Positions 1 to 46,272 are shown, numbered from the stretch's first letter. The stretch: DNA of 46,272 nucleotides from a virus (IMGVR_UViG_3300022707_000608:1-46272); one strand, 5' to 3'. The notes: generated from the letters alone by a model not told the origin. A program made the numbers and translations.

Positions 1-2
1 TC

Positions 3-347
3 AAGAATCAAACCGAGAAGTCTCATGGATTGAACGCACACAGAGATATGGGGACTCCAGAGATTATGGAGGAATTGACTCGGCTCCTTAATGCAGATGA
101 TAAAGCCGTGGCGAAGTTAAAGCCAGATGATATTATCAAAGAATTGATTAATGACCTAAATCGTATCAACAGTATGATAGACGGGGGAGATTTGGGACCA
201 GAGGACTTGGCACGTTATCTAAGACTTAAAGATGGCAAGATCAAGTTACTGGGATCAAGACTCGGTATGTGGAATGCGGATACCGTGAAAGATGTAGAAG
301 AAAGCAATCCCGATAAACTATTTGAACGATTTGGAGGATTAAACTAA
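3..347 (+). CDS. Possible small terminase subunit, C-terminal part (5' truncated by window edge)
   Basis: The frame is open to the left edge with no stop, so the gene is probably cut; the first internal start is a TTG at 30 with no clear ribosome binding site. The readable part is about 115 residues, mostly helical and charged. Near the end it has RLKDGKIKLLGSRLGMW, which resembles the 'LGKHLGMF' type segment found late in many phage small terminase subunits (DNA recognition for packaging). The large terminase lies 3 kb downstream, which suits this role although a sugar cassette separates them. The assignment is an inference from one motif and position; another head or packaging protein is possible. 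Confidence 0.4.
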   Translation, partial: KNQTEKSHGLNAHRDMGTPEIMEELTRLLNADDKAVAKLKPDDIIKELINDLNRINSMIDGGDLGPEDLARYLRLKDGKIKLLGSRLGMWNADTVKDVEESNPDKLFERFGGLN

Positions 348-348
348 A

Positions 349-540
349 ATGGCAAAGCATGTAAAACGTAGAAGTAGTCATGGAAGTCACACAACTAAGC
401 AAGCAACTGGTAAAGTTAAGGACAAAGGTATGCTCATGGGAACTAAAATGGGATCTATGGGAAATAAAGTAGATTTTGCTAATACCAAACCTACTACTGT
501 TCCTGATGATCGACACAACGATGGCGTAAAGAAATTCTAA
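349..540 (+). CDS. Small basic protein, unknown function
   Basis: A 63-residue protein starting one base after the previous stop. It is rich in Lys, Gly, Met, His and Ser (for example KHVKRRSSHGSHTTKQ near the N-terminus), has no hydrophobic segment and looks intrinsically disordered. Its place at the head of the late operon and its basic nature fit a minor virion or nucleic-acid-binding protein, but no family is recognised. Confidence 0.6.
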   Translation: MAKHVKRRSSHGSHTTKQATGKVKDKGMLMGTKMGSMGNKVDFANTKPTTVPDDRHNDGVKKF

Positions 541-561
541 TTAAGTAACACAGGGGGTATT

Positions 562-744
562 ATGGCAGGACCGACATGTAGTGTTTGTGGATTAGATCCA
601 AGTACGGTGGGCGCACTGGAACAAGTGCATTCCCACGTCTTGAAGAATGGCAACACAGTTAAAGTGTCAATGCTTGCGTGCGCGTATTGTAAAAAGAACC
701 ATCTTGAAGTACACGATGAGAACGCCAAGGAGTCCAGTGAGTAA
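562..744 (+). CDS. Small zinc-ribbon-like protein
   Basis: A 60-residue protein preceded by AGGGGG eight bases before ATG. Two CxxC knuckles (C6-x2-C9 and C40-x2-C43) about 30 residues apart are the pattern of a single zinc ribbon; the segment between them includes H23 and H25. No other domain is present. Its stop lies inside the start region of the next gene, so translation is likely coupled. Phages often carry such ribbons as small regulatory or DNA/RNA-binding proteins; the target is unknown. Confidence 0.6.
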   Translation: MAGPTCSVCGLDPSTVGALEQVHSHVLKNGNTVKVSMLACAYCKKNHLEVHDENAKESSE

Positions 745-1387
745 AGTCAGTGTTATCATTCCCAGACTTCCTGATCCCAAGTATGATGAAATTACCTCAA
801 ATGCGGTAGATAGTTACCGTAAGTTTGCACCGAAAGATGTACATGTCTTTGTACAAAGTAGTAATAATACATTTGCTGCTAATGTCAATATTGGATTAAA
901 AGTGACAGATGGGGATTACTTAGTAGTTTCCAATAACGATGTCATTGCATTGCCAGGTTGGTACGAATGGATTACCAAATCTCGTAGACTAGGAATAGTC
1001 TCTCTCACACCCAAAGCCGATTGTGGCTGGGGATTTATGATTCCTAGAAAACTCTACGAACTTGTAGGTGGTCTAAACGAGAACCTGGAGAATAGTTATG
1101 AAGACTACGATTTGTTTATGCGCTGCGCTTTGCTGGGTTACAGTCGTATACTGGCTCCAAAGATATTTGCTGTGCATCAAGGTGGTGTCACCATCAACGA
1201 TATCTGGGGTAAGATGGAACAAGCTTCTTTGAAACGTCTGGAAACATGTAGAAACAATCAGAAACACATGCTTCAAAAGTGGCCTGACTTCAATTTTGAT
1301 GCCGTGCCTACCAATTACTTTGCTTTGAATGAAGTCGAGATTATGAAAGATTGGAAACGCAAACAAGATGCAAAAGTTACTAGCTAA
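737..1387 (+). CDS. Family 2 (GT-A) glycosyltransferase
   Basis: 216 residues from a GTG start chosen because AAGGAG (727-732) sits just ahead of it; an upstream in-frame ATG at 716 lacks a site. The protein opens with the GT2 strand VSVIIPRLPDP, has the metal/nucleotide-sugar motif SNND at about 65-68 in place of DxD, and the acceptor-side ED pair at 122-123 (NSYEDYDLFMRC) followed by H147, all typical of rhamnosyl- or N-acetylglucosaminyl-transferase-like GT2 enzymes. It is expected to move a sugar from an activated donor to a surface glycan or a virion protein. It overlaps the zinc-ribbon gene by 8 bases and starts a cassette with a methyltransferase, a kinase-like protein and a second glycosyltransferase. 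Donor and acceptor cannot be read from sequence. Confidence 0.8.
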   Translation: MSKVSVIIPRLPDPKYDEITSNAVDSYRKFAPKDVHVFVQSSNNTFAANVNIGLKVTDGDYLVVSNNDVIALPGWYEWITKSRRLGIVSLTPKADCGWGFMIPRKLYELVGGLNENLENSYEDYDLFMRCALLGYSRILAPKIFAVHQGGVTINDIWGKMEQASLKRLETCRNNQKHMLQKWPDFNFDAVPTNYFALNEVEIMKDWKRKQDAKVTS

Positions 1388-1538
1388 GATAGAAAATCTT
1401 GAAGTTTGGCAAGATGGAGAGAATATTAAAATTATTGGTTTAGTTCACATGAAACATGTATACATTAGCCGTTCCGAATTCTTTCTCATAGAAAAATTGA
1501 TGCATAAGGTCGTACAGGGGTTTTTAAATGGAGACTGA
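1368..1538 (+). CDS. Mini-gene, 56 residues, unknown
   Basis: Starts at an ATG inside the end of the glycosyltransferase gene and ends inside the start of the methyltransferase gene, filling an otherwise empty 140-base gap. The product begins MQKLLAKIENLEVWQDGENI and has alternating beta-like hydrophobic residues, with no motif recognised. Support is the perfect fit to the gap and the overlapping layout that is usual in this genome; it could be spurious. Confidence 0.45.
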   Translation: MQKLLAKIENLEVWQDGENIKIIGLVHMKHVYISRSEFFLIEKLMHKVVQGFLNGD

Positions 1539-2211
1539 TCTAATTAAACAATACGTACAGGAACTCGGAAGCACACAATCACCTGGCAGTACCGTAACCC
1601 AGGGACACACGTACAATCCCATTCCATTTCCAGGTTATGACAAACTCCCTTGTCATCGTCGAGATGCAAGTATTAAGCGCTGGGAAAAGATCGACGCAAT
1701 AGTTGGGAACTGGAAAGATAAACTGGTTTTGGATTACGGTTGTTCTACAGGATACTTTACTTTTCAAGCTGCAAAGGCAGGGGCATCTGTTCTAAGTATT
1801 GAACGTGATTTGCAAGCAGCAAAAGTATTCATAGCTGTGTTAGCAAAATTTGATAAAGAGTACAAACTGAAAGTCACTCTTAAAAAGTATTGGGATGCAA
1901 GTTGTAAGAACTCAGATTGGCATATTGTGTTTGCCATGAATATTTTGAATTGGATCGGCAAAGAAAAAGCAGAAATGTTTCTTGCTGATTTAGGAAATGT
2001 AGGAGTTATGTTTTTGGAGATGCCTTTAAAGGGTGATGGGATGTGTGGTTCGGATTGGCTCTCTACTGATACTGATACAATAGAGTGGGTTAAACAAAAA
2101 TCGAAATTTGATTCAGTACAACCTATTGGTTCTAGTGCTGGTCCAGGGGGAAAAGAAAGAACATTATTCTTATGTCACTCATTAAAGGAAACACCAGTGA
2201 AGTCTATATAG
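1528..2211 (+). CDS. SAM-dependent class I methyltransferase
   Basis: 227 residues; AGGGG lies eight bases before ATG. The Rossmann motif I LVLDYGCSTGYFTFQAA is at about residues 66-82 and the ribose-binding acidic residue follows as E92 in SIERDLQ. The later strand VFAMNILNWIG matches motif IV/post-motif position of small-molecule or sugar methyltransferases. The roughly 55-residue N-terminal extension carries PCHRRDASIKRW, as in sugar and FkbM-like methyltransferases. Within this cassette the likely job is methylation of a glycan or of a phosphorylated or glycosylated product, but the substrate is not readable. Confidence 0.75.
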   Translation: METDLIKQYVQELGSTQSPGSTVTQGHTYNPIPFPGYDKLPCHRRDASIKRWEKIDAIVGNWKDKLVLDYGCSTGYFTFQAAKAGASVLSIERDLQAAKVFIAVLAKFDKEYKLKVTLKKYWDASCKNSDWHIVFAMNILNWIGKEKAEMFLADLGNVGVMFLEMPLKGDGMCGSDWLSTDTDTIEWVKQKSKFDSVQPIGSSAGPGGKERTLFLCHSLKETPVKSI

Positions 2212-2657
2212 ACGATAAATTTGTTATTAAAAAGCAGGTCAAGTTTTTATCTTTCAATCTTATTCGCAATGAATACCAAAAACTTCAATATCTTAGGTTA
2301 AGTACACATGTTCCAAAAGTAATTTTTCTTGTAGACAACTTTACAATTAGATTAGAGAATGTAGGGGAATTTGTTACAGGTAAGAACTTGCCTGTGAACT
2401 GGGAACATCAACTCGAAGAGATTCGACGCACACTCAGAGCTTCTGGTATTTTACACAGAGATATACGTCCTGCCAATTTTACGGTCAAAGACGGTTGGTT
2501 GTATTTGATTGACTTTGGATGGGCGGTATTTAACAGTGAAGCACAGTGGGGACCAAAATCAATTGGAGATGCTTTCAAAGATCCTAAAGGCTGGAACGAT
2601 GATTACAGTCTGGATATGTTGATTGTGTATTTCAGGAAGCTAAAACAGGGTAAATGA
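2172..2657 (+). CDS. Small protein-kinase-like fold protein
   Basis: 161 residues with a compact set of kinase residues: lysine at 20-21 (KFVIKK), candidate helix-C glutamate E34, catalytic loop ILHRDIRPANF (H95-R96-D97...N102) and metal-binding DFG at 114-116 (LIDFGWA). The glycine-rich loop is degenerate and the C-lobe is very short, so it resembles LPS-core (WaaP/Kdo) or RIO/aminoglycoside-type small kinases more than full Ser/Thr kinases. It overlaps the methyltransferase gene by 40 bases and the next glycosyltransferase by an ATGA. Context suggests phosphorylation of a sugar or lipid glycan; a protein target is also possible. The ATG has only a weak upstream site. Confidence 0.7.
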   Translation: MSLIKGNTSEVYIDDKFVIKKQVKFLSFNLIRNEYQKLQYLRLSTHVPKVIFLVDNFTIRLENVGEFVTGKNLPVNWEHQLEEIRRTLRASGILHRDIRPANFTVKDGWLYLIDFGWAVFNSEAQWGPKSIGDAFKDPKGWNDDYSLDMLIVYFRKLKQGK

Positions 2658-3370
2658 AGACAGCTATACTTACCATAGCTTACAAAGAAGAATGGTTTAT
2701 TAAACATTTTATTAATCATTACAAGCCCTTGGTAGATAAAATCTTGTTAATGCACTCAACGAGTTCTTATTCAGGAATGCAAGAACCTGATGAAACTGGT
2801 AATATTGCGAGGTCATTAGGGGTTGAAGTGATTCCTGGAGAATGGAATGGGGAAAGTATGCAACGCAATGCAGGTCTTAAACATTTACAAGATTATGACT
2901 TAGTTTTTATATTAGATCCAGATGAATATTTTACCAAAGATGTTTTTGAGAAGTTAAAATTTTACTTATCCGTTAATCTTGGCAATGCTTGGTCGGTACC
3001 AGTTATCACTTACTGGAAACAAAATCATAAGTTACATCCTAATTCTAGTCATTACAGCACAATAGCTGTGAAGCCTAGTCAAGTCCAATTTACGGATCGC
3101 AGGATGTTGCAGGTAGCTCCTACAAAGTTGCATAAACAATTTATTTTGCATCACTTTACTTGGACTAAATCAAGAGAAGCTATATTGCGTAAGGTACTTA
3201 CTTATTCGCATGCTAATGATTTTAATGGAATTGCTTGGGTAAATGATATATTTGATTTACCTTACGCAGAATTAATACAAGCACATCCCACGAATAAGAA
3301 CTTTAAGCAAAAAGCGGTTCTATGTGAATATCCTAAAGAGTTGCAACATCTAGTTAAGGGGTTACAATGA
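2654..3370 (+). CDS. GT-A fold glycosyltransferase (GT2/GT92-like)
   Basis: 238 residues, start overlapping the kinase-like stop as ATGA. It begins with the strand MKTAILTIAYKEEWFI, common in 'glycosyl transferase family 2 / 92' proteins that work on cell-surface glycans, and has the metal-binding DxD-type motif ILDPDEYF at 87-93. The C-terminal part includes HHFTWTKSREAILRKV, similar to acceptor-side regions of this group. It closes the sugar cassette and overlaps the terminase start by four bases, so it is co-expressed with packaging genes. Donor and acceptor are unknown. Confidence 0.7.
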   Translation: MKTAILTIAYKEEWFIKHFINHYKPLVDKILLMHSTSSYSGMQEPDETGNIARSLGVEVIPGEWNGESMQRNAGLKHLQDYDLVFILDPDEYFTKDVFEKLKFYLSVNLGNAWSVPVITYWKQNHKLHPNSSHYSTIAVKPSQVQFTDRRMLQVAPTKLHKQFILHHFTWTKSREAILRKVLTYSHANDFNGIAWVNDIFDLPYAELIQAHPTNKNFKQKAVLCEYPKELQHLVKGLQ

Positions 3371-4938
3371 AGACTTGGCAAAAAATCAGGAATCTAAGAA
3401 AGCAACTGAAAGACATCACTCCTGAACAATTTACGCATTTCGATGAAGAGAAGAAAGCCAAGATCATGCAGTTAAGACGTGCAGAACGCTTGTTTACTTA
3501 TCGTTATGATTTTGAAGCGTTTTGTAGAGAAGTCTTACACGCGGAATCATGGGGACAGATACCAGTTAAATGGGCTAAGGTTCATCACGATCTCTGTCGA
3601 TTCATGCGGACTTGCAAAAACATTGGTGCTAACGCATTTGTACAGGTTCCTCGTTATCATTTAAAGACACAAATAGCCACTATTTTCTACCGGATTTGGA
3701 GATTAGTACATGATCCCGAACTCTGTAGTTTAGTGGTTTCAGGTACACTCGAACTCAGTAAGGGTACAGCCCGTACTATAAGAGCAGAGTTAGAAGGCAA
3801 CGCAGAACTCAGAGATTTATACAGTCATGTTCTGCCAGACGATATATTCAATGACCGTAAAAACAAATGGGCTGAAACGCAGTTTAACGTTAAACGTACA
3901 ACGAATTATCCTCAATGTACTGTGGAAGCTGTGGGTGTGGATGCTACGGTCACCGGTAAGCATTTCGGTGAAATCAGTATGGATGATATGGTTACACCGG
4001 AGAATTCTACAACTCCTGAGCAATGCTCTAAAGTAATTAACGCTTATAAATATTTCTTAAGTATCATCAATCCGAAAGCTGGTAGGTTTGTTGTTGTAGG
4101 TACGCCATACACGGATAGCGATCTTTACAGTTATTTAAAAGAACCAGAGATTCTTAAGACTTTTAGAACCTTTATTCAACCCGTATATGATTCAAATGGA
4201 AAACCTATTTGGCCTGAAATGTTTACGGAAGAAAAATTGAATGAAATTGCAGTAAGTCAAGGAGCCTATATTTTCAGTGCTCAGTATCTACTTGATCCCG
4301 TACCTGAAGAACAACAGGAATTCAAGAATGTTTGGATTAAGTTTTATGTGGACTTGCCAAGAGATATAAACGGCAACGAAATCTATTTACAGAAATACAT
4401 TATTGTCGATCCAATCACAGCTAAGAAGATAGATTCTCAGTCTAAAGATCGTGGCGTGGTGATGGTAGTGGGTGTTGACAGCTCTGGTGTTAATAAGTAT
4501 GTGTTAGACTATGAATTGTTTTCAAGAGCTAAGGAATCCGAATTATTTAAGTGTGTATTTAAAATGAGTGAGAAATGGAATTGTTTGACTGTGGCTTGGG
4601 AATCAGATGCTTATCAAATTCAAGGCTTACATAATTTAAAAGAAACCGCTAAAGTAAAAGGTATTCGATTGAATGTTAAAGAGATACGAACAAAAGGTGT
4701 TGCCAAGGATGCCAGGATTCGGGGATTGATTCCTTTATTTGAAAGAGGTGAATTCTTTCTCAAGCGTTGGATGGCTGAATTGGCTAAAGAATTGCGTCGG
4801 TTTCCACACGGTAGTACCAAAGATTTAATAGATGCACTTGCTTATGTTCTGCATTTGATTCCAGTAAAAATACCGAGTGCTGCAAGATTCATGGCACAGC
4901 AAGCACGATTCGCTTCTAAGAAAGCTTTTTACAGATAA
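3367..4938 (+). CDS. terL: Terminase large subunit (packaging ATPase-nuclease)
   Basis: 523 residues. The N-terminal motor has the viral Walker A variant VPRYHLKTQ at 94-102, Walker B GEISMDDM at 201-208 and the coupling motif FVVVGTPYTDSD around 241-252. The C-terminal RNase H-like nuclease shows acidic positions at D348 (IIVDPI), W411-E412-S-D414 and D486/D489 (KDLIDALAYV), the usual end of the family. It drives genome translocation into the prohead through the portal and cuts the concatemer. It starts by ATGA overlap with the glycosyltransferase and ends in TAATG with a mini-gene that leads into the portal. Length is typical. Confidence 0.95.
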   Translation: MKTWQKIRNLRKQLKDITPEQFTHFDEEKKAKIMQLRRAERLFTYRYDFEAFCREVLHAESWGQIPVKWAKVHHDLCRFMRTCKNIGANAFVQVPRYHLKTQIATIFYRIWRLVHDPELCSLVVSGTLELSKGTARTIRAELEGNAELRDLYSHVLPDDIFNDRKNKWAETQFNVKRTTNYPQCTVEAVGVDATVTGKHFGEISMDDMVTPENSTTPEQCSKVINAYKYFLSIINPKAGRFVVVGTPYTDSDLYSYLKEPEILKTFRTFIQPVYDSNGKPIWPEMFTEEKLNEIAVSQGAYIFSAQYLLDPVPEEQQEFKNVWIKFYVDLPRDINGNEIYLQKYIIVDPITAKKIDSQSKDRGVVMVVGVDSSGVNKYVLDYELFSRAKESELFKCVFKMSEKWNCLTVAWESDAYQIQGLHNLKETAKVKGIRLNVKEIRTKGVAKDARIRGLIPLFERGEFFLKRWMAELAKELRRFPHGSTKDLIDALAYVLHLIPVKIPSAARFMAQQARFASKKAFYR

Positions 4939-5078
4939 TGAGAAAACCTAAACCAGTAACCGAAGATCAACGTGTTAAGATGGCTGTAGAAATCATTGAA
5001 GAAGAACGCCGAAGAAATCCGAATGAAAAATGGATTACAAAATTAAAGGAAAAATTTGATAGGAGTTTTGATGCCTGA
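4938..5078 (+). CDS. Mini-gene between terminase and portal, 46 residues
   Basis: Starts in the TAATG overlap with the terminase stop and ends seven bases into the portal gene, filling the gap exactly. The product is highly charged and helical (VKMAVEIIEEERRRNPNEKW in the centre). It has no recognised family. The double overlap suggests translational coupling between terminase and portal; it may itself be a small packaging accessory. Confidence 0.55.
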   Translation: MRKPKPVTEDQRVKMAVEIIEEERRRNPNEKWITKLKEKFDRSFDA

Positions 5079-7218
5079 AACAAATTTGTTGGAAGTAAAA
5101 AAGATTGTTGATATCACGGACATGCTCAAGAGGCGCAAGCTTCAGCAAAAACTGATTACCAGGGTAACAGAGTCTATCAATCAATTCTATGATGCCTATC
5201 GTCCGAGACGTGAACGCTTGCTGGAGATCAATGCAATCTATCGAAATAAATCTTATCTTGATAAGAACAGAGCTATTTGGCAAACCCACGCTTTCTTGCC
5301 GTTCTCTTATAATGCAGTTGAAACCAAGACCTCGGTTTTACACGAAGCTTTCTGGGGCAATAGATTGGCTTCACCTTTTACTGTCATTGGACGTACTTCC
5401 GAAGACCATGAATTCGCGTTCTCTGCCGAAACTCTTTTAAACAATACTATGGATCGTATCGGATTCTACGAAACCAGTGAAGAAGGTCTGCGTAGTACAG
5501 TTAAGTATGGTCTAGGTGTTTATCACTACGGTTGGATGGTTCGTGAAGAAGAAGTGCTCTGGCGTGAAGCTATGCGCGACAAAGAAGGTAAAGTCGAACG
5601 TGATAAAGAAAAGCGTGCTATTCTTAAATATGTGAAGAGAGTATATAAGACCTCTCAACCTTTTGTTAAATCCATTGATGTCGTAGATGGATTCTTTTAT
5701 GATCCTTGTTGCAAACGTTTGCAAAAATGGGAATGTGATTACGCTGGTTTCAGAGAAGACGAGACACCGGAATCTATCTGGGAGAACGAACAACGTAATG
5801 TTTATGATCCAGGTTCATTTGATAAAGTGTCTGAGAAAGATCCGCACGGATTTGATGAACTAGCGACTGATGCCAAAGTACCACAAATACGTAGAGACGA
5901 AGATATTGAAGAACCTACTTTCGCACCCAAGACCAAATATAAGATCACACATTGGTGGGGTTGGTTTGATATTGACGGAGATGGTAAACGAGAATTCATT
6001 CGTTGTAGTATCTCAGAAGAACGTGTTATTTTAAGAGCGGAGACTGTCTTACTTCCTGACTATCCTTTTATTGATGTACAGTACTCGCGTTCACTTCATG
6101 GTCTAACGCCTTGGGGTGTTTTGGACCCAGTTATTGATATTCAATATGAAATCAATGAACTCCATAATCAACGCGGAGACGCAGTTAAACTTAAAGTCAA
6201 TCCTCAGTTCCTAGTTAACATTGACAAGATCATCGAGGATCATGCTTATGTAAGTGAACCAGGAGCATTACATCCATTTCACGGTGACGATGGCAGAGTG
6301 TCTGACCAAATGAGTGTACTGCAATTTCAGAACATGGAGTTCCTAAGCATTAACGAAGAAGACAGATTAACATCTGTATTTTCTCAGGGAACTGGAGTCG
6401 CGGATCTCAACAAAGTCCTTACAAGTTCAAATAAAGATACACCGGCTAGTACAGTGATTAGTATTTTTAATCAACAGGAATCCGGTAATTCCATGATTGT
6501 CAATGGTGTACTCAATCAACATGGTAATCTCGGAAGTCGTATACTCTATCTCTTGCAAGTTTTTGGAGACGAGGAGTTTGTGTTACGAAGTGCAGGTCGT
6601 CGTGGTCTAGATTTCCGTAAAGAAAGTCTTCTTAACATTCTTGGAGGATTTGATGTGAAAGTAACGACTTCAACATTCTTCGGTAACAGACAAATTGAAT
6701 TACAGCAACTCATTCAATTGAAACCATTGTGGCAGAATGCTGAACACATTGACCAAATTGAATTGGATAAAGCAATCCTTGAAAACATTCTTCCTAAACG
6801 TGTGGAGAAGATTATCAGGATTCCTGATGAACCCGTAGCTCCTATTGATGAACTCGCATTCTTTATGGCAGGTCAAGGTGAAAGTGTTGAGATCGTAGAA
6901 GCTGAGTCATTGATTGACTTACGTTCTAAACTTAGGTTCCACGAATCCACCAGTAAACGGATTTTGAATGGTATTTCTGATAAAGATAAATCTGTTGGCA
7001 ATATGCTCGAAGAGTTCAATGAATACTTGACTAAACTTAATGAACGCATTGCTCAGCTCGTACAGATTGAACAACTTCAAGCCCAACAACTTGCACGTCA
7101 GGGTGGACAAGCAGGTGGACCTGGAACACCGGCAATTAATGGTAACTTACAAAACACCGGCAATCCTGGTGTAAGAGCACAAGGAAATGCAATTAGGCCC
7201 AGAACAAATAATTTCTAA
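5071..7218 (+). CDS. Portal (head-to-tail connector) protein
   Basis: 715 residues from ATG 5071; AGGAG at 5061-5065 with five-base spacing decides this over an upstream TTG. The protein has the pattern of large podovirus portals: N-terminal helical region with RRERLLEINAIYRNK and WQTHAFLPFSYNAVET, a long mixed wing/stem region, KYGLGVYHYGWMV, then PWGVLDPVIDIQYEINELHNQ, and a helical C-terminal barrel ending in Gln/Gly/Pro-rich tail (from about 675). It forms the ring through which DNA enters and leaves. It follows the terminase and precedes the scaffold and capsid genes, as expected. Confidence 0.9.
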   Translation: MPETNLLEVKKIVDITDMLKRRKLQQKLITRVTESINQFYDAYRPRRERLLEINAIYRNKSYLDKNRAIWQTHAFLPFSYNAVETKTSVLHEAFWGNRLASPFTVIGRTSEDHEFAFSAETLLNNTMDRIGFYETSEEGLRSTVKYGLGVYHYGWMVREEEVLWREAMRDKEGKVERDKEKRAILKYVKRVYKTSQPFVKSIDVVDGFFYDPCCKRLQKWECDYAGFREDETPESIWENEQRNVYDPGSFDKVSEKDPHGFDELATDAKVPQIRRDEDIEEPTFAPKTKYKITHWWGWFDIDGDGKREFIRCSISEERVILRAETVLLPDYPFIDVQYSRSLHGLTPWGVLDPVIDIQYEINELHNQRGDAVKLKVNPQFLVNIDKIIEDHAYVSEPGALHPFHGDDGRVSDQMSVLQFQNMEFLSINEEDRLTSVFSQGTGVADLNKVLTSSNKDTPASTVISIFNQQESGNSMIVNGVLNQHGNLGSRILYLLQVFGDEEFVLRSAGRRGLDFRKESLLNILGGFDVKVTTSTFFGNRQIELQQLIQLKPLWQNAEHIDQIELDKAILENILPKRVEKIIRIPDEPVAPIDELAFFMAGQGESVEIVEAESLIDLRSKLRFHESTSKRILNGISDKDKSVGNMLEEFNEYLTKLNERIAQLVQIEQLQAQQLARQGGQAGGPGTPAINGNLQNTGNPGVRAQGNAIRPRTNNF

Positions 7219-7243
7219 TATGTCAAGTCTAAGTAGACATATT
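7217..7243 (+). promoter_or_regulatory. Inverted repeat after portal gene
   Basis: AATATGTC (7217-7224) and GACATATT (7236-7243) form an 8-bp perfect stem with an 11-base loop, overlapping the portal stop codon. An alternative inner pairing GTCTA/TAGAC exists. There is no T-tract, so it is more likely an RNA processing or mRNA-stability hairpin than a terminator. Confidence 0.4.
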
Positions 7244-7273
7244 GGCTGTGAAGTAAACTAAAGGGGGTAGCAA

Positions 7274-7708
7274 ATGTTTAAACAAAATGAAACAGTAACA
7301 GATAAGCAGTTGATTGAAGCAACACGTAAGGCTGAGGTGATTGAACGTTTAATAGATTCAGAGGGTTGGAAGTTGGTTGTTGAGTTGATTGACAAACTCA
7401 TAGCGAAAGAAGCCGAGGGTTTAGCTGGTCAAAACATTGATGCTAATTATTACAAGAAGATTGGATTTCTTCAAAGCATTGTTTACTTTAAAGAGCTTCC
7501 AGGTATTGTCAAGGATAAGAAAGTTAGAGAGTTTATTTTGCACCAAGGTCGATTGATCGGCTTTAGATGGGCGCAGAAATCACCTAAGCATTTCTTTGAA
7601 GCTGGAGCAGCAGCACAACGCTTTCTAGAACAGAATGCTAAAAATCAAGACAAAGGTTTACAACTTAAAGAGAAGAATGAATTTTTTGAGAACCAGAAAA
7701 ACGTTTAA
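7274..7708 (+). CDS. Unknown protein between portal and scaffold
   Basis: 144 residues, preceded by AGGGGG seven bases before ATG. The product is alpha-helical and mixed-charge, with no TM segment; the centre reads ANYYKKIGFLQSIVYFKELP and the C-terminus is a charged helix. Position suggests a head-assembly or connector accessory, but no family is recognised. Confidence 0.65.
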   Translation: MFKQNETVTDKQLIEATRKAEVIERLIDSEGWKLVVELIDKLIAKEAEGLAGQNIDANYYKKIGFLQSIVYFKELPGIVKDKKVREFILHQGRLIGFRWAQKSPKHFFEAGAAAQRFLEQNAKNQDKGLQLKEKNEFFENQKNV

Positions 7709-7713
7709 CAGTT

Positions 7714-7749
7714 GTTAGGGGAACTTAAAGGGCAACCGTAAGTCCTAAC
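7714..7749 (+). promoter_or_regulatory. Stem-loop upstream of scaffold gene
   Basis: GTTAGG (7714-7719) pairs with CCTAAC (7744-7749), and ACTTA (7723-7727) with TAAGT (7739-7743), leaving a three-base bulge and an 11-base loop. The hairpin lies between two late genes and ends about 20 bases before the scaffold start, so an mRNA processing or stability role for the abundant scaffold/capsid message is plausible. Confidence 0.45.
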
Positions 7750-7768
7750 TTAAGGAGAAATAAAAACA

Positions 7769-8614
7769 ATGAGTAAAGAAACAGAAACTACAAAGGAGCC
7801 AGATAAAACTGGTAACCCTGAAGCCGGTGATAAGCCGAATGCCGGTAAAGGAAAAACTGATCCCAAAGGTCAGGTTGATCCAAATCAGTCAGGTACTTTG
7901 GAAAAGACAGTTACAGAGTTGACAGGTAAACTCGATACTCTTAATCGTCAATACCAAGGTTCTACTGAAGAGGCTCTTAGATTAAAGAATGAACTGGAGA
8001 CGATTTCACAAGACAGAGACAAGTTGCGTGAAGTGGTAGCTGGTTCTTCTCAGCGTATCGAAGATAATGATACGTTTCAGTCTTTGGTGGAAAAAGAGGG
8101 ACTTCATAACGCGATTCGCAGGGTCGTGCGTGAGGAAACCAATCCACTATCAGTTAAGGTTGACAAACTTGGAAACAAGGATGTTGATGCGGTCTATAAT
8201 ACCTTTAAGTCAGCGCATCCAGGATTGAAGGATGACGTACTTACTAAATTCGATAAAGAATTTAATCGACTTAAAGGAGTCTATGATACAGTGGAAGAGG
8301 CTCTAGAAGCTTCTTACGCAGTTGTTGGTGGAGCGAAAGCTGACCAAGAAGCTGGGGCTGCATCAAAAGGCGTAAAAGAGACTGAGGATTTAGCTGCAAA
8401 ATCTAAGAAGGAGAAGGAGCTTGCTCTCAAAAGTGTAAGCGAAGATGGCAAGGATACGAAGGGTACACCTGATGATCCAATAGCTGCTCTCAAACGACGG
8501 ATTGAGGATCTCAAACTTCGTGCTGCCACCAAAGAAGTCAATGGTGGTGATGCGAGAGATACTTGGGCTACGATTTCTGAATTAGAAAGACAGCTCAAAG
8601 AACAGTCCGAATAA
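7769..8614 (+). CDS. Capsid scaffolding protein
   Basis: 281 residues, immediately upstream of the major capsid gene. The first 45 residues are a disordered Lys/Glu/Pro/Gly segment, followed by a predicted coiled coil (about 50-95), a central region, a second disordered acidic-basic stretch and a short C-terminal helix ending SELERQLKEQ. This composition and position are those of tailed-phage scaffolds, which template prohead assembly and leave before maturation. No protease motif is visible. AAGGAG precedes the ATG. Confidence 0.75.
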   Translation: MSKETETTKEPDKTGNPEAGDKPNAGKGKTDPKGQVDPNQSGTLEKTVTELTGKLDTLNRQYQGSTEEALRLKNELETISQDRDKLREVVAGSSQRIEDNDTFQSLVEKEGLHNAIRRVVREETNPLSVKVDKLGNKDVDAVYNTFKSAHPGLKDDVLTKFDKEFNRLKGVYDTVEEALEASYAVVGGAKADQEAGAASKGVKETEDLAAKSKKEKELALKSVSEDGKDTKGTPDDPIAALKRRIEDLKLRAATKEVNGGDARDTWATISELERQLKEQSE

Positions 8615-8645
8615 ACCTGACTTTAAAGGGAAGGAGAATTAAACG

Positions 8646-9560
8646 ATGCCAAAGCAATATACATACGACTCTACCGTAAGAGTAGAGGATGTACGTGACC
8701 TAATTGCTAACGTCGCAATCAGAAAGACTCCGTTTATTAGTAATATCGGAGTAGCCCCGAACGCTACTGACACAGCTCATTCGTGGTTGCAAGACACTCT
8801 AGAGAACTCTGGAGATAACGCGCAAGTTGAGGGTGCAGACCCAACTTACACGAAGCCGGTAGATCCTACCAAAGCTTCAAACGTTACTCAGATTCTTGAA
8901 GAGCCGTTTCGCATTTCCTGGTCGCAACTGAATGTAAAGCATCATGGTTTTGCTGATCCGTGGTCCTACCACAAAGTCAAAGAAACCATTGCTCTTAAGA
9001 AAGATTTAGAGCACGCTGCACTTTTCGGTACGTTAGCTTCTGGAACTGGTTCTGCTGCACGTCGAATGAATGGCTTGATTGCCTTCATCTCAACGTACAA
9101 AGACGGTTCTAGTTTCTCAGGCAAATTATTGTCTGCATCCATCTTTAACGAGCTTGCTCGTAATGTATGGATCAACAGTGAAATCCTGGGTGGTGTGGCT
9201 CTCGTTGGTTCGTTTCAAAAGAGTAGAATTTCTCAAAATTTTGCTTCTTTCGATTCAGCTAACAGACGTGATATCGTGATTGGTAATAGGACGCTTTCAA
9301 TTCCTATTGATACCATCATCACGGATTACGGTGATTATGAGATTCAGTTATCTCATGAAATGAATACAGAGGTTCCCGATGCAGTTGTGGGATACCAACC
9401 TGACTTTCATAAGATTGCATATCTTATCAATTCCGAACCACAAGCTGTAGAGTTTGCCCCAACTGGAAAAGCCCGTCAAGGGATGATCTGGACACAAGGT
9501 ACTCTAGAGGTTCACGAAGAGAAAACCAATGGTATGGTTCTTAATTTAGCTACCAGCTAA
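8646..9560 (+). CDS. Major capsid protein (DUF5309/SU10-like HK97 fold)
   Basis: 304 residues, AAGGAG before ATG. The N-terminal arm reads VEDVRDLIANVAIRKTPFIS with TPFISNIG at 28-35 and HSWLQDTL at 45-52, closely following the 'D..TPF...IG....HEW..D.L' signature of the DUF5309 family that includes the phage SU10 capsid protein. A central helical segment (KVKETIALKKDLEHAALFGT) is the likely spine helix, and the end is beta-rich. It forms the icosahedral shell. Placed directly after the scaffold and followed by a hairpin, which fits high expression. Confidence 0.88.
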   Translation: MPKQYTYDSTVRVEDVRDLIANVAIRKTPFISNIGVAPNATDTAHSWLQDTLENSGDNAQVEGADPTYTKPVDPTKASNVTQILEEPFRISWSQLNVKHHGFADPWSYHKVKETIALKKDLEHAALFGTLASGTGSAARRMNGLIAFISTYKDGSSFSGKLLSASIFNELARNVWINSEILGGVALVGSFQKSRISQNFASFDSANRRDIVIGNRTLSIPIDTIITDYGDYEIQLSHEMNTEVPDAVVGYQPDFHKIAYLINSEPQAVEFAPTGKARQGMIWTQGTLEVHEEKTNGMVLNLATS

Positions 9561-9588
9561 AATTAAGTCATATTTTTAAGCAGGTTTC

Positions 9589-9615
9589 GGGGAGTTCCCT
9601 GATACAAAACTCCCC
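9589..9615 (+). terminator. Strong hairpin after capsid gene (weak terminator or processing site)
   Basis: GGGGAGTT (9589-9596) and AACTCCCC (9608-9615) form an 8-bp GC-rich stem with an 11-base loop, 29 bases after the capsid stop. No T-tract follows, so it is likely a partial terminator or a 3' stabiliser. The remainder of the 154-base gap (9561-9714) holds no gene that I can support. Confidence 0.55.
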
Positions 9616-9714
9616 AACACTTACAGTAGGTGCTTACTAGATGCCGATAGACGAGTAAGTTAAATGGCGTTGGGTCGCTACCACCTTGACCAGCCTATTT
9701 ATTAGGAGATTGAA

Positions 9715-9867
9715 ATGCCGACACCAAGTAAACGCGAGTCGAAGCAAGATTTTGTAAGTCGTTGCATTCCTCAAGTAATTAGAGAAGGAACGGCTAAAGA
9801 TTCATCTCAAGCAGCAGCAATTTGTTTTAGTATGTTTAGACGTAAGGGGAAAAAGAAAGGAAAATAA
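9715..9867 (+). CDS. Small Cys-containing basic-tail protein
   Basis: 50 residues, AGGAG nine bases before ATG. It begins MPTPSKRESKQDFVSRCIPQ and continues to an AAAICFSMF segment and an RRKGKKKGK tail. The 'SRCI...AICxS' arrangement recurs in small phage proteins encoded near portal and capsid genes and at the N-terminus of some prohead proteases; its function is not established. It begins a run of three successive tiny basic genes behind the capsid gene. Confidence 0.65.
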   Translation: MPTPSKRESKQDFVSRCIPQVIREGTAKDSSQAAAICFSMFRRKGKKKGK

Positions 9868-9869
9868 TC

Positions 9870-9995
9870 ATGGCTGGAATTCTAAGAAATGTTAAAAAGG
9901 TAGGAAAAGGTAATGGTCCACAACCCGTGAAAAAGGGTCGTAAGAAAATGGGTAATCCAAGAGGTGTGCCTTTTCGTAAGATGGGACGTAGATAA
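9870..9995 (+). CDS. Tiny Lys/Arg/Gly-rich protein
   Basis: 41 residues, starting two bases after the previous stop. It consists mainly of K, R, G, V and P with patches such as KKVGKGNG and KKGRKKMGN, has no acidic residue and ends FRKMGRR. Such a composition suggests a nucleic-acid-binding, possibly packaged, peptide. It is too short for a recognisable family. The next gene starts two bases after its stop. Confidence 0.55.
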   Translation: MAGILRNVKKVGKGNGPQPVKKGRKKMGNPRGVPFRKMGRR

Positions 9996-9997
9996 TA

Positions 9998-10117
9998 ATG
10001 CCTAGTCATAGCGTCCCTAGAAGGCGTAGGGGTGGATCTAAAATGACGGGTACACGTAAATCAAGAATTGGGGGATTTAAGAGGCGTGGGAGAAGAAAAC
10101 GCAGGAAACGTAGATAA
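9998..10117 (+). CDS. Protamine-like arginine-rich mini-protein
   Basis: 39 residues, ATG two bases after the previous stop. The sequence is dominated by arginine: RRRRGG near residue 8 and GFKRRGRRKRRKRR at the C-terminus, with no acidic residue. This is the composition of protamines or of DNA-condensing virion peptides such as the microvirus J protein. Together with the two preceding basic mini-genes, and right after the capsid gene, it suggests a packaged DNA-neutralising peptide; there is no direct proof. It overlaps the start of the next gene. Confidence 0.6.
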   Translation: MPSHSVPRRRRGGSKMTGTRKSRIGGFKRRGRRKRRKRR

Positions 10118-10589
10118 AAGACCTAGATATCCTGATGGTCTATTAATTAGCGATCATCCTGATGCCAAGGAAATTGCAGAACACAAGGAATTTTATTTAC
10201 AGTATCTACAACAAGAAGAACTTGAAGTGTTACAGGGTCTTAAGGATCATCAAGTATTTCAAGCTTTTAAACAATACGCAAGACCTAAAAGCAAAGAAGA
10301 TGCTATTACCACAGCAATTGAATGGTGGATGAAATGGTATCCACAAGAAGTTAAAGAGTTTGAATTCTATATAGATCGACACAAAGCAGTTTTAGCAAAT
10401 GCAAAAGGCTTTAGTCACGATAAAGCCAAGTTACACATGTGGCAAGGCAGTATGCCACAGACTGTGAAGAAGTTGTTGGAAATGGTTGATCCTGATTTCT
10501 TCCGTATTGATAGCAAAGGTAAGAATCCAGGGTATTCAGCATTTTATAAAATTTATACCAAAGCACGTATTGGGGGGCAGCATGGTTGA
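10086..10589 (+). CDS. Unknown helical protein
   Basis: About 167 residues from GTG 10086; a TTG at 10068 is also in frame, and the start is uncertain because both overlap the protamine-like gene. The product is soluble and helical, rich in Lys, Glu and aromatic residues (TTAIEWWMKWYPQEVKEFEF in the middle). No domain is recognised. Its stop overlaps the next start by eight bases, so the two proteins are probably made together. Confidence 0.6.
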   Translation: MGEENAGNVDKRPRYPDGLLISDHPDAKEIAEHKEFYLQYLQQEELEVLQGLKDHQVFQAFKQYARPKSKEDAITTAIEWWMKWYPQEVKEFEFYIDRHKAVLANAKGFSHDKAKLHMWQGSMPQTVKKLLEMVDPDFFRIDSKGKNPGYSAFYKIYTKARIGGQHG

Positions 10590-13461
10590 TAAAAAATTTA
10601 CGATTTCGTTGGTTATGATAGCAAAAAACGAAGAAGCCAACTTACCGGCATTGTTAGAAACCACGAAATCACTTGTAGACGAGATCATTGTCGTTGATAC
10701 TGGTTCAACGGATAAAACTGTTGAAATCGCAAAGTCTTATGGTGCCAAAGTCTTTGAAGAAGGAGATCGGTTTTGTCGAATTCTTGGACCAGAACACGTA
10801 AAGTTTTTTAAGGAACACGGAGTTGAAGTCAAAGAAGGCGAGAAGATATTTGATTTCGGTGCAGCCAGAACTTATTCATTTACTAAACCTACCAAAGATT
10901 TCATTATCTGGTTAGACGGAGACGATCTTTTAGTAGGTGCGAATAAGCTCAAAGACATTATCAATCTTAATCTAGATCCACAGAAACAAACTGGCATTCA
11001 TTTACTTTATAAGTATGAGCAAGATGAAAACGGAATATCACTTACTGAGCATTATAGGGAACGCGTGTTACCCAACAACGGTAAGTTCCGGTGGCAGGGG
11101 ATACTCCACGAAGTCCTGGTGCCAGATATTGAAACCAAATATATTAACGTAGATCCTATTGATTGTCACGTACAGCATGTCACTACAATAGGCAGTACAC
11201 GCAAGAATGATTCGGTAATGAGGAATACGAAGACCCTGTTGTATGATCTTCATCGACAAGGCAAGGAACCCGATCCCAGGACTCTGTTCTACTTAGGTGA
11301 GGCGTTCAAGTTGTTGAAGAATGACAAGGCTCTCAAATTCTATTTACAATATGTGGATTTAAGTGGATGGGATGAAGAACAGTGTCTAGCCAGTACACGT
11401 ATTGCTGACCTTTATATGCTTCAAGGCGATAACCAAAAGGCTCTGGATTGGAGTTACAAAGCAATTCAATATAAACCAGATTTTCCGATTGGTTATATTG
11501 CGGTCGCCACAGCTTATTATGCAATGGAAAAGTGGCCTGAGTGTGAGCAGTTCGCTTCTTTAGCTTTAAAGACTGAGCAACCTCATACAATGACGCTTAT
11601 TAACGACAAACACAATCTCTTTACACCGAATTTATTATTAGCCGAAGCCAGTTGGAAACAACATAAAGTTAAGAGTGCAATTAAATACTGCGACAAATGT
11701 TTTGAATATGATCCCAAGAATGCACGTATTAAGACTATCAAACTTACGTGTCTACGCACTATCAAAGAAGAGGACATTGCAGCAGCAGTTAAGACACTTG
11801 GGGATTACTTGGTTGAAGAAGGTGATGTCCTTAAAGCATGTAGATTAGTTGAATCGGCTATCCCTATTACTCACGAAGACGATCCAAGGATAGAACATCT
11901 CAAACATGCCTATGGACATACTTTCAAAGACCGAGTTTTTAAAGCCAGTGTACGGGATCTGAACAGCAAACTCGATCCTAAAGTTGAGATCAGTCCTGAG
12001 TACTTGATGATGTTTAATGATATCCTGAAGTTTAAACCTGAGACTATTATTCTTTATACACCTGATGAATTGTTGATGAATTGGTTGGGAAGCAAGTTAC
12101 CTAAAACAAAAATTGTTAGATACAATAAACAATCGTTTGAAAATAAAGAGCAAGGAGACATGTTGATTTTAGATAACATGTTTCATAGTGATGGAGACTT
12201 ACGTAATACTTTAGAACAATTGGAATATCAACATAATCCTGAACAAATTATTTTAACTACACCACATTATTATCGAGATGGTGTTTATCCTTTGAATGTG
12301 GCGAGACTAGAAACGGTGCTTCAAGATAAATATGTTTGGATGCTTACACCACTTCCAAATAAGATGTTGTATATTTGTTATAGTTCTTCCGATACAATTT
12401 ATAAGTTGGACATAGCATTTATTTGTGGAGGCTCACACGAAGATTGGGGACCACTTAGTATCTACACAGGTATTGGTGGTAGTGAAGAAGCTACGATTTA
12501 TTTGACCGAAGAGTTGGCTGCATTAAAACACAATGTCACGGTTTGGTCACAGGTACCGTATGAATGCATATACAAGGGTGTGAGATGGAAAAGACACACT
12601 ACTTTACATCGTGGACAAGTATTTGATATTGCGGTATTATGGCGTATTCCGCATTATCTAGATGACTACAATTTCAAAGCCGAGAAGACATTCTTATGGC
12701 TACATGACGTTCCCCAGGAATTCTGGTTCACGAACGAACGTCTCAAGAAAGTTGATAAGATATTTGCTTTGAGTCAATACCACAAAAGTTTGTTACCAAA
12801 GAATCTCCAAGACATTACAATTGTCACACGCAATGGCGTGGACTTGGATCAGTTTAAGACCGCAGTAAAACGTGATCCTAATAAAGTTATTTACACAAGT
12901 TCTTATGACCGAGGGTTGGAGCATCTGCTTAAGATTTGGCCTGAAGTAAAAGCAGCCGTTCCTAAAGCAGAACTCCATATTTATTATGGATGGGGGACGT
13001 TTGATTCACTCAGACAAGACGCTCCCTTTAAACGTTGGAAGTCAGAAATGATGCAGCTCATGTACGATCTAGATGGTGTGTTTGAGCATGGGCGCATAGG
13101 ACAATTAGAACTGGCTAAGGAATATCAGTCAGCCAGCATCTTTGCTTATCCCTGTCACTTTGAGGAGATCAGTTGTATCTCAGCCATGAAGTCGCAGGTA
13201 GCAGGATGTGTCCCCCTCACTACTGACTATGCTGCGTTGGCTGAGACTAATTTATTCAGCATTAATAGGATAAAAGGTAATCCTAAGAACAACCTTGAAG
13301 TATTAACAGCTTTTAGAGATAAATTGATTGCATTCTTAAGAACTGACTGTGATAGAAAAATGATTAGTGATAAAGCTAAGAAATCATTTTCTTGGACCGC
13401 AGTTGCTAAAGATTGGAACGTTCATTTTGAAAATGAACTGAAAGAGGGGAACAATGACTGA
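10582..13461 (+). CDS. Large fused glycosyltransferase: GT2 + TPR + GT-B
   Basis: 959 residues from ATG 10582; GGGGGG at 10572-10577 sets this start, not the earlier in-frame ATG at 10486. Residues 1-230 are a GT2 domain (ISLVMIAKNEEANLP, IIVVDTGSTDKT, and DGDD as DxD, like SunS and LPS-core glucosyltransferases). Residues about 250-440 are TPR-like helical repeats (FYLGEAFKLLKNDKALKFYL, YMLQGDNQKALDWSYKA). The C-terminal third is GT4-like: GGSEEATIYLTEELAALKHNV, TRNGVDLDQF, IYTSSYDRGLEHLL and the E-rich site FEEISCISAM. It lies among virion genes, so it may glycosylate a virion protein or host surface glycan. The two active sites suggest stepwise addition of two sugars. Confidence 0.8.
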   Translation: MVDKKFTISLVMIAKNEEANLPALLETTKSLVDEIIVVDTGSTDKTVEIAKSYGAKVFEEGDRFCRILGPEHVKFFKEHGVEVKEGEKIFDFGAARTYSFTKPTKDFIIWLDGDDLLVGANKLKDIINLNLDPQKQTGIHLLYKYEQDENGISLTEHYRERVLPNNGKFRWQGILHEVLVPDIETKYINVDPIDCHVQHVTTIGSTRKNDSVMRNTKTLLYDLHRQGKEPDPRTLFYLGEAFKLLKNDKALKFYLQYVDLSGWDEEQCLASTRIADLYMLQGDNQKALDWSYKAIQYKPDFPIGYIAVATAYYAMEKWPECEQFASLALKTEQPHTMTLINDKHNLFTPNLLLAEASWKQHKVKSAIKYCDKCFEYDPKNARIKTIKLTCLRTIKEEDIAAAVKTLGDYLVEEGDVLKACRLVESAIPITHEDDPRIEHLKHAYGHTFKDRVFKASVRDLNSKLDPKVEISPEYLMMFNDILKFKPETIILYTPDELLMNWLGSKLPKTKIVRYNKQSFENKEQGDMLILDNMFHSDGDLRNTLEQLEYQHNPEQIILTTPHYYRDGVYPLNVARLETVLQDKYVWMLTPLPNKMLYICYSSSDTIYKLDIAFICGGSHEDWGPLSIYTGIGGSEEATIYLTEELAALKHNVTVWSQVPYECIYKGVRWKRHTTLHRGQVFDIAVLWRIPHYLDDYNFKAEKTFLWLHDVPQEFWFTNERLKKVDKIFALSQYHKSLLPKNLQDITIVTRNGVDLDQFKTAVKRDPNKVIYTSSYDRGLEHLLKIWPEVKAAVPKAELHIYYGWGTFDSLRQDAPFKRWKSEMMQLMYDLDGVFEHGRIGQLELAKEYQSASIFAYPCHFEEISCISAMKSQVAGCVPLTTDYAALAETNLFSINRIKGNPKNNLEVLTAFRDKLIAFLRTDCDRKMISDKAKKSFSWTAVAKDWNVHFENELKEGNND

Positions 13462-13759
13462 ACCAGTGAAAGATACCAGGGAATTAACAGTAGAAGGTCA
13501 TATCAATGAGGTGAAGCAACATTTTAAGGAACCTCATTTTGCTACCATGCCCGAAGATTTGGTAACAAAGTGTAGGGAACTTTATGATATCGCAGCACGT
13601 GAGAACCCTGAAGATCCTGTGGGTTGGATTGTGGACTTCAATTCTCATTATCCTATAAACTTTGAAATGGGTACGGAATCAAGTCGTGTTGGCAAGATTC
13701 TGGAGTGTGCTAAGATCGCATTGAAAAAGGAAGCAGCTAAAAAACCAAAGGCTAAATAA
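13454..13759 (+). CDS. Unknown acidic/basic helical protein
   Basis: 101 residues; the start overlaps the glycosyltransferase stop by eight bases and GAGGGG precedes it. Helical, with a Lys/Ala-rich tail (IALKKEAAKKPKAK). No motif or TM segment is seen. Possibly a chaperone or minor structural protein; function unknown. Confidence 0.6.
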   Translation: MTEPVKDTRELTVEGHINEVKQHFKEPHFATMPEDLVTKCRELYDIAARENPEDPVGWIVDFNSHYPINFEMGTESSRVGKILECAKIALKKEAAKKPKAK

Positions 13760-13761
13760 AC

Positions 13762-14181
13762 ATGTCTGGTAATAATGAGTGGTTAGAGTATAATCTAAAA
13801 CCCTTGCTTAATACAGTCATATCTTTATTGGCTTCGTTAGGCGCGAACATGGGCAATATCTTGGCTGAGGGTGAATTAGCGTCTTCAGTTGTTGGAGATA
13901 ATGATATCGTGTCTTTAACCAATACAGAGTCAGCAAGTATTTTTGTAAGTGCTGCAATAGGTACTTCAAATGATACAGGGTCCTGGAAGTTCGAGCTTCC
14001 AGATGGTGTAGGTACTAAAACTATTATCAAACGTACTTCACATCAAGCACCGAATGTGGTATATCAATTTGTACCTACTCCATTCTTACTGGCGGTAGGT
14101 GAAACCGTTACTTTAAAACAAGTTCATACAAAAACAGGTAAGACAGCAAAAGGCTTTATTATAGCTTATAAAACGTCGTAA
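13762..14181 (+). CDS. Beta-rich virion-type protein, no signal peptide
   Basis: 139 residues starting two bases after the previous stop. After an N-terminal helix (NTVISLLASLGANMGNIL) the rest is alternating beta strands with many Thr, Ser and Val, resembling decoration or tail-fibre beta-sandwich domains. It is the first of a run of beta-rich genes that extends to about 19 kb. No specific family is recognised. Confidence 0.6.
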   Translation: MSGNNEWLEYNLKPLLNTVISLLASLGANMGNILAEGELASSVVGDNDIVSLTNTESASIFVSAAIGTSNDTGSWKFELPDGVGTKTIIKRTSHQAPNVVYQFVPTPFLLAVGETVTLKQVHTKTGKTAKGFIIAYKTS

Positions 14182-14210
14182 AATCATTGGGGGAAAAAAG
14201 GAGAAACAAA

Positions 14211-15338
14211 ATGAACATAAAGAAAATAATGTTAGCGTTGTTGCTGACTGTGTTATTGCCATTAGCGAGTGCTAACGCTTCTGATCCTGATGCGAATCAG
14301 CCAGTGCGTCTCAATGATGGTACGAACGACTTTGGTTTTGCAGTTGCAAATCCGGTAGAAGTACAAATCGGTGATGGAACTGACACTGCTACAGTCACAG
14401 GCTCTGGTGAATTGAATGTGATCCTGGGTGCTAATTCTGGCGTTGATATTGGTGATGTAGATGTAACCAGTGTTATTCCAGGTGTAGGTGCTACAAACTT
14501 AGGTAAAGCTGAGGATGCTGCTCATACTACTGGTGATGTCGGAGTATTAGGGCTTTCAGTTCGTAGAGATGCGGACACGTCGTTAGTTGATACTGACGGT
14601 GATTACGCGCCATTGCAGGTCAATGCGACAGGTGCTTTGAAAGTGGAAATTGTTGAAAGTGTTTCTACAGGAGGTACGTCTGCGGTCGATGACTCAGCGT
14701 TTACGGTAGCTGTTGATTCCGTGACTCCAGTAGGTTATTTGGCAGATGAAACCACGCCTGATAGCGTAGATGAAGGTGATGTTGGTTTAGCTCGTATGAC
14801 ATTAGATAGAAAAGTATTGAATGTCATTGTTGATGCTACGACTGATTCACAACGTCTAGCTATCAATTCAAGTGGTGAAGCACAAGTAGATGTGGCTGCA
14901 CATGCACTCACAAATGCGAATGCGGTGCCAATCAGCAAAGACAATAGTGCAAACAGTGAAACTAATCCTATCTTCGTACAAGATACTGACCAAATCGTCA
15001 GTTCTAACGAAGTCCACGATTACGATACTGCTGCTGCTGTAGCTGCTGCTGCAACAAGCAATCACGATTACACAGTAGTTGGTACTACGTTCTTTCTTAA
15101 GAGCGTGACTTTTGCTGCTGGTCGTGCTGGAAAGTTTGAAATTCAAACTGGTCCAATTGCATCTTTAGTAACGGTTAAAACGGGTTTTACGAGTCCATCA
15201 ACACCGACTCAAACCGTTGTATTTGATCCAGCTAGAGAAGTTCCTGTAACATCTACTGGTACTGTTCGTGTTATTCGCACGAATCGTTCTCTAGTAGCGC
15301 AAGACGTGTATAGTACAATCGAAGGTTTTGATGTCTAA
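14211..15338 (+). CDS. Secreted beta-repeat virion or fibre-type protein with signal peptide
   Basis: 375 residues from ATG 14211, set by AAGGAG at 14198-14203; the upstream in-frame ATG has no site. Residues 1-23 are a textbook Sec signal peptide (NIKK, then IMLALLLTVLLPLA, cleavage after SANA, mature end SDPDANQ). The mature part has repeated 'DG...L.V...G.L.V' units (for example DTDGDYAPLQVNATGALKV), as in tail-fibre and surface proteins, an alanine-rich stretch near 285-300, and a C-terminal beta domain. It is likely a receptor-binding or decoration protein, but the export signal is odd for a cytoplasmically assembled phage. Followed by a terminator-like hairpin. Confidence 0.7.
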   Translation: MNIKKIMLALLLTVLLPLASANASDPDANQPVRLNDGTNDFGFAVANPVEVQIGDGTDTATVTGSGELNVILGANSGVDIGDVDVTSVIPGVGATNLGKAEDAAHTTGDVGVLGLSVRRDADTSLVDTDGDYAPLQVNATGALKVEIVESVSTGGTSAVDDSAFTVAVDSVTPVGYLADETTPDSVDEGDVGLARMTLDRKVLNVIVDATTDSQRLAINSSGEAQVDVAAHALTNANAVPISKDNSANSETNPIFVQDTDQIVSSNEVHDYDTAAAVAAAATSNHDYTVVGTTFFLKSVTFAAGRAGKFEIQTGPIASLVTVKTGFTSPSTPTQTVVFDPAREVPVTSTGTVRVIRTNRSLVAQDVYSTIEGFDV

Positions 15339-15350
15339 ATAGGATAAAAT

Positions 15351-15378
15351 GGGAGAGGCTTCGGCTTCTCCCTTTCCT
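15351..15378 (+). terminator. Intrinsic terminator with C(UUCG)G loop
   Basis: GGGAGAGGC (15351-15359), loop TTCG (15360-15363), GCTTCTCCC (15364-15372) with one G-U pair, followed by TTTCC. The nine-pair stem with a UUCG tetraloop is exceptionally stable. The short T-run suggests partial termination, lowering expression of the downstream genes. It also makes the ATG at 15349 an unlikely start for the next gene. Confidence 0.65.
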
Positions 15379-15390
15379 ATAGGGGGAGAT

Positions 15391-16095
15391 ATGATAAATT
15401 TTATGCGGTTCGGGGTTTTATGCACAAACACTCTAATAGTGTGCTTATTTTTATACGCAACGAGTGTGTTTGCAAGTGATCCAGATGCAACAAATCGAAC
15501 CATCGTAGTTAATGAAGATGGAGTTGTAGTAGATGTAATCAATGATGGTACCTTTGAACGCCTTGCTGTAGATGCTAATATAACCAATATAGAAACTACT
15601 GTTGAAGTAAGACCTGGAACATTTATTGCCGAACCTGCTGTAGACAGTGGATCTAGTAGTGATTTAAATATTGATGGTTCAAGTACTCCTGTTGTATTTA
15701 ATATCGTTCCAAATTCAGGAAAAAAGTTTTTCGTTCATAGAGTTATAATTGTAATACAAGATCAAGGTATTTCTTTTCTTAAGTTTGGTGGAATTACTGG
15801 AGGACTTACGAATGGTGTTGCTGTTGAAGTACAAGAAGGTGGAGAATCAATTAGAGATATAGGAGCCTTTGGTAATATTAAACTTAATTCACAATTTTCT
15901 TTTGGAGGGGGAGGCATTTCATTAACTTCTGCCTCAACCGATTTATTTCAGGTAACTTTTGATATCGCAGCAGTTGGTACTGCATTTGAATTAGTTGACT
16001 CTGATAGTGATTTTTTAAGATTCACGGTTAATGATAATTTGACAACGATTGACCAATTTAAAATTGTAGCTCAAGGATATGAGGTAGATGAATAA
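15391..16095 (+). CDS. Secreted beta-sandwich virion-type protein with signal peptide
   Basis: 234 residues from ATG 15391, with AGGGGGAG at 15381-15388. Residues 1-28 form a signal peptide (hydrophobic LIVCLFLYA, cleavage after SVFA, mature start SDPDATN, matching the SDPDAN start of the upstream protein). The next part has DG..V.V units; the C-terminal 130 residues read GKKFFVHRVIIVIQDQG and LRFTVNDNLTTIDQFKIVAQG, the pattern of a beta-sandwich seen in several phage tail-associated proteins. Its stop overlaps the next start (TAATG). Likely a fibre or decoration component. Confidence 0.65.
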   Translation: MINFMRFGVLCTNTLIVCLFLYATSVFASDPDATNRTIVVNEDGVVVDVINDGTFERLAVDANITNIETTVEVRPGTFIAEPAVDSGSSSDLNIDGSSTPVVFNIVPNSGKKFFVHRVIIVIQDQGISFLKFGGITGGLTNGVAVEVQEGGESIRDIGAFGNIKLNSQFSFGGGGISLTSASTDLFQVTFDIAAVGTAFELVDSDSDFLRFTVNDNLTTIDQFKIVAQGYEVDE

Positions 16096-16556
16096 TGCCT
16101 AAACAAATAGGAATTGTAGGTCCAGATGGTAAAATTGTTACAGTTACAACTGATGGTTCAAAACAACGATTAGATGTTAAATCAACAGCAGACTTTTCAG
16201 GAACAATTAAAACATTTGATGTTGGAACAAAAGTTAATAAATTTGTAGCGACTTCTCCATCATCACATCCAACTACACTTGTTTCACATACTGTTGCAAC
16301 AGGAAAGAATTTATATATCGAAAATTGGCAAGCAGGATCGGTTGATAATATTAAGATGGTGCTTGAATTTAGAATTGGTGGAGTTGTTAAAGATAAATTT
16401 GGATTTCATACAGTTAATAAAAACAACTATGTATTTAAACCATTTGGAATTTTTTCTCCTATTAAAGCTGCTTCTGGAGTAGTAGTTGAAATTGTCAGTA
16501 TATCAGGTGATACTGATAAAGAAGTTATAATATCATTTAATGGAACGGAAATATAA
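16095..16556 (+). CDS. Beta-rich tail-associated protein, no signal peptide
   Basis: 153 residues, TAATG overlap with the preceding gene. The N-terminus IGIVGPDGKIVTVTTDGSK resembles the mature N-terminal units of the two upstream secreted proteins (DG..V.V..DG...RL.V), but there is no signal peptide. The remainder is a beta sandwich (KNLYIENWQAG, KMVLEFRIGGVVKDKFGFH). Likely a structural paralogue of its neighbour and part of the same fibre or decoration module. The next gene starts in a TAATG overlap. Confidence 0.6.
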   Translation: MPKQIGIVGPDGKIVTVTTDGSKQRLDVKSTADFSGTIKTFDVGTKVNKFVATSPSSHPTTLVSHTVATGKNLYIENWQAGSVDNIKMVLEFRIGGVVKDKFGFHTVNKNNYVFKPFGIFSPIKAASGVVVEIVSISGDTDKEVIISFNGTEI

Positions 16557-16915
16557 TGGCTAAAACAATTAAAAATGGATTTATAGATGAAGATACAACA
16601 TTTCCAGTTAACGTATGGATTCCTGCTAACAATAAACATGTAAGAATTTTTTCTATTACAGGTTTTATATTGAATCGTGTTGCTGCTAAAGATGTAATAC
16701 TTAAAATACAAATAGATATAGATGGAGGACTGAAAGATATCGCAGTAATTGGAATACGAGGTGAAGCATTTCAAAATATTGTTGTGCCTATTCCACATGA
16801 TTTAGAAACTGATATTGGAGATGGTACAGCACCAGCAATAAAATTAATTGAGTTAGGTGCTAGTAATAGTACTGATTGGGACGGATTTTTTGCAGTTATT
16901 GGAGAAGAAGTTTAA
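16556..16915 (+). CDS. Small beta-rich tail-associated protein
   Basis: 119 residues, TAATG overlap with the previous gene. Predicted to be almost all beta strands (KHVRIFSITGFILNRV, DVILKIQIDIDGGLKDIAV) ending in an acidic DWDGFFAVIGEEV. No signal peptide. Similar size and texture to the two genes that follow the same pattern; a minor fibre, decoration or adhesion-domain protein is plausible. Confidence 0.6.
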   Translation: MAKTIKNGFIDEDTTFPVNVWIPANNKHVRIFSITGFILNRVAAKDVILKIQIDIDGGLKDIAVIGIRGEAFQNIVVPIPHDLETDIGDGTAPAIKLIELGASNSTDWDGFFAVIGEEV

Positions 16916-16927
16916 AAGGAGAACGAA

Positions 16928-17290
16928 ATGTCAAATCGGTTTGAAGAAAGAAATGTAGGAAGAGTAAATCTAAGTGTTAAGGTTGTGAACGTTGTTGCTG
17001 GTGCAGATGATATAGAAATACTTGCTGCCCCAGGTGCAGGGAAACGGTACCGTGTGTATGGAGTTGTGATTACTCAACAAGGAACAGCAGCAGCCGATTT
17101 TTTAGTACGCTTTGAAGACAACAAAGATGTCTTAGGCGCAATTGTACCTAATGACGGTACGCCCGTTACTGATAAATTAAATGGTCAGTACGTAGAAGGT
17201 GACACTAATCAAGGCTTAGATGTTGACGTAGAAAATCAAGCTTCTGATGATGCCACTATTGTGGTTTACCATACTGTGGAGGAAGACTAA
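16928..17290 (+). CDS. Small beta-sandwich virion-type protein
   Basis: 120 residues, AAGGAG before ATG. The sequence RYRVYGVVITQQGTAAADFL and the closing VDVENQASDDATIVVYHTV give a beta-sandwich pattern similar to phage decoration or tail proteins. No signal peptide. It is followed two bases later by a gene that does have one. Confidence 0.6.
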   Translation: MSNRFEERNVGRVNLSVKVVNVVAGADDIEILAAPGAGKRYRVYGVVITQQGTAAADFLVRFEDNKDVLGAIVPNDGTPVTDKLNGQYVEGDTNQGLDVDVENQASDDATIVVYHTVEED

Positions 17291-17291
17291 A

Positions 17292-17693
17292 ATGAATTTA
17301 TGGGATATTAACTGGAAGAAATTAGCAATTGGATTCTTCATTGGTTTAATGTGTGCAGCTTGTATTAAATCTGCATTTGCAGCCCAAAGAGGAGATGACA
17401 TCACCTTGGAACAGATGGTTAAGTGTTCTCAATATGCTGTCACACAAGTAAGTGTCAGTGATACCAATACACAAGTTACATTTACTAGAGACACAAAAGC
17501 AATTTACATCGAAAACATTGGAGCCAATGAAATCTTTTGGGACCCTGCTGATGGCGTTGCGGTTGCGGATACAAGTCACAGTAAATTAGAACCTGGAGAT
17601 AACCGTAGTCTGAGTACATTCGCAACACTGGCTATCGGAATCATTGCTAGTAGTGCCGAGAGTTCTACTGCATTGGTAGAGGTTTGTTCTTAA
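17292..17693 (+). CDS. Small secreted beta-rich protein with signal peptide
   Basis: 133 residues from ATG 17292, two bases after the upstream stop. Residues 1-30 form a signal peptide (WKK, then LAIGFFIGLMCAACI, cleavage after SAFA). The mature protein of about 103 residues is a beta domain with YIENIGANEIFWDPADG, a pattern common in phage structural proteins ('..I.N.G...i..d'). C42 and C132 could form a disulfide after export. Probably a structural accessory. Confidence 0.65.
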   Translation: MNLWDINWKKLAIGFFIGLMCAACIKSAFAAQRGDDITLEQMVKCSQYAVTQVSVSDTNTQVTFTRDTKAIYIENIGANEIFWDPADGVAVADTSHSKLEPGDNRSLSTFATLAIGIIASSAESSTALVEVCS

Positions 17694-17702
17694 GGAGATA
17701 CC

Positions 17703-19019
17703 GTGAAAAAATTTATTATAATACTCGTTTCAGTTTTACTGCTATTTAACGCGAAAAGTGAATCCGCTCTTATCACGCAAACGGGTGGTGGTGGAGAAGC
17801 TAACGCCACGACTGAAGCGGAATTAGAAGCGCAACTTTCCGATGTCACTGACGTAATTACAGACAACGATTCTGCTGGTGGTGATTTAACAGGATCGTAT
17901 CCTAATCCTACAATTGGTACTAATGCCGTAGCTTTAGGAACCGATACAACCGGAAATTATGTAAATGCTGCTACCGGAAGTCAAGGTCTTACGCTAACTG
18001 GAACCGAAGGTGCAAGTCTTGGACTTCAAGACTGTGCAGCAAATGAAGTCTTAAAACGTAATGCAGGAGATACAGCCTGGGAGTGTGCAACCGATTCAAC
18101 TGGAGGTTCTCCAGCTTTTAATGATATCACAACTGGTACTAACACAATTGCAACTATGACCGTAGGTACGGGAGCAACCATGACTACAAGTGGTTCTGGA
18201 ACCATAGTAGCCACGACTTCAGCAGCCCTCGCAGCTAATGGAAGTAATTGTTCGGCTGGAAGTTATCCTCTTGGTGTAGATGATGTTGGTGCTGTAGAAT
18301 CTTGTACAGATGCAAGTACTGAAATTGATTCTATAGTGGCTACGCACACAGCGATAGCTAGTGCTCACCACACCGCGACCGTAGAAACCAATTCACTTGA
18401 AACCGTGACCACAGGAATTGCAACAACTGAAATTCCAATTGGTACCGCAGCAGATACAGTTGTTTACGCTGCTCTTAGTGGTGACGTAACAATGACCAAT
18501 GCAGGTGTTACAACTGTGATAACTGCTACTACCTCGGCTGCTGGCAAAGCAGAATTAGCTACGGCTACTGAAACCACAACAGGTACGGATACCGGAAGAG
18601 TGGTAACACCAGATGGTTTATCGGGTTCAGATTATGGAAAGAGAGTGGCTTTCTTAGTAGTCTTAGACGATACCACCGATACTGCTGTTGCAGATGGAGC
18701 AGGAGATTTCACGTTTCGTATTCCAGCAGTACTGAATGGTTATAATTTAGTTGATATAGAATGTGGAGTATATATTGCAGGAACCACAAATACAACAGAT
18801 ATCCAAATCGCTAATGTCACACAAGCTGCGGATATGCTTTCAACCAAATGTACAGTTGACAGCACTGAAACAGATAGTAGTACGGCTGCTACTGCACCTG
18901 TTATTGACGGTGCCAATGATGATGTCGCTACTGCGGATCAGATTAGGATTGATGTAGATGCAGTAAGCACAACTGCTGCAAAGGGGCTTTATGTTGAACT
19001 TACATTTCAAAATCCTTAA
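17703..19019 (+). CDS. Tail-fibre-like protein with signal peptide
   Basis: 438 residues from a GTG start, AAGGAG eight bases ahead. Residues 1-22 are a signal peptide (KKFIIILVSVLLLFNAKSESA). The mature part has GGDLTGSYPNPTIG, the well-known repeat of phage tail fibres and collar-type proteins, then long Thr/Ala/Ser-rich repetitive stretches (DTTGNYVNAATG, TATETTTGTDTGRVVTPDGL) and a C-terminal beta domain. Likely a trimeric fibre. It is Cys-poor, with C117, C132, C182 and C196 in the middle. The next gene starts 29 bases before its stop. Confidence 0.75.
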   Translation: MKKFIIILVSVLLLFNAKSESALITQTGGGGEANATTEAELEAQLSDVTDVITDNDSAGGDLTGSYPNPTIGTNAVALGTDTTGNYVNAATGSQGLTLTGTEGASLGLQDCAANEVLKRNAGDTAWECATDSTGGSPAFNDITTGTNTIATMTVGTGATMTTSGSGTIVATTSAALAANGSNCSAGSYPLGVDDVGAVESCTDASTEIDSIVATHTAIASAHHTATVETNSLETVTTGIATTEIPIGTAADTVVYAALSGDVTMTNAGVTTVITATTSAAGKAELATATETTTGTDTGRVVTPDGLSGSDYGKRVAFLVVLDDTTDTAVADGAGDFTFRIPAVLNGYNLVDIECGVYIAGTTNTTDIQIANVTQAADMLSTKCTVDSTETDSSTAATAPVIDGANDDVATADQIRIDVDAVSTTAAKGLYVELTFQNP

Positions 19020-20163
19020 ACTAGCGTTCATATTATTGCTTGTATGTAATAATGTGTATGCTGGTGATACCTCTAATCTTGAAGCTGCTTGGTTACTTGA
19101 TGAAGCAAGTGGAACTCGATTTGATGAAACTGCCAATAATAATGATTTAACAGATAACAATACTGTGGGTCAAGCTTCAGGAGCAAATTGTCAGTTTGAT
19201 GAATGTGCAGATTTTGAAGATACTAATAGTGAATTTTTATCAATCACTGATGGCAGTCAAACAGGTCTTGATTTAACTGGAAAATTTACATTATTAACAT
19301 GGATTAGATTAGAAAAGACTGTGGTTTCTCAAGATCATATTATGGGTAAATCAGATTCAGGACCAACAGCGAGTTATGTTTTATATTTAGAAGATAATCC
19401 CTCTGCTAATAGCGTTAAGTTGACACTTGAAGGCACAATTTTTGTTGGTACAACTGCTATAATAGTTGCAACAAATACTCATTTAGCTGTAGTATATGAC
19501 CAAACTGATGTTATTCAATATTTTGATGGAAGTGTAGATAAAACTACTGCACACACAACAGATGGTACGGATACAGGCAATCCATTTCATCTTGGAGCGC
19601 GATCTGATCCTGCTCAATTTTTTGACGGAACGCTTGATGAAGCAGTTGTCTTTTCCAGAGATTTATCAACATCCGAAATTAATGATATCATGGATAATGG
19701 TATCGCAGCATTCATAAGTCCAGCAGCAGCTTTTATTCCAAGAGTTATTCTTATGACATCTATCATGCAATTCTTTAATTCGCATATACATTATAATATG
19801 ACAGTTAATAAACACAGAAAGAAATTTGACATTGAAAGACCGTATTGGATGACACTGTTAGATACTCCTGAAGCCTGGGCTGCGACGGTCGAAGAAAAGA
19901 CCGAAGCTCTTGTTGAATTTATAAGTCGAGCCTCAGACCAAGCAAGCTATAAAACAACCAATGGACGTTACAAACAAAAATGGCCTGAACTCAAGAATGG
20001 TATGACTTACGAAACCCATGAATATAATGGACCTAATGGTGTAGGATATATTCAAAGAGCTATTAAAGTAGAAGGGGACAAAACCTATGTAGTAGAAAAG
20101 CACGTTGGTCCAGAAACCGACAGAAATATTGCTACTGAATGGACGGAGATAAAAAATGATTAA
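18991..20163 (+). CDS. Secreted LamG (concanavalin-like) adhesion protein
   Basis: 390 residues from ATG 18991 (AAGGGG at 18981-18986). Signal peptide 1-24 (HFKILKLAFILLLVCNNVYA). Residues about 28-240 match a LamG/laminin-G3 jelly roll: AAWLLDEASGTRFDETANNN, WIRLEKT, VYDQTDVIQYFDGS, and FDGTLDEAVVFSRDLS, the classic closing motif. This fold binds glycans and would act as adhesin. The C-terminal 150 residues are helical and different (KKFDIERPYWMTLLDTPEAW), perhaps a virion attachment or fusion part. It overlaps both neighbours. Confidence 0.75.
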   Translation: MLNLHFKILKLAFILLLVCNNVYAGDTSNLEAAWLLDEASGTRFDETANNNDLTDNNTVGQASGANCQFDECADFEDTNSEFLSITDGSQTGLDLTGKFTLLTWIRLEKTVVSQDHIMGKSDSGPTASYVLYLEDNPSANSVKLTLEGTIFVGTTAIIVATNTHLAVVYDQTDVIQYFDGSVDKTTAHTTDGTDTGNPFHLGARSDPAQFFDGTLDEAVVFSRDLSTSEINDIMDNGIAAFISPAAAFIPRVILMTSIMQFFNSHIHYNMTVNKHRKKFDIERPYWMTLLDTPEAWAATVEEKTEALVEFISRASDQASYKTTNGRYKQKWPELKNGMTYETHEYNGPNGVGYIQRAIKVEGDKTYVVEKHVGPETDRNIATEWTEIKND

Positions 20164-21295
20164 AACTTTGAATCAGTTACAAACTTATTTAGCAGGACGA
20201 CGAGGGTTTAATGCCTTCACAGATATGGATGCAGCAGAACGCTCTGTAGCCAATGATCGCCTGAACTTGCTCAGAGACTCTATTTGGTATTTTAAGCAAG
20301 GCTGGGGATTCAATCGTTCCATTCATCAATTCACTACTACAGGTGCATTCACTACAGGTACCGTATCTGGTAGTGCTGCCACAAACACGGTTACTGGAGA
20401 CACTACGGGTTGGCCTACTAATGTAGCAGGTATTCCTTTAAAGGGACAATTTATTCTTATTAACGACAAAGCCTACATTATTTTGAATCGTGTGAGCACA
20501 ACTGAAATCACTATCGAAGGTAAGTTGTTAGAAGAACTTCCTGCTGGCACACCATATTCTATTTTATTTTCAAACTATCCTATGCGTTGGGACATTGGCG
20601 CAATTCGTGGAGTAACGCGAGACATCACTCCCATTGGAACCAGACCCGAAGAAATTTCTACACAAGATAATGATATTGGAGCCGTGGAGATGGTTTCTAT
20701 TGTGGGCCAAAGCAATGCGGAATTTGATTCTGGAACCGGAGATTTGAGTAACGGATCTGCTGTAATTACAAATGTTGCTGGTCTTACTCTTGACGATGAT
20801 TCTTTAATTGGTAAAGCCATAATGAATGCTGGTATTCCAGATATCCATTATATTATTGGAGTCAATGATGGCGCGAGTACAATTACATTGGACCGTGACT
20901 TTAATGGTACCACTGTTGTTACAGCCATACTTATTGTTGATCCCAAAGGAACTCCGATCTTACAACTCAAACCATTCCCTGTAGACAGACAACTCATTCG
21001 TTTGAGTTACACAACGTCTGTTCCTGAGATGGTGGGTGCTAATGATCTCACAGGATTGCCTAATGATGGACCCATGCTTAGTGGCATAGATGTCATGGTC
21101 ACGTCATGGGAAACTGTTGGAGAACGTGGATTCATTAATGAAGTATTGTTCCAAGACAAGAAATTTAAAGAGTCTATGAGGATCTTAGCTTATCGAGGCG
21201 TGGAATTACAGCGTAAAATGTATTTGCAACAAGACAGATTTGTGAGAGCAAACAGGTTCAGAGATTCAAATCCTTGGAATAGGTTGCGAAGATAA
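20156..21295 (+). CDS. Tail adaptor/tubular-type protein
   Basis: 379 residues, eight-base overlap with the LamG gene, no signal peptide. The N-terminal helix bundle (LNQLQTYLAGRRG, DAAERSVANDRLNLLRDSIW) and the C-terminal helices (LFQDKKFKESMRILAYRG) bracket a beta-rich insert with TTEITIEGKLLEELPAG and an inserted Ig-like segment. This helix-beta-helix arrangement resembles head-to-tail adaptors and the gp11/tail-tubular-A group of podoviruses. It likely joins the portal to the tail hub encoded next. Confidence 0.6.
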   Translation: MIKTLNQLQTYLAGRRGFNAFTDMDAAERSVANDRLNLLRDSIWYFKQGWGFNRSIHQFTTTGAFTTGTVSGSAATNTVTGDTTGWPTNVAGIPLKGQFILINDKAYIILNRVSTTEITIEGKLLEELPAGTPYSILFSNYPMRWDIGAIRGVTRDITPIGTRPEEISTQDNDIGAVEMVSIVGQSNAEFDSGTGDLSNGSAVITNVAGLTLDDDSLIGKAIMNAGIPDIHYIIGVNDGASTITLDRDFNGTTVVTAILIVDPKGTPILQLKPFPVDRQLIRLSYTTSVPEMVGANDLTGLPNDGPMLSGIDVMVTSWETVGERGFINEVLFQDKKFKESMRILAYRGVELQRKMYLQQDRFVRANRFRDSNPWNRLRR

Positions 21296-21314
21296 CATGT
21301 CAAGGGGTGCAGTT

Positions 21315-23687
21315 ATGCGTCGAAAAACATGGGTTTTATGCACTATTTTTGCCCTTGTAGGGACTATGGTAGCACCTACCCCTATCCAAGCCACAAAACT
21401 GGCTGTAATCGACGATTTCAAGTCCCTCGATAGAGATACTTCAGGTGATAAAGTAGTCAATGGTGGACACGTTAAATTAGACAATGCTGTGGTTCAAGGA
21501 CGCAATCTTCAAGTTGTTAAGGGAAGGGACAGACTCAATGATACAGCCCACGCAGATACTACTGTGTCTGGGCTTTTTTATTATGAGAACAGTGCAGGAA
21601 CGACTAAGAAATTCATTGTCAAGGAAACCGATGAACTCGTTACTTATGACACAGATGGAACCAATCGCACACAAATCTTGGCATCCCTAGCTGATGAAGC
21701 CGTAGACTTTGTTCAGATTGGAGATAATGTTTACATCAATTCTTCAACAGATGGTTTGCATAAATGGACGGGTTCTGGAAGCGCAACTGCTATAACAGGT
21801 GTGAGTGTTCCAAGTAGTGTTGATTTTAGTTCTACATCTACGGCAGGTGGTTTGATATCAGGAAATGATTGTGAACTTTCTTGTAAAGGTTCAGTAGCAT
21901 TAGGAGTTGTGACTCAAGTAGATTGTAGTAGTGGTCCAGTTAGAGATTGTGGATCAGGATTTACTTGTCTTGGTGATAATGGTGACGGTATATGTGTAGG
22001 CACTGTACCTGAAGCCTGTGTTCTTATTGTAGAAGAAACTTCTAGTACTTATAGTTATAGAATTACTTCATACAACAATACTGAAGGACTTGAATCAGAA
22101 GCGAGTTTAGTTGATACAGCATCATTAGTAGGCAGTGATTTCATAGAAATTGTAGTTCCTACTGGCACAGCAGGTGTGTGTTCAGTTGTATTATTATCAG
22201 GCAATGAAACAGCTACTACTGGAACCCTGGCTTCTGCACCTGCAGATCCATTTAATGTATTTAGAGTTTACAGAACTGTGGCTAGTGGGAGTGAATACTT
22301 TTTAGTTGGTGAACAAGATACCGGAGTTTTTACAGACGGTAAAACAGATATTGCACTTTCTATTCCTTTAGATACCACAATTAATACTATAGAACCACCT
22401 AGTTTTAGATATATCACAGAATACAAAGGGATCTTATTTACTGCTGAAGGCACAACAATTCGTTTTCAACGTGCTTCAGTAGATATTACCACTGACATGG
22501 ATAAATATTGGTTGGAACCCGATCAAATTCCTACTGGCGCTAGAAAGCGTATTACAGGATTACATAATACTGCCAACAGTTTGTTGATATTTACTGAGAA
22601 CAGAATCATGGAATTAACAGGATTCGGTCTGACTTCATTTAGACTTCGCACACTTATGGAAGGTATTGGCGGTGTCACTGATGAAACCATTGAAACCGAT
22701 ACCAATGGAGACGTTATTTTCTTTGCCGGTGTTCAGGGTGTGTACAAACTTAATGTAGGTAGACAAGCAACTGATGACTTAACGGGTACTGCTATTGCGC
22801 GTGATGCCAGTATTCAACGTATTTCTTCACCGATTCTTGATGTAATGTTTGCAGGAAATGACGATCAAATTGATTTGGACCCAGCAGACTATTCTACTTC
22901 TCACGCTTATTATGACTTAGACAATGATTTTTATTGGTTGTTTATTAATGAAGACGCTTTTATTTACGATAATCTTAATAAAGTGTGGTCACACATACCT
23001 GGAATCAAAGCAAGTGTGAGTGCATACAGACGTTCAGCTAATTCAGCAGGACAGGGCGTGTTATTGGATGACGTGGGTTTCTTCTGGAATAACTGGACAG
23101 GTTATGAAAACGGTGCAGAATCAGGAACCGTCACCGGTAATCCAACGAGTTCAGCTAGCACAACACTCACTGACACAGGAGCAACATTTAACACAACCTT
23201 AGATGGTCTTGCTGGAGTCTGGGTAATTGCTGATTGCTCCGATACCTTGCAATACAGACGTATTAGCTCAAACACAGCGACAGTACTAACTGTAGATACT
23301 GCCTGGGATAGTAATCCCACAACAAGTTGTGATTACTACGTATCATATATCATATTTGATATTCTTACTAAAGATTATTCACTGGCACAGGCTCCAAAGG
23401 AATCAATAACACAAGCTTTCACTGTCGTGCATAATCAAGCACCAGCGACACAAGATGTAGCGAGTTCATTGTTTATAAATAAATCTAGTACACGTACTGG
23501 CAGCAAATTAACCTTAGATTTTGCTGATGCCAGCAAACCATTCGTATCTAAGTATGGTCACAAAGGCCGAGGGAATTGGATGCAGTATGGTCTAAGAAGT
23601 TTTGTCTATAACATATCAGACACAGTAGACACACCAATTGATATCATAAGTTATGCCATACGTGGTATTGCTTACGAGGAGGATTAA
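21315..23687 (+). CDS. Tail hub / DNA-stabilisation-type beta-propeller protein with signal-like N-terminus
   Basis: 790 residues from ATG 21315, chosen for AAGGGG (21302-21307); an ATG at 21297 lacks spacing. After a Sec-like N-terminus (MRRKTWVLCTIFALVGTMVA, cleavage after PIQA) it has many short blade-like repeats (KKFIVKETDELVTYDTDG, FVQIGDNVYINSSTDGLHKW, FRYITEYKGILFTAEG, LLIFTENRIMELTGFG, DNDFYWLFINEDAFIYDN). This texture is typical of P22 gp10-like and tail-tubular-B hub proteins of short-tailed phages. A Cys-rich insert (about 190-245) is unusual for a cytoplasmic protein. Downstream lie the internal virion genes. Confidence 0.6.
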   Translation: MRRKTWVLCTIFALVGTMVAPTPIQATKLAVIDDFKSLDRDTSGDKVVNGGHVKLDNAVVQGRNLQVVKGRDRLNDTAHADTTVSGLFYYENSAGTTKKFIVKETDELVTYDTDGTNRTQILASLADEAVDFVQIGDNVYINSSTDGLHKWTGSGSATAITGVSVPSSVDFSSTSTAGGLISGNDCELSCKGSVALGVVTQVDCSSGPVRDCGSGFTCLGDNGDGICVGTVPEACVLIVEETSSTYSYRITSYNNTEGLESEASLVDTASLVGSDFIEIVVPTGTAGVCSVVLLSGNETATTGTLASAPADPFNVFRVYRTVASGSEYFLVGEQDTGVFTDGKTDIALSIPLDTTINTIEPPSFRYITEYKGILFTAEGTTIRFQRASVDITTDMDKYWLEPDQIPTGARKRITGLHNTANSLLIFTENRIMELTGFGLTSFRLRTLMEGIGGVTDETIETDTNGDVIFFAGVQGVYKLNVGRQATDDLTGTAIARDASIQRISSPILDVMFAGNDDQIDLDPADYSTSHAYYDLDNDFYWLFINEDAFIYDNLNKVWSHIPGIKASVSAYRRSANSAGQGVLLDDVGFFWNNWTGYENGAESGTVTGNPTSSASTTLTDTGATFNTTLDGLAGVWVIADCSDTLQYRRISSNTATVLTVDTAWDSNPTTSCDYYVSYIIFDILTKDYSLAQAPKESITQAFTVVHNQAPATQDVASSLFINKSSTRTGSKLTLDFADASKPFVSKYGHKGRGNWMQYGLRSFVYNISDTVDTPIDIISYAIRGIAYEED

Positions 23688-23690
23688 TAA

Positions 23691-24554
23691 ATGCCACATA
23701 CAACAGACGTTATAAGAGATAGAGCGATTGAACAAGGTATCGGTGCCTCTCCTCTTGTGGGCCAAGCCATTCAAAGACGGGATATCGAACAAACCCGTAC
23801 CCTACAACAAAATGTAGCTGCTTCCAGAGCTTTGTTAGCATCACAACGTGAACAAAGACAGACTAAATTTGCTTCGGCTGCTTTAAGAGCTGCTAATAAA
23901 GCAGGACAAGCACAAAGAAGGACTCCGAGTATAACATCACAGCAACCTGGAATCTCACCTCTTAGTATTGAAGCTGCGATTGGTCCTGGAGATACGCCTA
24001 CTTTTAGACTTAGAGGTATTACAGGTGATCGCACCCTTAGAGGTTTTGAAAGCCTACGAGAAAATCTGCGTAGCTTCAGTCCAGACATATTACAAAATAT
24101 CGTTGTCGGTGGTGGTGGTTCTGAATCTGCTCGTCTTATTGCACAGCTTCAAGAGATCCCAGGTATTAAAGTCAGGAAACTTGAACCCCTCGCTTTCGCG
24201 CAACAAGTAGCAAGTCTCAGACAAAGAAGAGATGCTGCATTTCCTCCAAAAAAAGAACCGTTCTTCGGTTTACCTACTAGAATAGGTGGAGTACGTAAAG
24301 GTAGAGCTGTAACAACACGTCCTACAACTGGATCAGGATTGTTAGCGTTTTCTCTTCAAAGAGGGCGGACTCTATTACAAAATGAAAAAGCTAGAGTAGT
24401 GAGTGCAGGAGCACGACAATTTTTAATACGTGCAACCGCCTCAAGTGCTACTAGCGAAGACATAGGTTTAAGAAATAGATTATTGAATGCTTTAAGAACA
24501 GGCAGAGGATTTCAATTTTTACAAGAATTTTCTAGACTCGGAGGAAGTATTTAA
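23691..24554 (+). CDS. Gln/Arg-rich virion-internal type protein 1
   Basis: 287 residues, starting three bases after the hub gene. Rich in Ala, Arg, Gln and Ser, predicted helical in the first 70 residues (RAIEQGIGASPLVGQAIQRR) and disordered elsewhere; no TM segment. First of three genes, each overlapping the next in TAATG, that precede the very large protein. Placement after the tail hub matches ejection (internal core) proteins of podoviruses. Confidence 0.5.
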   Translation: MPHTTDVIRDRAIEQGIGASPLVGQAIQRRDIEQTRTLQQNVAASRALLASQREQRQTKFASAALRAANKAGQAQRRTPSITSQQPGISPLSIEAAIGPGDTPTFRLRGITGDRTLRGFESLRENLRSFSPDILQNIVVGGGGSESARLIAQLQEIPGIKVRKLEPLAFAQQVASLRQRRDAAFPPKKEPFFGLPTRIGGVRKGRAVTTRPTTGSGLLAFSLQRGRTLLQNEKARVVSAGARQFLIRATASSATSEDIGLRNRLLNALRTGRGFQFLQEFSRLGGSI

Positions 24555-25324
24555 TGGCTGACAAAGATGATATTAAACGAAAAGCTGAGACGTTGGGTAT
24601 AAAAGACGAGAAAAGTAGTCTACTCAATAAGCTTGATGCCAAGTTTCCTGAACTCGCTGCTATGACAGAAGAACAAGAAGTCTCTGAACGCAAACGATTC
24701 CAAACCTTGAAAAAGGAGTTTGATGTGCTTCTTGACATGGAGAAGAAAAGAATTGAAATCGCGTTGTTAAATCCTGACGCTCCCATCGAAGCTACCAATT
24801 TGAGTCCTGAAGTAGCGAAACAATTAAATAAATTGCAAAGTCAGATTGTAAATATCGTACAGGGTCCAGGAGAAGAAGAAGTCGAGAAATTGCTAAGAGA
24901 GAATCCTGAACGTATTGAGATTGCTGAAGGCATTTCTATGACTGAACAAGAAGTCTTTGATCTCATGGCTAATCCCAATGAATTAAGCGGTGCTATACAG
25001 AGTCTCAATGAACTCGGCAATTCTGATGCTGCTAATAAATTATCTGAACTCGTTGGATTTAATCTACAACAAGATACACTTTCTAATGTAATTCAAGTTC
25101 CTCCAAGTACTGCTCCTCAAGCACAGGTACCACCTCTTGAAGATCCTAATTTGGTTGGACCTACAGCAAACCCTGTGGAGAACATCAAAAGAAATATTCG
25201 TGGATTTTTGACAGGCGGTGTTACACGTGGAGCAGCAGAGACAGTAAGAGACATCTCTTCTTCTCTTAAAAGAGCACGTGCTTTAGATAGAGATAATATC
25301 GTGCCTACAGGGAGTCTATCTTAA
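24554..25324 (+). CDS. Coiled-coil virion-internal type protein 2
   Basis: 256 residues, TAATG overlap with the previous gene. It is helical with long charged stretches (EEQEVSERKRFQTLKKEFDV, LDMEKKRIEIALLNPD), a Pro-rich linker around 190-210, and a short C-terminal amphipathic segment (RNIRGFLTGGVTRGAAETV). Likely an ejection or internal virion protein by context; no sequence motif confirms it. Confidence 0.5.
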   Translation: MADKDDIKRKAETLGIKDEKSSLLNKLDAKFPELAAMTEEQEVSERKRFQTLKKEFDVLLDMEKKRIEIALLNPDAPIEATNLSPEVAKQLNKLQSQIVNIVQGPGEEEVEKLLRENPERIEIAEGISMTEQEVFDLMANPNELSGAIQSLNELGNSDAANKLSELVGFNLQQDTLSNVIQVPPSTAPQAQVPPLEDPNLVGPTANPVENIKRNIRGFLTGGVTRGAAETVRDISSSLKRARALDRDNIVPTGSLS

Positions 25325-28300
25325 TGGCTCTACGTTATGATAAAGCATCCAATAAGTTTGTTGAGGTCGATGATAATGTTCAATCTTTAGAGGATCAAAT
25401 TGATCCAATTGCGCGTGCAGATATGTCTGTGCCTGATCTTGGTGAAGTAAACAATATTGTTAGATCCGAAATTGGTGAAGGAGACGAAGACCCGATTCCA
25501 TTCACAGATCCCAGAGCACACGATATTATTAATCGTTCCGTTGCTTTCGTTAAACGCAGAAAACAATTCCTATCCGCTACTGAGCAACTCGCACAGAATG
25601 ATCCCACCACAGCCGGTGGATTGAAGGATTTCGTAATCGGACAGTCTAAACAATTTGGAATCGGATCTGTGGAAGCACTCAGTCGTGTACTTAATGTAGA
25701 TACAGCAATTGAAGCAGGAGCTACAAGAGGATTAATCCGTCATCTCAAGAACCAAGAAAGTGTTTTTGATGGGATCTTAGAAGCTATTAAAGTTGTGAAT
25801 CCATTACAATCTAGTGCAGAAGCTCAAATCGAAATCGGTAAAGGTGTAACTGAAGGTCTTGCCAAGAATCTTGGATTCGGAGATATTCTTGCTGAAGACT
25901 TAGGTGTTCCTGCTGGACCTGAATTACAAATTCGTATACCTAAAGTTGGAGATAAATTACCTATTACCCCTTTTCATATTATGAGTGGTGTAGCACAATC
26001 TGTTGCAGGAGGTCGTCCTCCTATTGAACTCGTTCCATTTGGTCCAGTGTTCACTACAAGAGGTGCAGTTGGCCTGGTCTTAGACATCGTGCTCTCACCT
26101 ATAACATACTTAAGTTTTGGAACTGTACCTGTTGCTAAGTTCGCTGCTAAAGGAGCTAAAGTTGCAACTAAGGGTAAGTCAGTCCTTCGTTTTGCAGGTA
26201 AAACAGTCTTAACTGATAAACAACTCGCAACAGGAGCAAACCGAATCAAAGCTACAAAGGCTGGACAAAAGACTTTAGAACTCCTGGATATATGGGCTGC
26301 TTCTAGACTCAGTAGAGTCACGGACAAATTATTGATACAACCAGCTAAGAATGCCGGTACTTTTGTTTTAGATAAGTTTAGCCCTACATTCGGTAAAGAC
26401 GTGGATACCGTAAAGTTCTTGCGTAAGACCGAACGCCTGATGGCACAGACCCGTGAGGATTCGGTTGCAGTTGTCAAAGACGCATTCAAAGGATTTACAG
26501 GTGAAGAGAAGATCGAGTTCTTTGAAACCATTTTTAAACGTAGTGAAGCAGAAGCAGGATTTAGAGAAGCACTGAGAGCACAGCTTCCTAAAAAAGAATT
26601 TGCAGCAGTAGCCAAACAATTTGAACAAGGCACGTTTAAGAGTGCGAAGTTTCAGAGAGCACAAGATATGATTATTGGTACTGAAAAGAATCCTGGTTTA
26701 ATGCGGAATCTTGCTCGTCTCGCGGATATGCCTGAAGAAGTCTTGTTTCAAAACTATATTCCAAGTATCTTCAAACAAACTCTTGACAGTTCCTTGGCTA
26801 AGAAAGCTTCGGGTCTACGTAAGAGTAAGGGTGCGTTAAAGAAAAAGTTTAGCACAGAGAATCTTGTGAAAGATCCTGAAGAAGCTTATCTAACAAGAGC
26901 TGCGGATCTCATAAGTGTGGGTTATATCAATCGTGCAGTTCGCAAAGTCTTGAAGAGACACGCTAAGAAGAAAGCTAGTGAAGGACTTGAAGAGTACCTA
27001 CCCTTTGGTGGTAAAGCCACGCGTAGGTTCTTTAAGACCAAAGACATGAACGGTAGAGAGATTCTTGGAGTAGGTGGAATCAAACGTATCTTTCTCCCAG
27101 AAAAAGTCAACAAGTCTATGATTGAGTTCTTAAACAAGAATGCTGTGGAACCCAATGCTTTTATACGTGCTCTGGATATCACTAATCAAAACTTTAAAGC
27201 ATTCGTTACATCCATATTTCCTGCTTTTCATTTCAGGAACCATTTTTCTAATCAGATTCTTAGATTCGAGAACGAGGGTTGGAAAGCTTTTAAAGTAGGG
27301 GATCAACTCCTGGCTACTAAGATTATGTCGAATTCACCTGACATTCTCAAACAAACAATTAAGACTGTAGATGGCCGAGAGTTTACACTAGCTCAAATCA
27401 AGAAGTTTGCCAGAGCTGAAGGTGTTGATGATACCTCACAATTTATGGCTGACATGGGTGGACGTAACTTTGATAAGCTCAGTGACAATGCCATTAGTGC
27501 GAGACTAAGAGATTGGGTTACCTTTAATGCAGGAAGAAATAACTTTGTCAAAATAGGTAGAGAAGTTGGATCTACTATTGAGAACCACGCCAAGATGTCT
27601 AGTTTCGTGCGTTCTATTAAAGATGGATTTAGTAAATCACAAGCAGCACAAATAGCACATCAAGGTTTATTTGATTACGGATCTCTGACTTCCTTTGAAC
27701 GCAATGTAATGAGAAGGTTGATACCCTTTTATACATTTGGTCGCAAGAATCTTGAGCTTCAGGTCCGTACTTTCTTAAAGCATCCTGGTAGACAAGCTGC
27801 TATATTCAAAACAATTAAAGATATAAAAACTGAAGTACTTAGAGGATTGAGTGATGAACAAATGGAAGCATTTAATGAACTCAAACCCAGGTTCTTGCAG
27901 GACTCCTTTGCTATTCCAGCAGGACTAGACAAAGAAGGTCGGATCATGTGGATGACAGGTCTTGGCTTTCCTCAAGAAGACATGCTTGATCTTATGAATG
28001 GAGCAGGACTATGGTTTAGGCTTCGCCCTGAAATTAAGGTTACTGCGGATCTGTTGAGTCGCACAAACATTGCTAAGACCTTGGCTCAGAGCCGTGTTGT
28101 GGCACTGAAAGACGAATACAAAGCACAGGAATTACAGTTCTTGTTCAGCAATGTTTTTAAAACTAAACCTAGTCAAGAACAGGTACGAGATTGGATAAAC
28201 GATCCCAATGGATTCTTTGCACATCCCTTAACAAAATTTATGGATCTTAAAGTAGCGGAACGCACAGTGTTTAGAGCAGGTAGAGCAACGCGCGAGAAAG

Positions 28301-28614
28301 AATTCATCTTTACAGCGAATCCTACGACTTTAGATATTGTCCGTAACTTGCAAATTGCCAGGTTCCTCACAACTGCTAAACAATTTGGAGATCCTAACAA
28401 TGAACCCATGAACAACTGGATTCGTTATATGACGGGTATGAACATCATTAACCAAGACATGAACCAAAGTCGTAGTATAGAATTAAAACGATTAAAGACT
28501 TCGTTGAGAGATGAACTCAAGCGTTCAGGACAAGGATTCTCATTTGAAATCTTGGCATCAAAGAGTCCTAGAATTAAACAACATCTTAAAAGATTGAAGA
28601 GGTTAGAGTTATGA
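25324..28614 (+). CDS. Large internal virion / polyvalent-type protein
   Basis: 1096 residues, the largest protein. It is mainly alpha-helical and basic, with a hydrophobic stretch at about 240-275 (GAVGLVLDIVLSPITYLSFG) that could insert in a membrane, and the segment PAFHFRNHFSNQILRFENEG at about 637-656, which resembles the 'P.fh.rN..gn' motif of very large phage polyvalent or ejection proteins. A C-terminal region reads KSPRIKQHLKRLKRLEL. It is expected to be packaged and injected with DNA. No peptidoglycan hydrolase motif was recognised. TAATG overlap at the start; ATGA with the holin-like gene. Confidence 0.6.
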   Translation: MALRYDKASNKFVEVDDNVQSLEDQIDPIARADMSVPDLGEVNNIVRSEIGEGDEDPIPFTDPRAHDIINRSVAFVKRRKQFLSATEQLAQNDPTTAGGLKDFVIGQSKQFGIGSVEALSRVLNVDTAIEAGATRGLIRHLKNQESVFDGILEAIKVVNPLQSSAEAQIEIGKGVTEGLAKNLGFGDILAEDLGVPAGPELQIRIPKVGDKLPITPFHIMSGVAQSVAGGRPPIELVPFGPVFTTRGAVGLVLDIVLSPITYLSFGTVPVAKFAAKGAKVATKGKSVLRFAGKTVLTDKQLATGANRIKATKAGQKTLELLDIWAASRLSRVTDKLLIQPAKNAGTFVLDKFSPTFGKDVDTVKFLRKTERLMAQTREDSVAVVKDAFKGFTGEEKIEFFETIFKRSEAEAGFREALRAQLPKKEFAAVAKQFEQGTFKSAKFQRAQDMIIGTEKNPGLMRNLARLADMPEEVLFQNYIPSIFKQTLDSSLAKKASGLRKSKGALKKKFSTENLVKDPEEAYLTRAADLISVGYINRAVRKVLKRHAKKKASEGLEEYLPFGGKATRRFFKTKDMNGREILGVGGIKRIFLPEKVNKSMIEFLNKNAVEPNAFIRALDITNQNFKAFVTSIFPAFHFRNHFSNQILRFENEGWKAFKVGDQLLATKIMSNSPDILKQTIKTVDGREFTLAQIKKFARAEGVDDTSQFMADMGGRNFDKLSDNAISARLRDWVTFNAGRNNFVKIGREVGSTIENHAKMSSFVRSIKDGFSKSQAAQIAHQGLFDYGSLTSFERNVMRRLIPFYTFGRKNLELQVRTFLKHPGRQAAIFKTIKDIKTEVLRGLSDEQMEAFNELKPRFLQDSFAIPAGLDKEGRIMWMTGLGFPQEDMLDLMNGAGLWFRLRPEIKVTADLLSRTNIAKTLAQSRVVALKDEYKAQELQFLFSNVFKTKPSQEQVRDWINDPNGFFAHPLTKFMDLKVAERTVFRAGRATREKEFIFTANPTTLDIVRNLQIARFLTTAKQFGDPNNEPMNNWIRYMTGMNIINQDMNQSRSIELKRLKTSLRDELKRSGQGFSFEILASKSPRIKQHLKRLKRLEL

Positions 28615-28796
28615 ACAAGCACTTTGAATTAAACGGTAGCAGAGGTTGGATATTCTCATTTATGTTAGTAATTATCTTACAATGTATTGCAGTAGGATTT
28701 TGGGCTGGTGGTGTATCTAAAGATATCCAACACATTAAAAACGATATAGTGGAGGTGAAAGCAAGTGTTAAAGAAATTTTTCAAAGGCAAAGCTAA
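28611..28796 (+). CDS. Single-TM holin-like small protein
   Basis: 61 residues, ATGA overlap with the large internal gene. Residues about 13-34 form one TM helix (WIFSFMLVIILQCIAVGFWAG), followed by a charged amphipathic tail (IQHIKNDIVEVKASVKEI) that resembles a short coiled coil. Small one-TM proteins with such tails are common among phage holins and membrane-lysis accessories, and a lysis cassette would be expected here. The next gene starts inside its 3' end. Confidence 0.55.
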   Translation: MNKHFELNGSRGWIFSFMLVIILQCIAVGFWAGGVSKDIQHIKNDIVEVKASVKEIFQRQS

Positions 28797-28917
28797 ACAA
28801 GCAATCAAAGAGTTGCTTAAAGAAGCTATTAAGACAGTTAAAGATGCTGAGTACAGTGTAAGTGCTGGTAAAGATGGTAAGCTAGAATTCCGTGTAAAGG
28901 TAAAGAAGGTATTATAA
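28765..28917 (+). CDS. Lys-rich mini-protein in distal late block
   Basis: 50 residues from GTG 28765, decided by a near-perfect Shine-Dalgarno GGAGGTGA (28751-28758). It overlaps the holin-like gene by 32 bases in another frame and has an amphipathic lysine-rich helix (KKFFKGKAKQAIKELLKEA) followed by a beta hairpin-like end. This is a pattern of membrane-active or nucleic-acid-binding peptides. No family recognised. Confidence 0.6.
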   Translation: MLKKFFKGKAKQAIKELLKEAIKTVKDAEYSVSAGKDGKLEFRVKVKKVL

Positions 28918-28918
28918 G

Positions 28919-29206
28919 ATGGGTGATCTGGGATTCGTGAAAAGGTTTCCACATCCTCAATACGGGAATTACGGAGGATATCTGGCTAGATGTAAGAACA
29001 AGATCACGGGTACGTGTCCTCGTCCTATTGATTGGATGGATGGGATTTTCAAAGATCATGACAACGGAATCAGTAATCGTGAAATGGTTAAGAGATTGTG
29101 GAAGGGAAAAAGTAGATTATTATATCTAGCCAAACCTGTTTACGGACAAGCTTATTGGCTGGGTACGTTAATTGTATTCTCTATTCCTGCTCTCTTGGAT
29201 CTATAA
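28919..29206 (+). CDS. Phospholipase A2-like small protein with C-terminal TM segment
   Basis: 95 residues, last gene of the late arm. The order of residues matches the secretory/viral PLA2 core: calcium-loop-like YGNYGGY (15-21), a short linker with CKNKITGTCPRP, then D38, D41 and the catalytic pair H47-D48 in FKDHDNG (PLA2 family: helix with D...HD). The C-terminal 17 residues (AYWLGTLIVFSIPALLDL) are hydrophobic and could anchor it to the membrane. PLA2 cleaves the sn-2 acyl chain of phospholipids, so a lysis or membrane-disruption role is plausible. No disulfide scaffold is visible beyond C25 and C33, and the fold is short, so confirmation by structure prediction is needed. Confidence 0.55.
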   Translation: MGDLGFVKRFPHPQYGNYGGYLARCKNKITGTCPRPIDWMDGIFKDHDNGISNREMVKRLWKGKSRLLYLAKPVYGQAYWLGTLIVFSIPALLDL

Positions 29207-29342
29207 TCTCCAATTCCCCGTCAAATACAAATCCTGTTCCCAATAAAGCACATTGCATTAATTTTAAGACATCAGGAAGAGTTACTGCATCTTTATCCTC
29301 GATTGTTACTGTACGTCCTTCGTGTTCAATTGTTATTTTCAT
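29181..29342 (-). CDS. Mini-gene at end of right arm, 53 residues
   Basis: Start ATG overlaps the upstream stop as ATGA, the coupling pattern used throughout this arm. Product begins MKITIEHEGRTVTIEDKDAV, is beta-rich and acidic, and ends DPREQE. Its last 26 bases overlap the tail of the + strand PLA2-like gene in convergent orientation. Unknown function. Confidence 0.6.
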   Translation of the reverse strand: MKITIEHEGRTVTIEDKDAVTLPDVLKLMQCALLGTGFVFDGELEIIDPREQE

Positions 29343-29662
29343 CCTATATCCCCCAATTCACTGTTTGGCCTAAAATCGTCTTCATCCGAAGTCTTAAGAT
29401 TTTCTGGATGTTCTTTAATATCATCCATAGTCTTCTTTAATTCTTTGGAATGTCTGGTTTCCCAAGGTGGATTAGCTGACAGATAAAATCCCAAACCCAG
29501 GATGCCAAAATTAAGACTAAATATAGGGCCATGAGGATCATACTCAACATGAAAAATAAAAAAGTGAAACCCCACCCAATTAAACTTTTTAGGGTTGAAT
29601 ATCTCTTTCCAATTCTCCCAAAAATAGTGTTCACACCACATCCATGTTTTTGCATTGTTCAT
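29339..29662 (-). CDS. Aromatic-rich protein, unknown
   Basis: 107 residues. The N-terminal 60 residues are unusually rich in Trp, Phe, Tyr and His (WMWCEHYFWENWKEIF, WVGFHFFIFHVEYD), the C-terminal 45 are charged and probably disordered. No confident TM helix. A second ORF on the same strand in another frame (29437-29655) looks membrane-like but lacks a clean start and is treated as a shadow. Confidence 0.55.
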   Translation of the reverse strand: MNNAKTWMWCEHYFWENWKEIFNPKKFNWVGFHFFIFHVEYDPHGPIFSLNFGILGLGFYLSANPPWETRHSKELKKTMDDIKEHPENLKTSDEDDFRPNSELGDIG

Positions 29663-29786
29663 CAGCTATCTCCTCATATAATGCTTTTATCCATATTTTC
29701 AATCTTGCTTTATTGGTCACAGTTAATGGCGTACCAGTTTTAATCCGTGACAGGATTTGACTAATTCTATCTTCTAGATTTTTCAT
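29631..29786 (-). CDS. Small helical basic protein
   Basis: 51 residues; ATGA overlap with the upstream gene and a 32-base overlap with the downstream one. It reads MKNLEDRISQILSRIKTGTP then TNKARLKIWIKALYEEI, a compact two-helix protein that may bind nucleic acid or dimerise. Unknown function. Confidence 0.6.
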   Translation of the reverse strand: MKNLEDRISQILSRIKTGTPLTVTNKARLKIWIKALYEEIADEQCKNMDVV

Positions 29787-30004
29787 TCTTTTGACTCCTG
29801 CTTGGTATCGTGAAAGTAATCCAGGACATCACGTTTTGTGAGTTCACACAAATAAATTGCCAGGGCTTGATCGCCATCCCAATCAATCAAAAAACTACTA
29901 GATTTTTCAGTCTTTCTAAGAACTCCTGAGATCACAAAAGTATCGAATCGTTTCTTCATTTCGTCTAATAAATCGTTTGTAGATACTAGAGATAAGTCGG
30001 TCAT
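29783..30004 (-). CDS. Small mixed alpha/beta protein, unknown
   Basis: 73 residues, ATGA overlap on both sides. Helix NDLLDEMKKRFDTFVISGVL, then beta strand SSFLIDWDGDQALAIYLC and a terminal acidic helix. No motif recognised; soluble. Confidence 0.6.
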   Translation of the reverse strand: MTDLSLVSTNDLLDEMKKRFDTFVISGVLRKTEKSSSFLIDWDGDQALAIYLCELTKRDVLDYFHDTKQESKE

Positions 30005-30138
30005 AATGGTTTTCCCCTAAAAACTTTAATATAATTGCGAATTGTTGAATCATTACAGTCAACAATTTCCCGTATCTCTTTAAAAGACAAACCCTCTTTT
30101 GCTAACTGACGCAGTTCTCTTTTTTGTGCGTTGGTCAC
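30001..30138 (-). CDS. Small helix-turn-helix DNA-binding protein
   Basis: 45 residues from GTG 30138, which overlaps the stop of the upstream mini-gene as GTGA and has AAGGTG five bases ahead; an in-frame ATG at 30192 lacks a site. The product LRQLAKEGLSFKEIREIVDC plus NDSTIRNYIKVF is a resolvase/sigma-type HTH (helix, turn at GLSFKE, recognition helix DSTIRNYIK), so probably a transcription regulator of phage or host genes. Confidence 0.6.
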   Translation of the reverse strand: MTNAQKRELRQLAKEGLSFKEIREIVDCNDSTIRNYIKVFRGKPL

Positions 30139-30263
30139 GTGTACACCTTCAAGAAAATAAGGAACGTAAGAATTGATTGAAGTATGGCACATGCAGTACG
30201 ATATACTGCGAACCAGAACTCTTGTTTCTTTCTATGTACTCTCTGATTAGCAGATTCTTTCAT
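30135..30263 (-). CDS. Single-TM mini-protein
   Basis: 42 residues, TGATG overlap with the nuclease gene upstream. After a basic N-terminus (RVHRKKQ) it has a hydrophobic segment WFAVYRTACAILQSILTFLI and a short YT tail. The product is translationally coupled to the HTH gene. Its membrane role is unknown. Confidence 0.55.
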   Translation of the reverse strand: MKESANQRVHRKKQEFWFAVYRTACAILQSILTFLIFLKVYT

Positions 30264-30607
30264 CAATTTGTCCAGCCTTCCTCACGAAGAATGTCATTCA
30301 AGTTGTATTCATCTCTCCATATATAAGCTAGGTAACGTCCGTACTTACCTTTACGATCTTTGACAGTCTCAATGATTACGTCAAATGGTCCTTTAGCAGA
30401 ATGAAATCCAACAAAATTTTCAGCAATCTTCTTCGCTCTTTTAGCTTCCTTCTTTTCTGTCTTACTCTTGCTCCTCAACTCCGGTGTGTTAACATTTAGC
30501 AATCTAAATGTCTCGCGGATATGTACACCAAACCCCAAGTCAATGTCAAACTTAATCGTGTCTCCATCCACTACTTTGTAAGCTTTACCATAATATGTGT
30601 GTCTCAT
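30263..30607 (-). CDS. Staphylococcal-nuclease-like (SNase) endonuclease
   Basis: 114 residues with the SNase OB-fold features: VVDGDTIKFDIDLGF (D14, D16, D21 near the metal site), RLLNVNTPE with R35 and E43, and DRKGKYGRYLAYI with R91. R35, E43 and the late arginine are the catalytic trio of thermonuclease, so activity is likely. There is no signal peptide, so it acts in the cytoplasm, perhaps in host DNA degradation or nucleotide recycling. It overlaps the upstream gene by four bases (ATGA). Confidence 0.85.
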   Translation of the reverse strand: MRHTYYGKAYKVVDGDTIKFDIDLGFGVHIRETFRLLNVNTPELRSKSKTEKKEAKRAKKIAENFVGFHSAKGPFDVIIETVKDRKGKYGRYLAYIWRDEYNLNDILREEGWTN

Positions 30608-30792
30608 TTTACCCTCACCACATCCTTATCTTTGATTTCATATTTTCTTTTTAACATTACTGCTTTTTTAGTTTTCTGTAATTTTCTGAGTCTTTGAAGC
30701 AACCGTCTTGTTTTGTTGTTGATGGTAATCGCAGGTTGTTTAGCATACAACGCTTTCTTAGTTGGACTTGACCCTGATGTACGTCTGCTCAT
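30604..30792 (-). CDS. Strongly basic small protein
   Basis: 62 residues, rich in Lys, Arg, Thr and Gln (for example NNKTRRLLQRLRKLQKTKKA), with no hydrophobic segment. GGAGGAAA precedes ATG. Possibly DNA- or RNA-binding. Its end overlaps the nuclease start by four bases. Confidence 0.6.
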   Translation of the reverse strand: MSRRTSGSSPTKKALYAKQPAITINNKTRRLLQRLRKLQKTKKAVMLKRKYEIKDKDVVRVK

Positions 30793-30820
30793 TTAAATTT
30801 CCTCCAGTATCTTCTCCATG

Positions 30821-31231
30821 TTAATCAAAAACAGGTGTCACCCCTTTGACTTTCCATTCAATGTAACGTTCGACATCCCATTGATAAACACCACCAGTGC
30901 CGTCTAACAATATGGGACAAGTTTGACCGAACATCCATTTACGAAAAGGTGCGTACTTCAATCCAAATTTTTTCAATTCTTGTTTTACGCGTTTAACTGA
31001 CCAATATCCTGAAGGATCTCTGAGTTTAAACACACAAAGTAAGGTTTCAACAGCACCTTCTATAGAATCATGTATTAGAGTATCATATTCCATTGGTTTT
31101 ATAGCATTCTCTAGTAATTGTTTACGTGCTTCTCCGGTATCATAGACCACATTATCTATGGTTTTCTCAACCTGTGCTATCAACCACTCACGTTCTTTTT
31201 CTTTACTGACTCTTGGTTTTTTTCTTCGCAT
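30821..31231 (-). CDS. Unknown 136-residue protein
   Basis: 136 residues, helical at the N-terminus (KEKEREWLIAQVEKTIDNV) with a central region YWSVKRVKQELKKFGLKYAP and Trp-rich C-terminus. Basic and soluble. Overlaps the upstream regulator gene by 29 bases. No family recognised; a DNA-binding accessory is possible. Confidence 0.55.
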   Translation of the reverse strand: MRRKKPRVSKEKEREWLIAQVEKTIDNVVYDTGEARKQLLENAIKPMEYDTLIHDSIEGAVETLLCVFKLRDPSGYWSVKRVKQELKKFGLKYAPFRKWMFGQTCPILLDGTGGVYQWDVERYIEWKVKGVTPVFD

Positions 31232-31556
31232 TTGATTTTCTCCCTTTCTTGGGTAGACCGCGATAAAACTCTGAGTAATTGTGAGCTAACTCACTCATAA
31301 CCGAATTATTGCGTTCACCAGTTTCAAAAATACGCTTGATTTCAGAGCATCTATTATTAACATGTTTCATAGATGAATTAAGTACTTGTGCTATATTCTT
31401 GACTGAGTTACCTGAAACACGTTCTTCTAGAATGAAAAACTCTCTTGTTGTCAAGCGATTGAGGTGATGACCAAACAATCGTTTTGATAACAAATCTTCA
31501 CTCCAAATATTTAGGAGTCTTAAATTATCCAGTACTGTTTTTTGTTCTCTTAACAT
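31203..31556 (-). CDS. LuxR-type HTH protein (possible regulator)
   Basis: About 117 residues from ATG 31556. The central segment LTTREFFILEERVSGNSVKN, then IAQVLNSSMKHVNNRCSEI, follows the LuxR/GerE HTH order (LTxRE, helix, turn, recognition helix, I). The C-terminal end is basic (PKKGRKSNAKKKTKSQ). Probably a transcription regulator or sigma-like factor; the N-terminal part lacks a sensor domain. The start is uncertain: there is no strong site and longer in-frame starts exist inside the preceding gene. Confidence 0.5.
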   Translation of the reverse strand: MLREQKTVLDNLRLLNIWSEDLLSKRLFGHHLNRLTTREFFILEERVSGNSVKNIAQVLNSSMKHVNNRCSEIKRIFETGERNNSVMSELAHNYSEFYRGLPKKGRKSNAKKKTKSQ

Positions 31557-32511
31557 TGGTTGTATACCGTTTACCGTTCGCCCAAAAATTACCGTGTATA
31601 ATACGTGCAATCTTACAATCAAAGTCTCCAGATTTTTCATCCCACCAACCATAACCGAAACCGTGTTCTGCACGTGAACTATGATTACGCATATAAGCTG
31701 CGTTCAAGTTCGTGAGACAGCCAAGCATTGCTCCCCAAATCGGGATCTCACGCATAGGAGAGGGCAATGTAGCCTGTCCTATGGCATGTGTGTGTCCAAA
31801 CACTATATTCTTTTGATAGGTAGTCAAATGTTTCATAACTGGATTCTGGCCGAAGAACTCACCGTGAATCACATTGAGCTTACCAATCTTAACTTTCTTC
31901 AGATAAGCATGAACTTCCCAACCCGTGAAATCCAGGCGTTTCTCAATGTCAAACAAGTTCTTGAACTCAGGAAACTTCTTAATAAGATCATCTGCACGCC
32001 ATTCATGGTTTCCTTTAAGAAAGACCTTACGACATCCTTTAGGGGCAGCAGCGTTAAGCATGGTCAAAATCTTAGCACTGGCTTGGAATTCAGTCTCCAG
32101 GCTTCCTAAATCTTTGCCATCGAAGCTAGGATATTTACGTTTCTGCATACCTAGCAAGCATTCGTAATCCATGAGATCCCCTAGCTGAATCAAGACCTTG
32201 GGTTTAAACTCTCTGATAAAATCACAGACAGTAGCAAGGTATTCCCAAATCACTTCATGTGCGTGTAGATCGGGAACAATAACAAAGGAACCTTCATTAG
32301 CCTTAGAAGCATTGGATTTCTTAACTGATTTGTATTGCGTGTGTTTGGTATTGGTGACACCAGCAGTTCTTTCCATCTTGGTGTCAATCTTGTGTTTCTT
32401 ACAAAGCCTCCGTACAGAGGCTTCATCTATCTGTAAAGCTTCTGCAACCTCAGTCTTAACAAACTTATTTTCCTTTAACAACGTCAATAGTTTTTGGCGT
32501 GTAATCTTCAT
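31525..32511 (-). CDS. Metallophosphoesterase with N-terminal HTH
   Basis: 328 residues. The N-terminal ~45 residues form a small HTH (FVKTEVAEALQIDEASVRRL), then a linker, then a calcineurin-like phosphoesterase: D81-x-H83 (VPDLHAHE), GDLMDYE with D112, GNHE with N168-H169, H216 (NVIHGE) and GHTH at 239-242. All five metal-binding motifs are present, so it should be active as a phosphoesterase, nuclease or RNA end-processing enzyme. GAGGT before ATG. Overlaps the deoxyribosyltransferase-like gene by 47 bases. Confidence 0.85.
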   Translation of the reverse strand: MKITRQKLLTLLKENKFVKTEVAEALQIDEASVRRLCKKHKIDTKMERTAGVTNTKHTQYKSVKKSNASKANEGSFVIVPDLHAHEVIWEYLATVCDFIREFKPKVLIQLGDLMDYECLLGMQKRKYPSFDGKDLGSLETEFQASAKILTMLNAAAPKGCRKVFLKGNHEWRADDLIKKFPEFKNLFDIEKRLDFTGWEVHAYLKKVKIGKLNVIHGEFFGQNPVMKHLTTYQKNIVFGHTHAIGQATLPSPMREIPIWGAMLGCLTNLNAAYMRNHSSRAEHGFGYGWWDEKSGDFDCKIARIIHGNFWANGKRYTTNVKRTKNSTG

Positions 32512-32992
32512 AATTATACCTCTCTCTCATGTCTTTGATAAACGATTTTACATCTGTATACAAACACGTACTGTTAGCTCTAACCCAAGGATGTTTGATG
32601 TTATTGGGATTCTTGGTGCCACAGTGGTCACAAGGATGAATATTCTGTGCGCTTGATTTTGCATCAAAAATAATAAAGGTAGGTTTTCCAAACATATAGT
32701 GTGCAGCAAAACATTCTTGAATGCTACCCCAAGACGACTTGTTTGTAATGAATCCTACTATGCCATCACAATCACGAATAAGTTTCATGTCATTGTGTAC
32801 GATCTCACCAGCACTTACTTTAGGAACTACACCTTTGTCCAGGGCAGCAATTTCTGTGGTAGGTGTACCAGCACGATCATAAAAAGGATTGACGAGCTTA
32901 ATAATGCCTTTCAACTCTTCTTCAATACGTGCTTGTATTTCCTTAGCTGCGTGTCTATCATCTGTTGGATTTGTAAAATAGAATTTTTTCAT
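32465..32992 (-). CDS. Nucleoside 2-deoxyribosyltransferase-like protein
   Basis: 175 residues, Rossmann-like. Strand LIRDCDGIVGFITNKSSWGS leads into IQECFAAHYMFGKPTFIIFD: the D76 (CDG), the catalytic glutamate E93 in the 'G(S/T)..E...A...gkp' motif and the closing strand match the NDT family (N-glycosidic bond transfer between bases). A Cys pair at 121-124 (CDHC) and nearby CLYTD are an insert not found in canonical NDT. In phages such enzymes may salvage deoxynucleosides or remodel modified nucleotides. Other family members act as N-glycosidases, so the substrate is open. Confidence 0.65.
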   Translation of the reverse strand: MKKFYFTNPTDDRHAAKEIQARIEEELKGIIKLVNPFYDRAGTPTTEIAALDKGVVPKVSAGEIVHNDMKLIRDCDGIVGFITNKSSWGSIQECFAAHYMFGKPTFIIFDAKSSAQNIHPCDHCGTKNPNNIKHPWVRANSTCLYTDVKSFIKDMRERYNYEDYTPKTIDVVKGK

Positions 32993-32995
32993 TTC

Positions 32996-33166
32996 TTATA
33001 TCTCCAGCGAATCTAATTTTTCAAACAATCGAATCATTCTTTCTCTTCTAGCAACATAAGTACGCACCCAACCATATTTCATTTCGGGTCTGTAATTAGG
33101 ACATACCTCTAAAGTTTTTCTAGATAATTGTATAATATTTATTTCAGTCTCAATTAGTTTATTCAT
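32996..33166 (-). CDS. Small basic protein
   Basis: 56 residues with AGGAG six bases before ATG. Mostly helical (KYGWVRTYVARRERMIRLFE) with one Cys and basic charge. Its stop lies four bases before the NDT-like gene, so they are probably co-translated. No motif recognised. Confidence 0.6.
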   Translation of the reverse strand: MNKLIETEINIIQLSRKTLEVCPNYRPEMKYGWVRTYVARRERMIRLFEKLDSLEI

Positions 33167-33175
33167 AATGTTCTC

Positions 33176-34138
33176 CTATTCCAATACTACACCATAAACG
33201 CCTGGTTCTTCAAGTGCTTTAATCTTTTTCTGCTTCCTAAGATTACGTAAACACTTGTGAACAGTAGACTTAGCAAGACCAGTAGTTTCTGCAATTTCTT
33301 CCCAAGACATCACTTTATGCTTCTTTATGAGCTGGAGGATCATGTGATCGGTTGCGGTCATGTCTTCCAGAAGCTCCCAATACAGGGGATCAGGCTGTAT
33401 CAAAACGACACACATTTCAGGTATCACTGAGGCTGAACGCTGGGTGTCACAGCTTATTCTCTTCATGTGTTTGTGCTTGGGTACGGACTCAAAGAGGATG
33501 ATGTTATCAGGCCAGGCACGCCATACGAAGGAACCGAAGATACTCTGATCTCCACTCATATTTACGACAGTACCTGTTGTCTTCTCTCTCTGTGGACGGT
33601 GTTGGTGATGGTTTAAGACAATGGCTGCTGAAAAGTGGACTTTAAGAATGTCTAAGTTATTGGTGATAGCGTTGGCTACATCATCTTGAGTCAAAGAACC
33701 CGAACTAGCGAGTTTATAAAGTGGGTCAAAGATAATAACATCGGGTTTAAAATCTCCTGCTTTCTTCAAGAATATATTCACACTGTCAGGTCTATCCATA
33801 GGGAATGTAGGCAAGTAAATCCATTTAATGTTATCAGCGTTATACGGAACTTCTTTACACATCTTTTTGCCCCTTGGAATAGTCTCGAACATCTTACCTT
33901 CTGCTTGTACGTAAATGACTTTACAAGGTTTGGTTACATTCAAACTATCAAGAAAAGACTCACCACTGGATAGGGATAGCGCGAGTTGCATAGTAAAAAG
34001 GCTTTTACCTGTTTTCGCGTCTCCGAGAATAATGAGGTTATCCATTTCATAGAGAAAACCCTTAATAAGAGCTGGTGGTTCTTCTATTTTACTCTCTAAG
34101 ATTTCTCTCCAAGACCAAATAGATTTTTTAGAGTCCAT
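33176..34138 (-). CDS. RepA-like RecA-fold ATPase/helicase with C-terminal winged HTH
   Basis: 320 residues. Walker A GDAKTGKSLF at 39-48, Walker B PDVIIFDPLYK around 130, and a later histidine-rich segment (VLNHHQHRP) matching the AAA_25/RepA-type hexameric ATPase. Residues about 262-310 form a winged HTH (MSWEEIAETTGLAKSTVHKC, then LRNLRKQ). This class acts as replicative helicase or helicase-like replication protein, so it is a good candidate for the phage's main helicase. It lies among the polymerase and primer-independent replication genes. Confidence 0.7.
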   Translation of the reverse strand: MDSKKSIWSWREILESKIEEPPALIKGFLYEMDNLIILGDAKTGKSLFTMQLALSLSSGESFLDSLNVTKPCKVIYVQAEGKMFETIPRGKKMCKEVPYNADNIKWIYLPTFPMDRPDSVNIFLKKAGDFKPDVIIFDPLYKLASSGSLTQDDVANAITNNLDILKVHFSAAIVLNHHQHRPQREKTTGTVVNMSGDQSIFGSFVWRAWPDNIILFESVPKHKHMKRISCDTQRSASVIPEMCVVLIQPDPLYWELLEDMTATDHMILQLIKKHKVMSWEEIAETTGLAKSTVHKCLRNLRKQKKIKALEEPGVYGVVLE

Positions 34139-34604
34139 TGGCTAACCTCTTTTTGTATCGAATAAGTTCTTTAATAGATACGGGTTTAAAATCCCATTGG
34201 TCAACACCTACATTTATCATATTATCTTTGTGCTTCCATTTTTCATGTACATGTCCTACAAGTTGTAGATCAGCACCTTGAGATTGTTGAGGAAAATGTG
34301 TCAAATGAATATCTTGACCATGATGTGTAAGTCTGATTTCTCTAGGAAATGTACGAAATAATTCATTCTTATCGTGATTTCCCCATAGAAAGATTTTATA
34401 TCCATGCAGTTGGGCAATCCATGATTTCACATCTTTATAAAAACAGAAATCCCCAAGGAAATAAGTAGTGTCATTCTCTTTTACTATATCGTTAAAGTTT
34501 TGAATTAACATAGCATTCATCATTTCAACATCTTCAAACGGACGTTCACAATATTTAATAATATTCGCATGACCTAGATGCCAATCAGATGTAAAGTAAA
34601 TCAT
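34128..34604 (-). CDS. Metallophosphoesterase (calcineurin-like)
   Basis: 158 residues with the full motif set: D7-x-H9 (SDWHLGH), GDFCF with D52, GNHD with N76-H77, H103 and GHVH at 117-120. Compact single domain. ATG overlaps the helicase stop and it ends in ATGA with the polymerase-side gene. Typical of phage nucleotide- or RNA-processing phosphoesterases (about 160 residues). Second such enzyme in the window. Confidence 0.9.
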   Translation of the reverse strand: MIYFTSDWHLGHANIIKYCERPFEDVEMMNAMLIQNFNDIVKENDTTYFLGDFCFYKDVKSWIAQLHGYKIFLWGNHDKNELFRTFPREIRLTHHGQDIHLTHFPQQSQGADLQLVGHVHEKWKHKDNMINVGVDQWDFKPVSIKELIRYKKRLANGL

Positions 34605-34762
34605 GATTTTACTTCTCCTGTCAACTTGCTTTTATCCACAAACCAATGTTTTCCTTGTGGAGCATATAAAGTTAATTCCTTTTTGTTGAGAGCAACTTGA
34701 CCACCTGATCTAATAAGAATCCATTGTGCTATCCAAAGACAAATATTCATTACAAGTTTCAT
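34601..34762 (-). CDS. Mini-protein with N-terminal TM segment
   Basis: 53 residues from ATG 34762 (GGAGG eight bases ahead), ATGA overlap with the polymerase fragment. The segment MNICLWIAQWILIRSGG could be a TM helix or signal anchor, then a soluble tail (LTLYAPQGKHWFVDKSK). Unknown function. Confidence 0.55.
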   Translation of the reverse strand: MKLVMNICLWIAQWILIRSGGQVALNKKELTLYAPQGKHWFVDKSKLTGEVKS

Positions 34763-35541
34763 TTCACTTCCTCCATCTCTCCCCAATTCGGACCCACACT
34801 GATGTCCACAGGAATGACCAGTTCTTCTCCTTCTATAGCAACGGGATACGTCAAGACTGTATCAAGTAATGTCCTGGCTTCTGTTACCAAGGTTTCTGGC
34901 ACACTCATTATAATGGCATCGTGACCTTGCATCAATATATAAGGTCCAAATTTAGTTTCTTCAATCTTAATGATGGCTTGATTGGTGATAAACGCTACAA
35001 TATTTTGTGCGTAGTGAGCATAGGCTTTACGATACAATTCTGGTCCCCAGGGTGCAAAGAACTTTCTTTCCATGCCCACTGGAGTCTTTAACATACGATT
35101 CCCAGCCCTAAGTTCCTGTTCTATACCTCTTTGATAACCTGTACGGATTCGAGGAAAGTTTTGGAAGTAGATATTCTGTGCTCTGGTTGCAGCTTTAACT
35201 GGAATCGCTATACATAATTCCTTAATTAAGACCTCTACAATTTTAGCTGGCTGCATACCGTAATCACTACCATGTACAATTCTCTTGGCAACTGTGCGTT
35301 CCTCTTTATTCTTCTTCGTGACTTCCTTTTCCAATATAATAGATCCTACGAAGGAATGAATATCTTCTCTGTCACGGAACTTCTGCATAAGTGTGCGTTC
35401 TTTGGCTTTCCAAGCCACAACTTGAGCTTCAGCTTGTGACAAATCAGCTTCTATTATGACTTGTCCTGGTTCTCTGGGGATCACCAAGCGTCTGTATCTC
35501 TTGTCACGTGGAAAATTTTGAGCGTTGATTATTTCAGACAT
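34759..35541 (-). CDS. Family A DNA polymerase, C-terminal (palm/fingers) half of split gene
   Basis: 260 residues. Motif A IEADLSQAEAQ with D33, motif B R82...K86...Y94-G95 (RTVAKRIVHGSDYGM), and motif C MQGHDAI with D208 are all present. The family residue Glu in HDE is replaced by Ala, which some phage enzymes tolerate. The protein begins at the position equal to the 'NLQNIPR' strand that normally follows TGRLSS in one continuous polymerase. It has its own start and a GGAGAG site. The two halves must assemble for activity. The N-terminal half is encoded 1.5 kb upstream. Confidence 0.9.
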   Translation of the reverse strand: MSEIINAQNFPRDKRYRRLVIPREPGQVIIEADLSQAEAQVVAWKAKERTLMQKFRDREDIHSFVGSIILEKEVTKKNKEERTVAKRIVHGSDYGMQPAKIVEVLIKELCIAIPVKAATRAQNIYFQNFPRIRTGYQRGIEQELRAGNRMLKTPVGMERKFFAPWGPELYRKAYAHYAQNIVAFITNQAIIKIEETKFGPYILMQGHDAIIMSVPETLVTEARTLLDTVLTYPVAIEGEELVIPVDISVGPNWGEMEEVK

Positions 35542-36005
35542 TTTGCTCTCCGTTTATTAGCGCGACGTACGTTTTCACTTAATTCGAGATATCGACAGTT
35601 AGCGTATGTATAATTTCCATCATTCTTTTTACGATCAATACTAGGCCGTTGCATTGCGTAAGCTTTATCACGAAACCATAATCTTTTTAATTCCGGTGCT
35701 GTGATTAACATCTTAATACCTCTACCTCCATAGTATTTATAGTACATGTGAGACTTCATTTTACATCTTTTAAAGATGTTTATATAAGTATTGCGCCAAG
35801 GTTCTTGTTTTCTTAAAGTATATATTTTCTTTAACTTAGCTTTACGGTAACGATGATAATTTTCCCTAGACTCTTGTCTTTGCATGTTTGCATCACACGG
35901 TTTACAATATTTTTGGCAATACGAATTTCGTGCGAATCTGTAACTACAGATTACACAGTGTTTTAATCCGTAAGGAAATAATCCTTTTTTAGTATTTTTG
36001 TCCAT
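35529..36005 (-). CDS. HNH-type homing endonuclease with N-terminal zinc ribbon
   Basis: 158 residues. N-terminal Cys cluster (C17-x2-C20 and C30, C34-x2-C37) forms a zinc ribbon. The C-terminal part YYGGRGIKM, PSIDRKKNDGNYTYANCRYL and NVRRANKRR follows the 'YgGRGI...lDR.dn.g.Y...NcRw......N.' signature of phage HNH homing endonucleases. Its last 13 bases overlap the start of the C-terminal polymerase half. Insertion next to a split polymerase is typical of homing elements. Confidence 0.8.
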   Translation of the reverse strand: MDKNTKKGLFPYGLKHCVICSYRFARNSYCQKYCKPCDANMQRQESRENYHRYRKAKLKKIYTLRKQEPWRNTYINIFKRCKMKSHMYYKYYGGRGIKMLITAPELKRLWFRDKAYAMQRPSIDRKKNDGNYTYANCRYLELSENVRRANKRRAKCLK

Positions 36006-36276
36006 AAAATAGCCACCTCCAGAATTTTTCTAACCAACTGCGCTCCCTAACTTTAATATTCAACATAGATTGAGGCCAATTCTTTGCTTGTTCGAGTGTT
36101 AGGTCGCCATCCTCAAGCATCCAGCGTTTAATAACTTCAACACTCATACGACTAAGTTTTGCTTTTATTCCAACCATTTCAGATTCCTTGAAGTATTCAC
36201 AAGCTATAGTTGCTTTGTGATGTTTCCAGCTAATATTAGTTTTTAGCGTTCCCAGAGGTTTTCGTTTTTCTGACAT
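35989..36276 (-). CDS. Unknown protein in polymerase-splitting island
   Basis: 95 residues from ATG 36276 (AAAGGA ahead); the longer in-frame start at 36336 lies over another gene and its extra residues look like a shadow. Basic, helical, ending with Trp-rich LEKFWRWLFYGQKY. It overlaps the start of the HNH gene by 17 bases. No motif seen; may be part of the mobile block. Confidence 0.55.
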   Translation of the reverse strand: MSEKRKPLGTLKTNISWKHHKATIACEYFKESEMVGIKAKLSRMSVEVIKRWMLEDGDLTLEQAKNWPQSMLNIKVRERSWLEKFWRWLFYGQKY

Positions 36277-36409
36277 GGCTGCGAAATCCTTTCTTGTACT
36301 TAACAAGGTCTTCATTACGTTTAAATGCGTCCTCAAACCACCACAGCAATTTATTGGCTACTTCTGGTGTATTGAGTCCAACTACTCTAATCGTTGCGCT
36401 TGTCATCAT
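36236..36409 (-). CDS. Mini-gene in polymerase-splitting island, 57 residues
   Basis: Tandem ATG start, basic C-terminus (RSHVRKTKTSGNAKN) and helical body with WWFEDAFKRNED. Overlaps its neighbours in other frames. No motif recognised. Confidence 0.5.
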   Translation of the reverse strand: MMTSATIRVVGLNTPEVANKLLWWFEDAFKRNEDLVKYKKGFRSHVRKTKTSGNAKN

Positions 36410-36548
36410 CCACATCCTTCCATATTAAAATAGCATCTTCAGGCAATAAAACTATAGAACCCTCTTTTAAATGATCTTTAGCTGCACATTCAATCCAATC
36501 CCTATCTTTAGTAAAAATAATAGGCATTTTATTATAAATTGGTATCAT
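36387..36548 (-). CDS. Mini-gene in polymerase-splitting island, 53 residues
   Basis: Starts in a TAATG overlap with the upstream gene, with AAGGTGG nearby. Product has alternating strands and an acidic end (WKDVDDDKRND). No motif recognised. Confidence 0.5.
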   Translation of the reverse strand: MIPIYNKMPIIFTKDRDWIECAAKDHLKEGSIVLLPEDAILIWKDVDDDKRND

Positions 36549-36763
36549 TATTCCCACCTTTCCATTATCAATTCAATAAGATAATGACCAAAACTTACAC
36601 ATTCTCGACATACGACTGCATAGTTCTTGTCTACTTGTTCGCGGTCTTTGCAGTGCGCATTTAAAAATAAAGTCACGGCATGACAAACCGTGTATTTGAG
36701 TTCAGAATTATCAATAGAACCGAAATGTTTTTTAGCCCAACACGGATATTTACTTAGCTTCAT
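36548..36763 (-). CDS. Small Cys-rich protein in polymerase-splitting island
   Basis: 71 residues starting MKLSKYPCWAKKHF, with Cys at 8, 27, 38, 52 and 55 including CREC, and H28; a possible zinc site. The start codon lies inside a 13-base direct repeat shared with the upstream gene. Unknown function. Confidence 0.55.
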   Translation of the reverse strand: MKLSKYPCWAKKHFGSIDNSELKYTVCHAVTLFLNAHCKDREQVDKNYAVVCRECVSFGHYLIELIMERWE

Positions 36764-36902
36764 TTATATAATCCTCCAATAACTCAGTTATCAATATCTC
36801 AATTTTATCCATTACTTTTAACGTATCAGGATGCCTACCATCTACATCATCTAATCTAGCCAAAGCTTCTTCTAGTATGTCTATTGTTCTACTTAGCTTC
36901 AT
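36750..36902 (-). CDS. Mini-gene, 50 residues, between direct repeats
   Basis: Begins MKLSRTIDILEEALARLDDV and is helical and acidic. Start ATGA overlaps the upstream stop; its stop lies inside the second copy of a 13-base repeat that also carries the start of the next gene. Unknown function. Confidence 0.55.
   Translation of the reverse strand: MKLSRTIDILEEALARLDDVDGRHPDTLKVMDKIEILITELLEDYINEAK
36751..36902. repeat. 13-base direct repeat flanking a mini-gene
   Basis: TACTTAGCTTCAT occurs at 36751-36763 and 36890-36902 (139 bases apart). Each copy spans the start codon of a - strand gene (MKLS...), and one copy also encodes the end (EAK stop) of the gene between. The pattern looks like a past duplication or insertion of a single gene unit. 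Confidence 0.6.
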
Positions 36903-37039
36903 ATTTTCCACTTCGTAGCCTCCGTATTACCACAGAATATGCAAAATCCATCTTTGTCATATTTATGCTGTAATCTAACTGTTATTGAAACGCCATCTTC
37001 AGATTCTATTGTTGTAAAACAATTATTTAACCATTCCAT
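36899..37039 (-). CDS. Mini-gene with CxxC, first gene of polymerase-splitting island
   Basis: 46 residues from ATG 37039, two bases after the stop of the N-terminal polymerase half. Contains FCIFCGN near residue 34, which could be half of a zinc site. It overlaps the next gene by ATGA. Unknown function. Confidence 0.55.
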   Translation of the reverse strand: MEWLNNCFTTIESEDGVSITVRLQHKYDKDGFCIFCGNTEATKWKI

Positions 37040-37040
37040 T

Positions 37041-38729
37041 TTATTTTGCTTCGTATTTCCCAGAGCGAAGTCTACCTGTTTCCGCAAAAGAATAAGTCGT
37101 TCTCACGAATCCTTTGCTATCAGTCTTCATTTTACCATACTTCGAGAGCATATTACTGGCTCTACGTAACTTAATGATCTCTTTCAAGAACTCATGCCCT
37201 GTCTTAATGTAGAGCTTGTTAATCGTGGTTTCATCGGTTGTATTCTTGCCTCTATACCGAGGTAATTTTAAGATGTCATAAAGGAAATTAGGCATCTGTA
37301 CAGATGATCTCACGTTAATAACCTCTTTCTTCTCGATATCCTTGTTTACTTGCTTAATGAAACTGACTATCCGTTTCCTAGTCATCTTACCTTTCTTCTT
37401 GTTCGGAAACTTTATAGTCTTACGTCCTCCGTCTCTAAGTCTGCCAAGCCGTCTAAGCTTAATATTATCATGGGAAGTCGTTGTGTGCTTACGGTAGAAC
37501 GTGTTGAGTTCTTTCTGGATGACCTTAGCTTCTTCTTTAAGTTCTTGTTTAAGCGTTTTCTGATATTCTTTATCAATTTTTATACCCCTCCAGTTCATTT
37601 GACGCAAACTTGTTAGAAGTCGATGGTAATAGGTTTGATACAAATCCCACAGTCCACGTCTAATCAAGTCTTGAATCTCACGCTGCGCTACAATCCATGT
37701 ACTTACGGCATCGTAACCATTGTACTTCAAAAATATTTTAGGGTCTTCTGTTTTAATCCAGTGCTTGTAATAAGCAATTCTAGTATAAAAGCTTGTCAAA
37801 GCACCTAGATCATGTGGTAATTCAGGATTCAGCACGTGATGTGCTACCATCGTGTCAAAGAAAAAGTTCTTGACCTCCCATTTCAAGCAATTCCTGATAT
37901 AGTTGATGTCAAAACCATAACCATTTTGTGCCACCCATTTAATCTCTGTGGAAGTCATCCACTTCTTGATAACGGCTTGAAGCTCGAACAAGTCCATGTA
38001 ATTACCGAGATCAATGAACGGTACCACAATTGCTTCTCCTGGCCCACTTGCAAAACCCATACAAATGATTTTACTACCACCCTGCATCGTGGTTTCAATA
38101 TCAAAGCTAAAGAGACGACCATATTCTGTGGTGACTCCTGCTGTTGCAAACCATTTATCGAGTTCATCGGGGTCCGTGACAACTTCCACTTTGGGTTCGT
38201 GTGGAGGATTGGGGTTATCGGATTCCTCTACAGCCTTCTGCAAATCAATCAGCGTTGCTGGCAAATACCAGAAGTTTCGGTTTCCACTCCGCATTAACTG
38301 ATTGGGGTGGAAAGTACACACCGCTTTGGTTTGATCGTTAATTTGAAAGATACTTCCTCGCCACGACTCAATTCCAGAACATCCACACACAGCCTTAAGT
38401 GCTTCCCCACCAAAGCCGATAACAATTCGGGGTTTAACACTATTGATTTTGGACTTAAGTTGTACGTATCCTTCGAGTAACTCAGCCGTTTCTTTTGTCC
38501 TTTTGGAGTCGTGATAATAGACTCCGAAGTTATTTCCAGGTGGTCGTTTTTGAATGACATTGGTTATATAACACTCCTTTCTATCTATGCCCACCATTGC
38601 AAGTAATTTGGTCATCAATTCACCAGATTTACCTACAAATGGCTTGCCTTCTTTTACTTCGTGTTCTCCAGGACACTCACCCACAATCATGTAAGTGGGA
38701 TTATTGACTACTTGATCTAAGACTTCCAT
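37041..38729 (-). CDS. UDG-like domain fused to N-terminal (exonuclease) half of split family A DNA polymerase
   Basis: 562 residues. Residues 1-175 carry family IV/V uracil-DNA glycosylase features: GECPGEHEVKEGKPFVGKSG (17-36), YITNVIQKRPPGNN and FHPNQLMRSG (140-149). From about 200 a 3'-5' exonuclease: FSFDIET (D210, E212), NGYGFDI (D274) and YNGYDAV (D340). Then polymerase thumb sequence to ETGRLRS (TGR 551-553) and an abrupt stop GKYEAK. Motifs A, B and C are missing and are encoded by the separate gene at 34759-35541. AGGAGG lies before ATG. It proofreads and, with the other half, replicates phage DNA; the UDG domain may remove or exclude uracil. Confidence 0.85.
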   Translation of the reverse strand: MEVLDQVVNNPTYMIVGECPGEHEVKEGKPFVGKSGELMTKLLAMVGIDRKECYITNVIQKRPPGNNFGVYYHDSKRTKETAELLEGYVQLKSKINSVKPRIVIGFGGEALKAVCGCSGIESWRGSIFQINDQTKAVCTFHPNQLMRSGNRNFWYLPATLIDLQKAVEESDNPNPPHEPKVEVVTDPDELDKWFATAGVTTEYGRLFSFDIETTMQGGSKIICMGFASGPGEAIVVPFIDLGNYMDLFELQAVIKKWMTSTEIKWVAQNGYGFDINYIRNCLKWEVKNFFFDTMVAHHVLNPELPHDLGALTSFYTRIAYYKHWIKTEDPKIFLKYNGYDAVSTWIVAQREIQDLIRRGLWDLYQTYYHRLLTSLRQMNWRGIKIDKEYQKTLKQELKEEAKVIQKELNTFYRKHTTTSHDNIKLRRLGRLRDGGRKTIKFPNKKKGKMTRKRIVSFIKQVNKDIEKKEVINVRSSVQMPNFLYDILKLPRYRGKNTTDETTINKLYIKTGHEFLKEIIKLRRASNMLSKYGKMKTDSKGFVRTTYSFAETGRLRSGKYEAK

Positions 38730-38749
38730 TTGTACCTCCTAAGCAAAGG

Positions 38750-38776
38750 ACCTGACAATATAGGGATTGTTCAGGT
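38750..38776 (-). promoter_or_regulatory. Stem-loop directly upstream of the polymerase ribosome binding site
   Basis: ACCTGACAAT (38750-38759) and ATTGTTCAGGT (38766-38776) pair in ten positions with a one-base bulge around a six-base loop. It lies ten bases upstream of the AGGAGG that serves the polymerase gene (reading on the - strand), so it may be a translational operator, as known for phage T4 polymerase. Confidence 0.5.
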
Positions 38777-38794
38777 TTGCCATGCTATTTCGAG

Positions 38795-38812
38795 AGACGC
38801 AAGAAAGCGTCT
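38795..38812 (-). promoter_or_regulatory. Second small hairpin in the polymerase leader
   Basis: AGACGC (38795-38800) and GCGTCT (38807-38812) form a perfect six-base stem with a six-base loop, 19 bases from the larger stem-loop. No T-tract follows in either direction, so it is more likely part of a regulatory leader than a terminator. Confidence 0.4.
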
Positions 38813-38837
38813 AACGCCCTATTGCACAGTAAATCTA

Positions 38838-39035
38838 TTAAAGTTTTGTAAAACCTTCGTCTGGTTTTACACCTTCTGCACTAAGTTGATGATCTAAATT
38901 TATAGATTCTTTCATACGGTTAGATAACCATTTAATAGCAGCATTGACTGCATGTGCGTGTCCATGTGTTTGTGCTTTGAATACTTTCTCGTCTTTTGGA
39001 AAACTACCTAACATCTCAATTTTAATCATTCCCAT
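38838..39035 (-). CDS. Small unknown protein
   Basis: 65 residues from ATG 39035; AAGGAGG (39044-39050) gives eight-base spacing here, but only two bases to the upstream ATG at 39041, which is therefore rejected. Contains AQTHGHAHAVNAAIKWLSNR, His-rich, helical. No family recognised. Confidence 0.6.
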   Translation of the reverse strand: MGMIKIEMLGSFPKDEKVFKAQTHGHAHAVNAAIKWLSNRMKESINLDHQLSAEGVKPDEGFTKL

Positions 39036-39054
39036 ATTCATTACCTCCTTTAAG

Positions 39055-39097
39055 ATAAGAAAAGGTGGGGAGCGAGGCCAGACGACCTCTACTCCCC
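39055..39097 (-). terminator. Terminator-like hairpin on the - strand
   Basis: GGGGAG (39067-39072) pairs with CTCCCC (39092-39097) and GAGG (39074-39077) with CCTC (39086-39089). Reading leftward, the stem is followed by CCTTTTCTTATC, so it is a good intrinsic terminator for the gene at 39126 or an attenuator for the genes below it. Confidence 0.6.
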
Positions 39098-39125
39098 CAA
39101 CTCAGACCGAGGGAAGGAAATTCGG

Positions 39126-39572
39126 TTACTGAGTTACTTTTTCAACTAAATACTTGCCAATCCGATTTTTTGGACTAGCAAGGTCATTCCCGTCTTTGTC
39201 CTTAGTTTGTAATTGAACATGAGCATCAGCTTCAGCTCCCACAAACTGAGAAACGTCACGATTTGTCTTGAAATCATCCCATGTGCTTCCATGAGCTTCA
39301 ACAAATCGACGCAAGAACCCAAACGCTTTAGGTGTGTGAAGATACAAAGTGTTGAAAATGCCACCCACTTCTCCAGGGCTAACAGTTTCAGCTTCACCAA
39401 CGATGCTATGACGCACGTTGATAACAGGACGATTCTTGTTATCCATTTCCTGCTTTATCTCTTCGACCTTCAACCTATACGATCCAGCCTTCACCGCTGC
39501 ATAGTCTTTCGACTCCTGCACATCGTCGAAGGGTAGATTGTTAATGTCAAAACCTGCTTGATTCTCTTCCAT
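39126..39572 (-). CDS. DUF669-like protein (probable ssDNA-binding/replication accessory)
   Basis: 148 residues from ATG 39572, with AAGGAGG giving eight-base spacing; an upstream GTG at 39578 would have two. It begins NLPFDDVQESKDYAAVKAGS, then KVEEIKQEMDNKNRPVINV, a pattern common in DUF669-type phage proteins found next to RecA-like ATPases and nucleases. The body is beta-rich with a TLYLHTPKAFGFLRRFVEAH region. These proteins are thought to aid recombination or replication; direct evidence is limited. Confidence 0.55.
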   Translation of the reverse strand: MEENQAGFDINNLPFDDVQESKDYAAVKAGSYRLKVEEIKQEMDNKNRPVINVRHSIVGEAETVSPGEVGGIFNTLYLHTPKAFGFLRRFVEAHGSTWDDFKTNRDVSQFVGAEADAHVQLQTKDKDGNDLASPKNRIGKYLVEKVTQ

Positions 39573-39624
39573 TTTCACTACCTCCTTTTGGATTTTTACT
39601 GCACCTACACTTCTTAAAATCTAG

Positions 39625-39969
39625 TTATGAAGCCTTCTTTTTTAATACTTGTGCATTAGACCACCTGGTATCAGTTCCTTTTCCGTACAACCAATACCAA
39701 TACAATGTAAAACAACCCCATGCTGCGTGCAGTAAATGACTTAATCCACTCTCTTCGTCTTTGTCCTCTCCATACCAGAACGCAAACAAATGTCTAAGTG
39801 TTGCACCATAAACTCTGTGCCATGCCATGCCTTCACGCCAGTTATCATCTGTGTACTTCTTAGCTCCCATAGTGTAAATCTTAGCGAGGCCCATGAGACA
39901 TTCCACAGGGATTAAATCAGTGCGAATTTTGTCTTGATCGTATTTAACACCCTTTAGTTTCTTTGGCAT
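39625..39969 (-). CDS. MazZ-like dATP/dGTP pyrophosphohydrolase (DUF5664 family)
   Basis: 114 residues. All-alpha NTP-PPase-type motifs in order: KYDQDKIRTDLIP, MGAKKYTDDNWREGM (N43-W44), RVYGATLRHLFAFWYGEDKD with E68 and D69, and EESGLSHLLHAAW. These match the MazZ family that hydrolyses dGTP or dATP to monophosphates in phages with 2-aminoadenine genomes, and related proteins in other phages. GAGGT precedes ATG. No PurZ or DatZ gene is seen in this window. Confidence 0.75.
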   Translation of the reverse strand: MPKKLKGVKYDQDKIRTDLIPVECLMGLAKIYTMGAKKYTDDNWREGMAWHRVYGATLRHLFAFWYGEDKDEESGLSHLLHAAWGCFTLYWYWLYGKGTDTRWSNAQVLKKKAS

Positions 39970-40237
39970 CTAAATCTACCTCTTTTCGTAAGTAATCAAT
40001 TTTTGTAACCATTTCTTTAGGTATAACAATGCCTTCACTATTATCTTCTGTGTTCACAAAATTCCCTTGTAAGTCAAGTAAATGACAGACAATATAATCA
40101 CCGTCAACGTTTGTACCCATTAAATATCCAATTGATTGTCTAAGGGGACACGGCTTCTTAGCATGTTTGATATCATCAAAGTCACAGGCATCTTTCCATG
40201 TTATAATTACTGTTGCTGCTGGACCTGTATTATTCAT
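39944..40237 (-). CDS. Small unknown protein with two Cys
   Basis: 97 residues, beta-rich (YIVCHLLDLQGNFVNTEDN) with acidic and Lys-rich end. It overlaps the MazZ-like gene by 26 bases and starts at the stop of the gene above. No motif. Confidence 0.55.
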   Translation of the reverse strand: MNNTGPAATVIITWKDACDFDDIKHAKKPCPLRQSIGYLMGTNVDGDYIVCHLLDLQGNFVNTEDNSEGIVIPKEMVTKIDYLRKEVDLDAKETKGC

Positions 40238-40503
40238 TAGACTTCACCATTCTCTTCTTTTTTCTTGATTTCATATATTATAAGATCCCTTTTCATTTCT
40301 ACAAAAGCACTTCTTATGGCATCGGTTCCAGTTGATTTACCGAAATAGTTTTGATTGAAACTGTGCTTAGCAACATAATTTACGATGTAAGCTATGTATC
40401 CTTTACGTTTTTCAATAGTCACTGTTTCCAGCCAAGCAACTAAATCCCACAAACCTTTATCTACTTGAATAAAATTACGTTCCTTCGGTGTTATGTATGG
40501 CAT
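40237..40503 (-). CDS. Small unknown helical protein
   Basis: 88 residues from ATG 40503 with AAAGGA ahead. Contains RNFIQVDKGLWDLVAWLETV and a helical basic end (EIKKKEENGEV). No family recognised. Confidence 0.6.
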   Translation of the reverse strand: MPYITPKERNFIQVDKGLWDLVAWLETVTIEKRKGYIAYIVNYVAKHSFNQNYFGKSTGTDAIRSAFVEMKRDLIIYEIKKKEENGEV

Positions 40504-40678
40504 CTTCAAATTTCCTTTCTAACATCGACTTCATTATAGTGTAATCTTCAACATAAAATGGATCGTCTTTACCAGTAAGCATCCAAATGAGTTGACCCAA
40601 TCTAAGGTCTGGGTATTTTCTCCAAACCTTCTCTAACTCCTGCATCATGGGTTTAATTCTTTTTAATGACCTCGTCAT
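40475..40678 (-). CDS. Small protein with PDLRLGQLI motif
   Basis: 67 residues from ATG 40678, AAGGA ahead; the longer in-frame start overlaps another gene. The segment RKYPDLRLGQLIWMLTGKDD followed by PFYVEDYTIMK matches a small protein seen in many phages and bacteria with unknown function. It overlaps the zinc-like mini-gene upstream by 26 bases. Confidence 0.6.
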   Translation of the reverse strand: MTRSLKRIKPMMQELEKVWRKYPDLRLGQLIWMLTGKDDPFYVEDYTIMKSMLERKFEDAIHNTEGT

Positions 40679-40802
40679 TTGGACAATCCTTTCCGTGTTC
40701 GTGTGGCAACCTACATCTACCACCAAACAACTTTTTCTTAGTCGCCTCAGATTCCTTTTCATACCTGGGATCTACATGACGTTTCCAATCACCTTTACTC
40801 AT
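40653..40802 (-). CDS. Mini-gene with Cys/His cluster
   Basis: 49 residues, ATGA overlap with the ATPase stop. Near the end CRLPHEHGKDCP gives C-x3-H-x-H-x3-C, a possible zinc site. The rest is basic and helical. Unknown function. Confidence 0.55.
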   Translation of the reverse strand: MSKGDWKRHVDPRYEKESEATKKKLFGGRCRLPHEHGKDCPNDEVIKKN

Positions 40803-41542
40803 TTCTTCGGAGTCTCTGGCTTATTCAACAAAGCCATGATCTCTTGATAATTAGGTGGCAGCTCTGCGCCAATGCAATGTTCCTTACCTAGTGGTACACG
40901 AACTCCACATTTTTTCTGAGCATTGGGTATGGCTTGAAGCGTGAACTTGGCCTTGTTGCCTTGAGGCACAACCTTTGTAAACAGGACGGCATCAAACCAG
41001 CCACCGATTGAGTCTCTAATACTGCCTTGGAGATCGGTTAAGAAGCTCTTAGACCCTGTGGTCTGATCTTCTATTAGTCTTACGTGTGAAGTAACGACAA
41101 CATATTCTGACAAACCCAGGATCTTATCCAAGTAATCAATATGCTTGTCCTTAAGTTTACCCCAGTACGAGAACGTACTGCTACTTCCTTTTAAACCTGG
41201 GTTAGTACGGTCAATTTCTCTGCCAAAGGCATCGCTAAGAAAACTCAGGGGATCAATTGCAATGGTTTTGTACGGACACTGTTTAAGGGAACACAATTCC
41301 TTGAAGTTCTTTTCAAAACGTCTGATCCCTGCACCTTGCATCTCACCTTTTTGATCGTAACAGCGTACAAAGTCGATGCCTTCTTGACCTGCAAACCTGG
41401 ATTCCGCACCTGTTTCACCTGCAAACACAAGAATGGGTCTAGGCATGGTACTGATAAACGTGGTCTTGCCTGATTTCTCCACACCTATAATTAACAACTT
41501 TCTGATATCAAACTTTAAGTCCTTGGCTTTGATAATGTCCAT
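40799..41542 (-). CDS. RecA-like AAA ATPase (Sak4-type)
   Basis: 247 residues with Walker A GVEKSGKTTF at 20-29, Walker B AIDPLS at 95-100 and a sensor segment YVVVTSHVRL. This is the AAA_24/Sak4 class of phage recombinases with single-strand annealing or RecA-like function, commonly encoded beside PD-(D/E)XK nucleases and DUF669 proteins, as here. Works in recombination-dependent replication. Confidence 0.75.
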   Translation of the reverse strand: MDIIKAKDLKFDIRKLLIIGVEKSGKTTFISTMPRPILVFAGETGAESRFAGQEGIDFVRCYDQKGEMQGAGIRRFEKNFKELCSLKQCPYKTIAIDPLSFLSDAFGREIDRTNPGLKGSSSTFSYWGKLKDKHIDYLDKILGLSEYVVVTSHVRLIEDQTTGSKSFLTDLQGSIRDSIGGWFDAVLFTKVVPQGNKAKFTLQAIPNAQKKCGVRVPLGKEHCIGAELPPNYQEIMALLNKPETPKK

Positions 41543-41785
41543 TTAAATACCCTCCTTGGGTCTTGTTGAATTTTGTTTCATATCGGCATACCATTTATGC
41601 AATGCTTTGTTATCGAGATCATTGCGTATTCTTGTATCGGGTTCAAAATAACGATGCACTGAATCCAGAACTTGTTGAATAGAAAAGAATACTTTGTGTA
41701 CATCAGAAGAGTACATATTACCGCACATATCTGTCATAATATAACCATTCTCTACTCTTTTAATCATCAAATCAGGCTTGTTCAT
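41543..41785 (-). CDS. Small unknown protein
   Basis: 80 residues, helical. FFSIQQVLDSVHRYFEPDTR is typical of a soluble dimeric helix, but no family is known. It starts with a 14-base overlap with the nuclease and leads into the ATPase. Confidence 0.55.
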   Translation of the reverse strand: MNKPDLMIKRVENGYIMTDMCGNMYSSDVHKVFFSIQQVLDSVHRYFEPDTRIRNDLDNKALHKWYADMKQNSTRPKEGI

Positions 41786-42683
41786 TTGACCCTCCCAGGT
41801 TCGCTAAAATATTTCCTACGTTGTGTTCGCCCTTCTTCTCAAATTTGTATTCTACCAGCTTCACGTTGTCCATAAATTCACAGGATTCCAAATAAGGACA
41901 CGGTACGTTGAACGCGAAACAAGAAGTGCTAGTTGATGCCAAACCAAATTTAGTTGGATCTTCCCAGTGCTTCCGAACATAGTCTAACATGTCTTGCGCC
42001 TGAGTTGCAAATTGTTTAATTGAAAAGTCTACTTGTGCCTGAGTTTTACACCCCACTACATCGTCACGATTAAAACTATCACGATTAACTGTGTTTTTGC
42101 ACCCAGCTACATCAAAGTAAACACCTTCGTACTTCTCTTTAAAATGCTTCTGCGCGAAATAAATATAGCAATTGGTTTGGAAGTCTACTTTGAATTGGTT
42201 GAAGTATTTACCTCCTAGTCTAGAGGTAGTCTTGTATTCCAGGACCCAATTACCTTCCCTGTACTTGCCTATACCGTCTAAGATCACATTTAGGGGAACA
42301 TCTAGGCCAGGTACATCGACTTGCCCTTTAATATCAATTTCGGTTATTTTAAACGGTTCTGTTGTACGTGGATAAGATTTGATATACTTGCGGATCATAC
42401 GCAACCCAAGGTCTTGGGTACGTGCGGTACTGTCCAGGGACACCGGAAAGTCGAGTTTGAACTGTTCTAGTAGTTTCTTGTCGTCTGCATCGGTCATAAA
42501 ATAAGCTTTAATAAAGGTATCCCAAGCCAAACCAAAGACCATGTACGGCCCCTTCTGGTCACGTGGAGCCTTTAGACCCAGGATATACTCGTTATACCAG
42601 CGTTTACGACAGAGTAACCACTTCTTAATCATTGAAGGACTTACGCCAAAGTGAAATATCTTTTCAGGGCTTCTAGGTTCCAT
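41772..42683 (-). CDS. PD-(D/E)XK nuclease with four-Cys cluster (Cas4/AddB-like)
   Basis: 303 residues. Active-site order: H-like N-terminal region, D136 (VILDGIGKY), E149-x-K151 (VLEYKTTSR) and Q169 (FQTNCYIYFA) of the PD-(D/E)XK recB motif. Cys residues at 25, 255, 262 and 268 (LLCRKR, CFAFNVPCPYLESC) are arranged as in Cas4 and AddB 4Fe-4S clusters. This is an end-processing exonuclease, and it is placed next to a RecA-like ATPase, so a recombination role is likely. TAATG start overlap with the next gene. Confidence 0.8.
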   Translation of the reverse strand: MEPRSPEKIFHFGVSPSMIKKWLLCRKRWYNEYILGLKAPRDQKGPYMVFGLAWDTFIKAYFMTDADDKKLLEQFKLDFPVSLDSTARTQDLGLRMIRKYIKSYPRTTEPFKITEIDIKGQVDVPGLDVPLNVILDGIGKYREGNWVLEYKTTSRLGGKYFNQFKVDFQTNCYIYFAQKHFKEKYEGVYFDVAGCKNTVNRDSFNRDDVVGCKTQAQVDFSIKQFATQAQDMLDYVRKHWEDPTKFGLASTSTSCFAFNVPCPYLESCEFMDNVKLVEYKFEKKGEHNVGNILANLGGSNEQA

Positions 42684-43024
42684 TAAAATCTCTCCGTAAC
42701 ATATTTTTCAAAGGACTCTGCAATAACTGGACACTCTTCTACCCACTCCCAACCAACAGAAGTAAATGATTGAGTGTGTATTATGCCAGTTCTCAAATAA
42801 ATGACATTCATTGTTTGTTTCTGTTCGTTTGAAAAAACATTGCCTACCATAAAAATTTCTCCGTTTTTCTTGTGCCGTATTTGTCCCATTTTAATAGGTA
42901 CTGGCACTGGAAAGTTTACATCAAAATTATTTGCAAACAACGCTTTAATCATGTTCTTGGCTTTACTGCAAACTGGTATGGCTTCAATGTCTTTAGATAA
43001 TTGTTCAGGATCTATCTTTTTCAT
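42683..43024 (-). CDS. Unknown small protein
   Basis: 113 residues, beta-rich at the C-terminus (QTMNVIYLRTGIIHTQSF) and helical at the N-terminus. ATGA overlap with the gene above and a one-base overlap with the nuclease. No motif recognised. Confidence 0.55.
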   Translation of the reverse strand: MKKIDPEQLSKDIEAIPVCSKAKNMIKALFANNFDVNFPVPVPIKMGQIRHKKNGEIFMVGNVFSNEQKQTMNVIYLRTGIIHTQSFTSVGWEWVEECPVIAESFEKYVTERF

Positions 43025-43215
43025 TTGGACACCGTTATCGTCACCTTCTTGCGTGGTTTATCGCCTAACCATTTTCTGAGTGCAGCCCCAACTACACAAG
43101 TTGCTGGTTGATGCGCTAAGTACAGTTGAGCATACGTGCCTTCACCAAATTTTAAATAACTTTGCGCACTGTCCCACTTAGCAGTAAAAATAAATTTCTT
43201 TTTAGTAGCCTTCAT
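43021..43215 (-). CDS. Unknown small basic protein
   Basis: 64 residues, basic and beta/alpha (KKKFIFTAKWDSAQSYLKFG, LRKWLGDKPRKKVTITV). ATGA overlap with the gene below. No motif. Confidence 0.55.
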   Translation of the reverse strand: MKATKKKFIFTAKWDSAQSYLKFGEGTYAQLYLAHQPATCVVGAALRKWLGDKPRKKVTITVSK

Positions 43216-43409
43216 TATATTCTCTCCTCCCTCTTCCCTTTGAGTGCTAGATTTGCTTTCTTAACAGAATATTTTTTGACTTCCCAATTCTTTGTTTCAG
43301 GCAATTTCTTAAGACGTTCGGCTTCAGCATTGGCTATAAGCGTCCACTTCTGAGCCTGCGCTTGAGTTAAATTAGTCATGTTCTTATGTGCGTCGTTTAC
43401 ATTAAACAT
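43215..43409 (-). CDS. First gene of left part of right arm, helical basic protein
   Basis: 64 residues from ATG 43409 with AGAGGTG ahead; the longer in-frame start extends over the promoter region and is unlikely. Helical: MTNLTQAQAQKWTLIANAEA and lysine-rich tail. Lies just downstream of the non-coding control region, so it should be among the first transcribed. Confidence 0.6.
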   Translation of the reverse strand: MFNVNDAHKNMTNLTQAQAQKWTLIANAEAERLKKLPETKNWEVKKYSVKKANLALKGKREERI

Positions 43410-43427
43410 AATCACCTCTCTACAGGA

Positions 43428-43457
43428 AGTATGCTTGATGTTTCCAGGGTATGTCAA
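43428..43457 (-). promoter_or_regulatory. Sigma70-like promoter, leftward
   Basis: On the - strand, TTGACA (-35, 43452-43457) is 18 bases from CATACT (-10, 43428-43433), ahead of the gene ending at 43409. The -35 is perfect, the -10 weak. Confidence 0.55.
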
Positions 43458-43553
43458 GTGACTAGGAATTATACTTATCATCATACTTTTTAAAAGTAGC
43501 AGACTATCGGTTTTTGGCCTATTTGCCGTGGTCCCTAAACCCAATAAAAACAC

Positions 43554-43582
43554 ACTTTAGACATGTAAAGATATTTTTACAA
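43554..43582 (-). promoter_or_regulatory. Second leftward promoter candidate
   Basis: On the - strand, TTGTAA (43577-43582) is 17 bases from TAAAGT (43554-43559). Each box matches four of six consensus bases. It overlaps an 18-base near-palindrome, so repression is possible. Confidence 0.35.
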
Positions 43583-43691
43583 AAATAGTTTTCTTGTGCT
43601 ATCTACCGATGCCTTAACAGCTTACATCAAAGTGTGCCATTTTGACACACCGGAAAAAATGTCAACTTCGAAAATGACTCTATTTGTTGTA

Positions 43692-43813
43692 ACCCTTAAC
43701 TACTAAGGCACTTATAAAAAGTCTCGTTTGCCCTCCCCGGTTTCAAAAGTACGTAGACTCGCGTAAGTTGTTACTGTGACTACATTTAATCATTACCGTT
43801 AGTAGTTAAGGGT
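43692..43813. repeat. 15-bp inverted repeat, 92-base spacing
   Basis: ACCCTTAACTACTAA (43692-43706) and TTAGTAGTTAAGGGT (43799-43813) are perfect reverse complements. The loop is AT-rich. A pair of operator sites or an origin stem is plausible. Confidence 0.65.
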
Positions 43814-43857
43814 AGACACGCAAATGTCGAGGTCAAGGATTAAGTGTTCTAAGTTAT

Positions 43858-44034
43858 TTACTCGTATTTTGCACTCGTTATAGCTTGTTTTCTACCTCTC
43901 TCTGCACCTACTGGAACGTCTAACCAACCCCCGTATTTCTTGCGACTACATTGTAAACACATACCCTCTTTGGGCGCTCTATTAGGACACCCTACTCTAC
44001 CGTGGCATTTCCAACGCTTCTTTTTAGTTGTCAT
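43858..44034 (-). CDS. Small zinc-finger-like protein
   Basis: 58 residues, ATG overlapping the upstream stop as ATGA, GGAGG ten bases ahead. It has C10-H11, C16, C26 and C29 (KCHGRVGCPNRAPK, then EGMCLQC), a likely zinc-binding cluster, with a basic N-terminus. Possibly a transcription regulator or nucleic-acid-binding protein. Confidence 0.6.
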   Translation of the reverse strand: MTTKKKRWKCHGRVGCPNRAPKEGMCLQCSRKKYGGWLDVPVGAERGRKQAITSAKYE

Positions 44035-44210
44035 GGCTTCATTTCCTCCACATCAAATTCTGAGTCCTCTGCTGAAGTATGGTCTTGATCGTCAAAATCT
44101 GCTTGTTCTGAGGCCAGGTCTATGGCTTCTTCTTGATTTGCAGCCACAATAATGGTGTCAACCCACACTATGCGCTTAAACCGCACTCGATAAATCTTGT
44201 TTATGTACAT
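44031..44210 (-). CDS. Small acidic protein
   Basis: 59 residues. N-terminus is basic and beta (MYINKIYRVRFKRIVWV), then an acidic stretch of Asp/Glu (QADFDDQDHTSAEDSEFD). It may mimic nucleic acid or bind a basic protein; no motif confirms it. Confidence 0.55.
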   Translation of the reverse strand: MYINKIYRVRFKRIVWVDTIIVAANQEEAIDLASEQADFDDQDHTSAEDSEFDVEEMKP

Positions 44211-44353
44211 GACTCCACTTCCTCTCTTATTAGCATGACCTCGCCTTTGCCGTCAAAATCCACTAGCAACAGCGATTCGTCGTCATTCAAAAACTTAATC
44301 AACTTCATGGGCTTACCTGTTAGCTTGTCTTTTAACATGTCACCTGGCTTCAT
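44201..44353 (-). CDS. Small mixed-charge protein
   Basis: 50 residues with AGGAGG seven bases before ATG. Beta-rich middle (LIKFLNDDESLLLVDFDGKG), the sort of OB/SH3-like pattern seen in small phage proteins. Unknown function. Confidence 0.55.
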   Translation of the reverse strand: MKPGDMLKDKLTGKPMKLIKFLNDDESLLLVDFDGKGEVMLIREEVESCT

Positions 44354-44616
44354 TGTACGGCCTCCTCTACCTTGACCATGCGTTCTTCAAGCACATGCAG
44401 GTATGACCAAATCTTTACAACATCTGCTTCCTTCTCTTCACCTCTAATAGCACTACAATCAGTCATTATCGTGTTTCCGTATGCTTCACATTCACAACCT
44501 TGTCTACGGAGTGCGTCACAGCTTGCGTCCGTAAATGCTTGAGCTTTCAATGCGAATACAAACATTATCAGAAGCACGCCTACTACAAATAACCTCAGTC
44601 TTTGCCAAATATTCAT
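44350..44616 (-). CDS. Small exported Cys-rich protein
   Basis: 88 residues. Residues 1-27 are a signal peptide (NIWQRLR, VVGVLLIMFVFA, cleavage after KAQA). The mature part has four Cys (33, 41, 43, 54) suitable for two disulfides in the periplasm, then a helical tail (VVKIWSYLHVLEERMVKVEEA). An early-expressed exported phage protein could modify the envelope or block superinfection. Confidence 0.65.
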   Translation of the reverse strand: MNIWQRLRLFVVGVLLIMFVFALKAQAFTDASCDALRRQGCECEAYGNTIMTDCSAIRGEEKEADVVKIWSYLHVLEERMVKVEEAVQ

Positions 44617-44756
44617 TTGGATACCCCTTTCTTATTTCTTATTTCACTTAACACCTTCATGGTAACTATGAAAATTCCTTTGTGCGGTCGTATTTTTGTA
44701 AACTTGACTAAATAAGAACTTGCTTTAACTGCCTTACCAAAAGTTTTATATTTCAT
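44613..44756 (-). CDS. Small basic protein
   Basis: 47 residues from ATG 44756 (AGGTG ahead, TAATG overlap with the upstream gene); an in-frame GTG/ATG further up lies over another gene. Basic, beta/alpha, with SSYLVKFTKIRPHKGIFIVT. Unknown. Confidence 0.5.
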   Translation of the reverse strand: MKYKTFGKAVKASSYLVKFTKIRPHKGIFIVTMKVLSEIRNKKGVSK

Positions 44757-44851
44757 TAAACACCTGCCTTTGCATGTATGACACCAACTAAAATCAACGC
44801 GAAAGCATACATCCCCATCATAAACCAAATAAAACGACTCCAGTTACTCAT
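44756..44851 (-). CDS. TM mini-protein, 31 residues
   Basis: ATGA overlap with the gene above and TAATG with the one below. Residues 6-26 are hydrophobic (FIWFMMGMYAFALILVGVI), ending HAKAGV. Either a tiny membrane protein or a signal-peptide-like peptide. Confidence 0.5.
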   Translation of the reverse strand: MSNWSRFIWFMMGMYAFALILVGVIHAKAGV

Positions 44852-45036
44852 TTCACACCCCCAAAAGCGAATAAAACCTCGGTTTCTGTTACTCGCTTAA
44901 ACTGTCTGGCATTCTCAATACTTGCCCTAAGCTTTAGTTGTACCATGTCCTCCAAGGACTGTAAAGCTTGTGTTGATACCTGTTTACCGTTGCTCTTGAA
45001 GTACGCCTTGACTTGTTTGTGATTAAGTAAACTCAT
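44848..45036 (-). CDS. Histone-fold-like small protein
   Basis: 62 residues. HKQVKAYFK, then VSTQALQSLEDMVQLKLRAS, and KRVTETEVLFAF follow the order of a histone fold: short helix, loop with VS, long central helix, KRVT loop and last helix. It may bind DNA as a dimer; the family in phages is not established. ATGA on both sides. Confidence 0.5.
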   Translation of the reverse strand: MSLLNHKQVKAYFKSNGKQVSTQALQSLEDMVQLKLRASIENARQFKRVTETEVLFAFGGVK

Positions 45037-45161
45037 GTTAAGACCTCCTTAATCCGACAAGGATAATTAAAAGCCATTGAATACTCTTTGGATAAAAACT
45101 CTGCTTCTTTACGTGTTTCTGTTTCGTCTACAACTTCATTTTTATAGATAATCTGATACAT
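45033..45161 (-). CDS. Mini-gene, 42 residues
   Basis: Starts two bases before the end of the gene above and ends in ATGA overlap with the histone-like gene, with AAGGAGG for the next gene inside its end. MYQIIYKNEVVDETETRKEA is beta then helix. Unknown. Confidence 0.55.
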   Translation of the reverse strand: MYQIIYKNEVVDETETRKEAEFLSKEYSMAFNYPCRIKEVLT

Positions 45162-45162
45162 G

Positions 45163-45627
45163 TTACACCCCTTCCTTAAAACAATCTACCGTTAAATAGA
45201 CCTTAGCCATGTCTAAAATCATGTCTACTGTGATCGGTGACATACCGCGACGACGTACAGAATCGTTTATTTCTCTATTTTGATATTCAAAATGTTTTTT
45301 ATCCTGTTCTTGAATACCTAGAATTTGTTGCCTGTCTTTTTCAATCTGTTTTATTGCTATTTGTTGACATTCGCGGTACGTTTCTACACCATATTGGTGT
45401 AATAACGCATGTGACTTAGTAATAGAATCGGTTTGTGTAACACCCGAAGCGATACGACAACCCGTTTTTTTATCTGTAGTAGTATACAATTTCAACTTAG
45501 TTAAGTCACGGTGAACCACCACAGCTTGACCATCAAAAAAATCATCTATTGTACGACCTTTAACTATAACCCATTCTTTATTGACTCGATGGTAGACATT
45601 AACGTCTTCAATTAATTGCGTAGTCAT
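45163..45627 (-). CDS. Unknown protein, 154 residues
   Basis: N-terminal beta-rich half (VYHRVNKEWVIVKGRTIDDF), a central helical region (AIKQIEKDRQQILGIQEQDK) and a C-terminal helix. Soluble. No family recognised; early location suggests a host take-over or regulatory role. Confidence 0.6.
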   Translation of the reverse strand: MTTQLIEDVNVYHRVNKEWVIVKGRTIDDFFDGQAVVVHRDLTKLKLYTTTDKKTGCRIASGVTQTDSITKSHALLHQYGVETYRECQQIAIKQIEKDRQQILGIQEQDKKHFEYQNREINDSVRRRGMSPITVDMILDMAKVYLTVDCFKEGV

Positions 45628-45647
45628 GTTACACCTACTTTCTGCCG

Positions 45648-45932
45648 TTAGGCGTTTAGATTGACTAGCTTGTATTCACCCGACTTGATTTTCTTAAGTG
45701 TTTCTGCTTTGTTCTCACCTAAGAACTGATTGCGATATTTGCCTGTTGTGACGCTATAATCCCAGAAGCGCGAATCCAAGCTAATTTTACCTTCGCTTGA
45801 ATATTCTTTTCGTGCTATGGTGCTTTTATAACTTTGGAAATATTCTACTGTCATGCCGTCTTCAATTGCCACTATTTTGTATTGATTTGCTACCGGCCTT
45901 CCTGTCCTGCCTGTCATTAGTGTAATATTCAT
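45648..45932 (-). CDS. Unknown small protein near early promoter
   Basis: 94 residues, beta-rich (YKIVAIEDGMTVEYFQSYKS) with basic central region (RFWDYSVTTGKYRNQFLGEN). First gene after the strong early promoter at 45960-45987. No family recognised. Confidence 0.6.
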   Translation of the reverse strand: MNITLMTGRTGRPVANQYKIVAIEDGMTVEYFQSYKSTIARKEYSSEGKISLDSRFWDYSVTTGKYRNQFLGENKAETLKKIKSGEYKLVNLNA

Positions 45933-45959
45933 AGTTTATTCCCTCCCTTTCTTTGTCTA

Positions 45960-45987
45960 AGTATAGCACGTCCTCACCAAATTGCAA
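45960..45987 (-). promoter_or_regulatory. Early leftward sigma70-like promoter
   Basis: On the - strand TTGCAA (45982-45987) is 16 bases from TATACT (45960-45965), a five-of-six -10. It lies about 28 bases before the start of the gene at 45932 with GGGAGGG in between. Confidence 0.6.
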
Positions 45988-46003
45988 GTCTGTTATGCTT
46001 AAG

Positions 46004-46020
46004 AGGGGTTGTCAGCCCCT
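46004..46020 (-). terminator. Short hairpin downstream of the last gene
   Basis: AGGGG (46004-46008) and CCCCT (46016-46020) with a seven-base loop; A-T and G-T pairs extend it outward. Reading leftward it follows the gene at 46051 and precedes the promoter, so it may insulate the two transcripts. T-tract weak. Confidence 0.4.
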
Positions 46021-46050
46021 TTCAGTCAATAAGACCTCTTCAGTTAAGCT

Positions 46051-46254
46051 TTAGATTTGACTGTGATCGTCTGTGACTCTGTAAATACTCTCTACCCACT
46101 TGGCTTCACCATCATGTCTTGGTGTAATCAAATACCTGTCCCTACCATAGCTGACCTTGTGGTCCAATACCTTAACATCAATTAAGAACCCTTCCCCTGC
46201 TGTCTTGTACTTCACTGTCTGGCCGATCAAATCCTTGCGTTCTACTGTTGTCAT
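46051..46254 (-). CDS. Small unknown protein at right edge
   Basis: 67 residues from ATG 46254, because GGGGAGA gives proper spacing; the GTG at 46263 would have none. It is beta-rich (GQTVKYKTAGEGFLIDVKVL, RYLITPRHDGEAKWVE), a small barrel-like domain. No family recognised. It appears complete at the right edge. Confidence 0.6.
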   Translation of the reverse strand: MTTVERKDLIGQTVKYKTAGEGFLIDVKVLDHKVSYGRDRYLITPRHDGEAKWVESIYRVTDDHSQI

Positions 46255-46272
46255 GTTAGTCACTCTCCCCTG

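Follow-up and report, generated by a model that had tools for sequence, protein, structure and literature searches.

Predicted Sec leaders on a cluster of virion-type genes in a distant podovirus, and their recurrence in other environmental phages

The DNA analyzed in this report, called the window throughout, is the whole 46,272-nt stretch of the viral record IMGVR_UViG_3300022707_000608 from IMG/VR. In a cluster at positions 14211-23687, six genes of its virion module begin with Sec-type leaders. The leaders themselves, the translation starts that place them on the proteins, their restriction to certain genes, the paired cysteines of the proteins that bear them, and the recurrence of the arrangement in unrelated phages are all read directly from sequence. 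On these observations, real export of the leader proteins is very probable. They also raise the tentative prospect of a new assembly route for tailed phages, in which the capsid, portal, and adaptor would be cytoplasmic and the nozzle and fibers would be exported, oxidized, and attached at or after lysis; we regard it as a serious idea but a doubtful one.

Judged by its gene content, the window is a distant podovirus. The terminase large subunit, the portal, and a major capsid protein of the DUF5309 type lie in one block, as is characteristic of the LUZ24-like, DUF5309-capsid podoviruses, and in tblastn comparisons the capsid protein matches both LUZ24-like and Manatee Spring podoviruses. At no more than about 30% identity, it is the capsid protein of a distant relative outside the genus. 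Megablast found no near DNA relative of the 9- to 27-kb region among GenBank phages, and pattern scans of IMG/VR with the capsid and nozzle proteins found no relatives. In a tblastn search with the leader cassette for relatives in culture, the only matches were to Manatee Spring phages, which are uncultured, and to a fragment of a Microcystis phage; the search thus yields no isolate with a known host or proteome. The features discussed here are as follows.

3367..4938, plus strand: terminase large subunit; no leader; phrog_38, E = 1e-83
5074..7218, plus strand: portal protein; no leader; phrog_1216, E = 5e-21; PF23899 (SU10 portal), E = 1e-22
8646..9560, plus strand: major capsid protein, DUF5309 / LUZ24-like type; no leader; 0 Cys; phrog_1328, E = 2e-51
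13762..14181, plus strand: virion-module protein; no leader; 0 Cys
14211..15338, plus strand: leader gene 1, fiber/decoration-type virion-module protein; leader 14211-14279, 23-24 aa; score 18.7; predicted cleavage ANA^SDPD; Shine-Dalgarno (SD) pairing -8.7; 0 Cys
15391..16095, plus strand: leader gene 2; leader 15391-15474, 28 aa; score 16.6; VFA^SDPD; SD -9.3; 0 Cys
16095..16556, plus strand: virion-module protein; no leader; 0 Cys
16556..16915, plus strand: virion-module protein; no leader; 0 Cys
16928..17290, plus strand: virion-module protein; no leader; 0 Cys
17292..17693, plus strand: leader gene 3; leader 17292-17381, 30 aa; score 17.0; AFA^AQRG; SD -9.3; 2 Cys in mature part
17703..19019, plus strand: leader gene 4, GTG start; leader 17703-17765, ~21 aa; score 11.5; SES^ALIT; SD -9.2; 6 Cys in mature part
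18991..20163, plus strand: leader gene 5; leader 18991-19062, 24 aa; score 16.8; VYA^GDTS; SD -7.0; 2 Cys in mature part
20156..21295, plus strand: gene immediately 5' of the nozzle gene; no leader; 0 Cys
21315..23687, plus strand: leader gene 6, likely nozzle-family protein; leader 21315-21392, 26 aa; score 10.1; IQA^TKLA; SD -7.7; 10 Cys in mature part
21870..22019, plus strand: Cys-rich insertion in the nozzle protein, residues 186-235; 7 Cys, with an eighth at residue 289; missing in 15 aligned family members (alignment A2)
23691..28614, plus strand: three genes after the nozzle (287, 256, and 1096 aa), from their position probably internal/ejection proteins; no leader; 0 Cys

Leaders were scored with a matrix of the sigcleave type, built on the prokaryotic counts of von Heijne, together with rules for the hydrophobic core and charge; seven known E. 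coli signal peptides score 15 to 23 on this scale. All six leaders claimed in the preliminary description are present, with scores from 10.1 to 18.7. At the translated start of each is a charged n-region, a hydrophobic core, and an A-x-A-type cleavage site, as in Sec/signal peptidase I substrates; four of the six score like OmpA or Bla, and 17703 and 21315 are moderate only. Inspection of the six by eye revealed no consensus lipobox of SPII lipoproteins, [LVI][ASTVI][GAS]C. The selectivity reported there holds as well, in that 13762, 16095, 16928, and 20156 give no signal call and 16556 reaches 6.2 with an implausible cleavage site. Its assignment of the proteins to virion types is also supported: the 17703 product is fiber-like, with a "GDLTGSYPNPTI" repeat, and the 18991 product is a LamG/ConA-like lectin protein (PF13385, E = 3e-19). 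No homologue of 15391 was found among the fetched loci. The mature N-termini are predicted to be SDPDANQPVR (14211), SDPDATNR (15391), AQRGDDITLEQMVK (17292), GDTSNLEAAWLLDE, and TKLAVIDDFK (21315). Far from the cluster, an open reading frame at 44350-44616 on the minus strand has a seventh strong leader, with four Cys in its mature part.

In all six genes the best Shine-Dalgarno site is the one at the leader start, with anti-SD pairing of -7.0 to -9.3 kcal/mol. The internal in-frame ATGs that would drop the leader pair at only -3.1 (17349) and -3.0 kcal/mol (21366), and start-codon misannotation of the leaders is rejected on this difference. Shuffled N-termini equaled or exceeded the observed score in 0 to 0.02% of cases for 14211, 15391, and 18991, in 0.7% for 17703, and in 4.6 to 5.6% for 21315 and 17292, in a test that predates the widened spacing rule by which the score of 17292 went from 9.3 to 17.0. 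Scores of at least 13 were found for 27 of 1,479 genes in the 80 loci that a search with the 14211 protein retrieved, compared to 4 of 12 consecutive genes in the window, and chance is rejected on that comparison.

According to a passage in PMC7678975, which cites Dutton 2008, even Cys counts are favored in the exported proteins of disulfide-forming bacteria. The same bias is seen in the mature parts of the leader proteins. In loci with leader clusters, 60 leader proteins have even and 9 odd Cys counts, compared to 42 and 53 of their leaderless neighbors; with one representative per homology family over all loci, the counts are 76 even and 23 odd for mature leader-bearing families and 748 and 977 for leaderless ones (Fisher p = 6e-11). 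Within the window there are 20 Cys in the leader proteins (0, 0, 2, 6, 2, and 10 in gene order) and none in the leaderless virion proteins, which total 2,853 residues (p = 6e-8). Among 266 N-termini picked by charge and hydrophobic core only, 208 have an A-x-A-type site after the core, where shuffles predict 167 (p = 4e-8). The even-Cys bias and the enrichment of the cleavage motif speak in favor of translocation; chance and simple membrane anchors fit them poorly.

The arrangement is not unique to the window but recurs in unrelated environmental phages. About 245 viral loci were gathered by a fetch with the 14211 protein, two IMG/VR scans with leader-bearing relatives, and one scan with a shared C-terminal domain. 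Among them, 20 distinct loci have three or more leader genes in a span of eight, usually of fiber, LamG, or beta-helix type, a count that is not a prevalence since the query proteins carried leaders. In at least 10 loci there are also genes for a terminase, portal, capsid, tape measure, or nozzle, of both podovirus and siphovirus types. A complete Manatee Spring podovirus (MW202554, our locus L083) has three leader genes in a row, including one for a LamG protein, followed by one for a GH28-type protein. In locus L197, leaders stand on a run of fiber-like genes, a beta-helix protein that contains three disulfide repeats of the myxobacterial type, the nozzle (score 17.3), and a tail-collar fiber identified by tail PHROGs (E = 5e-10); the gene preceding the nozzle has none. 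Leaders are missing from all terminase (0 of 60), portal (0 of 71), and major capsid protein (0 of 13) homologues. The family that shares the C-terminal domain, A1, has leaders in at least 37 of 51 members, several of the others being cut by contig ends, and two Cys are invariant in it. Matches to its domain in Acidobacteria and Nitrospira metagenome-assembled genomes suggest diderm hosts for this family, and nothing firm for the window phage.

Among the fetched loci, 78 have a relative of the 14211 protein. In the comparison of homologues proposed in the preliminary description, a few (L046, L054, and L067) carry a leader, and nearly all others lack it, starting with MADG, MADN, or similar. 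Beyond the leader, which its nearest relatives lack, the window protein aligns with them over the full length at 58% identity. Given this match to leaderless phage homologues, the leader was added to a phage protein and does not stem from the capture of a secreted one.

The 21315 product had been described as a tail hub. It is likely a nozzle-family protein instead, of the tail-nozzle or head-closure type that we take to include T7 gp12, P22 gp10, and VP1 gp16. Membership rests on a direct link to an Edwardsiella ETP-1 protein (E = 3.5e-8), which in turn matches "head closure Hc3" and the 8jov virion protein (E = 1e-14), and on an iterated HMM that unites the 21315 product with annotated "phage stabilization proteins"; an HMM built without the window protein fails to recover it. 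The family profile matches the VP1 nozzle structures 8zkk and 8zkm. AlphaFold2 gave a pLDDT of 34 from the single sequence and a weak model with a mean pLDDT of 46 from alignment A2 (16 nozzle homologues), for which the top Foldseek matches include the tails of T7, Pa223, VP1, and SU10 as well as beta-propellers, all at TM ≤ 0.3. Leaders occur on 2 of 20 distinct nozzle-family proteins with intact N-termini, those of the window and L197 only. These two are barely alike in sequence, which hints at separate origins.

The leaderless gene 20156 directly precedes the nozzle gene, presumably the position of T7 gp11, the head-tail adaptor, and we infer from this position that its product is the adaptor. 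Its only homologue among the loci, at 15780-16958 in L006, likewise lies directly before a nozzle-family gene; homology to other adaptors is undetectable by pairwise comparison. With a leaderless protein at the expected adaptor site and a leader on the nozzle, the boundary of export may fall between the two.

We propose a split assembly of the tail. The head, portal, adaptor-position gene product, and probable internal proteins would remain in the cytoplasm, and the outer tail proteins, that is, the nozzle, the LamG adhesin, and the fiber-like proteins, would pass the host Sec translocon, with signal peptidase I presumably removing their leaders. They would fold outside the cytoplasm, where those with Cys would be oxidized, presumably to disulfides, and would then attach to DNA-filled heads once lysis opens the inner membrane, or else at assembly sites docked to the membrane. 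We infer that the leaders are cleaved, that disulfides form, and that the proteins enter the virion; timing at lysis is the least certain of all. P22 tailspikes are able to attach to heads in vitro, which makes late attachment feasible. Several observations count against the proposal: the 14211 and 15391 proteins have no Cys, so that disulfides cannot explain their export; leaders are rare among nozzle-family proteins (2 of 20); the nozzle leader of the window is moderate (10.1), and the family HMM built without its protein misses it; the 14211 protein has close leaderless relatives; and the cassette of siphovirus-type loci is placed after the head genes or before them, next to the tail genes, apart from the usual receptor-binding protein position. 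For the entire chain, from Sec export through cleavage and oxidation to joining at lysis, we see a prospect that falls just short of even.

The main rival accepts export and denies that the proteins are ever virion parts. They would be adhesins, lectins, and beta-helix proteins directed at polysaccharides, expressed late and either released to the infected cell or shown on its surface, with envisaged roles in matrix degradation, aggregation, or exclusion of other phages, much like Bdellovibrio MAT fibers or secreted depolymerases. LamG, GH28/pectate-lyase-like, beta-helix, and DUF4215/myxo-disulfide domains are indeed common among secreted bacterial proteins, phage-fiber-like proteins with signal peptides are exported by bacteria (PMC10769870), and a siphophage-type cassette away from the usual fiber position would suit such a function. 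It leaves unexplained, however, why a nozzle-family protein and a tail-collar fiber should have leaders, and the end-to-end homology of the 14211 protein with leaderless phage proteins and the embedding of the leader genes in the head-tail block speak against it. We consider this account a real possibility, although on balance an improbable one.

Two further accounts are less likely. The leaders could be uncleaved hydrophobic anchors, an option raised in the preliminary description. Such anchors would hold tail assembly at the inner membrane or be located in the virion, with no translocation of the remainder. The modest cleavage scores of 17703 and 21315 would fit anchors, but the even-Cys bias of the mature parts indicates an oxidizing compartment, the cleavage motif is enriched, and the leaders are short (~17-30 residues) and signal-peptide-like; given these signatures and the SD sites, we judge anchoring unlikely. 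Alternatively, the genes could be recently captured host secreted genes, or the leaders chance, functionless hydrophobic N-termini, as in a moron or a misannotation. Host-like extracellular domains in many cassettes and the missing leaders of most related phages are in keeping with this, and yet recurrence in 20 loci, conservation of the leader in family A1, strong SD sites at the leader starts, and the shuffle tests had already disfavored it, and we give it very little credence.

Tailed-phage particles are taken to be completed in the cytoplasm, and we know of no described tailed phage that makes virion parts outside it. Split assembly would depart from this in a module that is otherwise familiar: as in the short-tail modules of tailed phages (T7 gp11/gp12; P22 gp4/gp10/gp9; the VP1 nozzle), an adaptor-position gene is followed by a nozzle-family gene in the head-tail block, but the nozzle and fibers of the window bear Sec leaders and its nozzle has the Cys-rich insertion, whereas known short-tail modules are, to our knowledge, leaderless and assembled in the cytoplasm. 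The pIII and pVIII virion proteins of filamentous (Ff) phages have Sec leaders and are assembled at the membrane; these phages, however, are ssDNA inoviruses extruded without lysis, and their proteins are unrelated to those of the window. SAR endolysins and spanins are phage lysis proteins that have N-terminal signals and are exported late, but they serve lysis and are few per genome, unlike the cluster of six seen here. The mosaic adhesive trimer (MAT) fibers of Bdellovibrio are phage-fiber-like, carry signal peptides, and have been demonstrated at the cell surface (PMC10769870). They are bacterium-encoded, with an S74 or related trimeric tip behind a conserved domain of ~130 aa, several are of the S74 type, and no nozzle accompanies them, whereas the window genes lie in a phage context and no S74 Pfam match was found in the window proteins. 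Signal peptides are usually few in phage genomes; the rumen phages of PMC5723332 have 0 to 2 predicted ones each. As the preliminary description had supposed, the open-access literature was found to contain no description of a tailed phage in which a set of tail proteins bears leaders, and the same literature yielded no description of exported accessory proteins of the kind that the main rival supposes.

The predicted mature N-termini render the export hypothesis directly testable. If several lineages route nozzles, fibers, and lectins through Sec, the tail would be made and oxidized partly outside the cytoplasm and perhaps not be finished before lysis, and phage adhesins could draw on disulfide-rich extracellular domains. 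Even if the proteins never join the virion, many uncultured phages would export adhesins and proteins acting on polysaccharides from whole gene clusters, and such genes, for which auxiliary metabolic gene is a frequent label, would have to be read differently.

Two cysteines are invariant in the C-terminal domain 'GGTTAATGWNFAANGG' (alignment A1), which is carried by phage proteins that bear leaders for the most part. This domain and the other features considered here are as follows:

L083 (Manatee Spring podovirus MW202554) 16987-17304 and about 50 other loci: unnamed C-terminal domain (A1)
Window 44350-44616, minus strand: 88-aa ORF, strong predicted Sec-type leader (score 17.1)
L197 (a second phage locus with leaders) 9796-12501: phage protein, predicted leader, three cysteine-rich repeats of the myxobacterial kind (TIGR02232, E 8e-31; DUF4215)
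Window 10585-13461, plus strand: 958-aa protein, two glycosyltransferase parts (phrog_13126, E 1e-45)
L251 (comparison viral locus) 1833-14357 (G001): 4174-aa DarB-like methyltransferase/helicase giant protein

The minus-strand ORF lies far from the six-gene cluster, and its mature part has four cysteines. The repeat domain of the L197 protein is otherwise known from secreted bacterial proteins.

The glycosyltransferase-type gene is located within the virion block, and Manatee Spring phage MW202524 has glycosyltransferase genes in the equivalent position. The DarB-like giant gene of L251 adjoins a leader-rich tail module.
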